Shown here piece by piece: positions 1 to 64,000 of a stretch of DNA of 64,000 nt (position 1 is its first letter; the number at the start of each line of letters is the position of its first letter). Made by a program: the position numbers and the translations under genes. The notes under the pieces were generated by a model. The model was not told the origin of the DNA and did no database searches. It was given only the letters and a program-made list of their open reading frames with translations. The stretch is from Lunularia cruciata. Lineage: Eukaryota; Streptophyta; Marchantiopsida; Lunulariales; Lunulariaceae. The stretch spans positions 62,882,333 to 62,946,332 of the forward strand of contig OX419756.1 of the NCBI GenBank assembly GCA_948567375.1. The letters run 5' to 3'.

Positions 1-815
1 TCCAAAACCAAAGATAAGATTGTAGTAGAAGGTGTAGAATTTGGTATTAACTTTTCAAGGGTAGTTTCAATTGCAGAACCTTTACCTTCACTCAAAACTG
101 ATGTAGCTTTGGAGTTGGAAGAAGAGAGGATAGTAGAAGGTCATAGTGAGGTAGTACCAATAGAGTCAGATCTAAATAGATAGCAGTTGCATATCCATAG
201 TGCCAATTTTGCAAGGAGCGTTGCTTTATATTAGTGGAGTTGGTTGAAGTAGTTAGTAGTTTTGGTAGTTTCTATTAGTCCAACGTGCTCATGCTATTTT
301 ATACCTGCATTTGTGGGAGTGTTGTGCTCAATAGGAGCAGAAGATGAAGTGTTGATGAAGTGCTTGTTGTTATTTATTAGTTCTAAGTGTAAATTGAATG
401 TTGTTGTCTATTAATACTTGAAGAATTTTGGGGTGCAAGTGAAGGATTGTCAAGTGTTGGATTCAACATCTTTTAATTCCATTCAATGTTTGTGATCCTC
501 AATGAAACACTTGCAAAGCAAGGCCTTGATGAATCCTCAAGAAATATAGTGTTGCTTGTACTTAGGCTTTGCAGAGAAAGTCAAGATGCATATGGAAAGT
601 AATCTTGAATTGGGAAGTTGTACTTTTGAAGAAGAATGGAATATACTTCCAAGGTAAAGTTACTTTGTGACAAAGTAATTTACCTTGTATCAACTGAATA
701 ATCACAATTGAGTATACTTTGAAGAGAAGTTGAAGAATTGTGATGTGGAATGACACTATTATTTGGAACGGGAAGTATTGCAAGTTGAGGTTGATTCAAA
801 GGAACCTAGTTCTTT
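1..815 (+). mobile_element. LTR-A remnant, 3' portion (truncated at both ends)
   Basis: This is the downstream part of the long LTR described at 57362-61130. Bases 1-183 hold the last codons of the LTR reading frame, ending ESDLNR and a TAG at 181-183, which matches the position and acidic character of the frame's end in other copies (VDIGSD-stop, VDIKSD-stop). The following stretch repeats the downstream landmarks of other copies in the same order: a segment on nucleotide-like blocks 'ttggattc', 'tgatcctcaatgaa', 'aggccttgatgaatc', then 'gaagttgtacttttgaag' and 'tcaactgaataatcacaattgag'. It lacks the terminal TTGTCACA and runs into Gypsy internal sequence near 860, so the end was lost. Identity with other copies is moderate, so this is an old copy. 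Confidence 0.6.
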
Positions 816-859
816 GTCTCAACAAACTGCACTTCAAACTGCTATAATGTCTTCAATTT

Positions 860-2104
860 CACTTACATAATAGATGTACCAAAATTATAAGGGGAAAAAA
901 TGAGAAAAATACCTAGATGAATTCATTGAGGAGTTTAAGGCTTTTTTTATTACAAATAAGGAACATGATTCTCAAGATTGCTTACAAATCTTCCCAAGTC
1001 TCAAAAAGATCAGAGCTAGTTTACCCATGTTACTCAACTAGTGAAACCCAGTGGCTCCTAATCCAAACAAAGGTAAGGGAATATCATCTATAGATGTGGT
1101 TGAGAGCAAGTATGAGAAGAGGACTGCTCAAACTCCAAAGGTTTGAATTTGGTTATTTTGGCACAAGAGAAGAAGGGAGCTCATTTTGCAAAGAATGTAC
1201 ACTTTTCTCAAGAAAGAACTCCTAGTAAGGATACTCCTATGCCTAGTAGTAGCAATTGTGCTAGCATCTCAACACCATCAACAACAAAGATTGCAAGGAA
1301 GAAGTTGGGGATGGAGGAGTTCTTGATCTCAAATCAACAATGTAACTAGTGTGTTGGAGGATGTTAGTTGTCACAAGGCTAGCATCAAAGTGAGCCAACT
1401 GATCACTTTGAATCCTACCTTGAGAAAGGAGCTTAGAGGTGGTTTTAGTTCTACAAGGAGTAAGAGGAAGAAGAAAGTGAAAGCTACAATATCAATGGGG
1501 TTGGTGGATGTCAAACCAACACCATGGGAGGCTTGTGAATATGTTTCCAAGGTTGATGTGAGAGTGAATGGTCATAACATCAAAGATGCACTTGTTGATG
1601 GAGGATCTATAGTGAATACCATGTCAAAAATTTTAATGAAGAAGTTGGGTATGATACCTTCATAATTTGTGGTGAGCATGGCAAACAAGCAACAAGTTAA
1701 GCCAATAGAGGTGATGGATAAGGTGGTAGTTTCAGTTATGGGAGTTCATAATCTCATGATTTTCCAAGTCTTGAAGGATTCAAGCAATGGTTTTGCTTCT
1801 CAGGAGGCCATGGTTGACAACAAAACACACAATTGATCAATGGCACAAAGTGTACTTAAGGATTTCTCCATCAAAACATTAAGTTAAAATTCTTATGACC
1901 AACACTTTACACTCAAATATACCGTTTTCTGATTATTAGGAATCATTTTAGAAGAATGAGCTTCAAGTGTGGACACAAGTATTGAGGAAGAGACTTCCAT
2001 GGAGATGATGAATCTAAATTTGATTCAGATGTGTATCCCTTATATGGATTTTGCACCTAAGCTAGTGGTTTTGAAGGACCAAATAAATCACCATTGATAC
2101 TTGA
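860..2104 (+). pseudogene. Gypsy gag-protease remnant
   Basis: Broken gypsy gag and protease. Bases ~880-1010 translate to a gag stretch (DEFIEEFKAFF, then NKEHDSQDCLQIFPSL) that parallels 40640-40780 of the Gypsy-A element. Bases ~1040-1340 match the Gypsy-B linker seen on the minus strand at 57130-57361 and 61131-61215, including SIDVVESKYE. Bases 1351-1830 hold a retropepsin-like domain: PTPWEACEY, then NGHNIKDALVDGGS, where D-G-G-S stands in the catalytic D-S/T-G position. About 1930-2104 corresponds to the acidic spacer at 56303-56503. Several frames and stops are needed, and RT onward is missing because the sequence jumps to an LTR-B fragment at about 2105. Residues 1102-1140 are the uninterrupted equivalent of the site where the solo LTR at 57362-61130 inserted. 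Confidence 0.7.
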
Positions 2105-2571
2105 GGAAAGGGTTTGAGAACTCTTGGACCCAAAAACCTTTTTACTTTAAATTCTTTTATAGTCCAAGGATAGCCCATGTGAAGGAATCCTTGACTTAGT
2201 GGTTAAGACTACATGCTTAAGAGAATAATTTTATGAGTATGGATATTCCTTTTGACCTTTTACTTTATTTGACTTTTAGCCTAGTAACTTGAGTTACTCC
2301 AATAATTAGTAACTTTGGTGCATAAATATTTCACAAGTATATAATCTAGGAGTGAGGTGGTACTCATCATCTTTTTATTTGCAACTATCTTTCTCTCATT
2401 GAGTTCTATATTAGGCAATGGTTTAAGTCTTAGAGTGTTAGCCTTGGAGGAGTATGATAGAGAGAGAGGGGGGAAGAGGGGGTGGTTCCTTGCCTTCTTA
2501 GTCCATGGTATGCTAGCATAATAGCCATTGGAGGTTCATCTTGATTGAGATACATGCCAACTAATAGGTGT
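2105..2571 (+). repeat. LTR-B, partial (5' end missing)
   Basis: Matches the Gypsy-B LTR best seen at 61724-62415. Shared blocks in order are 'gagaactcttgg', 'tagtccaaggatagcccat', 'gaaggaatccttgacttag', 'taacttgagttact', 'ttcacaagtatata', 'gtactcatcatc', 'ctctcattgagttct' and 'catgcc' near the end. The first ~370 bp of the LTR are absent. A purine run of about 20 bases (2458-2480) is a local expansion not seen in the other copies. Confidence 0.75.
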
Positions 2572-2944
2572 CCAAGGTCAAGTAACAACATACCCGCCAG
2601 CCATTCACTCAAGTAGCAGAAGGTTTCCTTCCAAATCCACCACTACATAGAACCATTTTCAAAAATATGCATCACAAGGTAGGGCCCCATCCCCTGATTA
2701 TCAAAGATCCATTGATTATCATAACATAGATGATTTCTTTGCCAATCAAGTAGCACTAAATTGCCTTCATGAATAGTGATAAGTTGTAACCTCTTATCAT
2801 GCCTTTCTTTCCATTGGGCTTGTATTTCCTGTATGTCTTATAGTGCATCAACTTGCTTCTCTGCTAGTCACATCAACTTCTATAGTCAAAGGTCACAACT
2901 CTCTTCTTTTGACAACCATTCCTTGGATACCACCCAAGATGACC
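2572..2944. other. Unassigned sequence between two elements
   Basis: About 370 bases between an LTR-B fragment and a minus-strand Gypsy-A fragment. No reading frame here resembles gag, pol or a host gene. The open stretch at 2776-2961 on the plus strand has no recognisable motif and runs into the Gypsy-A integrase tail on the other strand. It may be leader or spacer of a decayed retroelement. Confidence 0.3.
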
Positions 2945-3299
2945 ACTTCAAACTTGATTAGATATATTGGATGCAATCCATATGTTAAGAAATATGGAGT
3001 CTAATTAGTGGCAATCTTTTCAGTTGTTCTATACACCCATAAAGCCATATGTAACTTTAATCCCAATCATAGGCATAATTGATCATTACGTTATTTAAAA
3101 TCTTATAAAGTAACATGTTAGCTTTCTTTGTCATCCCATTTGCTTTTGCGTGGTAAGGAGTTGTCTTACCATGTTTGATTTGGAAATATTTTGTTACAAC
3201 CTCCATAGGTGAGTTAAAAAAATGAGTACTACAGTCACTAACTAACTCCATAAGACACCCATATCTTGAGATGATGTTTTGGAAGAACAATTTTGCCAC
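2945..3299 (-). pseudogene. Gypsy integrase core fragment
   Basis: The minus-strand frame reads NIISRYGCLMELVSDCSTHF, then FQIKHGKTTPYHAKANGM and KANMLLYKILNNVM. These are the central integrase motifs around the second catalytic Asp (V-S-D) and the HxxTPYHPxxNGxxE region; the final Glu is replaced by Lys (TKKAN). About 100 bases further left, beyond a stop, TPYFLTYGLHP continues the family pattern seen at 45550-45580. The zinc-binding part and the C-terminal domain are missing. The copy is inactive. Confidence 0.75.
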
Positions 3300-4135
3300 T
3301 ATTTCTGCATTCTCTCTTCAAGTTGCCCAATTTAGAGCCCACATGACCGATACTTCCACCAATTTTATTCAATACTTTGAATGCCTCTTCTTTCTTGCTG
3401 CACATAGATAGTCCTTGAATTTCCTGAGAAATTCTTTTAAGGACCAACAACTCATAATCAATGATAAAGTGCTTATAGTATCCAATATGATCCAAGACCA
3501 CTTGTAACTCCCAAATATTTTTGGGAGATTCCAAGGCTTTTATGACCTTAACTTTCTTAGAATCAACCTCTATTCATGGTTTGACACCCAATGTCCCAAC
3601 AAGATTCCTTCTATCATCACAAAAAACACTATTTTGGATGTAAGGACAAGCCTACAATACAACACTGATCAAATTTTTGACAGAGGTAATCCAAATGCAC
3701 TTCTCTCCATTCAAACACAAAAAAGTCACCAATGAAGACATCCACAAAGTTCCATAGTAATTCTTCAAAATAGCATTCATCATTCATTGGAACATAGCGG
3801 GAGCATTACACAACTCAAAGGGCATCTGATTGTATGCATATATGCCCCAATTGGTGGTAAATGTAGTTTTATCCTTGCCTTCTCAAATGGAAACTTGGTT
3901 ATATCCAAAAAATTCTTTGAGAAAATTGTAGCAAGGGTGACGAGCTACTTGATCTAAATTTGTATCCATAAACGGCAAGAGATGATGATCCTTCTTTGTA
4001 ATTGCATTCAACTTGTAGAAATCTTGGCCCACCTAAATCTTTCTTGTCTTCTTCTTTGGAACAATGACAATTGGAGATACCCACTGCTCCCTCTCCAAGT
4101 GTATGATCAATGTGTGACATTTGGGGTTGATTCTA
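3300..4135 (-). pseudogene. Gypsy reverse transcriptase fragment
   Basis: Read from 4135 down. Motifs visible are WVSPIVIVPKK, KLNAITKKDHHLLPFMD, GYNQVSI, YAYNQMPFELCNAPAMFQ and, at 3480-3540, ESPKNIWELQVVLDHIGYYKHF (RT thumb). They follow the order of a plant Ty3/gypsy reverse transcriptase. The catalytic YxDD region is frameshifted, and several stops interrupt the frame. After the thumb the frame runs on to resemble the RNase H connection, then stops where the deletion to integrase begins. Confidence 0.8.
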
Positions 4136-4149
4136 TGTCTACATAAGCA

Positions 4150-4960
4150 TTATTTTTGGTGGTGCATTGTTCATATACTCCATTGGCCCATAATATGGAG
4201 CTTGGAAAACCGTACTAGACTATGGCCATAAATTGTGTGTTTGGTAGACCAATTCTTCCTCTTGGTCTTGATATTGGTTGTGACCCCAAGTTGGAACTTA
4301 ATCAATTTAATGTACTAGGTACAAGGATCTATTGATCAGGCATTTAGTATTTGCATGACCTAGCTTCCCACACAAAGTACACCATATGTTTGGTCGTGCA
4401 AATGAGGAGGATTTCCTATAACCCCAACCATCTGAATCTTAAAATCCACAAAATCTTTTATCAGCATATCTAGCTTAGTGTTTATTTTATTAGTATGTTT
4501 GGCTGGAGTTCACAATGTTTTTTGTCTTAACCTTCACCAATTCCTCTTCTACTTATCATCTTTTGTTGACAAAGAGGAACTCAATGAGGTTGATGAGTCA
4601 TCCAAAGATGAGAAGGTACTTCAAGATAGTCTTCTTCTCACTTTACATCCTTTCCTCTCCCTATTTTTCTAGTTACTAGCAGAATGAAAATGAGTTGCCT
4701 CATAGTCAGCTACGTGCTTCAGAACTTTGTCAAGAGAGGTTACATTTTGCTCTATTGCAACGATTTCAAAGTTTTGGTGACAAGCCTTCTAAGGGAACTA
4801 AGTGATGGCATGGGCATTTGAATAGCTTATCACCCTTGCTTGCTTAGGTACTTGGTTCAATAGCATCATGAACCGTTCTACATAATCACGTAACTTCTCA
4901 TTCTTTCTGCAGTCCAAATCATTGAGCATAGCAAAGGATTGAGGTAAAGTGAGAATAATT
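4150..4960 (-). pseudogene. Gypsy-A gag fragment
   Basis: The minus-strand reading gives KNEKLRDYVERFMMLLNQVP, then SYSNAHAIT and VTSLDKVLKHVADYEATH, matching the gag at 40880-41140 of the longer Gypsy-A copy (LTSLDKVLKHVTCYEVAH). It ends in a serine/acidic stretch before the lost zinc knuckles. It would have been the capsid part of the particle protein. Several stops and shifts are present. Confidence 0.7.
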
Positions 4961-4969
4961 TGTTGATTG

Positions 4970-5176
4970 AGAGTAATGTGAGTATCCTTGCTTTGGATCT
5001 TCCATCCTTCCTAGTCCAAGTCACATTTTACTTTAATACAAAGTCAAGTTCCTTGGCTTGGACTGGATTTCCTACTTTGGATCTGAACCTGCCTTGTTTC
5101 CTACATCTAACCTTCTTTTCTACTCCAAATATCACTTCCTACTTTGAATGACAAAAACAAAACATGTGAGTACCAC
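4970..5176 (-). repeat. LTR-A 5' end fragment
   Basis: Read on the minus strand from 5176, this begins GGTGGTACTCACATG and continues through 'aggttagatg' and 'aacttgactttgt'. This parallels the start of the 3' LTR at 46043 (TGTGGTACTCACAT). Only about 200 bp of the LTR's U3 are present. The terminal TG has decayed to GG. Confidence 0.55.
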
Positions 5177-5185
5177 CACTTTCCT

Positions 5186-5400
5186 CCACCACCGTTCAAG
5201 GCTCTACCACCAAAGCTTATGGTTTCTACATGCTATTAAATTAGCATCTCCCTCCATTGCCTTTTAATGCTCTACTACCAAAGTTTAGAGTTTCAATCCA
5301 TTATTAATTAGGGACTCTAAACAAATAATGGATGGAAACCTCTGCCACCTTCCAAAGCTCTATAACAAAAGTTTATGTTTTTTGTCCATTTCTTGTTTAG
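5186..5400. repeat. Three diverged copies of a ~60-bp unit
   Basis: Three imperfect copies start near 5186, 5252 and 5341. Each has the order 'cc-ttc/ttt-aa-gctcta', 'c(a)aaa(g)-ttta/tta-g', then a T-rich stretch ending 'ta/tt-ag'. Spacing is 66 and 89 bp, with an extra ~25 bp between copies 2 and 3. Nothing shows whether it is transcribed. Confidence 0.45.
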
Positions 5401-5736
5401 TTTTTTTTCCTTTATCTACTCATCAGGTTGACCATTTAGGGTTTCTTTCTAGCCAATTGTTTTGGAATCAGTGCTTTCTTTACCATCTTAGGATGGAGCT
5501 TAGGATGTCCTAGCTGGTGGAAGTTGGGTCCTTTGCTGCCAAACACTAAGGTTTTATAAGTGTCATGCATTTGGGTCCCAACTTCACTTAGGGGATCTTG
5601 TTGGTTGGGGCTTTGGGATCCTATTGTTTGAGTGAGATTTTTTGTTTTTCCTTAACAAAGGATTGTATTGTTGCCATTGTTGTGACAATGCAGTCCTTTG
5701 TTATGATCCACTTACTTTAGTAATAGGTACAAGTTA
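5401..5736. other. Left flank of the copia element, no gene seen
   Basis: T-rich sequence with no supported coding region. It lies where the leader or 5' LTR of the copia element resumed at 9499 should be, but I found neither a tRNA-Met-type primer site nor similarity to sequence after 16281. Its last five bases (AGTTA, 5732-5736) pair with AGTTC at 9499-9503 as the probable target duplication of the next element. Confidence 0.35.
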
Positions 5737-6116
5737 TGTGGTACCTATATTTTTGTTTTTTTCTCAATTTGAAGAAGAAGTGTACAGAGAAGTTGATTTG
5801 TGCCTGTATGGCCAAAAAAGGTGAAGAAAAGTGTCCTAGGGATGTAACCCAAGGTAACGTGACTAAGGGTCATAAGGCAAGGTACTTGGAATTGCCTTGT
5901 CAGCATACAACCCGAAGTAAGGAGTTTTTGTATTGGGGGTGCTCAGCCCGAGGCGAGGATAGTGTAACAAATTTCCTTCGGGGCGAGACATTCAAGAAGG
6001 TACCGTTCAAAAACAGCGGTCATTTGCATGAAGGACACTTGACAATGACAAGAGCATGCAAGAGGTGTGATTTCTTGGTAGAAATTTGAATTGAAGAAAA
6101 ATAGAGAAGGTGTGAC

Positions 6117-6124
6117 TATAAAAA
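6117..6124 (+). promoter_or_regulatory. LTR-A TATA box
   Basis: TATAAAAA in the context 'gtgactataaaaattggg', 380 bp from the LTR start. The same element lies 373-394 bp from the start in five other copies, and here it precedes the reading frame by about 170 bp. Confidence 0.7.
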
Positions 6125-6290
6125 TTGGGCTAAAGATGAAGCGATGATAAGCAATTTCCCATCGCTGTTAAGAAGTCATCTTGCAAGAGATCGAGGGAAG
6201 GGAAGTGTAGTTGAAGACACGCTGGTGTGTTGAGAGGAAGTTGAGAGAGTTAATCCGGGAATCAGTAGGAAGAATAGTCCCCAACCTAGA

Positions 6291-8701
6291 GTGGAAGAGA
6301 GAAAGATAGGAAGTGGGAAGAAGAACCCCACATTTGTAGTGAGAAATCATGCAATTTGGAGGTTAGATGTGATTGCAAGAATTGAGATCTTGAGCAGGCT
6401 TCAGATCACCTTATTGGCATGGAATTGGAATGTTTGTTTTCCAAGTTTCATGACTGAGATCATTGAGAGTAAGTGTCTCAATAGCCTTGAGGAAGAAGGG
6501 AAGAGAGGAAATCCGGCTTGATGGACAGAGTCAGATTGGAGGTTAGTACTCGGGAGAGAAGCAGACGTAGAGCATGGTGCCACATTCTTGGAGAAGGGAG
6601 AAGAAGCCAAAGAAACCTAAGAAGTGAGAGATGCCTTCTCTTTGAAGCGCACAAAGAATGGCTACAAAGTGGAGAGCTAAAAGGATCTTGTCAAGAGAGG
6701 GATTGTGAGTTTTCTAATGGTAATCTTGAAGCCGGAGAAAACAACTTATGGGATGAAGCACCAAGCGGTGTTCTTCCATAAGATGTTTGCAAGAGAGCCA
6801 ATTAATTGGGCAAAGGGTCTTCATGGGAGGATGAGACTCCCATGAAGGTGTGGAATTTGCGGGACAACTTGCCTCCACATTACATTGTGCCGTTTGCAGC
6901 CCATTTCTATCCAGGGCTGAACTTGCTCAATGCAGCAGAGCAAAATAAGATGGTGTCCCATTTCCATCCTGACTTAAGAAGAGATGTCAATGCTGAGGAG
7001 CAACAATACATTCTTCAAATCAAGAGCAGTGATGAGTACTACGTGTAGATGGGGCAGAGTGTGTAGTTGGAAGTGAGCACTCCAAAGTCAAAGAAGAGGA
7101 GTTGACAAGGAGAAGAAGAAGTAGAGAAAGCAAGACCTCAAAAGGCTAGAAGGGTAAACCCAAGGAAAGAGCTTGTGGTAATAGCGTCGTCGGAAGAAGA
7201 GTTGGAAGGAGAATCCGAGTGCAAGTCCAAAGACTTGGAGAGGGAGGAAGAACCCAAGTTCACGGTGCAGAGTGGAGACACAAGTAGTGACAACAACAAT
7301 GGAGTGGAGGTGAAATCGGTACCCAAAGAGGAGGAAGCCAAGATGGAGACGGAGGAGAAAGGTAACTCAAAACAGGAAGATGAAGTTCCAAAGCAAGAGG
7401 AGAAAAGAGTTACAATTCAAAAGGGATTTAATTCCAAACAAAAGGCAAAGTATGTAGCGGGGCCAAGTAAGGTAGGAGAAGAGGAGGATGGAAGTTTGGG
7501 GAGCAAAGAATCCATTCCTAAAAGGCAACTACGGCTTAGAAGGCGAGTGTCAAGTGAGGAATAGGTGAAGAAGGAGATAAGTCCGCAAGTTGAGATGAAT
7601 GCAAGTGAAGGAGTAGAGTATCTGTGGAAGGTTGTGTGCCCATTGTTGGTGAAGTAAGAGCACAAGAAGAAGGAGATGCAGTCAAAGTGTTCGGAGGTGA
7701 AGATTGTGTTGCATGTGTTAGCTCAATTAGAAGAAGAGAACTCGGAGTTAAAGAAGAGTATAATCCAAGGTGAGGAGGAAAGGGAAATACTATGAGTAGA
7801 CGTAGTAGTATAGAATCAAGTGATCGAGAACTTGAAGAGAGAAGCAAGGAATAGAGAGAGACTCATAGAGCAGAGTGACATAGCGAGGGAAAGGCAAGTG
7901 GCTAAGTATGAAATCTTGAAGCAGCAATTTGCTGATTTGAGATTAGAAATTATCCATGTTATGGTAAGAGTAGTAGAGAAAGAGCAAGAGCTCGATAGAG
8001 TGATGGAGAGTGTAGAAGAGAAGAAGCAACTATGGCAAAGAGAGTTGACAGTGAGATATAGAGAGGAAGAAAGGTTGAGAGAGTTACTTTGCAATCTGGA
8101 GGAGAAGATTATGCAGAAGGAGAAGGAGAAGGAGAAGGAAGCTAAGTTTGAAGCGGAATTGGCAATGTATAGAGAAGATTGGCTTGCTGATCAAGAACAG
8201 GAGAGAAGAATGAGATTGAGCCATTGTGATCAAGATGAATGCAATGCTGAGTATAGAAGCCAGCATGCAAATTGAAGAAACAAGACTGCATGAGTTGAAG
8301 TTGTTGGTGCAGGAGACACGGAGGAGAAATGCAAAGGATAAAGATTTGAATGCTTCACTTATCAGTCTCAGAACTCATGTAGATAGAAAGATATTGGAAG
8401 TAGATTAGACTTAGTGAAATTAGAGATAGATAAACTTCAGAAGGATGTAAGAGCAAAACCCAAAGTAGATAACATAAGAGTGCAGATGACTTTGGAATTA
8501 CCATCAAAGATGTTAGAGAAGAGTGGGTCGGGAGATAAGGAGTTAGATGGATTACCCACTAGTGGAATTGTAGATCAGGAAAGAGAAATGTTAGAATTGG
8601 TAGAGGAATTAGGAGCTGTGAAACCCGAGGATAGAGTAGTGGTGAGTGAAGTTACTTCAGGATTGAAAGCCAAGGAAGAAGTAGACATCAAATCGGATTA
8701 G
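6291..8701 (+). pseudogene. LTR-A coiled-coil protein gene, decayed
   Basis: Decayed copy of the long LTR reading frame. It follows the same order as the better copy at 58154-60718: SGKKNPTFVVRNHAIWRLDV, AWNWNV, GKRGNPA, TKNGYKVES, ILKPE-TTY, AVFFHKMF, INWA, then FHPDLRRDVNAEEQQYILQI. An acidic/Lys-rich segment follows (7175-7560), then a heptad-rich coiled coil (about 7640-8560: ELKKSI, QRELTVRYREEERLREL, EETRLHELKLLVQETRR). It ends EEVDIKSD with TAG at 8699-8701. Stops include TGA for TGG after GNPA (6521) and several frameshifts. The function is unknown. It lies downstream of the TATA at 6117, so an LTR transcript would have carried it. Confidence 0.75.
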
Positions 8702-9498
8702 TAACATATTTTGAGATTTGAAGAGGTAGATATGAAGAGGTGCATTGTCATTTTGGATCTGCAAGTTAGAAGAGTTGTTGTAGAAAAATATAGTTGTTAG
8801 AACTATCATTTGCTTCACTATTTAAAGGTGGAGTTCGCAATCATATGTTGTTCAGTCCTCATAATTTTTGAGAGTAGATAAAGCAAAGTGCTATGAAGTA
8901 GTGCTCGTCATTTGAGCTTGATTTTGAGTATCAACTTTGTGTTTGTGTTTGTGAAAGTGTGGAGAAATTTGAAGTGCAAGTCAATGTGTTTGTTGGATGT
9001 TGGATTCCGTAGCCTTGATCTTCATTTTGTGTGTTTGATCTTGAGTGAAGTGCAATAGGAGCAATGCCTTGACAAATCTGAGAGGTATTGTAGTGTTGAT
9101 AGTATTTTGCATTTGTGAGTGTAGCGTAGAGTTGATGTGAAGCAAATTTGATCAAGGAAGTTGTGCCTTTAGTGGAGGGATAGAACATAATTCTAAGGCA
9201 AAGTCATTTTGCAGTGAAGTGCTATTCTTGGGAGACCCTGAATCATCACAATCAAGATTGTCTGGAAAGATTTGATGGAGTTGTGATTAAGTGTGACAAA
9301 TTGTTGTGACAAGACTGGAAGTTAGTGCTTGTTACTCTCTTCTGGGTGTGGTTTCTACCTGAGAGATTAAAGATGCAACCAAGAAGAACTCAAGATTGTT
9401 ACTTTGCTTTGTATTTGACCAATTTCGAATTTTATCTCTATGAGAACAAGCTTTACTTACCTGATTACCGCAAAAGTGATATTTGCCAAGTTGTCACA

Positions 9499-11857
9499 AG
9501 TTCAAAATATCAATGCATTGATTATCTCAAGGAGAAGAACTATATGACATGGTGTTTTGTGATGTAGTATTTCTTGAGTTCTCATCAATTTTACAAATAT
9601 GTAGATAGGTCATCCCTACATCTAGATAATAGCAAGTCAATTAATGAGAGACAGAGAGATGTGGGATGTAGAAGAGCTAGAAGCATGCACCTTAATTGTC
9701 TCAATATCAATGCTTCATAACATATTCACATTTCCAAGAGTAACATTGCTAAGGAGATGTGGGACAAGCTAGCAATGATTCATAAACATTTGGGAGTCAT
9801 AAATTAAACTTTCTCATATAAAAGACTTAATAGTATATGCTATGTTGATGGCCAGTCATTAAAGATCTTTGTTTTGAGAGATCAATGCATCAAAGTTGGA
9901 GGAGAAATGAGCAAACTAAGCAGGGCTTGTCCTGTACTTAACACATTGCTTGAATTATGGGATCTATTGTTGCAATCATTAGGATCCAAAAAGCAAGATG
10001 AACTTACAAAAGATGTGGTGAGATTCATACTTCTAGAGGAGACTTGAAGGAAAGAAAGAAGTGATGCCCTTGTTTTTGCTCTAGCTTTGAACAAAGTTAT
10101 GAAGCAGCCTAAGAAGAAACTTGTGAAGCATAAACCCAAAAGTGACAAGTCCAAAAACACATCTAGAGGTCCTGGACAAAAGGGTCATTAGAAAGGTAAT
10201 CTTGAGTGCCTTATAGCAAATGGTAACAAGGCAAGTGCAAATGTTGCTTATGTATTATCAACTCAAAAAGTTGTATGTGGTTTGCAAGTCATGACTACTT
10301 GGTTTGACCAAACACCAAAGTAAATTTACACTAATTGTGTTGTTGATGTTTACATCCAAGGAGATCAAAACAAGCTCCACAACTTCAACAATGTATCTAT
10401 CAAACTCCAAGGCTATGATAGAAGCGTAACTAAGTCAAGAGGCTCAAGTGAGATGCATCTCAAAATTCTTGATCTCAAGAAAATTATATTTCTATTATCA
10501 TTAGAGATGTGCATTAGGTTCTTGCAATGAGTGATACTCTTTTATCTAAAGCAACTCTATGTAAGAGAGGCTATAATTTCAACTTGGATGGAATGGTGTA
10601 CATTGGATTCTTCTATCATGAGATATTCTCATACATGATTGACTTAAGAGAAAAGTCTACCTTATGCCTTGTAAGGTCAAAGAAGATCATGTGTAGCAAG
10701 TACAAATATAGATAATCATATAGTCATGGAGTGGCATCAAGCTTTAGCACATGCATCAATGCATACAGTCTATGAAGTAGAATGCTTGGGTGTAGTCAAT
10801 AGGTTAGTTATCAAAGGAAGAATGCATTACCTAGTTGTGAGTCATATTGCAAACCATTTCTAGAGAGACATAAGCATACAAATAGTATTTTGGATGTAAT
10901 AGTGTCAAATCTTGGTTTTCTAATCATGCATAGATTTTGGAATTCTAGGTCCATGAAGGATCCAAACTTGTAGAACCTATCACAATTTAAGACCAAAAGT
11001 TGCAAAAGAAGAATTTGTCTAGCAAGTGCAGACATAACAACCAAGATGGTATAACAAAAGTGATGTCTATCTAGCAAATATCATTGGAGGCAACAGGCAA
11101 CTTAAAACATTATGAGAAGGAGATGATGACTTTGTGAAGGGTGAAGTTGATCTTCCAATTGAGATTATAGATGTTGTTTGTGCTGTTAAAGTTGAATTCA
11201 ATCAAAGAATTGTCCAAGAAGTCATGAGATCATGTTTTAGCAAGGAATGGGAACTTGCCATGGAGGAGGATATAAACTCTCTTAAGGAACATGGCACATG
11301 GGAGTTTGCAATGCTACCAAGTAGCAAAAAGGTAATTGATAACATATGGGTTTTTCACAAATTTTTGCAAGTGATGGATCCGTAGACCATTTCAAAGCAT
11401 GTTTGATAGCAAAGGATTACTCTCAAGTTTTGATGGTATTGATTATCATGAAACCTTTACACCTTTAACTTGTCTTGCAACAATTTTCATATTCATTCCT
11501 ATTATAACTACAATAGAATGGAGTGTTGTGCAACTTGACATTGTTTCAGCCTATTTGAAATGGAGAGCTCAAAGAGTATAACATCTATATGAGGATTCCA
11601 AAGGGATTAGATGTTCCACCTAAACATAGAAAGAAGGTATTACAATTGAAAAATTTGTTTGGGTTGAGAAAAGTTAGAAAAGGATGGAATGAGCATCTAG
11701 ACTCATCCCTCTTAATCTTGGTTGCAAACATTCAAAGTTAATCCATGTTTATACTTAACAACATTTGGTTGAATTAGCACTAGTTCTTAGTGTCTACATA
11801 GATGATGTGTTAATTGGAGGTAAGAATTAAAAATTCTTATCACCCATGAGGAGGAGT
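9499..11857 (+). pseudogene. Copia gag-protease-integrase-RT, first part
   Basis: A Ty1/copia polyprotein in many frames. Bases 9520-9570 give LKEKNYMTWCFVM, the start of a copia gag. At 9750-10160 come AKEMWDKLAM and a UBN2-type gag stretch. At 10730-10800 EWHQALAHAS resembles the GAG-pre-integrase HxxLGH motif. At 11134-11385 KEWELAMEEDINSLKEHGTWE is the start of the RT domain, followed at 11430-11560 by GIDYHETFTPL and WSVVQLDIVSAYL. At 11785-11825 VYIDDVLIGG is the YVDD catalytic box with V replaced by I. The protein is cut at 11857 and continues at 15544. Between 10810 and 11100 the integrase is almost unreadable. Confidence 0.85.
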
Positions 11858-14800
11858 TGTGGTATCCACTTTTGAGCTAAGTTGAACTCTTTCAAGGAAA
11901 AGTTACTCCAATATCTAAAGAAAAGGGAGAAAATGAGAATGGATTAGGTAAATAGTGTAAAGGAGCCCTTATGGCTATTGTAGGAAAGGAAATTTTATAA
12001 AAAAAAACTAGAGGAAATGAAGTAGAGCACAAGATGGAATAGTTCAGTTCAAGGAAGTTGGGATGCTCTCAGAAATGGTATGGGTTGGGAACCTTAAGAA
12101 ATTGGTAGGTTAAGCATTCCCTTACATATGTAAATAATCATGATCATTAGCAGCAATGACTATTACCAAGAAAGAGTGAATCATATTTCATAGAAAATGT
12201 GTCGAGGAATCATGCTTGGACCACCAGCAAGGACACAAATTCTGGAGACTAAAATCCAATAAGGCAATAGGTTTTGTTAGCTACCTTGTCAAAATCATAT
12301 TGACACAATGGACAGCGTAACATTTGTTGAGGGTAATACTATTGCTCAAAGATTTGAAATTTAACTAAGAGGGAAAATAGAAAGAACCATTCATGAGAGC
12401 ATGCCAAATGTCAAAAATACCTAGGAGAGGATGCATATATAGAAAGGATGCCAAAAGGCAAGAAATGATCAAAGAGAAAGTTGTAAACTCACATGAGTGA
12501 GAGGCATTGAGTCGAGGAAAAAGCAATTCAAATGACATTTGTAGTTTATGATAAAAAGAAATCATGAAGAGATAAAAGGTTGCTCTAAAGTTGAAGAAAC
12601 CAAAAATTGATAGAATGGAAATATTTGCTAGTAGAGAATTTCTTAGGGAGAAGAATCTATAATTCATGCTTTGGGATTTGGGGTACACCTTGTTGGAAAT
12701 TGGTGTGGAACTCCAAGCAAAAGTCTATCAAAACATTGACACTTTGAGAGGAAATCCAACTAAGTGGACTTTGGAGCATTGGAAAGCAATACTCGGATTA
12801 GATTTGGAAGAGAAGGGCGCATTAAAGTGGGATCACCCCTATCCTAATGCCAAAACAAGAGTAAAATTGATAGAGAACTTGTTTGCAAGAGGGCCTTACC
12901 CTCATAACGGATAGATCATTGCACATTACAAGAACCCAATGAGAAGAGACATTGTTTTAAACCTACTTAGACTACTAAAACCCCATCAAGTCACTTACTC
13001 AAACAATAGTTAGGTATTGTTCTTTGAGGACAATTTTGCAAGAAATTTTTTGGATTGGGCTAATTCATTCCAAGAGCAAGTCAACCAGATGGTAGGAGTC
13101 ATTCATGAGAAAAGACTGCATCATATCATGCCTTTTTTATTCTCTTTTACAGTGCTTACAACTTATTGAATGATGAAGAGCGAGAGGATTTTCCTTGTAA
13201 TGAAATAGAAGAAGGACATGTGAAAGAATAGCCTATGTGGGAGTCATTGATGAAGAAGATGTTGGACAAGGATGCAACGTACAAGCAAAGTGAGGAATTG
13301 GACAATTGAAGTTCAAAAGAAGAGCTAGTAAGTCCTCAAGGAGAAATTGGTTTGAGGAAGCACAAGGTTGTTTTGTCCCCAAAGCCAATACTTCACAAAA
13401 GAAGCATTGGCCAAAAAAGAAGTGACTGTGCATCCAAGAACACAGAGACCCCAAGCCTACATATGAAATCAAAGAGGAACAATTTGAGAGAGAGGTGAAG
13501 GATCTAAAGGGGGATGCAAGGAAGTGCTAGGGGAGCTGCCTTTGATAAGTCTTGAGCAATTAAATGCCAAAAGACAAACACTAACACAATGAGCTTTGAG
13601 AATTAGGAAGGATAACTAGCATAGCAATCTTTGTCAACCAAGATTAAGCAAGATGTCTAACAAAATTCAAGGAAATAGAAGAGAAAGATAGGGTAGTGTA
13701 CATTGACTGAGGCATATTCCAAAACTGTTCCATTGCTTGAATTCTTGGAGCAGTTACATCAAGACCATCCCCAAGTGGAATAGATCATTGAGTTCCCTAT
13801 ATATCTTAGTAGAATAGTTAGGGAGAGAACCTTGGTTTCTGATCTAAAGAAGATCAATGATGCTCAACCAAAGGAAATCAAAGAGAAGGAGAAAAAAATT
13901 TAGAATTCAAAGCAAAATTGTAGGAAACTAAAATGATCAATAAGAAACTTTTGTTGCAATCCAACAAGATAGAAGGTGATATTTTACAGCTTAAGGACAG
14001 TTGGCTTTGGTAACCCTTGAACTTCAAGCTAAGAAAAGGATGACTACACTAGCTAGTCAGTTTTTGCAGGTCAAGTTAGTTGTAGTTCAGGGGAAGTTCC
14101 ATGAATTGGAGAGTGATACCTTGAAGCAAGAGAGTGCTTGGAAATCTATAATGGCAGTCAAGGATAAGGAATTAGAATAATTGAAGGAGAAACTGAAGGA
14201 TGAAACTCTTCAAAAACAAGAATCTGAAAGAGCCTTGACTTGCAGAAATTGTGGAGCAAGAGATCATCATGAAGGACCCAACATGGAAAGATCAAGAGGA
14301 TGGTGCCTTTTGAGAAAAGGTGGAGAGACTCTGTAGGGGATTGCAAGAGCTTATTGACACATTGGTTGAATATGAATGGTCAATTGATGAGCTTAAACTA
14401 CTCTAGAAACTTATGAAGAAATTACAATTAAGTAACAGATTGGAATGGGAAGAAGAAGTTGTTAAATTATCACTGAGGTTTGATCAGAAAGAAAAGAGTA
14501 CCAATGACTACATTAAGTTTACTATTAAGAAGGTAGAAGAGAAGTTAGACCAGATTATAAAGGATTCTGGAGTATTCGGGAACTCTTAAGATGTGTAGGG
14601 ATCACACCAAGTAGTTACAAGGAAATAAAAGATGCTATGAAGCATTGTGACTATTAGGGGAATATGATTTCAAGGGTCATGACAATTAAGGGAAATGTAT
14701 TGGAGTAGGAACTTAGACTATAAAAGGAGCAGATTTTATTTGTTGGTTTTTTAATTTTGCATAAGGTGAAAAAGCAAAAGAGCTATTGGCTCTTTATTGT

Positions 14801-15538
14801 TTTGTGTCTACCTTATCATCATTTTGCATTTGATTTTTGTGTTTCAATGTTCTGTCATAATGTTTCTCTGTGTATGTAAATATCTTGAAAATATCTGCCG
14901 GCAACGCCTTGACAAATAAATCTATAGCATCAAGTCCACGGAAATTGCAAAGTGATAGGTGTTAAGAATTGAACTTGGGCTTAGTTGTTGAAGGTGTAGA
15001 CTTCAACAAGGAAGGAGAAACTTCCATAAAGGAGACCTAGGCCTCAACTTTGTAAAGTTATCCTTAAGCAAATAACTTTTAAGGAAACAGGGTGGAACCA
15101 AAAGTCTAAAGAAAGTTGTATATTTGGAAACGGTGCTTTTGCCTTGACAGCGGATCCAAAATTAGAGTAAGAGTGTGTTTACGGTTAACCTTAACCTTAA
15201 ACCAAGAACCTAATCTTTGTGACTTGATTCTTAAAGTAAAACCTTGATCCTTGATATTTTTAAAGAGACAGTTTCAAATTTTGAATCACCTCAAATTCCA
15301 CGGGGCAGTAAGCCAAAAATAGAGAAGGGAATTGTAAAATTATTTTTCTATTCCATTGTGAATTGCCGGGGTAGTAATTCACCTTCTTTTGGGTATGGTC
15401 TTGACCCAAGAAGTCAAAGATGTGCAAATTTAGATTAATTTGTGACTTTACCTTGCTAAACATAATTTCAATAGTATCTCTATGGAACAACTTGTATTGC
15501 ACTTTATTTGCAATTTATTGGCAAAGTGGTTTGCTTCA
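11858..15538 (+). mobile_element. Solo LTR of a divergent LTR-A subfamily (LTR-A2)
   Basis: A 3681-bp unit beginning TGTGGTATCCAC and ending TTGCTTCA, flanked by GGAGT (11853-11857) and AGAGT (15539-15543). Removing it rejoins the copia RT in frame: 'gaggaggagt' plus 'tgcaagaacac' reads EEELQEH before YKMKDLG. The last ~65 bases align with the end of LTR-A ('tatctctatg', then 'gaacaa', then 'ggcaaa' where LTR-A has 'gccaa'). It encodes a divergent version of the LTR-A protein. A TATATAG at 12436 is a candidate promoter, but it sits at offset ~578, unlike the ~385 of LTR-A. Confidence 0.75.
12610..14735 (+). pseudogene. LTR-A2 coiled-coil protein gene, decayed
   Basis: Distant relative of the LTR-A protein. 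The clearest part is 12666-13140: DTLRGNPTKWTLEHWKAILG (LTR-A: KRGNPAQWTESDWRLVL), YKNPMRRDIVLNLLRLLKP (LTR-A: YKDPVRRGIVSALMAILKP), VTY, VLFFEDNFARNFLDWANSF (LTR-A: AVFFHKLFVGEPINWARCF) and VNQMVG, then HHIMPF. A charged middle and a coiled-coil-rich stretch (13700-14700, for example QLKDEIQ- and ELEEEKLKD-like heptads) follow, so the domain order is kept despite low identity. Stops and frameshifts are frequent. I do not recognise the family. Confidence 0.6.
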
Positions 15539-16262
15539 AGAGTTGCAAGAACACTACAAAATGAAGGACCTTGGCAGCTTAGTAGTTCCTTGGCATCAAC
15601 TTCCTACAAAACAAGGAGAATGGTACTGTATCACCTAGCTCAGCCAGGTACATTTCTCAGAGGTTGAAGAATTTTGGGATGGAGAGTGCAAACTCAGTTG
15701 CAGCTCCTATTGAAAAGGGTCATTGAAAAGCATATAGGCAAAAAATTGTTTGGTGGAGATGGTATTAAGCTTTATCAAAAAACAATGGTTCTCTTTTGCA
15801 TCTAGCAAATGGTACAAGGTATGATATTTCATTTGGCTGTTACCATTTTGCTTAATACATGGCACATCGATCTGTCTCACATTGGCAAGGAGTGAGGAGA
15901 ATAAAAAATAAAATTACAAGGTACAAGGGTTTGGTTTTTGAATTTGGTGGAAAGCATGCAAGTTTGCAATTTGTATGTAACTCTAATACTGATTGGGGAG
16001 GATGTAAAAAACCATGTTGTTCAGTTGGTGGTTTTGCATTCATGTATAGTCATTGCCAAAATCCCTACTCATCATGGTCATACTAAGCATTATGATATTG
16101 AGCATCATTTTATTAGGTGATATATAGAGAAAACAGAAGTTGAGTTGAGATATTGTGTCGAGAAAGATATAGTGACAAATACTTTTACCATCTCTCATCA
16201 TAGTTCAATTATTTGTTTGTAGAGATATGTTAAGTCTAATCTTTGCAAATGTTGTAGTCTCC
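15539..16262 (+). pseudogene. Copia RT end and RNase H, second part
   Basis: Continuation of the copia polyprotein interrupted at 11857. LQEHYKMKDLGSL is the conserved ExFEMKDLG block after the YVDD box. The segment near 15770-16080 reads like the copia RNase H: a YxxxxGSLxxLxxxTRYDIxF-like stretch, then NSNTDWGGC (DxDWAG in active elements) and VGGFAFMYS. TKHYDIEHHFIR (TKHIDIRYHFIRE) follows at 16083-16120, then YCVEKDIVTNTFT. Together with 9499-11857 this gives one copia element spanning 9.5-16.3 kb, with stops throughout. Confidence 0.8.
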
Positions 16263-16264
16263 CT

Positions 16265-16279
16265 AGGGGAGGAGGAGAG
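16265..16279 (+). other. Copia polypurine tract
   Basis: AGGGGAGGAGGAGAG lies about 40 codons after the RNase H end, where a copia plus-strand primer sits just before the 3' LTR. The expected TG of the LTR is not intact (the next bases are TAGAGTTAACC). Confidence 0.6.
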
Positions 16280-16280
16280 T

Positions 16281-16712
16281 AGAGTTAACCCATAAGCAAC
16301 GAATCACTATGTGGGACTCAAATGCTACATACGTATATCTAGAAGTGCAATAAATTCATAAGCAAATTATTCCTAGTTAGTTCATTGAAATGACATATAC
16401 CTGTTGCTTTTCCCCAACGCTCGATGTTGCTTTTCCCAACGCTCGATGTCGTGAACCAAGTAAAGGCTCATGTATGGGTGGTTCATGCAAAGGCTTATGT
16501 ATGGGGTCACCGGACTTGTAGTTTATGGTACATTTCAAGCCGCTAATAAAGGGAGAGTATTCTTCTCAGATTTTCTATAACAAGTACATGATTGAAGTTC
16601 TCTGAAGTATAAGTGTGCAGTACGGAACGAATGCAGAAAGCACAATTGGGAGTATCATACACAAATGGAGGAAAACCATCATTTCCAGCCCTAATAAACT
16701 ATTTCGTTTAAT
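16281..16712. repeat. Probable copia 3' LTR tail with two short tandem duplications
   Basis: Follows the polypurine tract. It contains a 22-23-bp unit twice (about 16403-16449, core 'cccaacgctcgatg') and a second duplicated block (16463-16510, core 'aaaggct-atgtatggg'). No matching 5' LTR was found near 5.2-5.7 kb, so the LTR assignment is an inference from position. No coding region is seen. Confidence 0.35.
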
Positions 16713-17027
16713 TTAGTTTTGGTTGTGAGTATTCCTTTGGTAGTGGCAGGGAATCAATTCGATATGATGTGCAATTTGGTCCTCGACTTGTGTAAACAAT
16801 GGATAGTCGCATAAAAGAAATCGTTTAAAATGCTCAGAATACGGATCGAGTCCTTCGTATTCATGAATGCACCCAGCCATGTGGAGGTGGAAGTTGGGAA
16901 ACGACTGATAACTAACAGTGTGAAATTGACTTGAATTCCATCTTTCTACTCGAGCTTCATATGCATGCATGCAGGTCGAGTCCATGCCGACTGTCGGGTG
17001 GTGAGAGATTAAATTCAACAATTCCAA
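16713..17027 (-). pseudogene. Possible C-terminal part of the aspartic protease gene
   Basis: A 104-codon open stretch on the minus strand. It contains SFPNFHLHMAG, which resembles the 'FPxxxLHFxGA' strand of plant nepenthesin-like proteases, then DPYSEHFKRFLLC and HYQRNTHNQN, which could be a worn 'NYQQQN' segment. It lies downstream, in the minus direction, of the fragment ending at 17867, where this part of the protein is expected. About 840 bases (an intron or an insertion) separate them. The match is weak and would need a profile search. Confidence 0.35.
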
Positions 17028-17866
17028 CCACTGTACTTCTGAGTGATTCTGGTACTGTCAAGGTCCCGTTGATATCATACAGCTACTAGATATTACTTCA
17101 GTCAGTGTCTGTTGTGCGGCTAACGTGGATTTGTGGAGATCTCAAAGACTCGAAATCTTGAAATCAGCTGGGACCTTCAATTACATGGATTTTTTGTCAC
17201 ATTGAAGTCTAGATATGATCCTGACAACATGTACTGCCGATTGTTCTGGATGTCTCCAGAACATAGAGACCCAGCAATATTTCGTAAGCAACCTTCATTG
17301 CTGCTGTTCACTTGCAGATGCTTGAAACTCGAGGCTCTTGGGTAAATTACAGGTCTCTCATATCATGTCAGAGCTGTCTATCTACAGTACGTAATTAAAC
17401 AATTATACAGGCATTTGCTTCTAGTGTCCAAGCCAATTTTAGCAGACCATCACTGAGAGACGGGGCGTTCATTAGGATCTAAGTACTACTCCAAGAAGTG
17501 ATGTGTACCAATAGTGGGATGGTCAAGCTTATCACGGTTCGTAAAAGAGACCTGTAGGTGATGATGATGAGGAATAGTAAACTTCATTTGAGTTTGCCGT
17601 ACAGTTTCTAGAAACAAAGCCCAGTCATTTATTTGGTCGGTCGTGTATTACTTGGAACTTGCGTTGTTAATGGTTTCCAATGATGGTATGTGAACACCTG
17701 TAAACACCGCCTGTAAACACCCCTCTGCGAATGGCTAGGCATGTAATGCTGTCCAAGAAGGTAATGAAAGCATTATCGAACTACATGTCGAGAGTCTTAT
17801 CTCTGAAATTCACTGAAATGTTTGGAGCTCGAATTCCGGGGCATTCAGCCCTTCTATGTCCCAACA
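17028..17866. other. No gene seen; possible intron or insertion
   Basis: About 840 bases between two presumed pieces of the aspartic protease gene. The open stretch 17133-17345 on the plus strand has no recognisable motif. I could not find splice junctions that join the two protease pieces cleanly. Confidence 0.3.
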
Positions 17867-18316
17867 CTAATCAAAACCTGCAACAGAATTTGGGACGACT
17901 CTGACATGGTTCAGACTGGTAATAAGAAACGCAGCCAGGACATCTAGTGCAGTGGGCTCCAACTGCGTGTAAGTCGTGCCAGAATCGAAGATGGTCCCTC
18001 CATGGTAGCTGCCGTTAGCAAACAACGTACTGCTGATGTTAAGTTGCTGACCTCCCACACTGATTCCCTCCAACTCGACGAAATAAAAGGTAGTGTCGTA
18101 AAGAATTGGTATACACTGTACTCCCGTCGCATCCGAAACCGCAGCTTCTCCAAATAATATTGCACTCGTGTGATCAGAAACTTCTTCTAGGGACACCAAG
18201 CGGTAGGAGAAAATGCTACCAAACCTGGACCCTAGTTGAGAACAGTATGAAATCGGTCCCATTCCATTCCAAGACAGGCGTGTGTCCACTGTTTTGCAAT
18301 GACGAGGACGATTCAC
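17867..18316 (-). pseudogene. Nepenthesin-like aspartic protease, catalytic part 2
   Basis: Family A1 aspartic protease, plant nepenthesin/CDR1-like group; active members are secreted or vacuolar endopeptidases. Read on the minus strand: MGPISYCSQLGSRFGSIFSY is the 'GPLSLPSQLGxxFSYCL' segment, with Cys replaced by Arg. Then come AILFGEAA, FYFVELEGISVGGQQL (typical YYVxLxGISVGG) and GGTIFDSGTTYTQL, which carries the second catalytic motif DSGTT. The open frame ends at GFD followed by TAG, exactly where the family continues 'GFDLC'. Because the N-terminal part lies elsewhere in broken form, I call this a pseudogene fragment. Confidence 0.8.
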
Positions 18317-18339
18317 AAGAGAATAATAACACTAGGTGA

Positions 18340-18612
18340 TACTTCTTTGTATATTCTAATTATTTATAGACCATATAATTTGTATAGTTTAGATATTTTA
18401 AATCCAAATCACACTCGATAATAATTCTTTGGATATTCCAATTATTTATAGACTATACATTTGGTATAGCTCAGATATCTTAGGTCCATTGGATAGATTT
18501 CTCGTATAGATTCTCTTGGGGCTTAGTTCCAAATTTTTTTTCTCCCCTTGAAGGCTTGATGGGTCTTGCGGTCCTTCATATTTTCTCCGCGGTCGCCCTT
18601 TACTCCTAGACA
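18340..18612. repeat. Insertion with internal duplications
   Basis: Separates two adjacent protease segments. An AT-rich ~50-bp unit occurs twice (about 18351 and 18432, core 'aattatttataga'). A further block at 18530-18612 ('ggcttgatgg', then 'cgcggtcgcc') recurs at 18808-18880. Together these suggest a small non-autonomous insertion. I did not identify its family. Confidence 0.45.
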
Positions 18613-18775
18613 CACCAATCCATCAATATCTCCTGAAAATAGATAGTATTGGCTGTCAAGGGTGTACGAGCATCCAAACGCATGGCCTGGAACGCAGTAA
18701 CTTCCCCATTGATGCCCTGGAGAGTGATAACGTAAGTCGAGAATACTCCCGAGGTGCTTGTTCTATCGCCATAGT
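18613..18775 (-). pseudogene. Nepenthesin-like aspartic protease, catalytic part 1
   Basis: On the minus strand YGDRTSTSGVFSTYVITLQG matches the 'YGDxSxTxGxxxxDTxTL' segment of plant A1 proteases. After a single-base frameshift near 18690 the other frame gives AFGCSYTLDSQYYLFSG, then DIDGLVCLGV, the 'FGCxxxxxGxFxxxxDGLVGLGxGP' segment. The next expected residues (GPLS-SQLG) begin at about 18265 across the 18340-18612 insertion. Frameshift plus insertion make this a pseudogene. Confidence 0.75.
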
Positions 18776-18800
18776 TAACATGGGGGTTAGCCCCATGTTA
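18776..18800. other. Perfect 10-bp hairpin
   Basis: TAACATGGGG at 18776-18785 is the exact reverse complement of CCCCATGTTA at 18791-18800, with a 5-base loop. It sits exactly at the edge of the protease segment and beside the duplicated block at 18808-18880, so it may be an insertion terminus. Confidence 0.6.
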
Positions 18801-18880
18801 CCTTTTTTGTCTCTCCTTTGTACGGCTTGATGGAGTCTTCCCATCCGTCATTCTTCCTACGCGGTCGCCTTTTTTCGTTG

Positions 18881-19203
18881 TAAGTATACTCACAAGTTTG
18901 ATTGCTGAGCGGACCTTATGGTGCTAAGCAATTTGGGAGTGTATTCATGGAGGAGAATGTCTAGCATGCATCGTTCGCAGCAATGAAGCTAGATAGAGAA
19001 GTGAGATTCGCTAGGCAGAAAGAATTGGTCGGCATAAACCCACGATTCCCTAGCAGCCATGTAGAGAGCCGTCGTGAAACGGATGCAAATTTGCATCATC
19101 AATCATAGAACACAATGAACGCTAAACGATATTTGCAGCGTACAAGCCACATCTCTAGCCAATAAGGCGTGAGATAAGTGAGGTGCAAGAACATAACACA
19201 AAA
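18881..19203. other. Sequence shared with the leader of the copia at 23.5-25.2 kb
   Basis: No gene. The part around 19080-19200 ('gatgcaaatttgca', 'tcaatcata', then 'tgag-gg') resembles 25200-25330, upstream of the minus-strand copia gag. It is therefore probably a copy of that element's leader or LTR, read on the minus strand. Confidence 0.4.
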
Positions 19204-19735
19204 TATGTTATAATCTAGGGTGTTAGGGAAGAAAAAGGTGTGGAACAGTAAGTATGTTATAATCTAGTGTGTTGGTGTAGAGAAAGCCGAAGGATTGGAT
19301 CTAGAGTTCTCGGGGCGAATAGATCTAGGGTTCGGTAAGGTGACTAAACATTCTAGGTTTTCGGATGGATTGTTTTGCTTCTTTGTAGTTTGTCTTGGCA
19401 GAAATACAGAGAGAATGAGGAAAGAGATTGAGTTGTTGGATATAGGGAATCCTCTGATGTAATAGTTGACTATACATTGAATAGATCTCTTCTCAATCTC
19501 ATGTTTTTCTCTTCCTAGCTTGCTACCAGACTTTTTCACACTCTTGGGCTCCACAAGGTGACTAAGAGATCTAGGTTTTTGGATGGATTGTTTTGCTTCT
19601 TGGTACTTGCTTCTTGGTACTTGCTTCTTGCTTCTCCGCTGTCTTGTTTCATTGTTTTTTATTTCATTTCAATTCAACCAAGCAGAGGTATCCGTCTATA
19701 ATCAATCTAGTGAAAAGGGTATCAAGCCTAATAAG
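19204..19735 (+). repeat. Copia 5' LTR (approximate left edge)
   Basis: Lies directly upstream of a tRNA-Met-type primer site. It contains a short duplication at its start (TATGTTATAATCTAG at 19204 and 19255) and a ~50-bp internal direct repeat (19336-19390 and 19556-19606, core 'ggatggattgttttgcttctt'). Clean TG and CA termini could not be fixed. Confidence 0.5.
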
Positions 19736-19747
19736 TGGTATTAGAGC
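19736..19747 (+). other. Copia primer-binding site (tRNA-iMet type)
   Basis: TGGTATTAGAGC differs by one base from TGGTATCAGAGC, the usual plant copia primer site complementary to initiator tRNA-Met. It is followed by copia gag sequence. Confidence 0.7.
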
Positions 19748-19999
19748 GTTTGGGTTTATGTGATTCTTTTCAAGGTTTCCATTTTGCAATAATGTTTTGA
19801 CCTCACTTGGAGATGGAGAAGTTCCATAGTAAAAAGGATTTTGAGTAGAGGAGTATCAAGATCCATGATATTTTGATTCAAAGAGGATAGCATAATGCTT
19901 TGCTTGGCAAAGCATGTTAGCATGGAAAGTGAGGAGGGAAATGAGCTAGACGAGAAAGCAATATGTACTATTTGTTTGTGCCTTGCAGATGAAGTAATC

Positions 20000-21115
20000 T
20001 TAAATGTGAAGGGAGAGACAACTATAGTGGTTTATGGTATAAGCTAGAGAGCTTGTACCAAAAGAAATCTCTCTTGAATCAAATAATACTGAAGAGATGC
20101 TTATACTCTTTGAAGATGAAGGTACCAAGGTGTCAAAGCACTTGAAAATTTTCAACAAGATACTAAGCCAACTTAAAAATGTTGTTGGGAAGTTAAAGGA
20201 AGAAGACAAAGTGGTAACTCTGCTCTCTACCTTACCAAATAGTTTTGATAATCTAGTGACTACTTTGAGTTGTAGTAAGGTAGAGAAGCGTACATTAGAC
20301 AAAGTAACAAATATGTTGCTTTTTGAAGAGCTACAAAAAATGCATTTTATGAAATTTTAGAGAGTGCACTTCTCATAGAGAATAGTGGCAAAAGTCATTA
20401 TAAAGGGTAGAGGTTGCATGACCAGTCTAGATGCATGTCAAAATCACAAACTAAGATACGATGTTACCATTGTAGTATGCTTGGCACTTCAAGTAGAATT
20501 GTGGGTTATTGAGCAAGGAATAGAGTAACAACAAGAAAAGAAACGATGAGAACACCACAACTACAACATCATAATTTTGTACAAAGGAGTGCAAGACATT
20601 ACTTTTTGTAAGTATTGATTGTGATCACATCAAGGGTCCCATCATTGAGTGGATATTTGACACTACCGCATTGTAGCATTGTATCCCAAGATGCAAGTTA
20701 TTCACCAGATGCAAGTTATTCACATCATACAAGGCAATAGATCTTGATAGTGTGAAGATGTGCAACAAGAGTGTTGTAGAAATTGTAGGGATTTGTGACA
20801 TCATTATATCAACCAATGCAAGGTTTACAATGATCTTAAAATATGTCTTCCATATACTAGATTTGCGGTTGAACTTAATGTTCCCAATTGTGCTTGATAG
20901 AGAAAGATAAAACTAACAATTTGGTGGTGGTATGCAAAAGTTGATCAAGGGTTCATTGTTGGTTGGACAAGTTAGCTTATGTTGCACTCTATACAAAAAA
21001 ACTATGAAAGTGTGTAGTCCCCAATTGAATTTCACTGAAGATGGTGCTTCTCTAATCTGTGGTACAAAAGGTTGGCTCACATGAGTCAGAAATAATTGCA
21101 GATTTTGGTAAGGAA
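20000..21115 (+). pseudogene. Copia gag-protease remnant
   Basis: Bases 20097-20350 encode a UBN2-type copia gag (HLKIFNKILSQLKNVVGKL, then LLSTLPNSFDNLVTTL). About 20455-20500 gives KIRCYHCSMLGTSS, a worn CxxCxxxGH zinc knuckle. At 20640-20890 WIFDTTAL (W-x-x-D-S/T in active copia protease), VKMCNKSVVEIVGIC and FTMILKYVFHI follow copia protease order. At 21060-21110 NLWYKRLAHMSQK is the GAG-pre-integrase LWHxRLGHMS motif. The element is cut near 21170 by the repeats that follow. Confidence 0.8.
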
Positions 21116-21175
21116 ATCTCTCAGTTTTCCTACCAAAGGTCTATCACTTAATCATTGCAATACCAAGAACTAGAC

Positions 21176-22560
21176 ATATCATCTAGAGGTGAAAAATGGC
21201 TTGAAAACATATGGAAAGATGTTATGTATGATGGGCTAGGTATATCAGATAGAAGTGTCACCAAAAGAGTACTTCTTCTAATAGAGCAAGAGCCAAAAAT
21301 AGCCTCAATTTGTTATACCAAAATCTAGACAAATTATCGAGAGGAAAAAATTGGTTTGGTAACATCTAGAAGGATATTATATATAATGGGCTAGGTAGAT
21401 CAAATAGAGGTGTCACCAAAAAAAAGACTTTTACTAATAGGGTAGGATTTGAAAATAGCCTCTAATATTCCAAGGATAATAGAGAAACACAAAAGAGAAA
21501 GCACAAGTTCACACTCAAACTCAGATGCCCCAAAGGAGCACCTTGGCTTTATTATATAGCAAAGTAGAAACAATCAATGGAAGCATAACCCTTGGATAAG
21601 ATATATGGATTGGTGACATGTCATTGATCTCCACCCTCAGATTAGTTGCATGCATAGGTGGCATGTTGGATTTGGTCCTATCTGGTTGGTCAAACCAATG
21701 TTGACCAAAGGGAATCTTTAGGGAATCTTCTTGTAGGAATTCAAGAATTGCATGGGTGAGGTATCATTAGAAAGCTCTTAATGAGACAAACAAGGGGAGG
21801 GAATACCAATCTTTTCTGCTTAAGGGGGGAATCTGCACATTTCTAAGGCCCAATTCATCCATATAGGTCCTCAAAATTGCCTCTCAAGATTTCAAGCATA
21901 TATTTGATTTCTGATCTATTAGTATAAGTACCCTTTTGGTTATACCTCTTTCTGATCTATTTAGTCCATCATGTATAACATCCTTCCATATGTTATCAAA
22001 CTAAATTTCACCTCTAGATCATATGTCTAGCTATTGGTTCAAATGTTTTCAAGTCTATTTCAAGTCTACTCTTTTGGTGATACCTCTATCTGATCTAGTT
22101 AGTCCATCATGTATAACATTCTTCTAGATGTTACCAAACCAAATTTCACCTCTAGATCATATGTCTAGCTATTTGTATTATACTTGGAAACTTCAAAGCT
22201 AATTTTGGATGACTAAATAGATGAATTAGAACTCAAAAATATGTTAAAACACCCCATTCCCCTAGGATTGTCAAGAGCTTTGAAATGCTACCTCACCCAT
22301 GCAATTCAAAGATTCTTATAGGAAGATCCTCTAAGATTCCCTTTGATCAAAGATGGTTTGACCAGCCGGATAGGATCAGGACCGACCTATCATCCCATGC
22401 ATACAACTAATCTAAAGGTAGAGCTTGTTGAGATGTCACCTATCTATGTATATGATCCAAGGGTGGATCTTCTTTCAATGAAGTATCTTTTGCTATATAA
22501 TACAATCAAGGTGCTCCTTTGGAGTATTAGAGATTGAGTGCCAAGCTTTGTGTTTTCTCC
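21176..22560. repeat. Fold-back block: X-X-Y then inverted X-X-Y
   Basis: Two kinds of unit occur in both orientations. X (about 130 bp) is present as a tandem pair at 21176-21310 and 21311-21455, and again as an inverted tandem pair at ~21940-22060 and ~22070-22190. Y (about 300 bp) lies at 21480-21795 and inverted at 22245-22550. Y contains 'ccaaaggagcacctt' and 'gcatgggtgaggta' in both arms. The order X-Y-X'-Y' is not that of a simple palindrome (X-Y-Y'-X'). Y' is followed at 22601 by TAGTATCAAAGT, a worn tRNA-Met-type primer site, so X/Y are probably copia LTR segments in head-to-head, permuted arrangement. Confidence 0.65.
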
Positions 22561-22612
22561 TATGTTTCTCTTAAGGTCTCTTATCCTCAAAAGATTAAAA
22601 TAGTATCAAAGT

Positions 22613-23500
22613 AAGTATTTCAATCCAATAGAGTGGATCACCCTTCTTGGAGGAACAGGGGCTTTTGAGACCAAGTGATTTTAAGGCAAGAAACCATAGT
22701 ACAATCAATAAATTAGGAGTGTATTAGAGAGAAGATGCGATGGAGGTTCTAGGAAGACAATATCCTACACCTTGCTTTCTATCTTTGAGTCTATTCCACA
22801 TCAAGATTATGTACATCCAACGTGAGCAAGTGAGAGTATACCTCATGTTCCATTTTGGAGTAGAGTTCTTAGATAAAGTGATGAATTCACCAAACTCAAT
22901 GATTTTGCTTGTGGTGATATATGATAGAGAGTGGGATTTGATGATTTAAAATTTGTTAAGATTGATTTGAATCTGCAAAATTCTCTCCTTTTCAACATTC
23001 AAGTAGAAATCCATTATGTGGTTAGACCAAAAGTAATGGTTAGGGATTTTGAAGTCTGCAATTTTAGTGAGGAATATTATCAATGAGTGATAGCCTCTGA
23101 ATTCCCAATAGTCCATGCCCCATCTTGAGTGATCATATTAACCCTCTATTGAAGTAGGAAGTAACAATTGAGCATTGTTGTGTGAAGGAATCATGGATCC
23201 ACAGTTGTAGGTTTGATGCAAAGAATGCAAGGAATATTGAATGAGTTTTGGGAGATCAAGATGACCATGGAGGCATTGCAAAGTCAAGTATGTACCTTCA
23301 GGAATGATCAGGCAATGAAAGAAGGGGAATCATTTCAAAATCTAGTACCAGCAGCCAAAGTACCTAGAGAGGCACTCATGCCAAGAACACCAAACCCGGC
23401 CAACAATGAGGTCACATTTTTACTACAGATGAAGAAGACATGCAATATTGAGCCTTACAAGTGACAAATTTCCATGGGAGTAGTGGACACAAATATCATG
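22613..23500 (+). other. Unassigned copia leader-like region with a short open frame
   Basis: Follows the worn primer site. The open frame 23213-23464 (83 codons, starting MMQRMQGILNEFWEIKMTME) is polar and helix-rich but matches nothing I recognise. It might be the N-terminal part of a gag. No other feature is evident. Confidence 0.25.
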
Positions 23501-23509
23501 GTGAAAGAA

Positions 23510-25170
23510 CTCTCAAACCTTGTATTTGCCTCTACTATTGTTGGATTTTGCAAAGGTAATCTATGTTGCTTTCTTGGAGCACATCCATCACAATAGAAAG
23601 ATTTTTGACTATTGGGTTCTTCTTGTTTCAAAATTATGAGGGTCTAAGTTTGAAACTAGTCCTTCTATTTCCATCTTCCTAATATACACAAGATTGAGAT
23701 AATCAAATCTACAATGCAAAAGTGCAATATCTAACTTTTGACACTATTTTTGCTTCTTTAGGTTCTCACTCTCCCCATCAAGTGCAACAATAGAGTAAGC
23801 TTTGGAAATGTTGCCTATCTTGGTAGCTCTGATCCTAAGTCTATAGAGCTTTAAGTCGTGAATACCCATCATCACCATTGCTCCGTCTTTCTTCAAGTAG
23901 CAGCCTTCTTTGGTGTAGGTGGTTTGGATGTTTTTGTGCATTGTTTGAATAGATTCCATTTCAACTCCAGAATGTAGAGAACTCCTTTGATGACTCCTTC
24001 TTCTCTCCTTATTTTCTCCTTCTTGTCTTCTTGCATTCATCTTGCAAGAATTGGGATGTATCATACTCCAACAACCCTAAGCTTATAATCATCAGCAACA
24101 TACATTGACTAGGTCCTTTCTTCAATCTTCTTGAAATCTTGGAGCCATTCCTGTCTTTTGGCCATGTACTCTTACACTCTCCCATCAGCACACCAAATAA
24201 TTTTTTGTAGATGTTTGTTGATATTTATAGCAATGCAAGAGCTAGCAATAAATGCAATACTCTATGTTGCTAGAGCATTGAATTGACTTCTAAGATTACC
24301 CGCAATATGCATCTTTCTTCTTGGGAGGTTTGCTCACCTCTGCATTGTCTTTCCCAGTGCCCCTTCTTTCTGCACTTTTTATAGCTTGTTCTCCTTTTTA
24401 ATTTAGAAATATCTATCTTCTTTTGAATCCCACCATAGTAGCTACCTCTAATGCTTCTTTTAGTGGTAGTAAGAAAGGCTCTCTCCCTTGAACTCTCGTC
24501 TTTGCCCTCTACACATCTGTTCAAAGTTTGTTCCTTAAGCAGTCTTATAGTGAGTCCCTTGATGGCTCGGTACTCCTAAGTACATTATCCCATGCAGCTA
24601 TTATATGGTGATAAGCCGATGGCAAACTGCAATTGATCTTGATGGGGTCAAGGAATATTCTACTCTTACACTAAGGTTACTTAAGTGGCTAGTGAGAATT
24701 TCTATTTGGCTAAGACCTACTATTTCTTCTCCTCGTATCATCTACAACTGAAAGAATCTTTGTTGGAGGAATGTGCTTGTTCTTAAAGCACATTGTTCAT
24801 GCAACTTATCAATCTACTCCACATTTGAGTTCAGGTTTTACAATTGATCAGTCTCTATAAATACTTCTCTTCTATGGTTGCATTTATTTATATTATGTAG
24901 CATCATCCTTGCTTTGCCAATCTGTCTCTTCTCCATCTACTATGGATTGTTCTAAAGTATTTATCTCATTGATGATCCTTATAAGCCTCTTTGAATTGAA
25001 TTTTGATCATCATAAGAAATTTCCAAATCAGGAAATTCTCCTCATTGACTGACTAATGTGTGCCGTCTCTTACATTACTCCTTGTGTCCCAATCTACTCT
25101 CAGATCTGAATGATCTTGTCTCTCTTAAATCCTACACTAAGCATAATTCTCCATCACTCTTGACACATTC
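23510..25170 (-). pseudogene. Copia gag to integrase-start remnant, minus strand
   Basis: Read from 25170 downward. About 24560-24700 gives a gag stretch (NCSLPSAYHHIIAAW, the 'LPxSYxxxxxxL' gag pattern). At 24290-24400 SYKKCRKKGHWERQCR is a CCHC zinc knuckle with its first Cys changed to Ser. At 23760-23930 GCYLKKDGAMVMMG and LKLYRLR match the end of protease and the GAG-pre-integrase. At 23560-23640 FYCDGCAPRKQHRLP matches the integrase start CxGCxxGKQHRxPF. Many stops are present. RT and RNase H are missing. Confidence 0.75.
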
Positions 25171-25551
25171 AGAAATATGAATCCATAATCTGTTGAAAAT
25201 TTTCATGAAATAGATGCAAATTTGCACCTCAATCATAAAACTAAAGGAACACTAAAAGATACACAAAGCAGATCTGCCTACTTCCTCTTATTGCAAATCT
25301 AGTCATATGATGTGAGGAATGAAATACATCTAGGCTAGTATGCAAGTATCAAGCTAATGGAACAGTTTATAGTGATGTCGGGGCTTTGCCTCTTCATACT
25401 TTCGCACAACCTTGACTATACCACTAGCATCTAGATGGAATGAAAGGTATTTCTCACTGAAACCTTAACTGGTGCCGCTTGGGTGCTATATACAAACTCT
25501 AACACTTATACTATAAGGTATAGGTTATATCAACCTCAACTACCACATGTA
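25171..25551. other. Leader/LTR of the minus-strand copia
   Basis: No coding region. It resembles 19080-19200 over about 120 bases and lies upstream of the minus-strand gag, as a leader or LTR would. No clean LTR end or primer site was found. Confidence 0.35.
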
Positions 25552-25969
25552 CTATCTTCTGAAATGTAATTTCAACTCGCTTGAAGTGATCCGAGAGTAT
25601 ATGCTCATGACATAGATTGCTTCTGCCCTGGTAGAAAGATTGCTCGAAAAGGTTGGGAGTCTATGGTCGTCTCTCCGCTTTCTTTCCTGGCTAGTATTGA
25701 ACACTTCCACCCGTTTCATGCTGGAGTATATGTCCCGTTCTGCTCTTTGGTTTGGGGTGTTCTCTGGTGTATCTGGGCACAAGATCGGTCCTGATTCCTC
25801 GGGAATGTGATGTCGATCGCTCCTTCCAAAGGTCTGCAATTCCAAGATGGGATGTTGACCTATGAGATAAATCTGAATGTTCTCTAGAAGAAGCTTCCAG
25901 TGCAATGCATGTTGTTGTGAAGGCTGTGGTAGCCACTAGAGAAAGAAAGAGAAGGATTGGAAGAGCCAT
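25552..25969 (-). pseudogene. Aspartic protease N-terminus (signal peptide and propeptide), broken
   Basis: On the minus strand, ATG at 25969 opens MALPILLFLSLVATTAFTTT, a good secretory signal peptide (hydrophobic core residues 3-17), followed by a Ser/His/Arg-rich stretch. The first frame closes at 25691. The overlapping frame continues with RAERDIYSSMKRVEVF and AIYVMSIYSR, which resembles the end of a nepenthesin-type propeptide ('GxYLMxxSIGTP'). At least one frameshift is needed. It lies 5' (minus direction) of the catalytic fragments at 18.8-17.9 kb, and the intervening 7 kb is copia sequence. A single gene split by insertions is therefore plausible but not proven. Confidence 0.5.
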
Positions 25970-26011
25970 GACTCCACTCTGCAGCCTCTTAATGTGATCT
26001 TAAATTGGAGG

Positions 26012-26019
26012 CTTATATC
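26012..26019 (-). promoter_or_regulatory. Possible TATA box of the aspartic protease gene
   Basis: GATATAAG on the minus strand lies about 43 bp upstream of the ATG at 25969, a plausible TATA position with a very short leader. Confidence 0.35.
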
Positions 26020-26715
26020 ACCTCACAAACATGCAATTAAGGATGGATCCACTAGAGAGAACTAGAACGTCCATCAGTATACCTGCTCCGATATACAATT
26101 TCTGCTTAGATCTAGGCGGGCGGAAGCTCGGCCCCCTTCAAGTATGAACCACGCTAAACGCGTATTTGTCTGAAATCTGATGTTGCTGTCTCAATCTTTG
26201 CAACTTCTGGCACATCAGGAATTTAAAACAAATGAATTTTTTTAACTTCTTCACCATGGAATCCTAGATTACTTTATCTGAGGATGGTTCACTGGAATCG
26301 GTTCTCTCGTTAGTTTATCATCAAGAAATCGGTCTCGCGATGTAGATTCCTGTAATGCGGTCAACAATGCAACCACTAAGATGATCGCGAACTTAAACGA
26401 AGAAATCCAAAACTGTGAAGCAAGTAACTTGGATATTTCGGTTAAGTGAATCTAAGCTTTGACGGAGTCCCTGTGTGCTATCTTGAGGTCCCGAATATGT
26501 CAAATAACATTTTCCAAATAGAGATGTACCGACTTATTACAGTGTGCAACATACAGTTAATTTCAAGTTTGAAAACCTTATCCCCTCGACTCATCCAAAA
26601 AAGCGGGCGCTGCCTGCCTGTAAAAAGTTTAACGTACTTCGTATGTTAGACAAAATGCCCAGAACAAGTCCGCAACTGGATGCCAAGCACATTAATTGTT
26701 AGAGAGGAGATGCAC
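26020..26715. other. No gene seen
   Basis: Sequence upstream of the minus-strand protease start. The open frame at 26446-26649 has no recognisable motif. It could hold promoter sequence. Confidence 0.3.
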
Positions 26716-27020
26716 CAAAAATGGTATCTCTGTCTTCTATGCAGGTAGGAGAGGCAGTACAACTACCTCTCTCTTATAGAGTAAAACCTCCCCAAAATGG
26801 TATCTTTGTCTTCTATGCAGGTAGGAGAGGCAGTACAACTACCTGTCTCTTATAGAGTAAAACCTCCAAAAAATGGTATCTTTGTCTTCTATACAGGTAG
26901 GAGAGGCATTACAACGACCTGTCTCTTATACAGTAAAACCTCCCACAAATGGTATTTTTGACTTCTATACAGGTAGGAGAGGGATAACAATTACCTTTCT
27001 TATAGAGTAAAACAATCGTG
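26716..27020. repeat. 76-bp tandem repeat, four copies
   Basis: Units begin at 26721, 26797, 26873 and 26949, an exact 76-bp period. Each contains 'atggtatc-ttgtcttctat', 'caggtaggagagg', 'acaa-ctacct' and 'cttata-agtaaaac'. The fourth copy is the most diverged and shortest. AGGTAG and CTACCT within each unit could form a short hairpin. No coding frame is shared by all units. Confidence 0.9.
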
Positions 27021-27292
27021 TTACCAATGCTATTAAGGGTTCAGTTTAGGGTTTGTCATATTGAGAGTTTGTTACTCACCCGCGGGAGGAGTGCGGCCTT
27101 CCTTCCTGGCCATATGTATAGGCTAGTTTCTTAAGTGTTTCCAAATGACTTTTTGAAGTTTTAGATTGAGTACTTAGATGAAATTTTCTCTGTACATCTT
27201 CTTCCCTTCCTTGACATTACTTTTCCTTTTGGTTATTTGGTGATTGGTGTTGGGTGCTATTGTTTTATATCTGTGTTTGATTATGTGCATAG

Positions 27293-27469
27293 ATGTTGGT
27301 TAATACAAAGAAACATAAGCACATTAGTGTGGAGATGAAGTTGGAGGTCCTCAATTTCCTCAGTCAACCTAGAGCCACCCATGAGCAAGCAGTATAGAAG
27401 CTTCTGGGGGCAAGCGCGACAGTGAGCAAAACCTAGAAAGAGAGAGACCTTATTATTGCATCTAAATGA
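27293..27469 (+). pseudogene. Pogo/CENP-B-like helix-turn-helix fragment
   Basis: A 59-codon stretch from ATG 27293 with in-frame TAG at codons 35 and 48. It reads KKHKHISVEMKLEVLNFLSQ, then EQAV, LLGASATVSKT and KERDLI. This follows the N-terminal DNA-binding helix-turn-helix of Tigger/pogo transposases and CENP-B ('LSxxEKLExLKxL...xxAxxFGVSxSTVSxIxK..'). The stops sit where Gln and Trp would be expected. Nothing of the DDE transposase domain follows, so it is a short relic. Confidence 0.5.
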
Positions 27470-28990
27470 AATTGATTCCAAATTTTATTTGGGAAATCCT
27501 CCTTATTTACACTATAGAAGTACTACCATTGGCACTACAATGTCACTATCATTTTATCTGGCAAATCCTCCTTTTTTACAGTATAAGACTGCTATTATTG
27601 GCATTACCAAGTCATTAATTATTTTGTAACGTATTTCACTATTAAGTACATTTATTGTTGTGTACTAAATATTCCAAGACTCTTGTTCGCTGATGAGAGG
27701 ATTTTACTCTTAAAGGGGTTATTAAGAGGTTATACTTTATATTTCCCTAGTATCTCATGGACGGATGTTGCTCTCCTATCCCCGTATATCTCAGGAAAGG
27801 AAATTGTATACATAGAGGAGAGGACGAACTGATAGAAAGAACCAATTGTAAACTTGCTGAGAAAGTTAGATATTAAGAAATCAAGTGTTAGTAAGAGCTT
27901 GGCCAAGTGCGTATGTAGAGAAGGAGTCCACTCGGGAGATGACTAATGAAAAACTAGATGAGTAGGGTAGATACGGAGAAATTTATAGTTCTCTTGCAAG
28001 TATCTTATGCTTTTCTTGTCTAAAAATTCATGTTTTATGTACTTTTGGCATTTGTTATTGACATTGTAACTATAATGATTTTATCCCTTGAAAATATTTT
28101 TTCTGATTTTCTATGGCATATTCAACTTAAATATTTGGCGACTCTGCAGAAATATGAGCATAATGCTTAAACACTAATTAAGGTACATTTTATTTTTTAT
28201 ATTTTGAAAAACGCTAGTCAGACTATATCATAGAATAGTTAAATTTTAGATCAAAAATGTTTTTTAGTAGAAGTCGATATAAGATAATATTTCAACTATC
28301 ATACTGTATTATATAGCCATGAACAATGATTTAGTTCCGGTTATTGTGAGAAATCGTCATCATATGTTGTTTCTCATTTTACCCGCAGCCAGTAATTAAG
28401 ATATGCAAACATTCAAAGAGTGTCGAGTTGCAATATGTAACTGAAAAATAACTGTACGCGCAGCGTTCATCTTACTGAACAGTCTAGAATAAAACCAGAT
28501 CCTTCGCAGTTTCGCATGTAATTGTCAACTTTTTAAAGTGGGACAGAACAAATTCTAGATCTCTAGTAACTGAGTGCTCGTAGGTAGTATTGCTTAGCAA
28601 GGTCAAACGTGGTACAGATACCAGATAAAGAATATACAAGCAGACTGTGCAACTGCTTCTGTAAAGCAGACTTGGGAAGGCCTGAGATCAATCAGACGGT
28701 CAACTTCCTTCTATTTTGGAGCACAGTAAGAGCAGAAACCAGAATACAGGTGAGTCGTTACAGTTTCGTCAAGTTGACTTGGTATGTAGAGTTTGGTAAG
28801 AACTGAGACAATCGTAGGAATGTTCTGAGGGAACAAGACTACCTAATTTTTAATACATTTAAGGTAGACCAGTTACCTTCCTGTTTGTGTGTCCAGCAAT
28901 CATATGAGTGCTGGATATGATTGATTACCAAAACATACAAAGTCTCACAAGCACGCTGACTGGTAAAGGACTGGTAAGGCTGCTTAGATG
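27470..28990. other. No gene seen; putative upstream region of the proline-rich gene
   Basis: AT-rich non-coding sequence. The open stretch at 28609-28806 has no recognisable motif. The segment nearest 28990 would be the promoter of the gene at 29094. Confidence 0.4.
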
Positions 28991-28991
28991 G

Positions 28992-28999
28992 TATATATA
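28992..28999 (+). promoter_or_regulatory. TATA box of the proline-rich protein gene
   Basis: TATATATA in 'ggtatatatactg', 95 bp before the chosen ATG at 29094. Transcription would start near 29025-29030, giving a leader of about 65 bases. This also argues against the more upstream ATG at 28908. Confidence 0.65.
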
Positions 29000-29093
29000 C
29001 TGCACGGTCACTGTTAGCAACCAGTATCTCCCTTTCATACTTGGAGTGACTATTGTAGAGGCAGGACTTGGAGAAATTGCAAGTATTGCCAAC

Positions 29094-29720
29094 ATGAGGA
29101 AGATGAATCAGTCGACCACTGGCTTGTGCATGGTACTGGTAAGTTGCGTGTGCATTGGAGGAATGCTATTGCCCGCAGCTATGGCATCCCGCAATCTCAA
29201 AGCGGATACTTCATCAGCACCACCACCAGCCTCGCACAAGTTCAATTTTTGGGACCTTTTCCCCATCTTCCCTAAATCGAGTCCGCCTTCCGCTTCCCCT
29301 CCCACATCTCCCAGTTCCAAACCTGATTACCATCCTCCCCGTTTCCCCACATTGCCCCGACCCAATATCTTTCAGCTTCCCAGTCCACCTCGGTCTTCCT
29401 CCCCGTCTCCCACTCCACTTCCTTCCCGTCTACCTTTCGTCCCGTTCCCCTCCAGATCTCCACCTCCTCCTCCTCACAGAACTACAGATTTCCCCCCTCG
29501 TCCACATACTGAGTCTCCTCCTCCGGAAACACCGGAATCCCCTTCTCGTCCACACAGAGAGTCTCCTCCTCCTCCCAAAACTACGGAATTCCCTCCTCGT
29601 CCACAAAGAAAGTCTCCTCCTACTCCCAGAACTACAGAGTCCCCTCCTGAGTCTCCTGTTCACAGGATTCCAGAATCTCCTCACCACTCTGCCAGGGCTC
29701 CCAGTTCTCATAGGGGATGA
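29094..29720 (+). CDS. Extensin-like proline-rich secreted protein
   Basis: A 208-residue protein, the only gene in the window that looks intact. From MRKMNQS the first ~30 residues form a signal peptide (hydrophobic LCMVLVSCVCIGGMLLP, likely cut after AAMA), so it should enter the secretory pathway and reach the cell wall. Residues ~40-100 are Pro/Ser-rich with FNFWDLFPIF. From about residue 110 to the end there are four loose ~17-residue repeats with SPPPP or SPPPE blocks and HTES/HRES/QRKS variants, for example PPRPHTESPPPETPE. Proline-rich runs of this kind are substrates for hydroxylation and O-glycosylation in extensins, but the Tyr cross-linking motifs of classical extensins are missing. 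The codon at 29103 is an alternative start three codons downstream. The frame is single-exon and free of stops. Confidence 0.75.
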   Translation: MRKMNQSTTGLCMVLVSCVCIGGMLLPAAMASRNLKADTSSAPPPASHKFNFWDLFPIFPKSSPPSASPPTSPSSKPDYHPPRFPTLPRPNIFQLPSPPRSSSPSPTPLPSRLPFVPFPSRSPPPPPHRTTDFPPRPHTESPPPETPESPSRPHRESPPPPKTTEFPPRPQRKSPPTPRTTESPPESPVHRIPESPHHSARAPSSHRG

Positions 29721-31983
29721 TCATCCGTAATTTATTTTGGCTTGTCAAGCCAGTGACTTCCAATCCCCAAAATGATTCAATTCATAGGAGCGGGGACTAC
29801 CGATCCAAAAGTTAGTTTGATTCAATCCCATGACCCTTGCATCAACCGTGGATTCACTGAAGTAGCAACGCATTTCATTCATAGCATGTCTCTATGATGA
29901 GTCAAGACATTGTGGAAATATGGTGGAGAAGGTTCTCTTCTCGAACACTTTATCTCTTCACAGATTCTGGTTATTATTTCCAACAGGTGCCTGGATAGTT
30001 CTCGAGCACCGGCTAGCAATTCTCATTACAATAAGTCTGTACAAAACAGGTAATGCTTCTCGACGACGTGAAGCAGTTCTTGACTGTCGCAATGAATCGT
30101 AATTCGCTTCGATTTGTATCAACCCCAGAATAAACTACTTCTTTCCCGAATAACTAGGTCATGATTTTGTATGCCAGTGTTCTGCTGATTGCATTTTCAC
30201 TACAGTGAGCAAGCTAAGTCTGTCTCACACCATGTACCGCTGGCCCCTCAAAGTAGATGACATGAACTTCCAACATCGCTTGCTAGTTTCTTCTTGGAAT
30301 GTTCATCTGCAGGGTCATCACTTATCAGCTACACAACAGCTTATGCAAGTAACTAACAATGTTTAACATGAGCTTATGCAAAACGTACAATATATTCGTC
30401 GTAGACAACTTCAAGACGGTCAATATTGAATTCACAACTTGGCATCACCAAGGTAGAAGGAAGTTTTCCAGTTTAATTGTGGGCAAGTTCGCCAGCGTGT
30501 TTCACCCGATTTCACGGAAAATGTTGCTGCATGACAAATTACAGTAGCCCTACGGTAGCTAGGCAAGGAAATCGGGAAGTTGAAATGCAAAAAACTTCCA
30601 CGTGTTGTATACACTCCACACCATTTCTTAAGTTGAATATCCCCGCAGAGATGTTTCACTCCAGTTTCCTATAGACAAGATTGAGATATCAAGATTCACA
30701 CCAAATTTGATGATTTTGTTCTGCCAAGATGGAAGATGATGGAAGATCCGTGTGATAGATCCTGGGATCAATCGCCATCTTTAAATATCACAAGGACCCT
30801 TTTCAAACAAAGAGAAAATACAGTAGCAGTGGTGAAAGAAATGACACTTCAACGTATTTTGACGATAGTCTAAGGAATGAAGTGAGCTTGACTTCCTACA
30901 GCACATGTGTTGTTCGCGTTAATGTTTCCACGTTAATATCCTTGAGTTGACAGCTGCAAGTACTCTTCAAGATGAGTGGGAGATGTTTATCCTTTCTTAC
31001 ATCTTTCAGATTGAAGTAGACAGCCAATGCCATAAAGCAGCATGTTCACATCGCAGCCAGCAGTCTGGTCTTCAATTTCGTGCAGAGAAAGTCAAGGAAA
31101 GTCATTTCGGCAATGTAGCTCCTGTGTCAAACCGGATTACACTCTCAACGTAATCAAAGCACTAGGACCCGTCCACACAGAATCGTCAGGTACCGAGTCG
31201 ATGAAGACGATCTTCCTTTGTCAGCAAGGAAATAAAACATCCGCATTTGAAAACTGAAGTGCTCAGCTCAAAATATAAAAAACGTACACAACCATATGGA
31301 CAAGACCTGACCGTCTCCTCATGAAACGACTATGCATTCAAGAACTCTATGGACAGCAAATTCCTTTCTGGGAGGAGTGTGTGAAGACAAATTGATCTTG
31401 ACATGAGTAACTTATCCTTTCCAAAGAAAAAAGGTGGAAGATACTTCCGTCTTTAGAAATAGTGAATACGTTAAAAAACAGACCAATTTATGAACCATTA
31501 ACAAGTGCTCTCCACTCAACCGGATGCCTTGAGAATAGGTGAAGGCTAAACTACAACAACTAAACAACTTTCATACTCCAACAAACATGTAATGATTTTT
31601 TTACTCTGAATAAGAGCGGCTAAAAATTTCAAGAAGTAACTAATAAGCTCTGTGTGATAACTTGTGGTTAAAACATTAAACGTAGCCGACTGAGATGCCC
31701 TTTTGTTGGCATTTTCCTCATTATCAAATGATCGTACCCACATCAGAAACCATTGTCCATTAATGGGCAATACATGGCGGAAGTGTGCTGGTCAGTACTA
31801 TTTCCGCCGCAACTAATGTGCTTTCGCCTTGGGGCGATTCCCGTTGGTGGCCTGATAAAACATGGAGAGAACATCTCTTGTCAAATTATTACTGAACTTC
31901 CAAAAGGACAAACCAGCACCATCTAAAATGCGAATATGACCAGACCGCAAGAGAGTCAAGCCACAGCGCGACTACTACTCGGG
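29721..31983. other. No gene seen downstream of the proline-rich gene
   Basis: About 2.26 kb without a recognisable coding region. AATAAA at 30129-30134, ~410 bp after the stop codon, could be the poly(A) signal of the preceding gene. Short open stretches (30359-30547, 30947-31153, 31546-31770 minus) have no motifs. A ~35-bp duplication at 31983-32060 ('gcctactacacttgatgtgaatg') marks the junction with the next LTR. Confidence 0.4.
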
Positions 31984-34900
31984 CCTACTACACTTGATGT
32001 GAATGGTTACTTTGTGTGAGCCTACTACACTTGATGTGAATGACTTTGTGTGAGGATATATTTGAAAGTGACAAGAGTAACACATGCATTAGATGTGATT
32101 TTGATTGAGGTTTGACCAAAGAACAACTACGATTTAGAGTAGTATAAAATCTAGACTTTGTTGAGAGGATTTTGCAATGCTGAAAGATTATCTTGTGCCT
32201 TTGAATAGTTTTCCTAATTGTGTTCAAATCACAAGCCAGGTTATGGGATTCTTGTGTGTGAAGCCAAGTGAGGAGGAGAGAAACATGATACGCTCAAGAG
32301 AGGAAGATAGGTTTTGGCCATCTTGGTCTGAAATCTTGCCATTAGACATGTTGACATGGTTGCCCGATTCAAGGTCTTGAGCCGACTTTGGATCATTTTC
32401 TTGGCATGGAATTGAAATCTTAGTTTTCCAAGATTCATGATGTAAATTGTAGCTTGTAGATGTGACGAAGTCCAAGTGAGGAAGGGATGAGAGGAAACCC
32501 GACCCAATGGATAGATTCAGATTGGAGGTTAGTTTTAGGCCAAGGTGCAAAAGAACTAATGGGGATCACCTTTGATCAGAAGTGTGATCCAACAGAAGAA
32601 ATAGAGGAACTAAAGGTGATCTTCAATGAACCTTGACAGAAAAATGGCTACAAGGTAGATATTTACGTAGACCCGATGAGGCAAAGTAATGTCAATGCAA
32701 TGATGGCTATAATGAAGCCGCAGTGCACTTCCTATGTAACAAAGCAGCAAGTAGTGTTGTTCCACTCATGTTTGCAGGAGAGAGTGTAAACTAGGTGAAG
32801 TGTTTCTATGTTAGAAAAAGGCAGATAATAGGGCAATCAAAGATGGATCTACCATCCCATTACTTTGTGCCTTTTGCAGCCCATTACTATTTGGGTTTGA
32901 ATTTATTCAACCCCAAGGAAGGAAAGAAGGCAAACGGTATCACATTTTCATCCAGACTTGCATTGGGATGTGGATGAGTAGGAGAAGAAATACATGATAG
33001 AGGTCAGTGAGAGTGACCAGTATTTGCCAAAACAAGTCAAGAAAAGACATTGTCAGTCCCAATTCCTTGACCTAAGAAGAGAAGCCTACCCGAGGACATT
33101 GTCTCACCATCAAAGAAGAGAACTGCTCAATGAGTGAACCTGAGTCAAGCTATCATCAAGGACCAAGGAAGAACAAGAGGTAGAGTCCAACAAGGAGGAC
33201 TCTGATGAGGAGCTGACTCTTAAGAGTAAAGAGTCAAGTAGTGAAAGCAAGGGAGAGCCTGAAGTCCAACAACCAGCAAAGATAGTGGTTGAGGAAGGAT
33301 CAGATTGGGAATTTCATGAGGAAATTGAACACATGCAAGGCAAAGATGCCTCATGCATGGAGCTGCCAAAAGAAGATCTTCTGGAGAAGAAGGACTAGAC
33401 AAGCCCAAAATGTTGTTTCAATGAGGAATACAATCCCAACATCTTGCAAGACTGTTTGTGCCAGACCCAGTGAGCTTATGGCAGAGGAAGAGGGCTCAAA
33501 GGGGATAAGCCTGAAGGTATGAAGATCTTAACTTCAGGTTGCAGCACACGTAACAATCTCTAAAGGCAAAGAAGGACCAGATGAGTTTACCTTCAAGGGC
33601 ATAAAGTACCTTTTGAGTATTGTCTGTCCTCTATTAGTATATTTTCAAGAGCAGATGCAGGAATTGAAGGAGGAGCATCCGGAGGTAAGGAATGAACTTC
33701 AGACTTTGAAGGAGTTGAGTGGAGGGATAAGCTAGTTGAAGGTGATTTTTGCTCAAAGTAGACATGAAGCCGAGGAACTTCAAGTTGAGGCTATGGTGAG
33801 ACAACATAGCTTCAAGAACTTGCATGGGAGTTTTGAGCAATGTGGAGGCTATCTATAGAAAGAAGAGCTGTTAGAGTAGAAGGAGGCACTTGAGAAGCTA
33901 AAGGAGGACTTTGATGACACCCAAGCTGACTTAGTTCACCATAGAACCCAAATCTGAATGCAAGAACAAGCTATGTAGGAACTCAGGCAAGTAGTGGCAA
34001 AGAAGTGTCAAGCTTTGCAAAGAGAGCTTGTAAGTCAAACAAGGGAGGAACAATGCTTGCATGATCTTGTCAATCAGGCCAAAGTTTAGGTTGTCAACAA
34101 GGAAGTGGACCAAAAGAAGATGGAGGTGAAGTATGTTGAGGAATTGCAGCAACTTCATACAAAGTTGGAAGAGGAGGTAACCCAAGGCGCGTCACTGTTA
34201 TCAAAGGAGGGTTTGGGTTTGATAAGTGAGGTCACTACACACTTAAAGGAAATGATCAGTACTGGAGCCAAGGCAGAGTTAGAAGAGGCCTACCTACACA
34301 GGCTCAAATTGTAAGTGCATGAAACGAAAAGGAAGAATGTGAAAGACATAGATTGGAGCAAATTGTTAATTTTCCTTAAAGATAGAGTAGATAGGAATAT
34401 GACAGAAGTAGGTGACAATATATGCCTTAGATTAAATTTAGTTCAGACCAAATTATATAACCTTACTTGCACTATGAGTGAGAATAGAAAGACCTAATCC
34501 AAAGTAGTCAAGATCAAAGTGCAGGTGATTTTGGATGACTTACTTGAGTCATCTAAGACAATTAGAATAGAGAAGAAGAAAATATTTAGGACATCTATGA
34601 CTTGAGTCTCAATAAAAACTGAGGATGTGAGAACAATAGATATAAATGTAGAGGTAGATGATGAATCCAAAATACAAGAGACACTTGTGGTCAATTTGGG
34701 TGATGAAGCTAAAGTTGAGGTAGTACTCAGATTGGATTAAAACCAATAGTAGTTATCGATCCAAAGTGGTAGTAAGATGCTTCATATTTGAAGACTTGCA
34801 TGAAATAGTTAAGTAATTTAGCCAATTTTTATAATTGCCAAGTGGTCTGCCTGTTTAAAGCAAGCATTTGCAATACTTCATATTTAGTATTTTAGCAAAA

Positions 34901-35520
34901 TAATTAGTAAAACAAAGCATTGGACAAGCGCTTGTTGCTTCAATTAATTCCAAGTATCAGTTGATCTTCCTCATTTGTGAATGTATGGAGAAATTTGGAT
35001 TGCATTTAAGATATTGTTAGATGTTAGATTCTACAATTCTGCATTTCAATTTGTGTGTTTGATCCTAAATGAAATGCCTTTGAAGCAATGCCTTAACAGA
35101 TATGTGAGAACTATAGTGTTTGTAGTATTTGTCATTTCTGTTTGCAGGCAAGCGTTTGGTGCAAGGAAATTCTTAATAGGGAAGTTGTACCTTTGATTGA
35201 GGGGTGGAATACAATTTCAAGGCAAAGTCACTTCATGGCAGAATAGCATTCTTCATGTCAACTGAATCATCACAATCAAGACCAATTTGGAATGCTACTA
35301 AAGAATTCTGATTTTGAGTGACACTTATTTGTGGCAAGACTATTGTTTAGCATTTGCTACTCTCTTTTGGGTGTGTTTTCTACCTCAAGATATTAAAGAT
35401 TTAATAAAGAGAACTAAATTATTATCTTTTGCTTCATATTTGAGGATTCCTTAATTGTATCTTTGTAGGAACAAATGATTATTTGCACTTCACCACAAAA
35501 GTGATACTTGTATTGTCACA
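31984..35520 (+). mobile_element. 5' LTR (LTR-A) of the near-complete Gypsy-A element
   Basis: Ends TTGTCACA at 35520, directly before a primer-binding site. It is colinear with the 3' LTR from 46043: 32017 onward matches 46318 onward ('cacttgatgtgaatg', 'actttgtgtg', 'gctgaaagattatctt'). The first ~275 bp are missing at the left, replaced by the junction duplication. TATAAAA at 32143-32149 corresponds to that of the other copies. Bases 32297-34740 hold the decayed LTR reading frame (SHYFVPFAAHYYLGLNLFNP at 32845-32905, coiled-coil segments to ~34740), now full of stops. Confidence 0.85.
32143..32149 (+). promoter_or_regulatory. LTR-A TATA box in the 5' LTR
   Basis: TATAAAA in 'agtagtataaaatctag'. 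It aligns with 46437-46443 in the 3' LTR of the same element. Confidence 0.65.
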
Positions 35521-35527
35521 TGATTTT

Positions 35528-35544
35528 TGGCACCACTACCAGGG
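35528..35544 (+). other. Primer-binding site (worn tRNA-Asp type)
   Basis: TGGCACCACTACCAGGG lies 7 bases after the LTR end. The plant tRNA-Asp complement is TGGCGCCGTTGCCGGGG. The differences are chiefly G-to-A changes, several at CpG positions, as expected from old methylated DNA. Confidence 0.7.
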
Positions 35545-35559
35545 ATACAAACCTTGGGA

Positions 35560-36204
35560 GTAGAAGAATATGAAGTGGCTTTGTATGCCCATTGTCCCAC
35601 AAATAAAAATGTTTGAATTGAGAGATCAAAGAGAAGAGAGGGTTTATAGACAAAATTTGCAATGTGAAGAAGAAGAATGCCAAAAGAACCAACTCATTGT
35701 TGAACAACTAGAGAAGTAGGCATTGGAATTAAAAATTCCTCATGATGTACAAGATGCCATGAGACAACTTGAAAAAAAAAACAAGAAGTTGGGTGGAAAG
35801 ATCTATTTATACAACCTCATCCCGAACAAAAGAAGGATGCTAGTGGATAGATATATTTGTTGAGACACAACACACCAACTTTCCAAAAAATTGTGAAGGG
35901 AGCCGATTACTTGAAAGAAAGAATTTGTAATAAGACTGCATGAATCTTGAAAAAGGAAGAGTGCCAATACATCTTTCATAACATTCCATGATCAGTTCAA
36001 TGGGATCTTGAAGAGCAATTTGATGATATGACACCCTTTCATGACCTTAGGTCAAAGAGGAGGAAGTTTCTAAGAAGACCCACCATTGCATTTGGTACCT
36101 TGGGAAGCTTGACTTGACCCCAAAGTATGACCCTCTAAGGGTGACTTGGGGCAACCAATTCTGATATCCCAATAGCTTATTCTTTAACCGGTTGCCATGT
36201 TGTT
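35560..36204 (+). pseudogene. Gypsy-A gag, N-terminal part
   Basis: Decayed coding sequence after the primer site. About 35600-35800 reads FELRDQREERVYRQNLQCEE, then KNQLIVEQLEK and VQDAMRQLEKKNKK. It is charged and helix-forming, with stops after 35720. It ends at the target site TTGTT (36200-36204) of the inserted solo LTR and continues at 40622. Confidence 0.5.
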
Positions 36205-37855
36205 TGTGACAACCCAACAAGTATCACTTTTATGGTAGTCAATAAGTAAAGTTCATTCCCATAGAGATATAAGTCAGAAATGGTCAAATACAAAGTCAAA
36301 TATAACTAAACAGTTCTTCTTGATTGTGTCTTTAATCTCTCAAGTAGAAACCACACCCAAAAGAGAGTAATAAGCAATGAATCACAATCTCATTACAATA
36401 AAATCACACCCATAATCACAATACTTCAAATGTTTCCAAAAAAACTTGGATTGTGATGATTAGGATTCTCTCAAAGAAGGCTACTTCATTATGAAATGAC
36501 TTCCCCTTGGAATTGTGTTCCACCTCTCCAATGAAGGCACAACTTTGTTGATCAAAGTTGCTTTGCATCAACCCTATACTATGCTTACAAATGCAAAATA
36601 CTACCAACACTATAATTCCTCATAGATCTGCCAAGGCATTGCTTCAATTGCTATCCACTCAGGATCAAATAAACAAAATGGAATCAGTACTACGGAATCC
36701 AACATCCAGCAAGCTCATTGACTTGCACTTCAAATTTCTCCAACCACTCACAAACACACACACATAGGATTGATACTTGAAATTAAGTTGAAATGACAAG
36801 CACTAAGTTACAACACTTTGCATTACTCAACTTTAGAATGCTTCCTTTAAATAGGCTTTGTACTTGATAATTACTAACTTAAATACCATTCTACAACAAC
36901 TTTACCAATCTGCAAATCCAAAATGACAAACAACCTCTTCATATGTACCCCTTTATATCTCAAAATGGTTACTATTCCAATTTGATGTCTACCTCAACGT
37001 TGGCTTCTAAACCTGATATTCCTTCAAGTATTTCTCCTTCTTCATGTCTATCTAATGCATGTCTATCTAACACTACTACTTCATCCACTTTTTCTACTAT
37101 CTCTTCAATCCAAACCAAAATTGGAATGATGGCTAACCTATCTATGTTCTCATTTCCTAACCAATCTCTCCTAATATCTGAAGTTACTCACCCAAAGACA
37201 CTTGCACTTCTACTTCTATGACTTTGGACTTCTTATTCACCTTCATCTCATTAGAAATTCTATCTGAGTCTGATCTAACAAGATCTAGTCTGAGGGTTCC
37301 TCGAATATAGTCACCTGACTCCATAATATGGTTCCTCAAGTATAGTAACCTGACTGAACCTAGTAGCGTGGAACTTTCCTGTAGTTTTTAGAGAGGTGGG
37401 GAAGTCTAGTGAGGCAACCTCCTTGCCTATTTTGTGATGCACAAGTTTGGACCAAACTTGAGTAAAGCAACCTTGGCTGACCGTAGGCCGTGTTTTCTGG
37501 CCAAGGTTAGCGCACAAGACCTTTTATAGATGGACACAAATTTCCATAGGGAAGAGCACTTGTTCACAAATGAATAGTAGTTAAGCACTGACCCGCTCCG
37601 CCCTATACAGACCTAGTCCTTATAGGGCGGAGCCCGCCCCAAAAGTTGTACTTAGGGACTTGACCGAGACTGGCCCTCCTTTTTGGGGTAGGCGCCAGCC
37701 TACCCCTTTGTGTATTTGGCACTCCTTCGAGTTCTATTTGTATATTTGATGACACTGTCATATTTTGTTGTATAGGCCTCTAATTTTCCTTTGAGAACGC
37801 CCAAAGACTTCCATCGTGGAAGTGATATAGGAACTCGGGGCGGGGATCATGGCTT

Positions 37856-37888
37856 GAGCCATATGTGGGAAAACTCACATGTACGGTT
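37856..37888 (+). ncRNA. Group II intron domain V-like stem-loop
   Basis: A 33-base hairpin beginning GAGCC and ending GTACGGTT, with a GAAA-type loop and paired ATATGTG/CACAT arms. This is the form of group II intron domain V, the catalytic core, with the AGC triad at the start of the 5' strand. It is followed by 'attaggggggaa' as a domain VI/3' end would be. It is a relic in nuclear DNA and not expected to splice. Confidence 0.65.
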
Positions 37889-37930
37889 ATTAGGGGGGAA
37901 TGCTTGAGAGGGCCTACCTATCCCGACAAA

Positions 37931-37972
37931 TACAACAATATTGTATCATGGGTTCAAATCCCATTTCCTCCG
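37931..37972 (+). other. Possible 3' half of an organelle tRNA
   Basis: TACAA-(5)-TTGTA could be a long variable arm, followed by a T-arm ATGGG-TTCAAAT-CCCAT (5-bp stem, 7-base loop, 37948-37964) and a 7-8 base 3' acceptor-like strand TTCCTCCG. The matching 5' acceptor strand (GGAGGAA) is not seen nearby. It could instead be chance within protein-coding exon sequence. Confidence 0.35.
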
Positions 37973-40236
37973 TAGGAGACAGACATTGTCTTGTACTTCT
38001 AACATCTTCCTGTCTACAATATCTTTGAGACAAATCAGAAGATTTTTCAAGTTGATATCCTTTGCCTTCCTTCTTCTCATCTCCTGCACAAGCAACTTCA
38101 GCTTGTGCATCCTTACCTCTTCTAACTTGACCTTAGCATCAAGACTTAGCATTGCTTTCAACTCCACCATGACTGCTCCTACTGAATCCGACTCCACACT
38201 CAAAACTACATTCTCCTTACTTCATTCTACCTCCAATTTGTTCCAATACATCATCAACTTGTCTTCAAATTCTGCCTTCAATGCTTCCTTCTATTCCACA
38301 TACTGGACTAGTTGACCTTCTATACTTCTGAGCAAACCATGCAATTGATCTTCCTCCTGATGTTGATCTGCCAACTCTCATTGCCTGGTTTGATCTTTCT
38401 CTACTATGCTCTTTTGTGGACTCTCTAGATCTTGCTCCATCATTGCTGCAATTGCCTTTGAGTGTATAACTTCTACCCTTGAATCAACAACTTTATGCTT
38501 CATCTTCTTGAACAACACCTTCTGTTCCTTTAGTTCTTCATTGCACTTCACAAAGTTCTCTTGCAAGGTATGAAGGCTTTTCTTCCAAAGAACTACTTCC
38601 ACCCAAAGTTTTTTGGCTTCTCTCCTCAGGTTAGCTTACTCCTCAACTCCGAGGTCTCTTAACTCCAATGCCTTACCACCTTACCACTTCCAACTCATCC
38701 GTCATTCTCGGATGATTCTTCAACAAAGGACACACAATCTCTCATAGATATTTGACCCCAATGCATATTCCTTCATCATCTCCCATGTCTTCAACTTTGG
38801 TAGGTGGTTCATTGGCTGGTGCTTTACCCCAAAGATGCAATCTTCATACATTCAATGCCATGCCATGCCATGCCATTTGAGCTCTTTTCTTCTTAGTTGA
38901 CTTTGCTCGGACCTATAACTACAACTTGAGCACTTCTCTTTGATCTTGTTTCCCTTGGAAATACCAAGGCAGCCTCTCTTGCTTGTTTGTCTTTCAATTC
39001 AACTATGTGAAACTCCATACACGGCTCATCTCCTTCGTCCATATGGTCAATTGCCTCGTGAAACTCCCACTCTTCTTCTCCAACAATCTCTTCTCCCAAT
39101 TCCTGAACTTTGGGCTCTCCCTCACTCTTGCTCTTGGACTCTCTACTTTGGAGCATGAATGCTTCTTTTGCTCCCAAGTCTTCACACTTTGACTTGGTTT
39201 TGCCTTCTAATTTGTCCTCCAAAGATGGTCTTTTCACTTCTACCAGCATTGGCTTCAGATTTAGCTTTCTTATCTTTTGTGGTTGTATTGGAGTGATTCT
39301 TCCTTTGGGTCTACTTCTCTTCCTTGTCATGGAGATATCCATTGACATGATCATCTCCTCCCCGCTCTTGAGGTAGTAGTCATTGCCTTCTTGCACCCGC
39401 TTAATGTAATATTGCTCATCTTCTATCTGCTTCTCTTTGTGGTTAAGGTGAAAGTGGGACACTATCCGTCCTCTCTCCTCCAAGCTAAGTAGGTTCCATC
39501 CAAAGTAGAAGTGGGCTGCAAAAGGTACAAAGTAATTGGACATTACATCCATTCTCCAATTGGTAATCATTTGCCCAACATATTGGTGCAAACAATTTGC
39601 CCAATCTATTGCCTCTCCTGCAAACATCTAGTGAAAAAACACAACCTTTTGCATTGTTACATAGGTGGTTCACTCTAGCTTAAGCATGGCAATCATTGCA
39701 CTAACAATCTCTCTTTGTACTGGGTCCTTATACCTATCCATCTTATCCTCATTCTTGGTGCAAGGCCTATTGAAAGAATTCTTCACCTTGGCAGTTTCTT
39801 CCAAACATTCACACTTCAGATAGAAGGTGACTCCTCCTACTTCTCCTATTTCTCTCCCCAAGACTAGTCTCCAATCCAACTCAGTCCATCAAGTTGGATT
39901 CCCTCTCTTCCCTTCATGCTTGAGTTTGTCTCTACAATTGCTGGCAGCAATCTTTGCCATGAACCCTAGAAAGCTCAAATTCCAATTTTGGGGCAAAAAT
40001 GTGATGCAAAATCTGTTCAAGACTTTGATCCTTGCCACTACATCTAATCAATGAATTGCAACACCCCTCACCTCACTCTGCTTATTTCCCTTTGGGACCA
40101 TTGTGTGCTTCCTCACTCTCAGCCTCTGAAAGATCAAACCCTCCTTAAAACCTGAGATTCTAACTCCTTTGGGACAACTATTGAGAGGCATAAGATATTG
40201 TCATGATATTTCAGAATACCCGCAATGACATCTCAA

Positions 40237-40243
40237 TTTTATA
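40237..40243 (-). promoter_or_regulatory. LTR-A TATA box (minus-strand solo LTR)
   Basis: TATAAAA on the minus strand in 'gactataaaattg', 373 bp from the LTR start at 40616. This is the same context as in the copies at 6117 and 60738. Confidence 0.65.
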
Positions 40244-40621
40244 GTCTTTTGTTGATAGGTCATTCTTCAGTCAATCTTCAATTGATATGACAATTCTATG
40301 TGTCTATTTTCTATCACTCTCAATGTCATCTTGAACCTAAGGTAGTCACTTTCTTTACACATACTTTCTTGATTGGCTGAACCCGAGTAAAAGTTTTTAC
40401 TGGTTCTTCAGATTGGGTTGCATATCCAGATACAAAGTCCTCTATCTTTAGCTTCATACTTCCATCCATCCAACCTGAGTCCTTCTGACTTTGACCCAAG
40501 GTCAACTTTGGGTCTATTCCAAACACACAATTCTTCTTGTTTCTTTCCCATTTAGCCTTCCTTTGGCTCTAACAACACACTTCTTTAAAACATCTTAAAA
40601 AAATGTGGGTACCACATTGTT

Positions 40622-41860
40622 GCACCCTATTGTGAGGCAAGCCTGCCAAAAGTATAAGGAGATGGAATGGGATGAAGATCTGGACAAATTCATTGAGGAG
40701 TTTGAAGTGATTTCCTATGCCAACAAGGAATATGACTCCCAAGATAGACTACAAATTTTCCCAAGTTTGCTCCAAAAGACAGTTTGTGGTTAATTCAAAA
40801 TGGGTTTAAACTAGCCAATTGGTGGAACTTTGGTATAGCCTCTTGGAAATGGTTTCAAGGAGTGGATTACAATACAAGTGACTTTTCACACTCACTAATT
40901 TGGATCAAGGCATGAACAAGAAGTTGAAACATTCTGCAGAATGGTTCATGGTGTTATTGAATGGAGTGCTTAAGTAAGCAATGGTGGTTGGCTATTTGGA
41001 TGCCCAAGCAATCACCTGGTTTCTCAGGTGCTTATCACTAGACATTCATATCTTTGCAAGAGAGAGGAACTTAACTTCTCTTGACAAAGTACTCAAACAT
41101 GTCACTTGCTATGAGGTAGCTCACTCTCATTCTACTAGTAACCAAAGAAATCAGGAGAAGAAAGGGTGAAAGGCAAGAAGAAGATTATCTCATAGTACCT
41201 CTCCATCTTTAGATGACTCATCCACCATGTCAAGTTCCTCATTTTCCTCAAAAGATGACAACAGAAAAAAGAGGAATTGGAGGAGGTTAGAGGTAAAACT
41301 ATTATGAGCTCCAGCAAAAAATGTCAACAAGACAAACACTAAGCTAGAAACTTTTTAAATTTTTTTTCAGATTTTTAGATTTAGATGGTTGGGATGAAGG
41401 ACAAAAGGAAAGCAATCTCATTTGCAAGATCAAATGTATAATGTGGTAAATTGGATCATGTAAACACAAAGTGCCTGACCAATAGATCTGTTTACCCGGT
41501 ACAACAAATTGATTAGGTTCCAACTTGGGATCACAACAAATATCAAGATCCAAAAGAAGAAGTGGTCTATCAAACTCAAGAGTTCCAACCATAATCAAGC
41601 ATGGCATTCCAAGGTCCATGCTAAGGTCCAAGGAAGTATATGAATAATGTTCCACCCAAATGGATGCTAATGTTGAATCAAAATTGACCCATAATGTTGC
41701 ACTTGGAGCTTGTTATAATTGTGGCTTGCTTGGACATAAGTCACCAAACTATCTTGAGCCTTGATGGCAGATTGCATATTTTCCTTTGTGTGGAAATTGT
41801 AAGGGCATGGGTCATGTGCCTAGCCAATATCTCCAGCCCTTGAATCCAAAGCCTCCAGTG
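40622..41860 (+). pseudogene. Gypsy-A gag, C-terminal part with two zinc knuckles
   Basis: Continues gag after the inserted LTR. 40640-40790 reads DEDLDKFIEEFEVISYANKE, and 41050-41140 reads LTSLDKVLKHVTCYEVAHSH. A Ser-rich region follows. Two nucleic-acid-binding CCHC knuckles are visible: CYNCGLLGHKSPNY (41711-41752) and CGNCKGMGHVPSQY (41789-41830), each with its last Cys changed to Tyr (TGT to TAT). Stops interrupt the frame. Gag would have formed the particle and bound element RNA. Confidence 0.75.
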
Positions 41861-42280
41861 AGGTATGTTCAGACCAAAACGTCTCCCACCGCAAGCCAAG
41901 GTGGAGGCCACAATGAATTGTATAACTTTGGAAGGAGAAGTTCCAAATAAGTTGAATTTATCCTTGTAGGAAGAATGGCTGGATTTTGATGTGTTGTGAG
42001 TTGAAACACATTCAAGAAAGAAGAAACATGATCCCAAAGAGGTAAGCACTACCTTGTCCTCCTCGTGGAAGATGAAGTTATTTTGTTCCAAATCCATATT
42101 TTTTGCTAAGGAAAAGAAGATTTTGGCCAAGGCCAAAGCAAAAGCCGTATAGAAGGAGGCTATTTAAAAGGACCAAGACCTAAACTTGAAGGATGTTCAG
42201 AAGGAGAGTTCTCTTGCATTGAAGCTAACATCTGATCCAAGGTTGAAGGTCTAATCCAAGCCAAAGCTGGTAAACCCAAA

Positions 42281-42900
42281 GTGACTCAGGTTCAAAACAA
42301 AATTATGTTGGTCACCATATGCAAGAGGCATGAAGTTAGTTTGGATCAGGTTGAGAATTCAACCCCAAAGCAGAAGCAAAAGGTGAATCTAGGGGAACTA
42401 CCCTGGTACAATAATATATGTCTAGCGTCCACTCAAGCAAACATGATGCTTAAGCAGTTGTGGGAAGATGACAAGTTATATAAGAAGCAACTAAGCTTGG
42501 CTCTTAAGAGAGTACCTATGATCCTCAAGAAGGATCTCCTTGCCATATATCAAATTGAACAAGAAGATTTGGAATCTCTAGAGGTAGATGTGGCAATGGC
42601 AGGTTGCAAAATTATGTTTGTACCCATTGACTTAGGTTCTGATGTTAATGTAATGACAGAGGATGCTAACCATAGGTTGGGGTATCATACCTTTGAACTA
42701 CACCATGAATATTGAATTTTGCAGATCAGTCTAGACCCCAACCTTTGGGAATGTTGTCCAATATAGTGACAATCATTGGAGGAGTACCTTTCAAACTCAA
42801 CTATATTGTACTCATACCAATGACCAAAATTGGTTATCCCTTATTGATTGGAATATCTTGGTTATATAGTGCATGTGTTCTTGTGGATTGACATCAAGAA
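42281..42900 (+). pseudogene. Gypsy-A aspartic (retropepsin) protease
   Basis: The open frame 42281-42715 ends in a retropepsin: FVPIDLGSDVNVMTEDANHR, with D-L-G-S at the catalytic position, like the DLGAS of Athila-type elements. The next frame (42740-42890) gives LSNIVTIIGGVPFKLNYIVL and YPLLIGISWLYSACVLVD, the downstream half of the fold ('LLGRPWL' region). The enzyme would cleave the gag-pol polyprotein. One frameshift separates the halves. Confidence 0.75.
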
Positions 42901-43499
42901 AAGGTGAGATTTAATGATATTGAGTCCGAAGGTCACAGATTGGTGACAATCAATTGGACAAAGGTTCCCCACCTCAGGAAATTGATCTTCATCTAAAGAT
43001 GAAGATCAATTCGAGGATTCATCTTCTTTGACTTTGAAAGACTTGGACCAAGAAATGTATGTAAATTATTCGTAGTGCTACAAGGTGGACGTCAGAGAGG
43101 AAAACTTATACAATATGGCATTTAATAGCAATGATTTAGAGGAAGGGAATTACAATTCTACTCAACTTGGACTGTGCCAAGTTAGTCATGTGGAAGGACT
43201 CATCCACCTTGATAACTATCAGGATGTTGTTGTGGAAGAAGGCAAAGTTCTTAAATATCCAAGACAATCACCCTTAAGGAATTGACAGATTACACTATCT
43301 TATTTAAAAAAACCACGATCTATTTGTTTGGTCTATTGAACAGATGCTTGGAATCTAGAGATAATTTAGCGAGCAGGATATTGATTTGGTGGAAGGTGCA
43401 GTCCCAGTTTGGCAACACCAGTACTGGTTGAGTCCAAAGTATTCACTCTTGGTAAAGGATAAGATTGATAAATACTTAGGGGCCAGAATTATCTTTCCA

Positions 43500-44160
43500 T
43501 TCTTGAGCAATGAATGAGTATCCCCAATTGTCATTATTCCAAAGAAGAAGACAAGAAAAATTTGGGTGTGTAAAAATTTTTGCAAGTTGAATGTAGTCAT
43601 GAGGAAGGATCATCATCCTTTGCTATTTATAGATACAATTCTAGACCAAGTAGTAAGTCATCCTTGCTATAGTTTTCTCAATGGATTTTTAAGCTATAAT
43701 CAAGTGTCCATGTGGGAAGAAGACAAGGATAAAACTACATTCACTATTGATTGGAGTACCTATGCATATAATCAGATTCCCTTTGTGTTGTGTAATGCCC
43801 TTGCTACATTCTAACATATGATGAATGTGATTTTTAAGGACTTCCTTCAAAAGTTTGTGGAAGTCTTTATTTATGACTTTTATGTGTTTGGACAAAGAGA
43901 GATACATTTGACTTATCTTCATCAAATTTTTGATAGGTGCCATGTTCTAGGCTTTTCCTTACATCCAAAAAAGTTTTTCTTTGCCATAATAGAAGGAATT
44001 TTGCTAGGACATTGAGTGTCAAGCCAAGGAATAGAAGTTGATATTGAGAAGATGAAGGTTATATTAGCCTTAGAATCTCCCAAAAATATTAAGGACCTAA
44101 GAGTCTTCTTGGGATATGTAAGATATTATAAGTGCTTTGTTGCTACTATGAGTGTTTGTT
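43500..44160 (+). pseudogene. Gypsy-A reverse transcriptase
   Basis: Motifs in order: KKKTRKIWVCKNFCKLNVV (43545-43595), PLLFIDTILDQV, GFLSYNQVS, TTFTIDWSTYAYNQIPFVLC, then FVEVFIYDFYVFG (43855-43895), where the catalytic F-I-D-D is FIYD, losing one Asp. LHPKKFFF and SPKNIKDLRVFLGYVRYYK close the domain (44080-44135). Stops at ~43815 and ~44014 and the lost catalytic Asp show it is dead. Confidence 0.85.
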
Positions 44161-44250
44161 GCACCCTTACAAAAGTTACTACAAAAATCAAAAGATCATA
44201 TGTGAGAGGCAGAGCAAGAAGAGGCCTTCTAGGTGTTAAAAAGGAAATAA

Positions 44251-44660
44251 GTGGAAGCACTAATCATGAGGGCTCCAAATTGGGATGTCCCTTTTCATGT
44301 ATATGTGGATACTATGTCCATTGCAATAGGAGTAGTCCTTAGTGAAAAGGATGAAAAGAAGAAGTATTATCCTATTTATTATGCCAATAGGCAGCTATCA
44401 GCTATAGAGAAAAATTATGCCTCTATGGAAAAAGAAGCACTTGGGATGGTGTATGCTTGCAAGAAATTTCAACACTACTGTTGGGATATGAGTTTGTTTT
44501 CCATGTGGATCACTATGCACTACAATACTTAGTGAAGAAAGCTGACTTATCAAGGTGAATTGCAGGTTGGATTCTATTATTACAAGAATTCACATGTATT
44601 GTACAAGTGAGGAAGTGTGCTCCACATGCAAATGCAGACTTCCTATCCAAATTAGAAACA
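44251..44660 (+). pseudogene. Gypsy-A RNase H
   Basis: EALIMRAPNWDVPFHVYVDT opens the domain (D in the DAS position). Then come GVVLSEKDEKKKYYPIYYAN, RQLSAIEKNYASMEKEAL and GMVYACKKFQHYC. This matches the gypsy RNase H order 'PDWxxPFxxxxDAS..IGxVLxQ....PIxYxSRxLxxxExNYxxxEKExL'. The stop at 44530 precedes HADFLSKLE-like residues. It would remove RNA from RNA-DNA hybrids during replication. Confidence 0.8.
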
Positions 44661-44780
44661 TGTGAATAGGACTTAGAGATAGATGAATATTTCCTCGATA
44701 AAGAGTTATAACATTTGATGTGAAGTACAAGATATGCAACAAAATATCATTATCTACACACATGTCAATGTCCTAAAGGA

Positions 44781-45966
44781 TTGGATTTAGAACCAAGGGC
44801 AATCTCTCTTAAGAAAATGGGACCAAATGAGCTCAACCATAACATTTTGTTTGAAATGGGTGCAACCAAGATGCTTTATAGGTGCTTGGAAGCCTACAAA
44901 GTAGGTGGAGTTATAGAATCTCTACACTCAAAAGCATTGGGAGGTCATTATGCCTTAAAGAACATAGTTAAGAACATTCTTCCATAGGATATTTGTAGCC
45001 TATGATGCATAAGGATACACAAGCTCATATCAGAAGTTGTGATGCTTGTTAGCACACAAGGAAACTTGTGCCTACTACCTAGTGGCCCTTGAGACCAAAT
45101 TTTGCAATTGGCTCTATTCAAGAAATGGGGTATTGATTTTGTGGGTCTGATGTAACTGGTCACCTAATTCACCAAAAGGAGATATATTCTAGTATGCACG
45201 GATTATGCTACTAGAATAGTGGAGGACAATGCAAGTTGGAAAGGTGATGCAGAAATGGTAGTAGAAATTTTCTTCTAACATATCATCTCTAGATATGGAT
45301 GTGCTTTGGAATTAGTCAGTAATTGGGGTACTCAATTTTTGAACTCACTTGTGGAAACAAAGTGTTTTCAAATTAAACATTGAAAGAAAACTACCTACAA
45401 CCCAAAAGTAGATGGATTGATAGAGAAAGCTAATGGGTTACTTTGTAAAATTTTGAATAAGGTGACAATCAATTATGCCTCCAATTGGGACACAAAGTTA
45501 CTTGTAGCTTTATGGGCATATAGGAATACTAAATGAATTACCACTAGGTAGACTCCATATTTCTTAACATATGGATTGCATTCCATATTACCAATTGAGT
45601 TTGAAGTGAAATCATACCATATCCTGTGTGAGGAAGGGTTGTTGGAGGAAGAAAGTCAAGATCTTTGGATTCACCAACTGATGTGGCTAAAGGAGAAGCA
45701 AGCCAATGCATTGCAAACTCCAAGAGAAACAGAAGCTCAAAGGAAGGACAAGCATGATAAGAGGTAACATCCTGTCACTATTTGTGAAGGTGACTTAGTG
45801 CTATTATGTGACAATCACCAAATACTCTTGCTTGAGAAGTTACACTTAAGGTGGATGGCGCCATACCAAGTGATGCATATTTTTGAAAATGATTCTATTT
45901 GACTTGTAGACTTGGAAGGAAACCCTTGTGCCACCAAAGTAAATGGTTGGAGGGTATATCATTATT
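44781..45966 (+). pseudogene. Gypsy-A integrase
   Basis: The zinc-binding part is partly visible (GGHYALKNIVKNILP at 44940-44985; C-x2-C altered). The core is spread over frames: GIDFVGLM (first Asp), ILVCTDYATR, IISRYGCALELVSNWGTQFL (second catalytic region, D changed to N) and DGLIEKANGLLCKI (Glu present). WAYRNTK and PYFLTYGLHSILPIEFEV follow. The C-terminal LRWMAPYQVMHIFEND and GWRVYHY form a GPF/Y-type end. It ends ~70 bp before the polypurine tract. No downstream chromodomain is seen, consistent with Athila/Tat-type elements. Confidence 0.8.
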
Positions 45967-46030
45967 GAATAGTGGACTCCAAAGTACATGAAAGAAGCCA
46001 AATTGATGTTAATGGGGATGCTAACATTTG

Positions 46031-46042
46031 AGTGAGGGGGTA
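46031..46042 (+). other. Polypurine tract before the 3' LTR
   Basis: AGTGAGGGGGTA directly precedes TGTGGTACTC at 46043. This is the plus-strand primer position of an LTR retrotransposon and defines the LTR start. Confidence 0.8.
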
Positions 46043-47870
46043 TGTGGTACTCACATTTTTTATTTTTGATAGTTTTTAGGATAAAAAGTGTTTTTAAATA
46101 GAAAAGGAGGTTAGATGAAGAGAATTGGTGTGTTTGGATCTGAAGTAGGAGATCTATCCAACTTGAGGAAGTCAACTTCATGTCAGAGGCAACGAAGATT
46201 TGGATTAGACTTGAAAAGATTGAGGACCCAAAGTGATGACACTTTGTATCAAGATGAAGAAATCTGATCCAAGGACCTTTAACAGCCTTGACTTGGGCCA
46301 TACCAACCAAGAAGGTGCACTTGATGTGAATGGTTACTTTGTGTGGGGATATATTTAAAAGTGAGAAGAGTAACGTATGCATTAGACGTGATTCTTGATT
46401 GAAGTTCAAATGAAGAATGACTATGATTCAGAGGAGTATAAAATTGAGAATTTTTCAAGAGGATTCTCCAATGCTGAAAGATTATCTTATACCTTTGAAT
46501 AGTTGTCCTAATTGTATTAAAATCACAAGCAAAGTTGCGGGACTCTTTTGTGCAAAGCCAAGTGATTTGGAGAAAAACTTGATGTTGTTTAAAGGAAGGA
46601 AGATAGGTTTTGGCCATCTTGGATCAAATTTCTTTCATTAGACATGTTGACATGGTTTGAAAATTTAAGGTCTTGAGCTGACTTTGGATCACTTTCCTGG
46701 CATGGAACTAGAATCTTTGTTTTCCAAGATTCATGACAAAAATTGTAGCTAGTAGATGTGAGGAAGGTCTGAGCAAGGAAAGGAAGAAAGGAAAACTGGC
46801 CTAATGGACGGAATCCAAGATGGAAGTTAGTTGTAGGTCAAGATGCAAGAGAGCCTGGAGGGATCACCTTTGATCAGGAGAGTGATCTTGTGCAAGAAAC
46901 AAAGGAACTAAAGGTGACCTTCCATGAACCTTAAAAGAAAAATAACTACAATGTACATGCTTATAAAGACCCAATGAGGTGAAGTATTGTTGGAGTAGTG
47001 ATGGCTATGATAAAGCTAGAGTGCACTATCTATGTAACAAACTAGCAAGTAGTGTTCTTCCATCTCATGTTTACAAGAGAGTGTAAACTAGGCAAAGTGT
47101 TTCTATGTTAGGACAAAGCACATGATAGGGCAGTGGAAGATGGATCTGCTACTCCATTACTTTGTGCCTCTTGCAGCCCATTACTATTTGGGTTTGAATT
47201 TACTCAACCCCAAAGAAAGAAGGCAGATGGTATTGCATTTTCATCTAGAATTGTATCAGAATGCGAACGAGGAAGAGAAACAATTCATGGCGGAGGTCAA
47301 GGAGAGTGACAAGTATTTCACCAGAACAGGATGAGAAAAGATGCTGTCAATCCCATACCCTCAACCTAAGAAGAGAATCCAAACCAAGGACATTGTCTTA
47401 CCATCAAAGAAGAGAACTACTTGGTGAGTGAACCCAAGTCAGGCTGTAGCAATGGTTGATCTATTGTCAAGGGCAGATGAGGAAGAAGAAATAGAGTCCA
47501 ATGAGGATGACTCTAATGAGATGTTGACTCTAAAGATTAAAGAGTAGAGTATTGCAAGCAAGGGAGGGCCAAAAGTCCAATAGCCAATAGAGGAAGTGGC
47601 CAAGGAAGGATCAGATCAGGACTTTCATGAGGAAATTGAATGCATGGAGGGCAGAGATACCTCATGTATGGACCTACCAAAAGATAACATTCCAAACGAG
47701 AAGGAAGATAAGCCCAAGATCATGTTCCAACAAGGAGTACATTTTTGTTGTCTCACCAAGATTATTTGTGTTGGACCAAGTGAGCTTGTGGTGGAGGAAG
47801 AGAGCTTGGAGGGGACAATCATGAAGGTCTGGAGATCTCATTTTTGGGTTGCAACACAAGTTTTGACATT
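46043..47870 (+). mobile_element. 3' LTR (LTR-A) of the Gypsy-A element, truncated
   Basis: Begins TGTGGTACTCACAT after the polypurine tract. TATAAAA at 46437-46443 (offset 394). The decayed LTR reading frame occupies ~46690-47860: LLLHYFVPLAAHYYLGLNLLNPK at 47150-47210, FHLELYQNANEEEKQFM, then the acidic and charged segments and VGPSELVVEEE. It is cut at 47870 by another LTR-A, and its second half is not found in the window. Confidence 0.85.
46437..46443 (+). promoter_or_regulatory. LTR-A TATA box in the 3' LTR
   Basis: TATAAAA in 'gaggagtataaaattgag', 394 bp from the LTR start. Confidence 0.65.
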
Positions 47871-48341
47871 TGTGGAACCCATATTTTTTGTTTTTGTTAT
47901 TTTTTAGTGAAGAAGTGAACTATTGAAGCCATATTGAAGCCAAATGGAAGAAAGAAGAGAAGAATCATGTGTTTGGATCCAACTCAAGGAAGTTGACTTT
48001 GTGTTAAAGGAAGAAGAACTTGGATAGGATCAATAGATCCAAAGTAAGGTTACTTTGTATTAGAAGGATCAACCCAATATGAAGACACCTTAACAACTTT
48101 AACTTAGGCCATACCAACCAAGAAGGTACATTTAGCAAAAATGGCTACTACTAGGATAAATTTGGGAGTGACAAAAATAAGGCATGCAAAATGTGTGTGT
48201 TTTGCTTGAGGTTTGACTAAAGAATGACAAAAAATTAGAGAAATATAAAATCAAGACTTTATCAAGGGAATTTTTCAATGCTAAAGTGATATCCTATTTC
48301 TTTGAAGAGTTGTCCCAAAGGAGTTTGAATCACAAGCCAAG
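47871..48341 (+). mobile_element. LTR-A copy c, first part
   Basis: Begins TGTGGAACCCATATTTTTTG, inserted in the 3' LTR of the Gypsy-A element. TATAAAA at 48244-48250 (offset 373). It is interrupted at 48342 by a minus-strand LTR-A, and its continuation appears at 52165-52536. Confidence 0.75.
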
Positions 48342-50142
48342 TGTGACAACTTGGAAAATATCACTTTTGTGGTAATTGGGTAAGTAAGGTTCATTCCCAC
48401 AGAGATATTGATAAAAAATGTTTAAATATGAAGTCAAATAGTAACAAGTAGTTCTTCTTGGTTGTGTCTTTAATCTCTTAGGTAGAAACTACACCCAAAA
48501 GAGAGTAACAAGCATTGAATCGTAGTCTCATCACAACAATTTGTCACACTTAATCACAACTCCATCAAATCCGTCCAAACAATCTTGATTGTGATGATTC
48601 ATTCAATCTCTCTCAAAAATAGCACTTCATTGAAAAATGATGTTGCCTTAGAATTGTGTTCCACTTCTCCATTGAAGGCACAACTTCCTCAATCAAAATT
48701 GCTTCACATCAACCCAGTGCTAGACTCACAATTGTAGAATACTACCAACATTACAATTCCTCTCAGACCTATCAAGGCATTGCTTCAATTGCACTTCACT
48801 TAGGATCAAACACACGGAATGAAGATCAAGGCTATGTAATCCAACATTCAACAAACACACTAACTTGCACTTCAAAATTCTACACACACTCACAAACACA
48901 AATGCAAAGTTGATACTTGGAATCAAGCTCAAGCGACAAGCACTGCTTCACAACACTTCACTTTATGTATTCTCAAAAATTATGAGCACTGAACAGCATA
49001 ACACTATAAATGCCACCTTTAGATAGTAAAACAATTGATAGTGACTAACTAATATATTTTTTCCTAATAACCCTTCCTACTTGCAAATCCAAGCTAACAA
49101 TACACCTCTTCATATCTGCCTCTTCAAATCTCAGAACTGTTGTTAATCCAATCCAATGTCTACTTCTTCCAATCCCAAAGTAACCTCACATACTACCCTA
49201 TCCTCAAGTTTTACAACTACTAAATCTTCTACCAATTCTAACACTTCTTCTTCTTGATCTACCATTCCTTTCATGGGTAATCTTATTAAATTTTTTCCCC
49301 GCTCTTCTCTAATATCTTCAATAGTACCTCCAAAGATATTTGTACTCCTATCTCATCTACTTTGGGCTTCACTCTTACATCCTTCCAAAGTTTATCTATC
49401 TCTAACTTAACTAAATCTAATCTAATTGTGATATTGTCTTCCACTTCCAATATCTTCTTATCTACACAAGTTCTGAGACTTATCAGCAAAGCATTCAAAT
49501 CTTTATCCTTTGCATTTCTTCTCCTTGTCTCTTGCACCAACAACCTTAACTTGTGCAATCTAGTTTCTTCAATCCTCACACTAGCTTTTGTACTCAACAT
49601 TGCATTCATCTTTACTACGACCTCCTTCAATGGCTCAAGCCTCATCCTTCTTTCATGTTCTCAATCTACCTACCAATCTTCCCTTTACATTGCCAGTATT
49701 GCCTTGAATTTATTTTTGAAAATCTCCTTCTCCTTCTCAACAATCTTATCTTCCAGATTACAAAGTAACTCCCTTAACCCTTCTTCCTCTCTATATCTCA
49801 CTGTCAACTCTCTTTGCTAGAGCTGCTTCTTCTCTTTTACACTCTCCATCATTTGATTTGCTGCTTCCCTGCTACTCTTGCCATAGCATGGATGATTTCC
49901 AATCGTGAATCAACAAACTACTATTTCAAGATTTCATACTCAACTATCTATCTTTCTCTTGCTATGACATTCTGCTCTATTATGCTCTCTTTACTTCCCA
50001 CTTCCTTCTTTAAATTGTCAATTACTTGATTCTATACTATTGCATCTATTCATAGTTCTTCCTTCTGCTCCTCTCCTTAGGTTATGATCTTCTTTAACTC
50101 CAAGTTCTCTCTTTCTAACTTTGCCAACACGTGCAACACGGT
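48342..50142 (-). mobile_element. LTR-A copy a, 3' part (minus strand)
   Basis: Begins TGTGACAACTTGG at 48342, the LTR 3' end read on the other strand. It contains the end of the LTR reading frame on the minus strand (49645-49286 with RIEETRLHKLRLLVQETRRR and RTCVDKKILEVEDNI, coiled coil to 50130). It is itself split by LTR copy b: the frame resumes at 51617. Confidence 0.75.
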
Positions 50143-51616
50143 TGTGACAACCCGACAAATATCACTTTTGCGGTAATCGGGTAAGTAAAGTTTGTTCTTG
50201 ATACCTTGCTTTTCTCTTCAAGTCCTCAATAACTTGATTCTGTACTACTTTTTCCCCTTGCAGTACTTCTCTTTCCTCCTCGCCTTGGGTTATACTCTTC
50301 TTCAAATCCGAGTTCTCTTCTTCTAATCTCACCAAAACCTGCAACACAATCTTCACCTCCGGACATGTTGATTGCATCTCCTTCTTCCTGGTGCTCCAAC
50401 TTCACCAACAATGGGCACACAATTTCTCGCAAGTACTCCACTCCGTCACTTGCAACTACTTCCTTCTGCGTAGAAATCTCCTCTCTTACCTCTTCTTCTC
50501 CTAATACTCTCCTTCTTCTTTGCAGTTGTCATATCAGAATAGACGCTTCACTTCCCGAGCTAGCATTCACTTCTTCTTTTGCCTTATTTGGACCTGCTTC
50601 ACACTTTGTCTTGCGTCTTGACCAAACTCCTCTCTGAATCATGAACTCCTTCTCCTCTGGCTCGGGTATCTCGTCCTCCAACTTTGCATTATGTTCTTTG
50701 TCAAGCTCCACCCAAACTTCTTCTTCTTCTTCTTCTTTTGCAACAGGCACTGATGTCATCTCTCCACCTTCATTGCTATTGCTACTCGTATCTCCACTCT
50801 GCAGCGTGAGCTCCGGTTCCTCCTTGTGTTCTGAGTCTTTGGACTTGCACTTGGCTTTGCCTTCCGAGTCTTCGTCTTTTGATGCGATCACCACCATGCC
50901 TCTCCTCGGGTTTTCTCTTTTGGTCTTCCGAGGTCTTGTCTTATCTTTGGCTTCTCCTTGCCGACTCTGCTTCTTCAACTTCAGAGTACTCACCTCTATC
51001 TCCATGCTCTTGCCTGTCTTTGCATAGTTCTCATCCGTGCTTTAGATTTGCAGAATGTATTGCTGCTCCTCCGCATTGACCTCTCTTCTCAGGTCGGGAT
51101 GGAAGTGAGACACCATTCTGTTGCGCTCCACCAAATCGAGCAGATTCAACCCGAGGTAGAAATGTGCTACAAATGGCACAATGTAGTGTGGAGGCGACTT
51201 ATCCCATGAATTCCACACTATTTGTCTCATCCTCCCATGAAAGCACCTTGCCCAATTGATAGGTTCTCTTGCAAACATCTTATGGAAGAATACCGCTTGG
51301 TGTTTCATTACATAAGTTGTTCTCTTCGGCTTCAGGATTGCCATGAGAGCACTCACGATCCCTCTCTTCACTTGATCTTTGTAACTCTCAACCTTATACC
51401 CATTCTTTGTTCTCTTTGAAGAGAAGGCATCCCTCACTTCTTGGGTTGATAGGGCAAATCCGAGTACTTTGCCTTATGACCCAAAGCCACTTTACCTTGG
51501 GTTTCATCCCAAAGACTCTTTTCTTTCCCTTCTTTGGCCATACAGGCACAATCCGACTTCTCTATACACTTCTTCTTCTCCATTTAAAAAAAAAAACAAA
51601 ATATGTGGGTACCACA
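50143..51616 (-). mobile_element. LTR-A copy b, internally deleted (minus strand)
   Basis: A 1474-bp unit with both LTR termini: TGTGACAACCC at 50143 and, on the minus strand, TGTGGTACCCACAT from 51616. It is flanked by ACGGT (50138-50142) and ACAGT (51617-51621), a 5-bp duplication with one change. Only ~55 bp of the 3' end remain before a jump into the coding region. A second deletion near 51440 removes the TATA box and the first ~150 codons. What remains encodes, on the minus strand, DAFSSKRTKNGYKVESYKDQ (51437), VKRGIVSALMAILKPKRTTY, PPHYIVPFVAHFYLGLNLLD and FHPDLRREVNAEEQQYILQI. The charged segment follows at 51005-50529 and a short coiled coil to 50162. Confidence 0.85.
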
Positions 51617-52164
51617 ACAGTCTTTACCTCCGGACACTCAGACTGCATTTCTCTCTTCTTCCATTCCAACTTCATTAGCAATGGGCATACAATGTCCCAC
51701 GGATACTCAACTCCTTCACTTTAATTCCCTTCTGCTTGCGGACTTTTCTCCTTCTTTGCTCCTTCTTTGCTTGACACACTTCTTCTAAGCCACAATTGCC
51801 TTATTGGAATGGATTCTTTGCTCCCTAAACTTCCACTCTCCATTTCTCTTCTTCTACTCGACCTCACCTCACACTTTGCCTTTCTTCTAGAGCAGACAAC
51901 CTCTCTAAATGATCACCCTCTTCTATTCTATTTTTGGAAATTTGTCTTCTTGTCTCGGGTTATCTTCTTCTACCATCTCCAACTTTCCCTCTTCTTCCTC
52001 TTGTACCGGCTGCATCTCCACTTCATCTTCCCTTTCACTACTCTATTCACCACTCTAGAATGTGAGTTTAGGTTCTTCCTCTCTCTGAGCCTTCTGACTT
52101 GTACTTGGCTTCCCCTTCTGAGTCTTCTCCTGACGGTACGAGGTCCTTCCTCAAGTTTACTTTT
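51617..52164 (-). mobile_element. LTR-A copy a, continuation (5' end lost)
   Basis: Minus-strand reading MQSECPEVKTV (near 51640) joins the coiled coil interrupted at 50142. Upstream lie the acidic and basic segments of the LTR protein (EEEPKLTF-, RREEDEVEMQ-like). The unit breaks off near 52164, so the N-terminal half and U3 are missing. Confidence 0.65.
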
Positions 52165-52536
52165 TTGTGAGTTTTCCAAGGTTCATGGTAGAAATCAAAA
52201 CTAGTAACTGTATAGATGATCCCAACTTGGAAGGGAAGAGAGGAAATCCAACTTGATGGAATAAGTTGGATTGGAGACTTGTGTTGGGGACTAAAATCAA
52301 AAGAATCACCTTCAACTTGAAGGAGATTGAGGAGTTGATCATGTAGAGGAGATTGAGGAGATGAAGAGTACCTTTAGTGCATGAAGAATGGGTATAAGGT
52401 AGAAACTTACAAAGGCCTAATGAGGCAAAGTATCATTTGGGCTTTGATAGCTATGATTAAGCCAAATCAAACCACCTATGTTACAAAGCAACATGTGGTT
52501 TTCTTTCACCTCATATTTGCAGGCCAAAAGGTTAAT
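52165..52536 (+). pseudogene. LTR-A copy c, continuation with part of the LTR reading frame
   Basis: Plus-strand sequence matching 46725-47090: 'tttccaag-ttcatg', GKRGNPT, WRLVLGTK, 'gaatgggtataaggtagaaa' (KNGYKVE) and VTKQHVVFFHLIFAGQKVN. About 170 bp expected between 48341 and this point are missing. It ends where LTR-B starts at 52537. Confidence 0.65.
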
Positions 52537-52875
52537 TGTAATACCATTTGTGCATGTATGTAGTATGGTGATATTTAGTTTGGTATTACTAGTACTTGAG
52601 AGATATTATTTATATAGAGATAAAGGAAGGTTCAACATTAGTCTTGATTAGCTAAAGTTAGTCATAGCTAAGATAGAAGAGATCTTACTTTAGAGGAAGT
52701 GGAAAGATGAGTACCACTATTTTGGATTCTAGTGTGTTGACTTTGTATCATTCCTAGGAGTTTGGCTTCAAGGAAAGAGTTGAGAACTCTTGGGCCTGCA
52801 AGCCTTTTTGTTTTGGATTCTTCTATAGTCCAAGGATAGCCTATGTGTAGGAATCCTTGACTTAGTGGTTGGGTC
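52537..52875 (+). repeat. LTR-B, first part
   Basis: Begins TGTAATACCATTTG, like TGTAACACCCATTTG at 61724, and follows that copy to 'tagtggttgggtc'. There it is cut by the inverted LTR-B at 52876. Confidence 0.8.
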
Positions 52876-53586
52876 TGTGAGCCTGCCTGTCTCTCACTCA
52901 AGATGAACCTCTAATGGCTATAATGGTAGCGCACCATGGACTTAGAAGGCAAGGAGCTCCAACTCCATCATTCTCCTCCAAGGCTAACACTCCAAGACTC
53001 AAGATATTGCTCAATAGAGAACTCAAATGAGAGAGATATTTGCAAATGAAAGGATGATGAGTACCTCCTCACTCCTTGTTTATATACTTATGAAATAGTA
53101 TTTAGTATATGTACCAAAGTTACTAATTACTGGAGTAACTCAAGTTACTAGGCTGAAAGTCAAGTAAAGTCAAAAAGTATAAAGGAATATTCATCCACAT
53201 GAGCATATTCCACTAAGCATATGATCTTATCTTGATCTTATCTTGACTCAACCACTAAATCAAGGATTCCTTTACATGGGCTATCCTTGGACTATAGAAG
53301 AATCCAAAACAAAAAGGCTTGCGGTTCTCAAGAGTTCTCAACTCTTTCTTCAAAGCCAAACACCTTGGAATAATACCAAGTCATTACACTAGAATCCAAA
53401 ATAGTGGTGCTCATCTTTTCCCCTTCCTCTACAGTAAAGTCCCCTCTATCTTAGCCATGACTAACTTTAGCTAATCATGACTAATGTAGAACCATCCTCT
53501 ATCTCTATATAAAACATATCTCTCAAGTACTTGTAATACCAAGCTAAATATCACCATACCACACACATGTACAAATGGGTGTTAAA
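52876..53586 (-). repeat. LTR-B, 3' LTR of the minus-strand Gypsy-B element
   Basis: A full-length LTR-B (~710 bp) in reverse: it starts TGTGAGCC (complement of GGCTCACA) and ends near 53586 at the complement of TTTAACACCC, where a TG has worn to TT. On the minus strand it is preceded by 'caggggtaaa', a short polypurine-like tract. It inserted in, or recombined with, a plus-strand LTR-B at 52875. Confidence 0.75.
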
Positions 53587-53668
53587 TTTACCCCTGGACT
53601 AAGTTTTCACTTTGTCGTCAAAGTGAAGGTCTCTCTACCTTTTATGATACATCTTCAACTTATCATGG

Positions 53669-54950
53669 TTAAATCCTATCAAAGTGTTTTCCTCCCAACT
53701 CCTTGAGATCATAGGTGTTATTACCCCACACCTTCTCCACTATGAAAGGTCCAAAGTACTTAGGCAAAAACTTCTTTTGCACTCTCTTGAATTGAATAGA
53801 ATCAAACAACATTACCCAATCACCTTTCAAAGGCTCCACCTTCTTCTTGCCTTGCCTCTTGTCATAGCTCTCCTTTTGTTTCCTTTGGGCTTGCTCCACT
53901 TGAACCATAGCAACTGCTCTTGCCTCTTCCAACTCCATGAGTTGTTCCTTCCTTGACTTCTTTGTATCACCTCCTTGTGCTTTCTTCAATCTCCTATGAA
54001 TGCTTTGGAAGGTAGGAAGATCAAAGTGAATAGACAGGGTAGACTCAATACCATATACCAATTGAAATGGAGAATATCTGGTGGAGGTCTCCATGGTTGT
54101 CCTATACTCCCACAAAACTGCATGAATCCTCTTGTCCCAATGATGTTTAGCTCCCTCTATTTCTGCATCTTTGGCCAACATCATGCACAAGGTCTGATTG
54201 GTTCTCTTTGCCAAGCCATTGGAATTTGGCTTATAGGATGTAGTTACTCTATGTGTGATAGAGAAATTTCATAGCATGGCTGTAGTAATGCTTCTTGTAA
54301 ACTCTCCTCCTGTATCAAAAACCAACTCCAAAGGGCATCCAGACCTAGTAATAATGTGTTTATAAAGAAATCTACAAACTTCATCTTCATTCTTATCCCT
54401 CAATGGTCTAGCCTCAACCCACTTGGTTAGATAATTAGTAACTACCACAATATTCCAATTGTTCCTTGGGGTTCTATTGAAAGGACCTACAAAATCAATT
54501 CCCCACTTCTCAAAAGGCCTAACAATGGAATTGATCTAAGTGGTGGAGTGGATGTAGACTTTCTAGCAAAAGTTTGTCAAATATGACAAGTTTTGCAATA
54601 ATCAAGAAAATCCTTGAAAATGCCTCTCCATTGGTAACCAACATCTAGAATCATGAAAGCAGTCAACTTTCCTACAAAGTGTCCTCCACACACTAAACCT
54701 TCATGAAACTCTTTATAAGTAGGATAAACTCTTCCTTTCCTACTACTCTTTGAAGTAGACCATCTGCTCCTTGGTGAAAAAGAATATCTTCCACCATTGT
54801 GTAAGGTCTAGATCTTGCTGCAAGGGCCTTCCTCTCCCTAGCATGAATCCCTTTTGGATAGTTATCTCTTGTCACAAAATCCACAATCTCCTTGTACTCC
54901 ATTGGAACCTCTTGAATGATTGAGATTGTCATGAGCTCCTCATCCAGGAA
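53669..54950 (-). pseudogene. Gypsy-B integrase
   Basis: The long open block 54214-53669 encodes the end of the core and the C-terminal domain. HHWDKRIHAVLWEYRTTMET and TRYSPFQLVYG match the conserved 'W......A.WAYRT...TxxSPFxLVYG'. After ~70 charged residues, GDWVMLFDS and LPKYFGPFIVEKVWGNNTYD form the GPF-type end. The zinc-binding region begins in 54830-54693 (ILFHQGADGLLQRVVGKEE). The middle (54690-54215) carries the catalytic core in several frames with stops. It would have inserted element DNA into the genome. It is inactive. Confidence 0.8.
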
Positions 54951-54959
54951 GGAATTGCC

Positions 54960-55547
54960 CATTGGCTCATCTCCATCATGATCATAGACTCTAGATAACA
55001 AATCAGCATTTGCATGTTTCTTTCCTGGCCTATCCTCAATGGTGTAGTCATACTCAGACAAGAGTACCATCCACCTTGCTAGTCTCCTTTCAACACTAGG
55101 CTTGTTGAAGATGTAATTCAAAACCTTGTGATCTATGACAATGGTGGCTTTCCCTCCAAGCAAGTAGTGTCTCAACTTCCTGAGACACCAAAGATCACTG
55201 CCAACCCTTCTCTCTCTGTGATCGAGTAGTTCTTTTCTACTGAAACCATCTGCCTACTAGCATAAGCTATTGAATGATCATGTCCATCTTGGTCTAATTG
55301 ACTAAGAGTGCATCCTATAGCTACATCAGGTGTAGAGGATAAAAGGCTTATTCCAATCATGTTTAGCAAGAATTGGAGCTACAACAAGGGATTGCTTGAG
55401 CTCCTCAAAAGCTTTGAGAGCCTCCTTGTTTTCCAAAATCACCATGTAATCTACACCTTCTTCATGTAGATGGTCAATGCATAAGCCTTGTTGGAAAATG
55501 AGAAGATGAACTTCCTTTAATATCCAACCATCCCCAAGAATTGGCAT
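54960..55547 (-). pseudogene. Gypsy-B RT connection and RNase H
   Basis: Minus-strand pieces: KEALKAFEELKQSLVVAPIL and DWNKPFILYT (55440-55330), then after a frameshift DVAIGCTLSQLDQDGHDHSI, AYASRQMVSVEKNYSITERE (55330-55190), and after another shift GGKATIVIDHKVLNYIF and RLARWMVLLSEYDYTIEDRP, then HANADLLSR (55160-54985). This is the standard gypsy RNase H order, ending in the conserved 'GxxHxxADxLSR'. Two frameshifts disable it. Confidence 0.85.
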
Positions 55548-55549
55548 AA

Positions 55550-56110
55550 CTTTGTCAAGCTTGAAGGGAATGGAAGGTTTGAGATTTTCCTCACCTTCTC
55601 AGGATCAACTGCTATTCCATCCTTGGAGATGATGTGCCCTAAAAGTAGACCTTCTTCACATCCAAAATGCACTTTTCTGGGTTGAGTGATGCATTTGCCT
55701 TAGGTGCTCAAAGTGCTCTTCCTTGCTTCTATAGACACAAAAGTCATCAATGAAGTCTCTCACAAATTTCCCAATGAAAGGTTCAAATACCTTATCATGA
55801 ACCATTGGAATGTGGTTGGAGCATTGCAAAGCTTGAAAGGCATGACCTTGAAAGCGTAAGTTCCCCAATGTGTGGTGAGTTGTTGATGCTCTTGTGCAAT
55901 CTTGATTTGGTTATATCCACTATAACCATCTCCAAAACTATACCTCTCATGACCTGCAACTTCTTCCAAGATCTCATCAATGAATGGCAATGTGTAGTAG
56001 TACATTGAGCTTGTAATCCACACATACCCAAAGCTTGCCATTATTTTTCTTCACAATGACAATTAGAGACACTTATCTTGATTCTCCACCTCAAAGATAA
56101 ATCTAGCATC
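55550..56110 (-). pseudogene. Gypsy-B reverse transcriptase
   Basis: Minus strand: YTLPFIDEILEEVAGHERYS, GYSGYNQIKIAQEH, TTHWGTYAFKVMPFKLCNAP (Gly of PFGLCNAP changed to Lys) and TTFQ, then in another frame FVRDFIDDFCVYRSKEEHFE with the catalytic I-D-D intact. The N-terminal fingers are partly lost near 56041-56110. At least two frameshifts are present. Confidence 0.85.
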
Positions 56111-56302
56111 CTAGAGCTTATCAATCTCCTCCTTCACAACCAAAGATATTGGTGGGCTAATGCAACATTGCTTTTGGCAGATTGGTCTTGCATGTAACTC
56201 CACCTCTATCTTTTGCTCCTCCAATGTGACTTCCTTCAAATCCTTGTAAATGAAAGAAAACACATGGATGAACTTGTAGAAAATCTCCACAAATCTCACA
56301 TC

Positions 56303-57361
56303 TTACTTCTTGGTAGCATTTGGGCCATACTTGACGGTAGCTAACCTTTCCTCTACCTCCTCAAGTGTCAATGGTGATTTATCTGGGTCCTTCAAAACCT
56401 TTGGTTTAGGTGCAAAATCCATAGCACACAAGGGACACACATCTAAATCAGATTCAAAATCATCCTCCTCCGTGGAAGTCTCCTCCTCCATGCTTGTGTC
56501 CACACCTGAAGCTCCTACTTTTGAATTTGATTCCCAATAATCAGAAGATGGTATATCTCAATGTGAAGTGTTGGTGATGTTAGTCACATGAACTGTGACT
56601 CTATGGTTTGATGGCCCAATCCTGAAGTACCCTTTGTGCCATCTATCAATTGTGCATGCTGCTCTCAACCATGGCCTCCCAAGAAGTAAGTCATAGCTTG
56701 AATCCTTCAAGACTTGGAAAGTCATGAGATTTCAAACTCCCATAATTGAAGCTACCACCTTATCCATCACCTCTATTGATCAAACTTGTTGCTTGTTTGC
56801 CATGCTCACCACAAATGTTGAAGGTCTTGAGGGTATCATACTGAACTTCTTCATTAACCTTTCTGACATGACATTCATTGCTGATCTTCCATCAACAAGT
56901 GCATCCTTGATGTTGTGACCATTGACTTTCATATCAATCTTGGAGGCATATTCACAAGCCTCCCATGGTGTTGGCTTGGCATCTACCATCCATATTGATA
57001 TTGGAGCTTTGCCTTCTTCTTCTTCTTGCTCCTTGTAGAACTCAAACCACCTCTAAGCTCCTTTCTTTAGGTAGGGCTCAAAGCAATCAATTGGCCCACT
57101 GTGATGTTAGCCTTGTGACTATCAACATCCTCCAACACATTGTAGTTTCCATTGTTGCTTTGAAGTCAAGAAGTCCTCCATCCCCAACTTCTTCCTTGAA
57201 GTCTTTGTTGTTGATGGTGTTGAGGTGCGAGTGCTCCTAGTAGACAAAGGAGTATCCTTGCTTGAAGTAAATCCTTGAGAAGAGTGAACATCCTCTGCAA
57301 AATGAGCTCTCTTCTTCTCTTGTGCCAAAAGCTCCAAATTAAGACCCTTGGAGTTTGAGCA
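56303..57361 (-). pseudogene. Gypsy-B linker, protease and acidic spacer
   Basis: From 57361: LELLAQEKKRAHFAEDVHSS and KKLGMEDFLTSKQQ (linker), then PTPWEACEYASKIDMKVNGH and NIKDALVDGRSAMNVMSERL (56989-56850), the retropepsin with D-G-R in the catalytic D-x-G position. MANKQQV and VASIMGVxNLMTFQVLKDS-like residues follow to 56700. At 56503-56303, SMEEETSTEEDDFESDLDVC and FAPKPKVLKDPDKSPL form an acidic spacer before RT. The copy at 1040-2104 has the same order. Confidence 0.75.
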
Positions 57362-58153
57362 TGTGACAACCCGGCAAATATCACTTTTGCGGTAATCAGG
57401 TAAGTAAAGTTTGTTCCCGCAGAGATACGAGTCAGAATTGGTCAAATACAAAGCAAAGTAACAATTTTAGTTCTTCTTGGTTGCGTCTTTAATCTCTCAA
57501 GTAGAAACCACACCCAGAAGAGAGTAACAAGCACTGACTTGCAGTCTTGTCACAAATTAACACTCCATAATCACAACTCCATCAAATCTTTCCAAACAAT
57601 CTTGATTGTGATGATTCAGGCTCTCCCGAAAATGGCACTTCACTGCAAAACGACTTTGCCTCAGAATTGTGTTCCACCCCTCCACTGAAGGCATAACTTC
57701 CTCGATCAAAATTGCTTCACATCAACTTCGTACTGCACTCATAAAAGCAGAATACTACCAACACTACAATTCCTCTCAAATCTGTCAAGGCATTGCTTCG
57801 ATTGCACTTCACTCAAGATCAAACACACAAAATGAAGATCACGGCTGTGGAATCCAACATCCAACAAACACTTTGAATTGCACTTCAAATTTCTCCAAAC
57901 ATTCACAAACACAATCACAAAGCTGATACTTGGAATCAAGCTCAAGCGACGAGCACAGCTTCACAGCACTTTGCTTTATCTATTCTCAAAAATAATGAGC
58001 ACTGAACAACAATTTCCTGCGAATGCCACTCTTAAGTAGTGAACAATCAATAGTTCTAACAACTATACCATTCTACAACAACTCTTCTAACCTGCAGATC
58101 CAAAATGGCAATGCACCTCTTCATATCTGCCTCTTCAAGTCTCAAATTGGTTA

Positions 58154-60718
58154 CTAATCCGATCCGATGTCTACTTCTTCCTCGGCTTTCAAACCTGAAC
58201 CCGAAGTAATCTTACTTCCTACTACATTTTCCTCGGGTTTCACATCTCCTACTTCTTCGACCAGATCTAGCAATTCTCTTTCCTGATCTGAAATTGCACT
58301 AGTGGGCAATCTATCTAACCCTTCATCCTTCAACCCACTCTTCTCTAATGTCTCTGAGGGCAACTCCGAAGACATTTGGATTCCTATGTTATCTACTTCG
58401 GGTTTTGCCTTAACATCCTGCCGAAGCTTTTCTAACTCTATTCTCACTAAGTCTAATCTAATCACAATATTGTCTTTTACTTCTAAGATCTTCTTGTCTA
58501 CACAAGTTCTGAGACTAATCAACAAGGCATTCAAATCTGTATCTTTTGCTTGTCTTTGCCTCGTCTCCTGCACCAACAACTTCAACTCGTGCAACCTTGT
58601 TTCTTCAATCCAAACACTGGCTTCTGTACTTAACATTGCGTTCACTCTGAGAACTATTTCCTTCAATGGCTCCAATCTTGTCTTTCGTTCTCGTTCCCAA
58701 TCTGCAAGCCATTCCTCTTTGTACATTGCCAACTCTTCTTCGAACTCGGCCTTCACCGCCTCCTTTTCTTTCTCCTTCTGTACAATTTTCTTTTCTTGAT
58801 TACGAAGTAACTCTCGTAATCTCTCTTCTTCTCTATACCGCACAGACAACTCTCTTTGCCAGAGCTGCTTCTTCTCCTCCATACTCTCCATCACTCGATC
58901 GAGCTCTTGGTCCTTTGATGCTACCCTCGCCATAGCATGGATAAGCTCTACTCTTGAATCAGCAAATTGCTGCTTCAAGATTTCAAATTCAGCTACTTGT
59001 CTCTCCCTTGCGATGTCACGCTTCCTCTCAAGATCCTCTCAATAGCTCACTTCTCTCTTCAGGTCTTTGATTACCTGACTTCTCTCTACTGCTTCCGCTT
59101 GTAGTACTTCTCTCTCCTTCTCACCTTGGGTTATACTCTTCTTCAACTCCGAGTTTTCTTCTTCTAATCTCGCTACCACCTGCAATACAGTCTTTACCTC
59201 TGGACAAGTCGACTGCATCTCCTTCTTCTTCTTCTCCAACTTCACCAACAGCGGGCATACTACCTTCTGCAGGTACTCTACTCCCTCACTGGCAACTTCT
59301 TCCGTAATTTCGTGTTTCTCCTCATGTTCTTCTGATATGCGCCTTCGTCGCTGAAGTCTTCGTATCGGAATTGATGCCTCACTACTCGTGCTATCTTCTG
59401 CATCTGCTTTCACTTTACTTGGCCCCGCCTCACACTTTGCCTTATGTCTCGAGCGAACTCCTCGCTGTACTGCGATCTTCTTCTCCTTGAGCACCGGTAC
59501 TTTGTCTTCCAGCGCCGCATTGTCTTCGGCTTCTACTTCGGCTTGCACTTCTTCTTTGTATTCTTTAGCCACTGGTGCCGAGGTCATTTCTCCACCGTAT
59601 TCACTGTCACTGCTAGTATCTCCACTCTGTAGTGTCAGCTCAGGTTCCTCCTCACGTTCCGAGTCCTCTGTCTTGAGCTCGGCTTCGCCTTCTGAGTCTT
59701 CATCTTCTGACTCAATCACCACCATCCCTCACCTTGGGTTATGTTTCTGCATCTTCCGAGGTTTCTTATTTTCTTTGGCTTCTGCGTGCCGAGTTCTCTT
59801 CTTTGTCAAGGTACTTACCACGACCTCCATGCTTTTCCCTATCTTCGCATAGTAGTCGTCCGTGCTCCGGATTTGGAGAATGTAGTGTTGCTTCTCCGTG
59901 TTGACTTCTCTTCTCAAGTCAGGATGGAAATGAGACACCATTCTATTGCGCTCCGCCTAATTGAGCAAATTCAACCCGAGGTAGAAATGTGCTGCAAATG
60001 GTACAATGTAGTGTGGAGGCGACTTATCCCATAGATTCCACACCATTTGCCTCGTTCTCCCATGAAAGCACCTTGCCCAATTGATCGGTTCTCCTACAAA
60101 TAACTTGTGAAAGAACACCGCTTGGTGTTTCATCACATAAGTGGTTCTCTCCGGCTTCAGGATGGCCATTAGTGCACTCACAATTCCTCTCCTCACAGGG
60201 TCTTTGTAGCTCTCAACTTTGTACCCATTCTTCGTTCTCTTCGACGAGAAGGCATCTCTCACCTCCTGCGTTTCTTGGGCTATCTCTCCTTTCCCCAAGA
60301 ATGTGGCTCCCTGCTCCGAACCCGCCTCCTTCTCGAGTACGAGTCTCCAATCCGACTCTGTCCATTGAGCCGGATTTCCTCTCTTCCCTTCTTCCTTGGG
60401 CCCATCGAGACACTTACTCTCGATGATTTCTGTCATGAATCCTGGAAAACTTACATTCCAGTTCCATGCCAAAAAGGTGATCCAAAGTCGGCTCAAGAAT
60501 TTGATCCTTGCTACTACATCTAATCTCCAAATCGCATGATTTCTCACTGCAAATTCAGAGTTTTTCTTCCCTCCTCCCATCTCTTTTGCTTTCTTATTGT
60601 GTCTTGATTTCTCTCTCGCGACTTCTCTCTTGCGCACTAACCCGAGTACAACTCTATTTCCCTTTCCCCGATCACCTGCAAGATGACTTCTCAACGGCAA
60701 AGGAAAATTGCTCGACAT
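58154..60718 (-). pseudogene. LTR-encoded coiled-coil protein (best copy; three stops, no frameshift)
   Basis: An 855-codon frame, in phase throughout, broken only by stops at 59957-59959 (TAG), 59729-59731 (TGA) and 59039-59041 (TGA). The two TGA sit where sister copies suggest CGA, a CpG decay. The first ATG (60718) lies only ~20 bp from the TATA, so ATG 60580 (MGGGKKNSEF) is a likelier start. Residues ~47-330 form a conserved region: VRNHAIWRLDVVARIKFLSR, LAWNWNVSFPGFMTEIIESK, RGNPAQWTESDWRLVL, GIVSALMAILKPERTTYVMK, GEPINWARCFHGR, HYIVPFAAHFYLGLNLL. Residues ~330-450 are Glu/Ser/Lys-rich. About 500-790 is a strong coiled coil (ELKKSI, QRELSVRYREEERLRELLRN, ETRLHELKLLVQETRQRQ). It ends EEVDIGSD. 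It is neither gag nor pol. Its domain plan (plant-specific globular region plus coiled coil) recalls the 'putative plant transposon protein' families, but I cannot assign it. Confidence 0.8.
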
Positions 60719-60737
60719 TTTGTCATTGCAGTTTCAA

Positions 60738-60745
60738 TTTTTATA
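60738..60745 (-). promoter_or_regulatory. LTR-A TATA box (best copy)
   Basis: TATAAAAA on the minus strand in 'aactctataaaaattgaa', 385 bp from the LTR start. Confidence 0.75.
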
Positions 60746-60996
60746 GAGTTGCACTTCTTCATCTTCCGTTGCTTCAAGTTTCTACCGAGAAATCACACCT
60801 CCTGCATGCACCTGTCACTGTCAATCAACCTTTGCGCGTATGAGCCGCCAGTTTTGAAACGGCCCCTTCTTGAATTTCTCGCCCCGACGAAAGGTCGTTA
60901 GACTGTCTTTGCCTCGGGTTGAGCTCCCCCCGATCCAAAGACAATTTACTTTGTATGGTATGCTGACAAGGCATTTCCGAGGACTTTGCCTTATGA

Positions 60997-61018
60997 CCCA
61001 AAGTCACTTTACTTTGGG
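60997..61018. promoter_or_regulatory. U3 palindrome of LTR-A
   Basis: CCCAAAGT and ACTTTGGG form an exact 8-bp inverted repeat with a 6-base spacer, 113-134 bp from the LTR start. The copy at 51488-51509 keeps a worn version. It could be a protein-binding site for the LTR promoter; this is inference from symmetry alone. Confidence 0.4.
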
Positions 61019-61130
61019 TTTCATCCCAAAGACACTTTTCTTTGCCTTCTTTGGCCATACAGGCGCAATCCAATCTCTCTATACACTTCGTCTCCTTTAT
61101 TTTGAAAAAACAAAAAATGTGGGCACCACA

Positions 61131-61723
61131 GAGCACTATCCCATCTCATACTTGCTCTCAACCACATCTATGGATGCTATCTCCCTTACCTTTGTTTGGA
61201 TTAGGAGCCACTTGGGTTTCACTTCCTCTGTCTTTCTCTCTATTGGCTCCCTCATAACCCTTTCCTCCATGGTAAGTGGAATTTGGACAATTCCTTTGGA
61301 TGTGACCTCTTCCTCCACAACCAAAACAATTTCTCTCATTGAAATTGTTGATTGGCTGGCCTCCTCTCTATGGATAACTTCTATGACTCCTAGGCCCTCT
61401 CCCCACATTCTGATCCACCTCTCTCTTCTCCCATAGTTGCACTACATTGATCTTGAGATCTGCAAGTTGTTCTGTGATGGTTTGAAGAGGATCCTTTGGT
61501 AGAGGTGCAAGAACTAGAGCAACTACTACTTGTGGTGCAACCTTTGCCACCAAAGTATCAGAATTTCCACCATGATTGTAACCTTGAGGAGGATGCAAAA
61601 CCTCCTACACCACCAAATCACTCTCATCTCCTTCCAAACTCCCCTCCATAAAAATTGCAATCTTGATAACTTCAACCTTGGAAGAAGGTTTCTCATATCT
61701 CACCTTGCTTTTAATTTGTGGTC
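61131..61723 (-). pseudogene. Gypsy-B gag C-terminal part with zinc knuckle
   Basis: On the minus strand CFGCGGRGHIQRNC (61328-61287) is a complete CX2CX4HX4C nucleic-acid-binding knuckle. Upstream (61600-61430) EQLADLKINVVQLWEKREVD suggests the C-terminal capsid/linker. Downstream, PKWLLIQTKVREIASIDVVE leads to the target site of the solo LTR. Frames change between these pieces. Confidence 0.75.
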
Positions 61724-62415
61724 TGTAACACCCATTTGTACATGTTTGTGATATTGTGATATTTAGCTTGGTATTACAAGTACTTAAGAGATATTATTTA
61801 TATAGAGATAAAGAATGGTTCTATATTAGTCATGGTTAGCTAAAGTTAGTCATAGCTAAGATAGAGTGGACCTTACTTTAAAGGAAGTAGAAAAGATGAG
61901 CACCACTATTTTGGATTTTAGTGTGTTGACTTGGTATTATTCCTAGGTGTTCGGCTTTGAGGAAAGAGTTGAGAACTCTTGGGCCAGCAAGCTTTTTTGT
62001 TTTGGATTCTTCTTTAGTCCAAGGATAGCCCATGTGAAGGAATCCTTGACTTAGTGGTTGGGTCAAGATGAGACCACATGTTTAGGGGAATATGCCCATG
62101 TGAATAGATATTCCTTTCTACTTTTTGACTTTACTTGACTTTTAGTCTAGTAACTTGAGTTACTACGGTAATTAGTAACTTTGGTATGTAACTATTTCAC
62201 AAGTATATAAACAAGGGGTGAGGAGGTACTCATCATCCTTTCATTTGCAACTATCTCTCTCTCATTGAGTTCTCTAGTGAGTAATGTCTTGAGTCTTGGA
62301 GTGTTAGCCTTGAGGGAGTATGATGGAGTTGGGGTTTCATGCCTTCTTAGTCCATGGTGCGCTACCATAATAGCCATCAGAGGTTTATCTTGAGTGAGAG
62401 ACATGCCAGCTCACA
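61724..62415 (+). repeat. LTR-B, 5' LTR of a Gypsy-B element running off the window
   Basis: A complete 692-bp LTR from TGTAACACCC to AGCTCACA, followed by a primer site. It is the reference for the LTR-B fragments at 2105, 52537 and 52876. TATATAAAC at ~62212 ('agtatataaacaagg') is a good TATA box. It inserted in the minus-strand Gypsy-B gag at 61723. The target duplication cannot be checked because the other end is outside the window. Confidence 0.9.
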
Positions 62416-62419
62416 TTTT

Positions 62420-62436
62420 TGGTTCCGTTGCCGGGA
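62420..62436 (+). other. Primer-binding site (tRNA-Asp type)
   Basis: TGGTTCCGTTGCCGGGA, four bases after the LTR end. It matches TGGCGCCGTTGCCGGGG, the complement of plant tRNA-Asp, at 14 of 17 positions. Confidence 0.8.
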
Positions 62437-63437
62437 CCTCTCTAGAAGGCAAGATTATGTTCCGTGTTCAATTTGACATTAGGCAAAAGGAGGCTATGAG
62501 AGCTCACTTGGAGAGAACATTAGGAGAGGAGAGGGCTGAACTTATGTTAGAGAACCAAGATCCATTTTTATACCCTGTATTTCTTTATGATGTCTTTGAG
62601 GTGATTTTGTACATCTTGTACACGTGAGAGGAATTGGAGAGATTGTGTGAGGTGGATTGCAGATTTTGGGGATTAAGGTGATTTTGGGCAAAATCTTAAG
62701 TTTGAGATCTGGACTTGAAATTTCTACACATGATAGCCTGGGTTATCTTTCAGTTAGCACACTTGAAATAATTGTGAGTGCTACTATGCGCATTGTGCTA
62801 GAAATTTTGAAAGTTGATAAGGTAAAGTGCTCCCACAACTGCATGCTCTCTGGAAAATTGTACAGAGTCTGCCATTTCTTCAATTTTCAGTGAATTGTCC
62901 TGAAAATTTCCAAAAAACTTTTGTGCAGTTTATCCTACCTGTTGCTACAAAAACTAGAGAGAGATTGTTTATGAGCAGGAAGTTATGAGTTTTTGAAGTG
63001 AAGGGGGTGGTTTTCAGACCAAATCTGAAATATGTATGCTGAATAGAAAGGTTTCTAGGCCAAATGGCTCAATGAAAAGATCTGTAATTTTTCAAGGAGG
63101 GACATCCTGAAGTTGTCATCAAGTGTGAAAAATTCATAGGACTGTCACATACTGGTTGGGAGATTTGAGTGACATTGTGAGGAAGGGTCAATTCTGTAAA
63201 GTGGAGATCTCATGCATGAGGAGTTTGAGAGCAACAAAAAGCATGTTTGAGTGTTTAGATTTATCTTGGGAACATGGAGGGTCATCAAGAGTGGAAATTG
63301 AGATTATGAAAGGTTCCCCAAGGGTTTGAGGTGATTGTAGGGGTGGATTTGAGGAAAAGAGAGTTTACAATAGAATTTGAAGAGAGTGTTGAGAGGACCA
63401 AAAACCTACACCACTTGGAGGAAAGAGTGAGTCTTAG
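62437..63437 (+). pseudogene. Gypsy-B leader/gag, N-terminal region
   Basis: About 62460-62610 reads FRVQFDIRQKEAMRAHLERT, LGEERAELMLENQDPFLYPV, the likely start of gag. After 62625 the frame is lost in stops and I recognise nothing up to 63430. This ~800-bp stretch is T/G-rich and may be non-coding or a highly decayed capsid region. Confidence 0.45.
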
Positions 63438-63740
63438 TGCTTTTTATGTAGAGAGAAGGGACATAAGGCAAGTTCATGTCCATTGACCTTTAAGAGCAAG
63501 AGATTGAGGGAAAGGAGAGGCTTACTTGACTTGGGTTTGCATGTTGGACCTTCTTCACCAAGATTGGGAGGGAGAAGATCTAAGACCAAGGAGTTGTGTG
63601 AGGTTTGTGGAGTGGAAGGACTTCCAAAAGGACATGAGTGTAGTGGAGTAAAAGCACTTTTGGAGACTTTGGTGAAGGATCTTGGAGAGAGTCTTAGTAC
63701 AGTTACAGAAATACTACCACCTTCATCAGCCAGTTCTTAA
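63438..63740 (+). pseudogene. Zinc-knuckle coding segment of the right-hand Gypsy-B element
   Basis: Directly after a TAG (63435-63437), the frame reads CFLCREKGHKASSC, a complete CX2CX4HX4C knuckle (63438-63479), then a basic stretch KSKRLRERRG. A second Cys/His cluster CEVCGVEGLPKGHEC follows, then an acidic tail ending PPSSASS with TAA at 63738-63740. The first knuckle fits a gag nucleocapsid. The second cluster is not in the minus-strand Gypsy-B copy, so the two may belong to different subfamilies. Confidence 0.55.
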
Positions 63741-64000
63741 GATTAGTGATAGAGATAATCTTTCAACTTATGGATAAACTATCCATAAGAGTTAGATTGA
63801 TATGCACTCTAAGATTTGATGTTGCTATAGAAATCTTGGAGCAACTTGAGCCTTTTGTGTTTCCTAGAGTGTATTATTCTCAGATGGTGTTAGTCATGTA
63901 TATACTCTATTAGTAATAGAGTGAGAGAAAAGAAAAAAAACTTGAGAGAAAAGAAAGATAGTGAGGGGTTAAGATGGGGAAACTTCCGGTTTTCTTTGGC
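63741..64000. other. No gene seen at the window edge
   Basis: Continuation of the right-hand Gypsy-B element. No motif is recognised before the sequence ends. Confidence 0.4.

Follow-up and report, generated by a model that had tools for sequence, protein, structure and literature searches.

A 3,769-bp unit on the minus strand of a 64,000-nucleotide stretch of Lunularia cruciata DNA (the window) is a true LTR, and the long reading frame inside it is under purifying selection between LTR families. The unit is very probably the solo LTR of a Ty3-type, Athila-like retrotransposon with an accessory gene lying within the LTR. A preliminary description of this DNA had called a gene wholly inside the repeated end unusual for plants; both the LTR status and the selected frame are upheld here, and no plant LTR gene was met in the open-access literature as far as its texts were available.

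Boundaries and reading frame of the unit

The unit, copy A, occupies positions 57362..61130 (minus strand). Its termini, TGTG...CACA, are of the TG...CA type, and it is flanked by a perfect GAGCA target-site duplication (57357..57361 on the left and 61131..61135 on the right). Ends and duplication were read from the sequence, and the earlier placement of the LTR termini and of GAGCA was reproduced to the base (57362, 61130). The LTR gene, recognized from the sequence and from selection tests, extends over 58154..60718 (minus strand) and comprises 854 codons from the ATG plus a stop, close to the ∼855 codons of the preliminary description. As described there, a TATA box precedes a single frame with three internal stops (59957-59959, 59729-59731, and 59039-59041) and no frameshift. 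In LTR numbering, TATAAA lies at 386, the ATG at 413, and the frame end at 2977. The TATAAA box (60740..60745, minus strand) has a conserved spacing, its first T lying 27 nt upstream of the ATG. A possible second core promoter, CTACTTAAGAG (58029..58039, minus strand), is proposed from similar boxes in aligned LTRs, and the conserved non-coding 3' part of the LTR (57362..58031, minus strand) was delimited by DNA identity to LTRs C and E (see below).

Copy A sits within another Ty3-type element. One of its flanks holds RNase H and integrase pieces, with protease and SH3 matches below the cut-offs, and the opposite flank holds a sub-threshold zinc knuckle.

Relatives of the unit across the genome

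The genome searched comprised 566 Mb in 74 contigs, including the window. A DNA search with copy A gave 36 scored matches among 13,530 first-look candidates. Thirty-four of these were full or nearly full length, copy A included, and the 33 others were 91 to 94% identical to it. Twenty relatives were cut out with their flanks; selection followed the search score, so that intact frames are favoured. The 20-copy analyses exclude L022, whose flanks were read separately. Eleven of the 20 relatives are solo LTRs with target duplications matching at four or five of five positions: 5/5 in ten (L011, L013, L015, L016, L017, L019, L022, L024, L026, and L028) and 4/5 in L012. The polypurine tract CATTTGAGGGAGGGGGTA or a close form lies directly 5' of five relatives (L009, L014, L021, L023, and L027), and the primer site TTGGCRCCGCTGCCGGGGA lies directly 3' of three (L010, L018, and L025), the sequence directly after these three being TGATTTTTGGCRCCGCTGCCGGGGATAC or a close form. 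One relative (L020) had no clear class. Thus, the features of an LTR retrotransposon were all found: TG...CA ends, a target duplication, a primer site after the 5' LTR, a polypurine tract before the 3' LTR, and two LTRs in one element. The preliminary description had also considered that the unit might be a separate element nested in true short LTRs; this is excluded, because the same end-to-end unit directly follows the polypurine tract in 5 of the 20 relatives or directly precedes the primer site in 3.

The full-length element and its probable lineage

L010 and L009 lie 6.1 kb apart in the same orientation with GCTCT on both outer sides and so represent one full element. At 95.9% identity, these two LTRs form the closest pair among the 190 compared, and the outermost LTR ends of this element carry one point change each. 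Both LTRs of this one full element examined contain the gene, on the sense strand and ∼860 codons long, as had been anticipated for a complete copy; it is also present in all aligned solo LTRs.

In profile searches of internal regions, gag and a zinc knuckle were found in L018, and a zinc knuckle (CCHC), RT, RNase H, and integrase were found in L009. The order is that of Ty3/Gypsy elements, gag followed by RT-RNase H-integrase, with L018 read for gag and L009 for pol. The pol frame continues into the polypurine tract and leaves no room for a third gene ahead of the LTR; the env-like ORF that many Athila members have in this position is not present. The RT motif of the element is FIDDFCVFG, and the commonest form among 121 pol sequences compared is FMDDFSVFG, which is typical of Athila. 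The primer-site sequence read is TGGCRCCGCTGCCGGGGA, which may be complementary to tRNA-Asp. A tRNA-Asp primer site is used in the Athila lineage, according to the available text of PMC1142308. By similarity and motif, this Ty3-type element appears to be Athila-like.

A protein database query with RT-RNase H gave 3,867 hits among 8,000 scored. Among the best 120 of these 3,867, the best named matches were from Marchantia polymorpha (64 to 74% identity over ∼60% of the query), with further named matches from Riccia fluitans (55%) and Calypogeia fissa (49 to 52%); angiosperms ranked after the liverworts, near 45%, and the top matches overall, ahead of the named ones, reached up to 71%. Marchantia and Calypogeia are liverworts, as is Riccia. 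The best named pol relatives are liverwort sequences, which points to a liverwort as the probable host and not to the large-genome seed plant expected earlier.

Homologous LTRs in the window

The window carries further LTRs with homologous frames at widely differing divergence, which were absent from the preliminary description. LTR copy D (5737..9498, plus strand) is full, 76% identical to copy A, and flanked by the duplication AGTTA/AGTTC (4/5). Solo LTR C (36205..40616, minus strand; 4,412 bp) has a TTGTT duplication (5/5) and a gene with ∼40% protein identity. LTR E (32028..35520, plus strand) is a 5' LTR with a primer site at 35521, its start being placed where homology begins, and LTR F (46043..47870, plus strand) is a 3' LTR preceded by a polypurine tract and cut by an LTR start at 47871. 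The latter belongs to LTR F2, which runs from 47871 onward, resumes near 52176, and is the host of the inserted LTR B (48342..52175, minus strand; end approximate). LTR B is without its 5' part and in turn contains G (50143..51616, minus strand), an internally deleted mini-LTR with the duplication ACGGT/ACAGT (4/5). The most distant gene homologue, H (12453..13148, plus strand), is 25% identical, and its LTR ends were not found. Protein identity to the copy A gene is 27 to 32% for E and 32 to 39% for F. A minus-strand Pfam search of 40.0 to 48.3 kb gave nothing; the RNase H of the element there is on the plus strand. With homologues down to 25% identity, the LTR gene, as judged from sequence comparison, is old in its lineage.

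Searches of the genome with protein queries extended these comparisons. The search with the copy A protein gave 53 scored matches among 34,805 candidates, the window copy included; because the ranking follows protein score, intact frames are favoured and the sample is biased. All 53 align over at least residues 8 to 852 with no frameshift, and 1 of the 53 is stop-free. A search with the C-type protein gave 150 scored matches among 16,352 candidates, 44 to 70% identical except for the query itself. Related units elsewhere, C-type relatives among them, therefore do carry the frame, a point on which the preliminary description had staked its reading; the intact frames that it sought exist in the sense that all 53 are unshifted, and stops are present in 52.

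Selection on the LTR gene

Codons were compared by maximum likelihood (GY94-type, F3x4). Between copies A and D, omega was 0.186 (2dlnL against 1 of 197), and the shifted frames gave 1.57 and 1.54. By domain, A-D omega was 0.16 in the N-terminal part, 0.06 (saturated) in the middle, and 0.19 in the helical tail; for the last 50 residues it was 0.64, not significant. Across ten disjoint A-family pairs, omega was 0.684 (2dlnL of 42), with 0.92 and 0.99 in the shifted frames. The dN/dS below 1 for which the preliminary description had proposed to test among copies was thus found both between families and, as a modest signal, within the family. The within-family ratio by plain counting was 0.34; neutral simulation under the mutation spectrum of the family itself already yields 0.57 (range 0.36 to 0.94, 200 runs), so plain counting alone is weak evidence. 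Codon positions 1 and 2 were more conserved than position 3 in 12/12 blocks of at least 90 codons (LTRs D, G/B, C, E, F, and H), blocks that were found by protein similarity, which favours that pattern.

The two LTRs of the full element gave an omega of 1.54 (2dlnL of 3.4), not different from 1, in this control of a single pair. An omega of 0.19 between families and of 1.54 within one element indicates that the frame worked during replication and decays after insertion. The survival of the gene in solo LTRs, which the preliminary description had foreseen, holds for all aligned copies and looks passive, judging from the omega of 1.54 in the one element. The pol frame was compared in the same way. 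Between the A family and the element of LTR F, pol omega was 0.10 to 0.12, and between families both the LTR gene and pol are constrained. Within the A family, pol omega was 0.88 (two pairs, not different from 1), and in the same pairs the LTR gene gave 0.53 (2dlnL of 26).

Stops and indels were also counted. The mean number of stops per copy was 3.75 in 20 copies and 3.36 in 53 copies, and simulation gave 5.3 for frames intact at insertion and neutral thereafter and 15.7 for frames neutral since the split of the A and D families. Relative to copy A, 19 A-family copies carry 7 distinct indels in the coding part (2,562 bases) and 20 in the non-coding part (1,207 bases). Multiples of three account for just 2 of the 7 in the coding part, so the within-family signal is the rarity of indels and not their length. 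Between A and D, indels in multiples of three made up 7/10 in the coding part and 0/10 in the non-coding part.

Two other explanations of the unit fare poorly against these data. Eleven of the 20 fetched copies are lone units with duplications of 4/5 or 5/5, as would be expected if the unit were an independent element, such as a DNA transposon, with one gene and LTR-like ends; that explanation is refuted by the polypurine tract or primer site abutting the unit in 8 of 20 and by the two-LTR element, which has one duplication around the whole, and we give it almost no credence. A captured host gene or chance open frame, with no function for the element, would agree with the stops in 52 of 53 scored copies and with the within-family omega of 0.5 to 0.7. 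It is contradicted by the omega of 0.19 between families, and the codon-position pattern in all 12 blocks (found by protein similarity) also speaks against it; we regard it as very improbable.

The predicted protein

The LTR protein has a conserved N-terminal domain, an acidic middle, and a charged helical tail, with 38 to 42% charged residues. Heptad periodicity was detected in 3 of 11 stretches (p of 0.03 or less), which lends weak support to the coiled coil first proposed. No transmembrane segment was found (maximum 19-residue hydropathy of 1.28 in two stop-free pieces together spanning the frame), in agreement with the earlier view that the protein is not env. Pfam profile searches with the frame and its pieces gave chance-level hits only, none over the curated cut-off. 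The 'putative plant transposon protein' families had been suggested as the place to look; PF20167 gave no match in the Pfam scans of the frame, and a genome search for PF20167 gave no match and found none of its 14 controls either. In the protein database, residues 1 to 360 had no match among 4,829 candidates, and the LTR protein had no match among the 7,999 best candidates scored; Marchantia proteins are part of this database, from which unannotated transposon frames would escape. Most likely, the LTR protein works inside the cell as an accessory factor of replication, perhaps as an oligomer that acts on the RNA or chromatin of the element itself.

Predicted promoter layout of the LTR

The TATA box occupies the aligned place in C, E, and F as well as in A and D. 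Its distance to the ATG is 27 nt in 20/20 A-family LTRs and in D, and 34 nt in E, F, and F2, as read off the alignment; this spacing leaves almost no leader. In A and D, an out-of-frame ATG lies 8 nt ahead of the start codon. Near the 3' end, 20 of the 21 LTRs aligned have CTAYTTAAG or CTATTTAAAGG, a weak box that has similar counterparts in B, C, and E. The last 670 bp of the LTR have ∼70 to 80% DNA identity to C and E, whose protein is 27 to 42% identical. A consensus RNA fold of the LTR 3' part showed little covariation (a term of -4.1 of -95.9 kcal/mol).

On the basis of these motifs, transcription of the gene would be driven by the conserved TATA immediately upstream of the ATG, and we lean toward genomic RNA starting at the second, weaker box ∼680 bp from the LTR end. 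The last 670 bp would then comprise the genomic-RNA promoter, R, and U5, and the gene would lie in U3 under its own TATA, as in MMTV. A complete copy of the gene would at first be present in every insertion, also in solo LTRs, and would decay later. We offer tentatively, at rather less than even confidence, the broader proposal that the LTR is a self-contained cassette: the protein would be made from any recent LTR, solo LTRs included, and be needed for replication, so that the element would spread an essential accessory gene in very many independent copies, as a counterpart of the MMTV LTR gene outside the retroviruses.

A single-promoter layout is nearly as likely as the U3 layout and only a little short of an even chance. 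The TATA at 386 would be the sole promoter and would start the genomic RNA, of which the gene, in a very long R, would be the first cistron; the cap and the primer site would be ∼3.4 kb apart. Of the two boxes this TATA is the stronger, and its position is conserved in A, D, C, E, and F; a precedent exists in rice Retrosat2, whose R is ∼2 kb in the accessible portion of PMC3485330. Against it, non-coding conservation in the LTR is highest over the last 670 bp, which have their own box, as expected of a promoter-R-U5 segment. Conservation of U5 alone could equally explain these 670 bp; the U5 of Retrosat2 is also conserved, as far as the text consulted goes (PMC3485330). A distinct question, compatible with the U3 layout and the accessory gene, is where the frame came from. 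It may derive from an additional ORF, env-like or of the Retand type, that once lay between pol and the 3' LTR and was engulfed when a new polypurine tract arose beside pol. The end of pol inside the polypurine tract fits this origin, as do the extra ORFs between pol and the LTR in Athila-lineage relatives (PMC1142308 and PMC7264820, in the parts available). The frame, however, has neither a Pfam match nor a transmembrane segment, and PF20167 was unmatched in the genome, though the 14 controls were unmatched too. We consider this origin possible and, on balance, doubtful.

Discussion

The closest parallel to the unit, by analogy, is the LTR gene sag of MMTV. Like sag, the gene lies wholly in the LTR on the sense strand. 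The MMTV U3 holds sag, overlapped by naf, and its own promoter P2 that drives sag (PMC9412291, available sections). Unlike MMTV, which belongs to another virus group and another host, the element has an own U3 promoter only as a predicted TATA, and no sequence relation is claimed. LARD elements have LTRs of 4 kb and more, which to our knowledge are not described as coding; unlike them, the present element has gag-pol inside.

Like Athila, Calypso, and Diaspora, as far as their descriptions were accessible, the element has long LTRs, a similar RT motif, and, a few bases beyond the LTR, a primer site that may be of the tRNA-Asp type. Diaspora, an Athila relative from soybean, lacks an env-like gene; its LTR measures 2.5 kb, a tRNA-Asp primer site lies 5 bp beyond it, and in the text available to us its authors describe no further long ORF, in the LTR or elsewhere (PMC1142308). 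The absence of a gene between pol and the polypurine tract is thus shared with Diaspora, and the selected gene in the LTR sets the present element apart from it, on the same partial source (PMC1142308). The additional ORFs of other plant LTR elements (Grande gene23, Retand ORF4, and RIRE2) likewise encode, in most copies, a conserved additional protein without an assigned function; in the accessible part of PMC7264820 they are placed in the internal region, unlike the gene described here. Retrosat2 has LTRs of more than 3 kb, solo LTRs commoner than full elements, an extra ORF, and a conserved U5, which recur here, the U5 as a predicted segment; its LTR was divided from sequence motifs into U3 (1-244), R (∼2 kb), and U5 (∼1 kb), and its ORF0 is upstream of gag-pol and is not placed in the LTR (PMC3485330, text seen in part). 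The same portion of that paper notes two TATA boxes in the barley BARE LTR and states in its introduction that LTRs do not code for replication enzymes (PMC3485330).

In the open-access literature, outside which most subscription papers lie, MMTV-type LTR genes were found and a plant LTR with its own gene was not, within the texts available. Three candidates were set aside on the same partial reading of sources: maize Fie2 lies within an element and is not an LTR gene (PMC1560396), crapaud of Podospora has a variable U3 in which no LTR gene was found, and for the bdelloid ORF3s no LTR location was found.

Plant LTRs are normally regarded as gene-free; here the LTR is mostly coding and is selected between element generations. 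LTR divergence commonly serves as a neutral clock, and a coding LTR bears on that use. At the same time, for tests of selection on the gene, the two LTRs of one element provide an internal neutral control. If the gene is transcribed, each solo LTR would be born as a working gene, which would change how solo LTRs are read and annotated.

Insertions around LTR A and elsewhere in the window

LTR A, the solo LTR carrying the LTR gene, interrupts a second Ty3 element, distinct from its own, on the (-) strand at positions 53600-57356 and 61136-64000. The split element gave RNase H and integrase matches, together with weaker protease, SH3/Tf2-type, and zinc-knuckle matches. Inverted copies lie nearby, at 52530-53592 and 61724-62415.

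Positions 46043-52560 comprise a nest of LTRs of the same superfamily: the start of F2 interrupts LTR F, and F2 is itself divided by B, which in turn is split by mini-LTR G. Mini-LTR G is internally deleted (two deletions) and has its own target duplication (4/5). A fragment at about 353-765 (+) matches the 3' part of this superfamily.

Ty1/copia gag matches and weak RT matches extend over about 9580-15720 (+), a stretch apparently broken by the region of H, the most distant LTR-gene homologue. A tandem repeat with a 76-bp period occupies 26717-27013 (about three copies, 86-94% alike). A 270-codon open frame at 28908-29720 (+) is possibly a host gene; it includes a hydrophobic stretch and has a long tail rich in proline.

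Selection on the LTR gene and pol

Among relatives of LTR A elsewhere in the genome, locus L022 (C8:447387-454885) holds a solo LTR with an ATGAT duplication, nested in a same-family LTR of opposite orientation. Within the family, pol was compared in two pooled pairs, using the 3 kb before the 3' LTR in L009, L014, L021, L023, and L027; omega was 0.88, and constraint was not significant. In the same two pairs, unlike pol, the LTR gene was under significant constraint (omega, 0.53).
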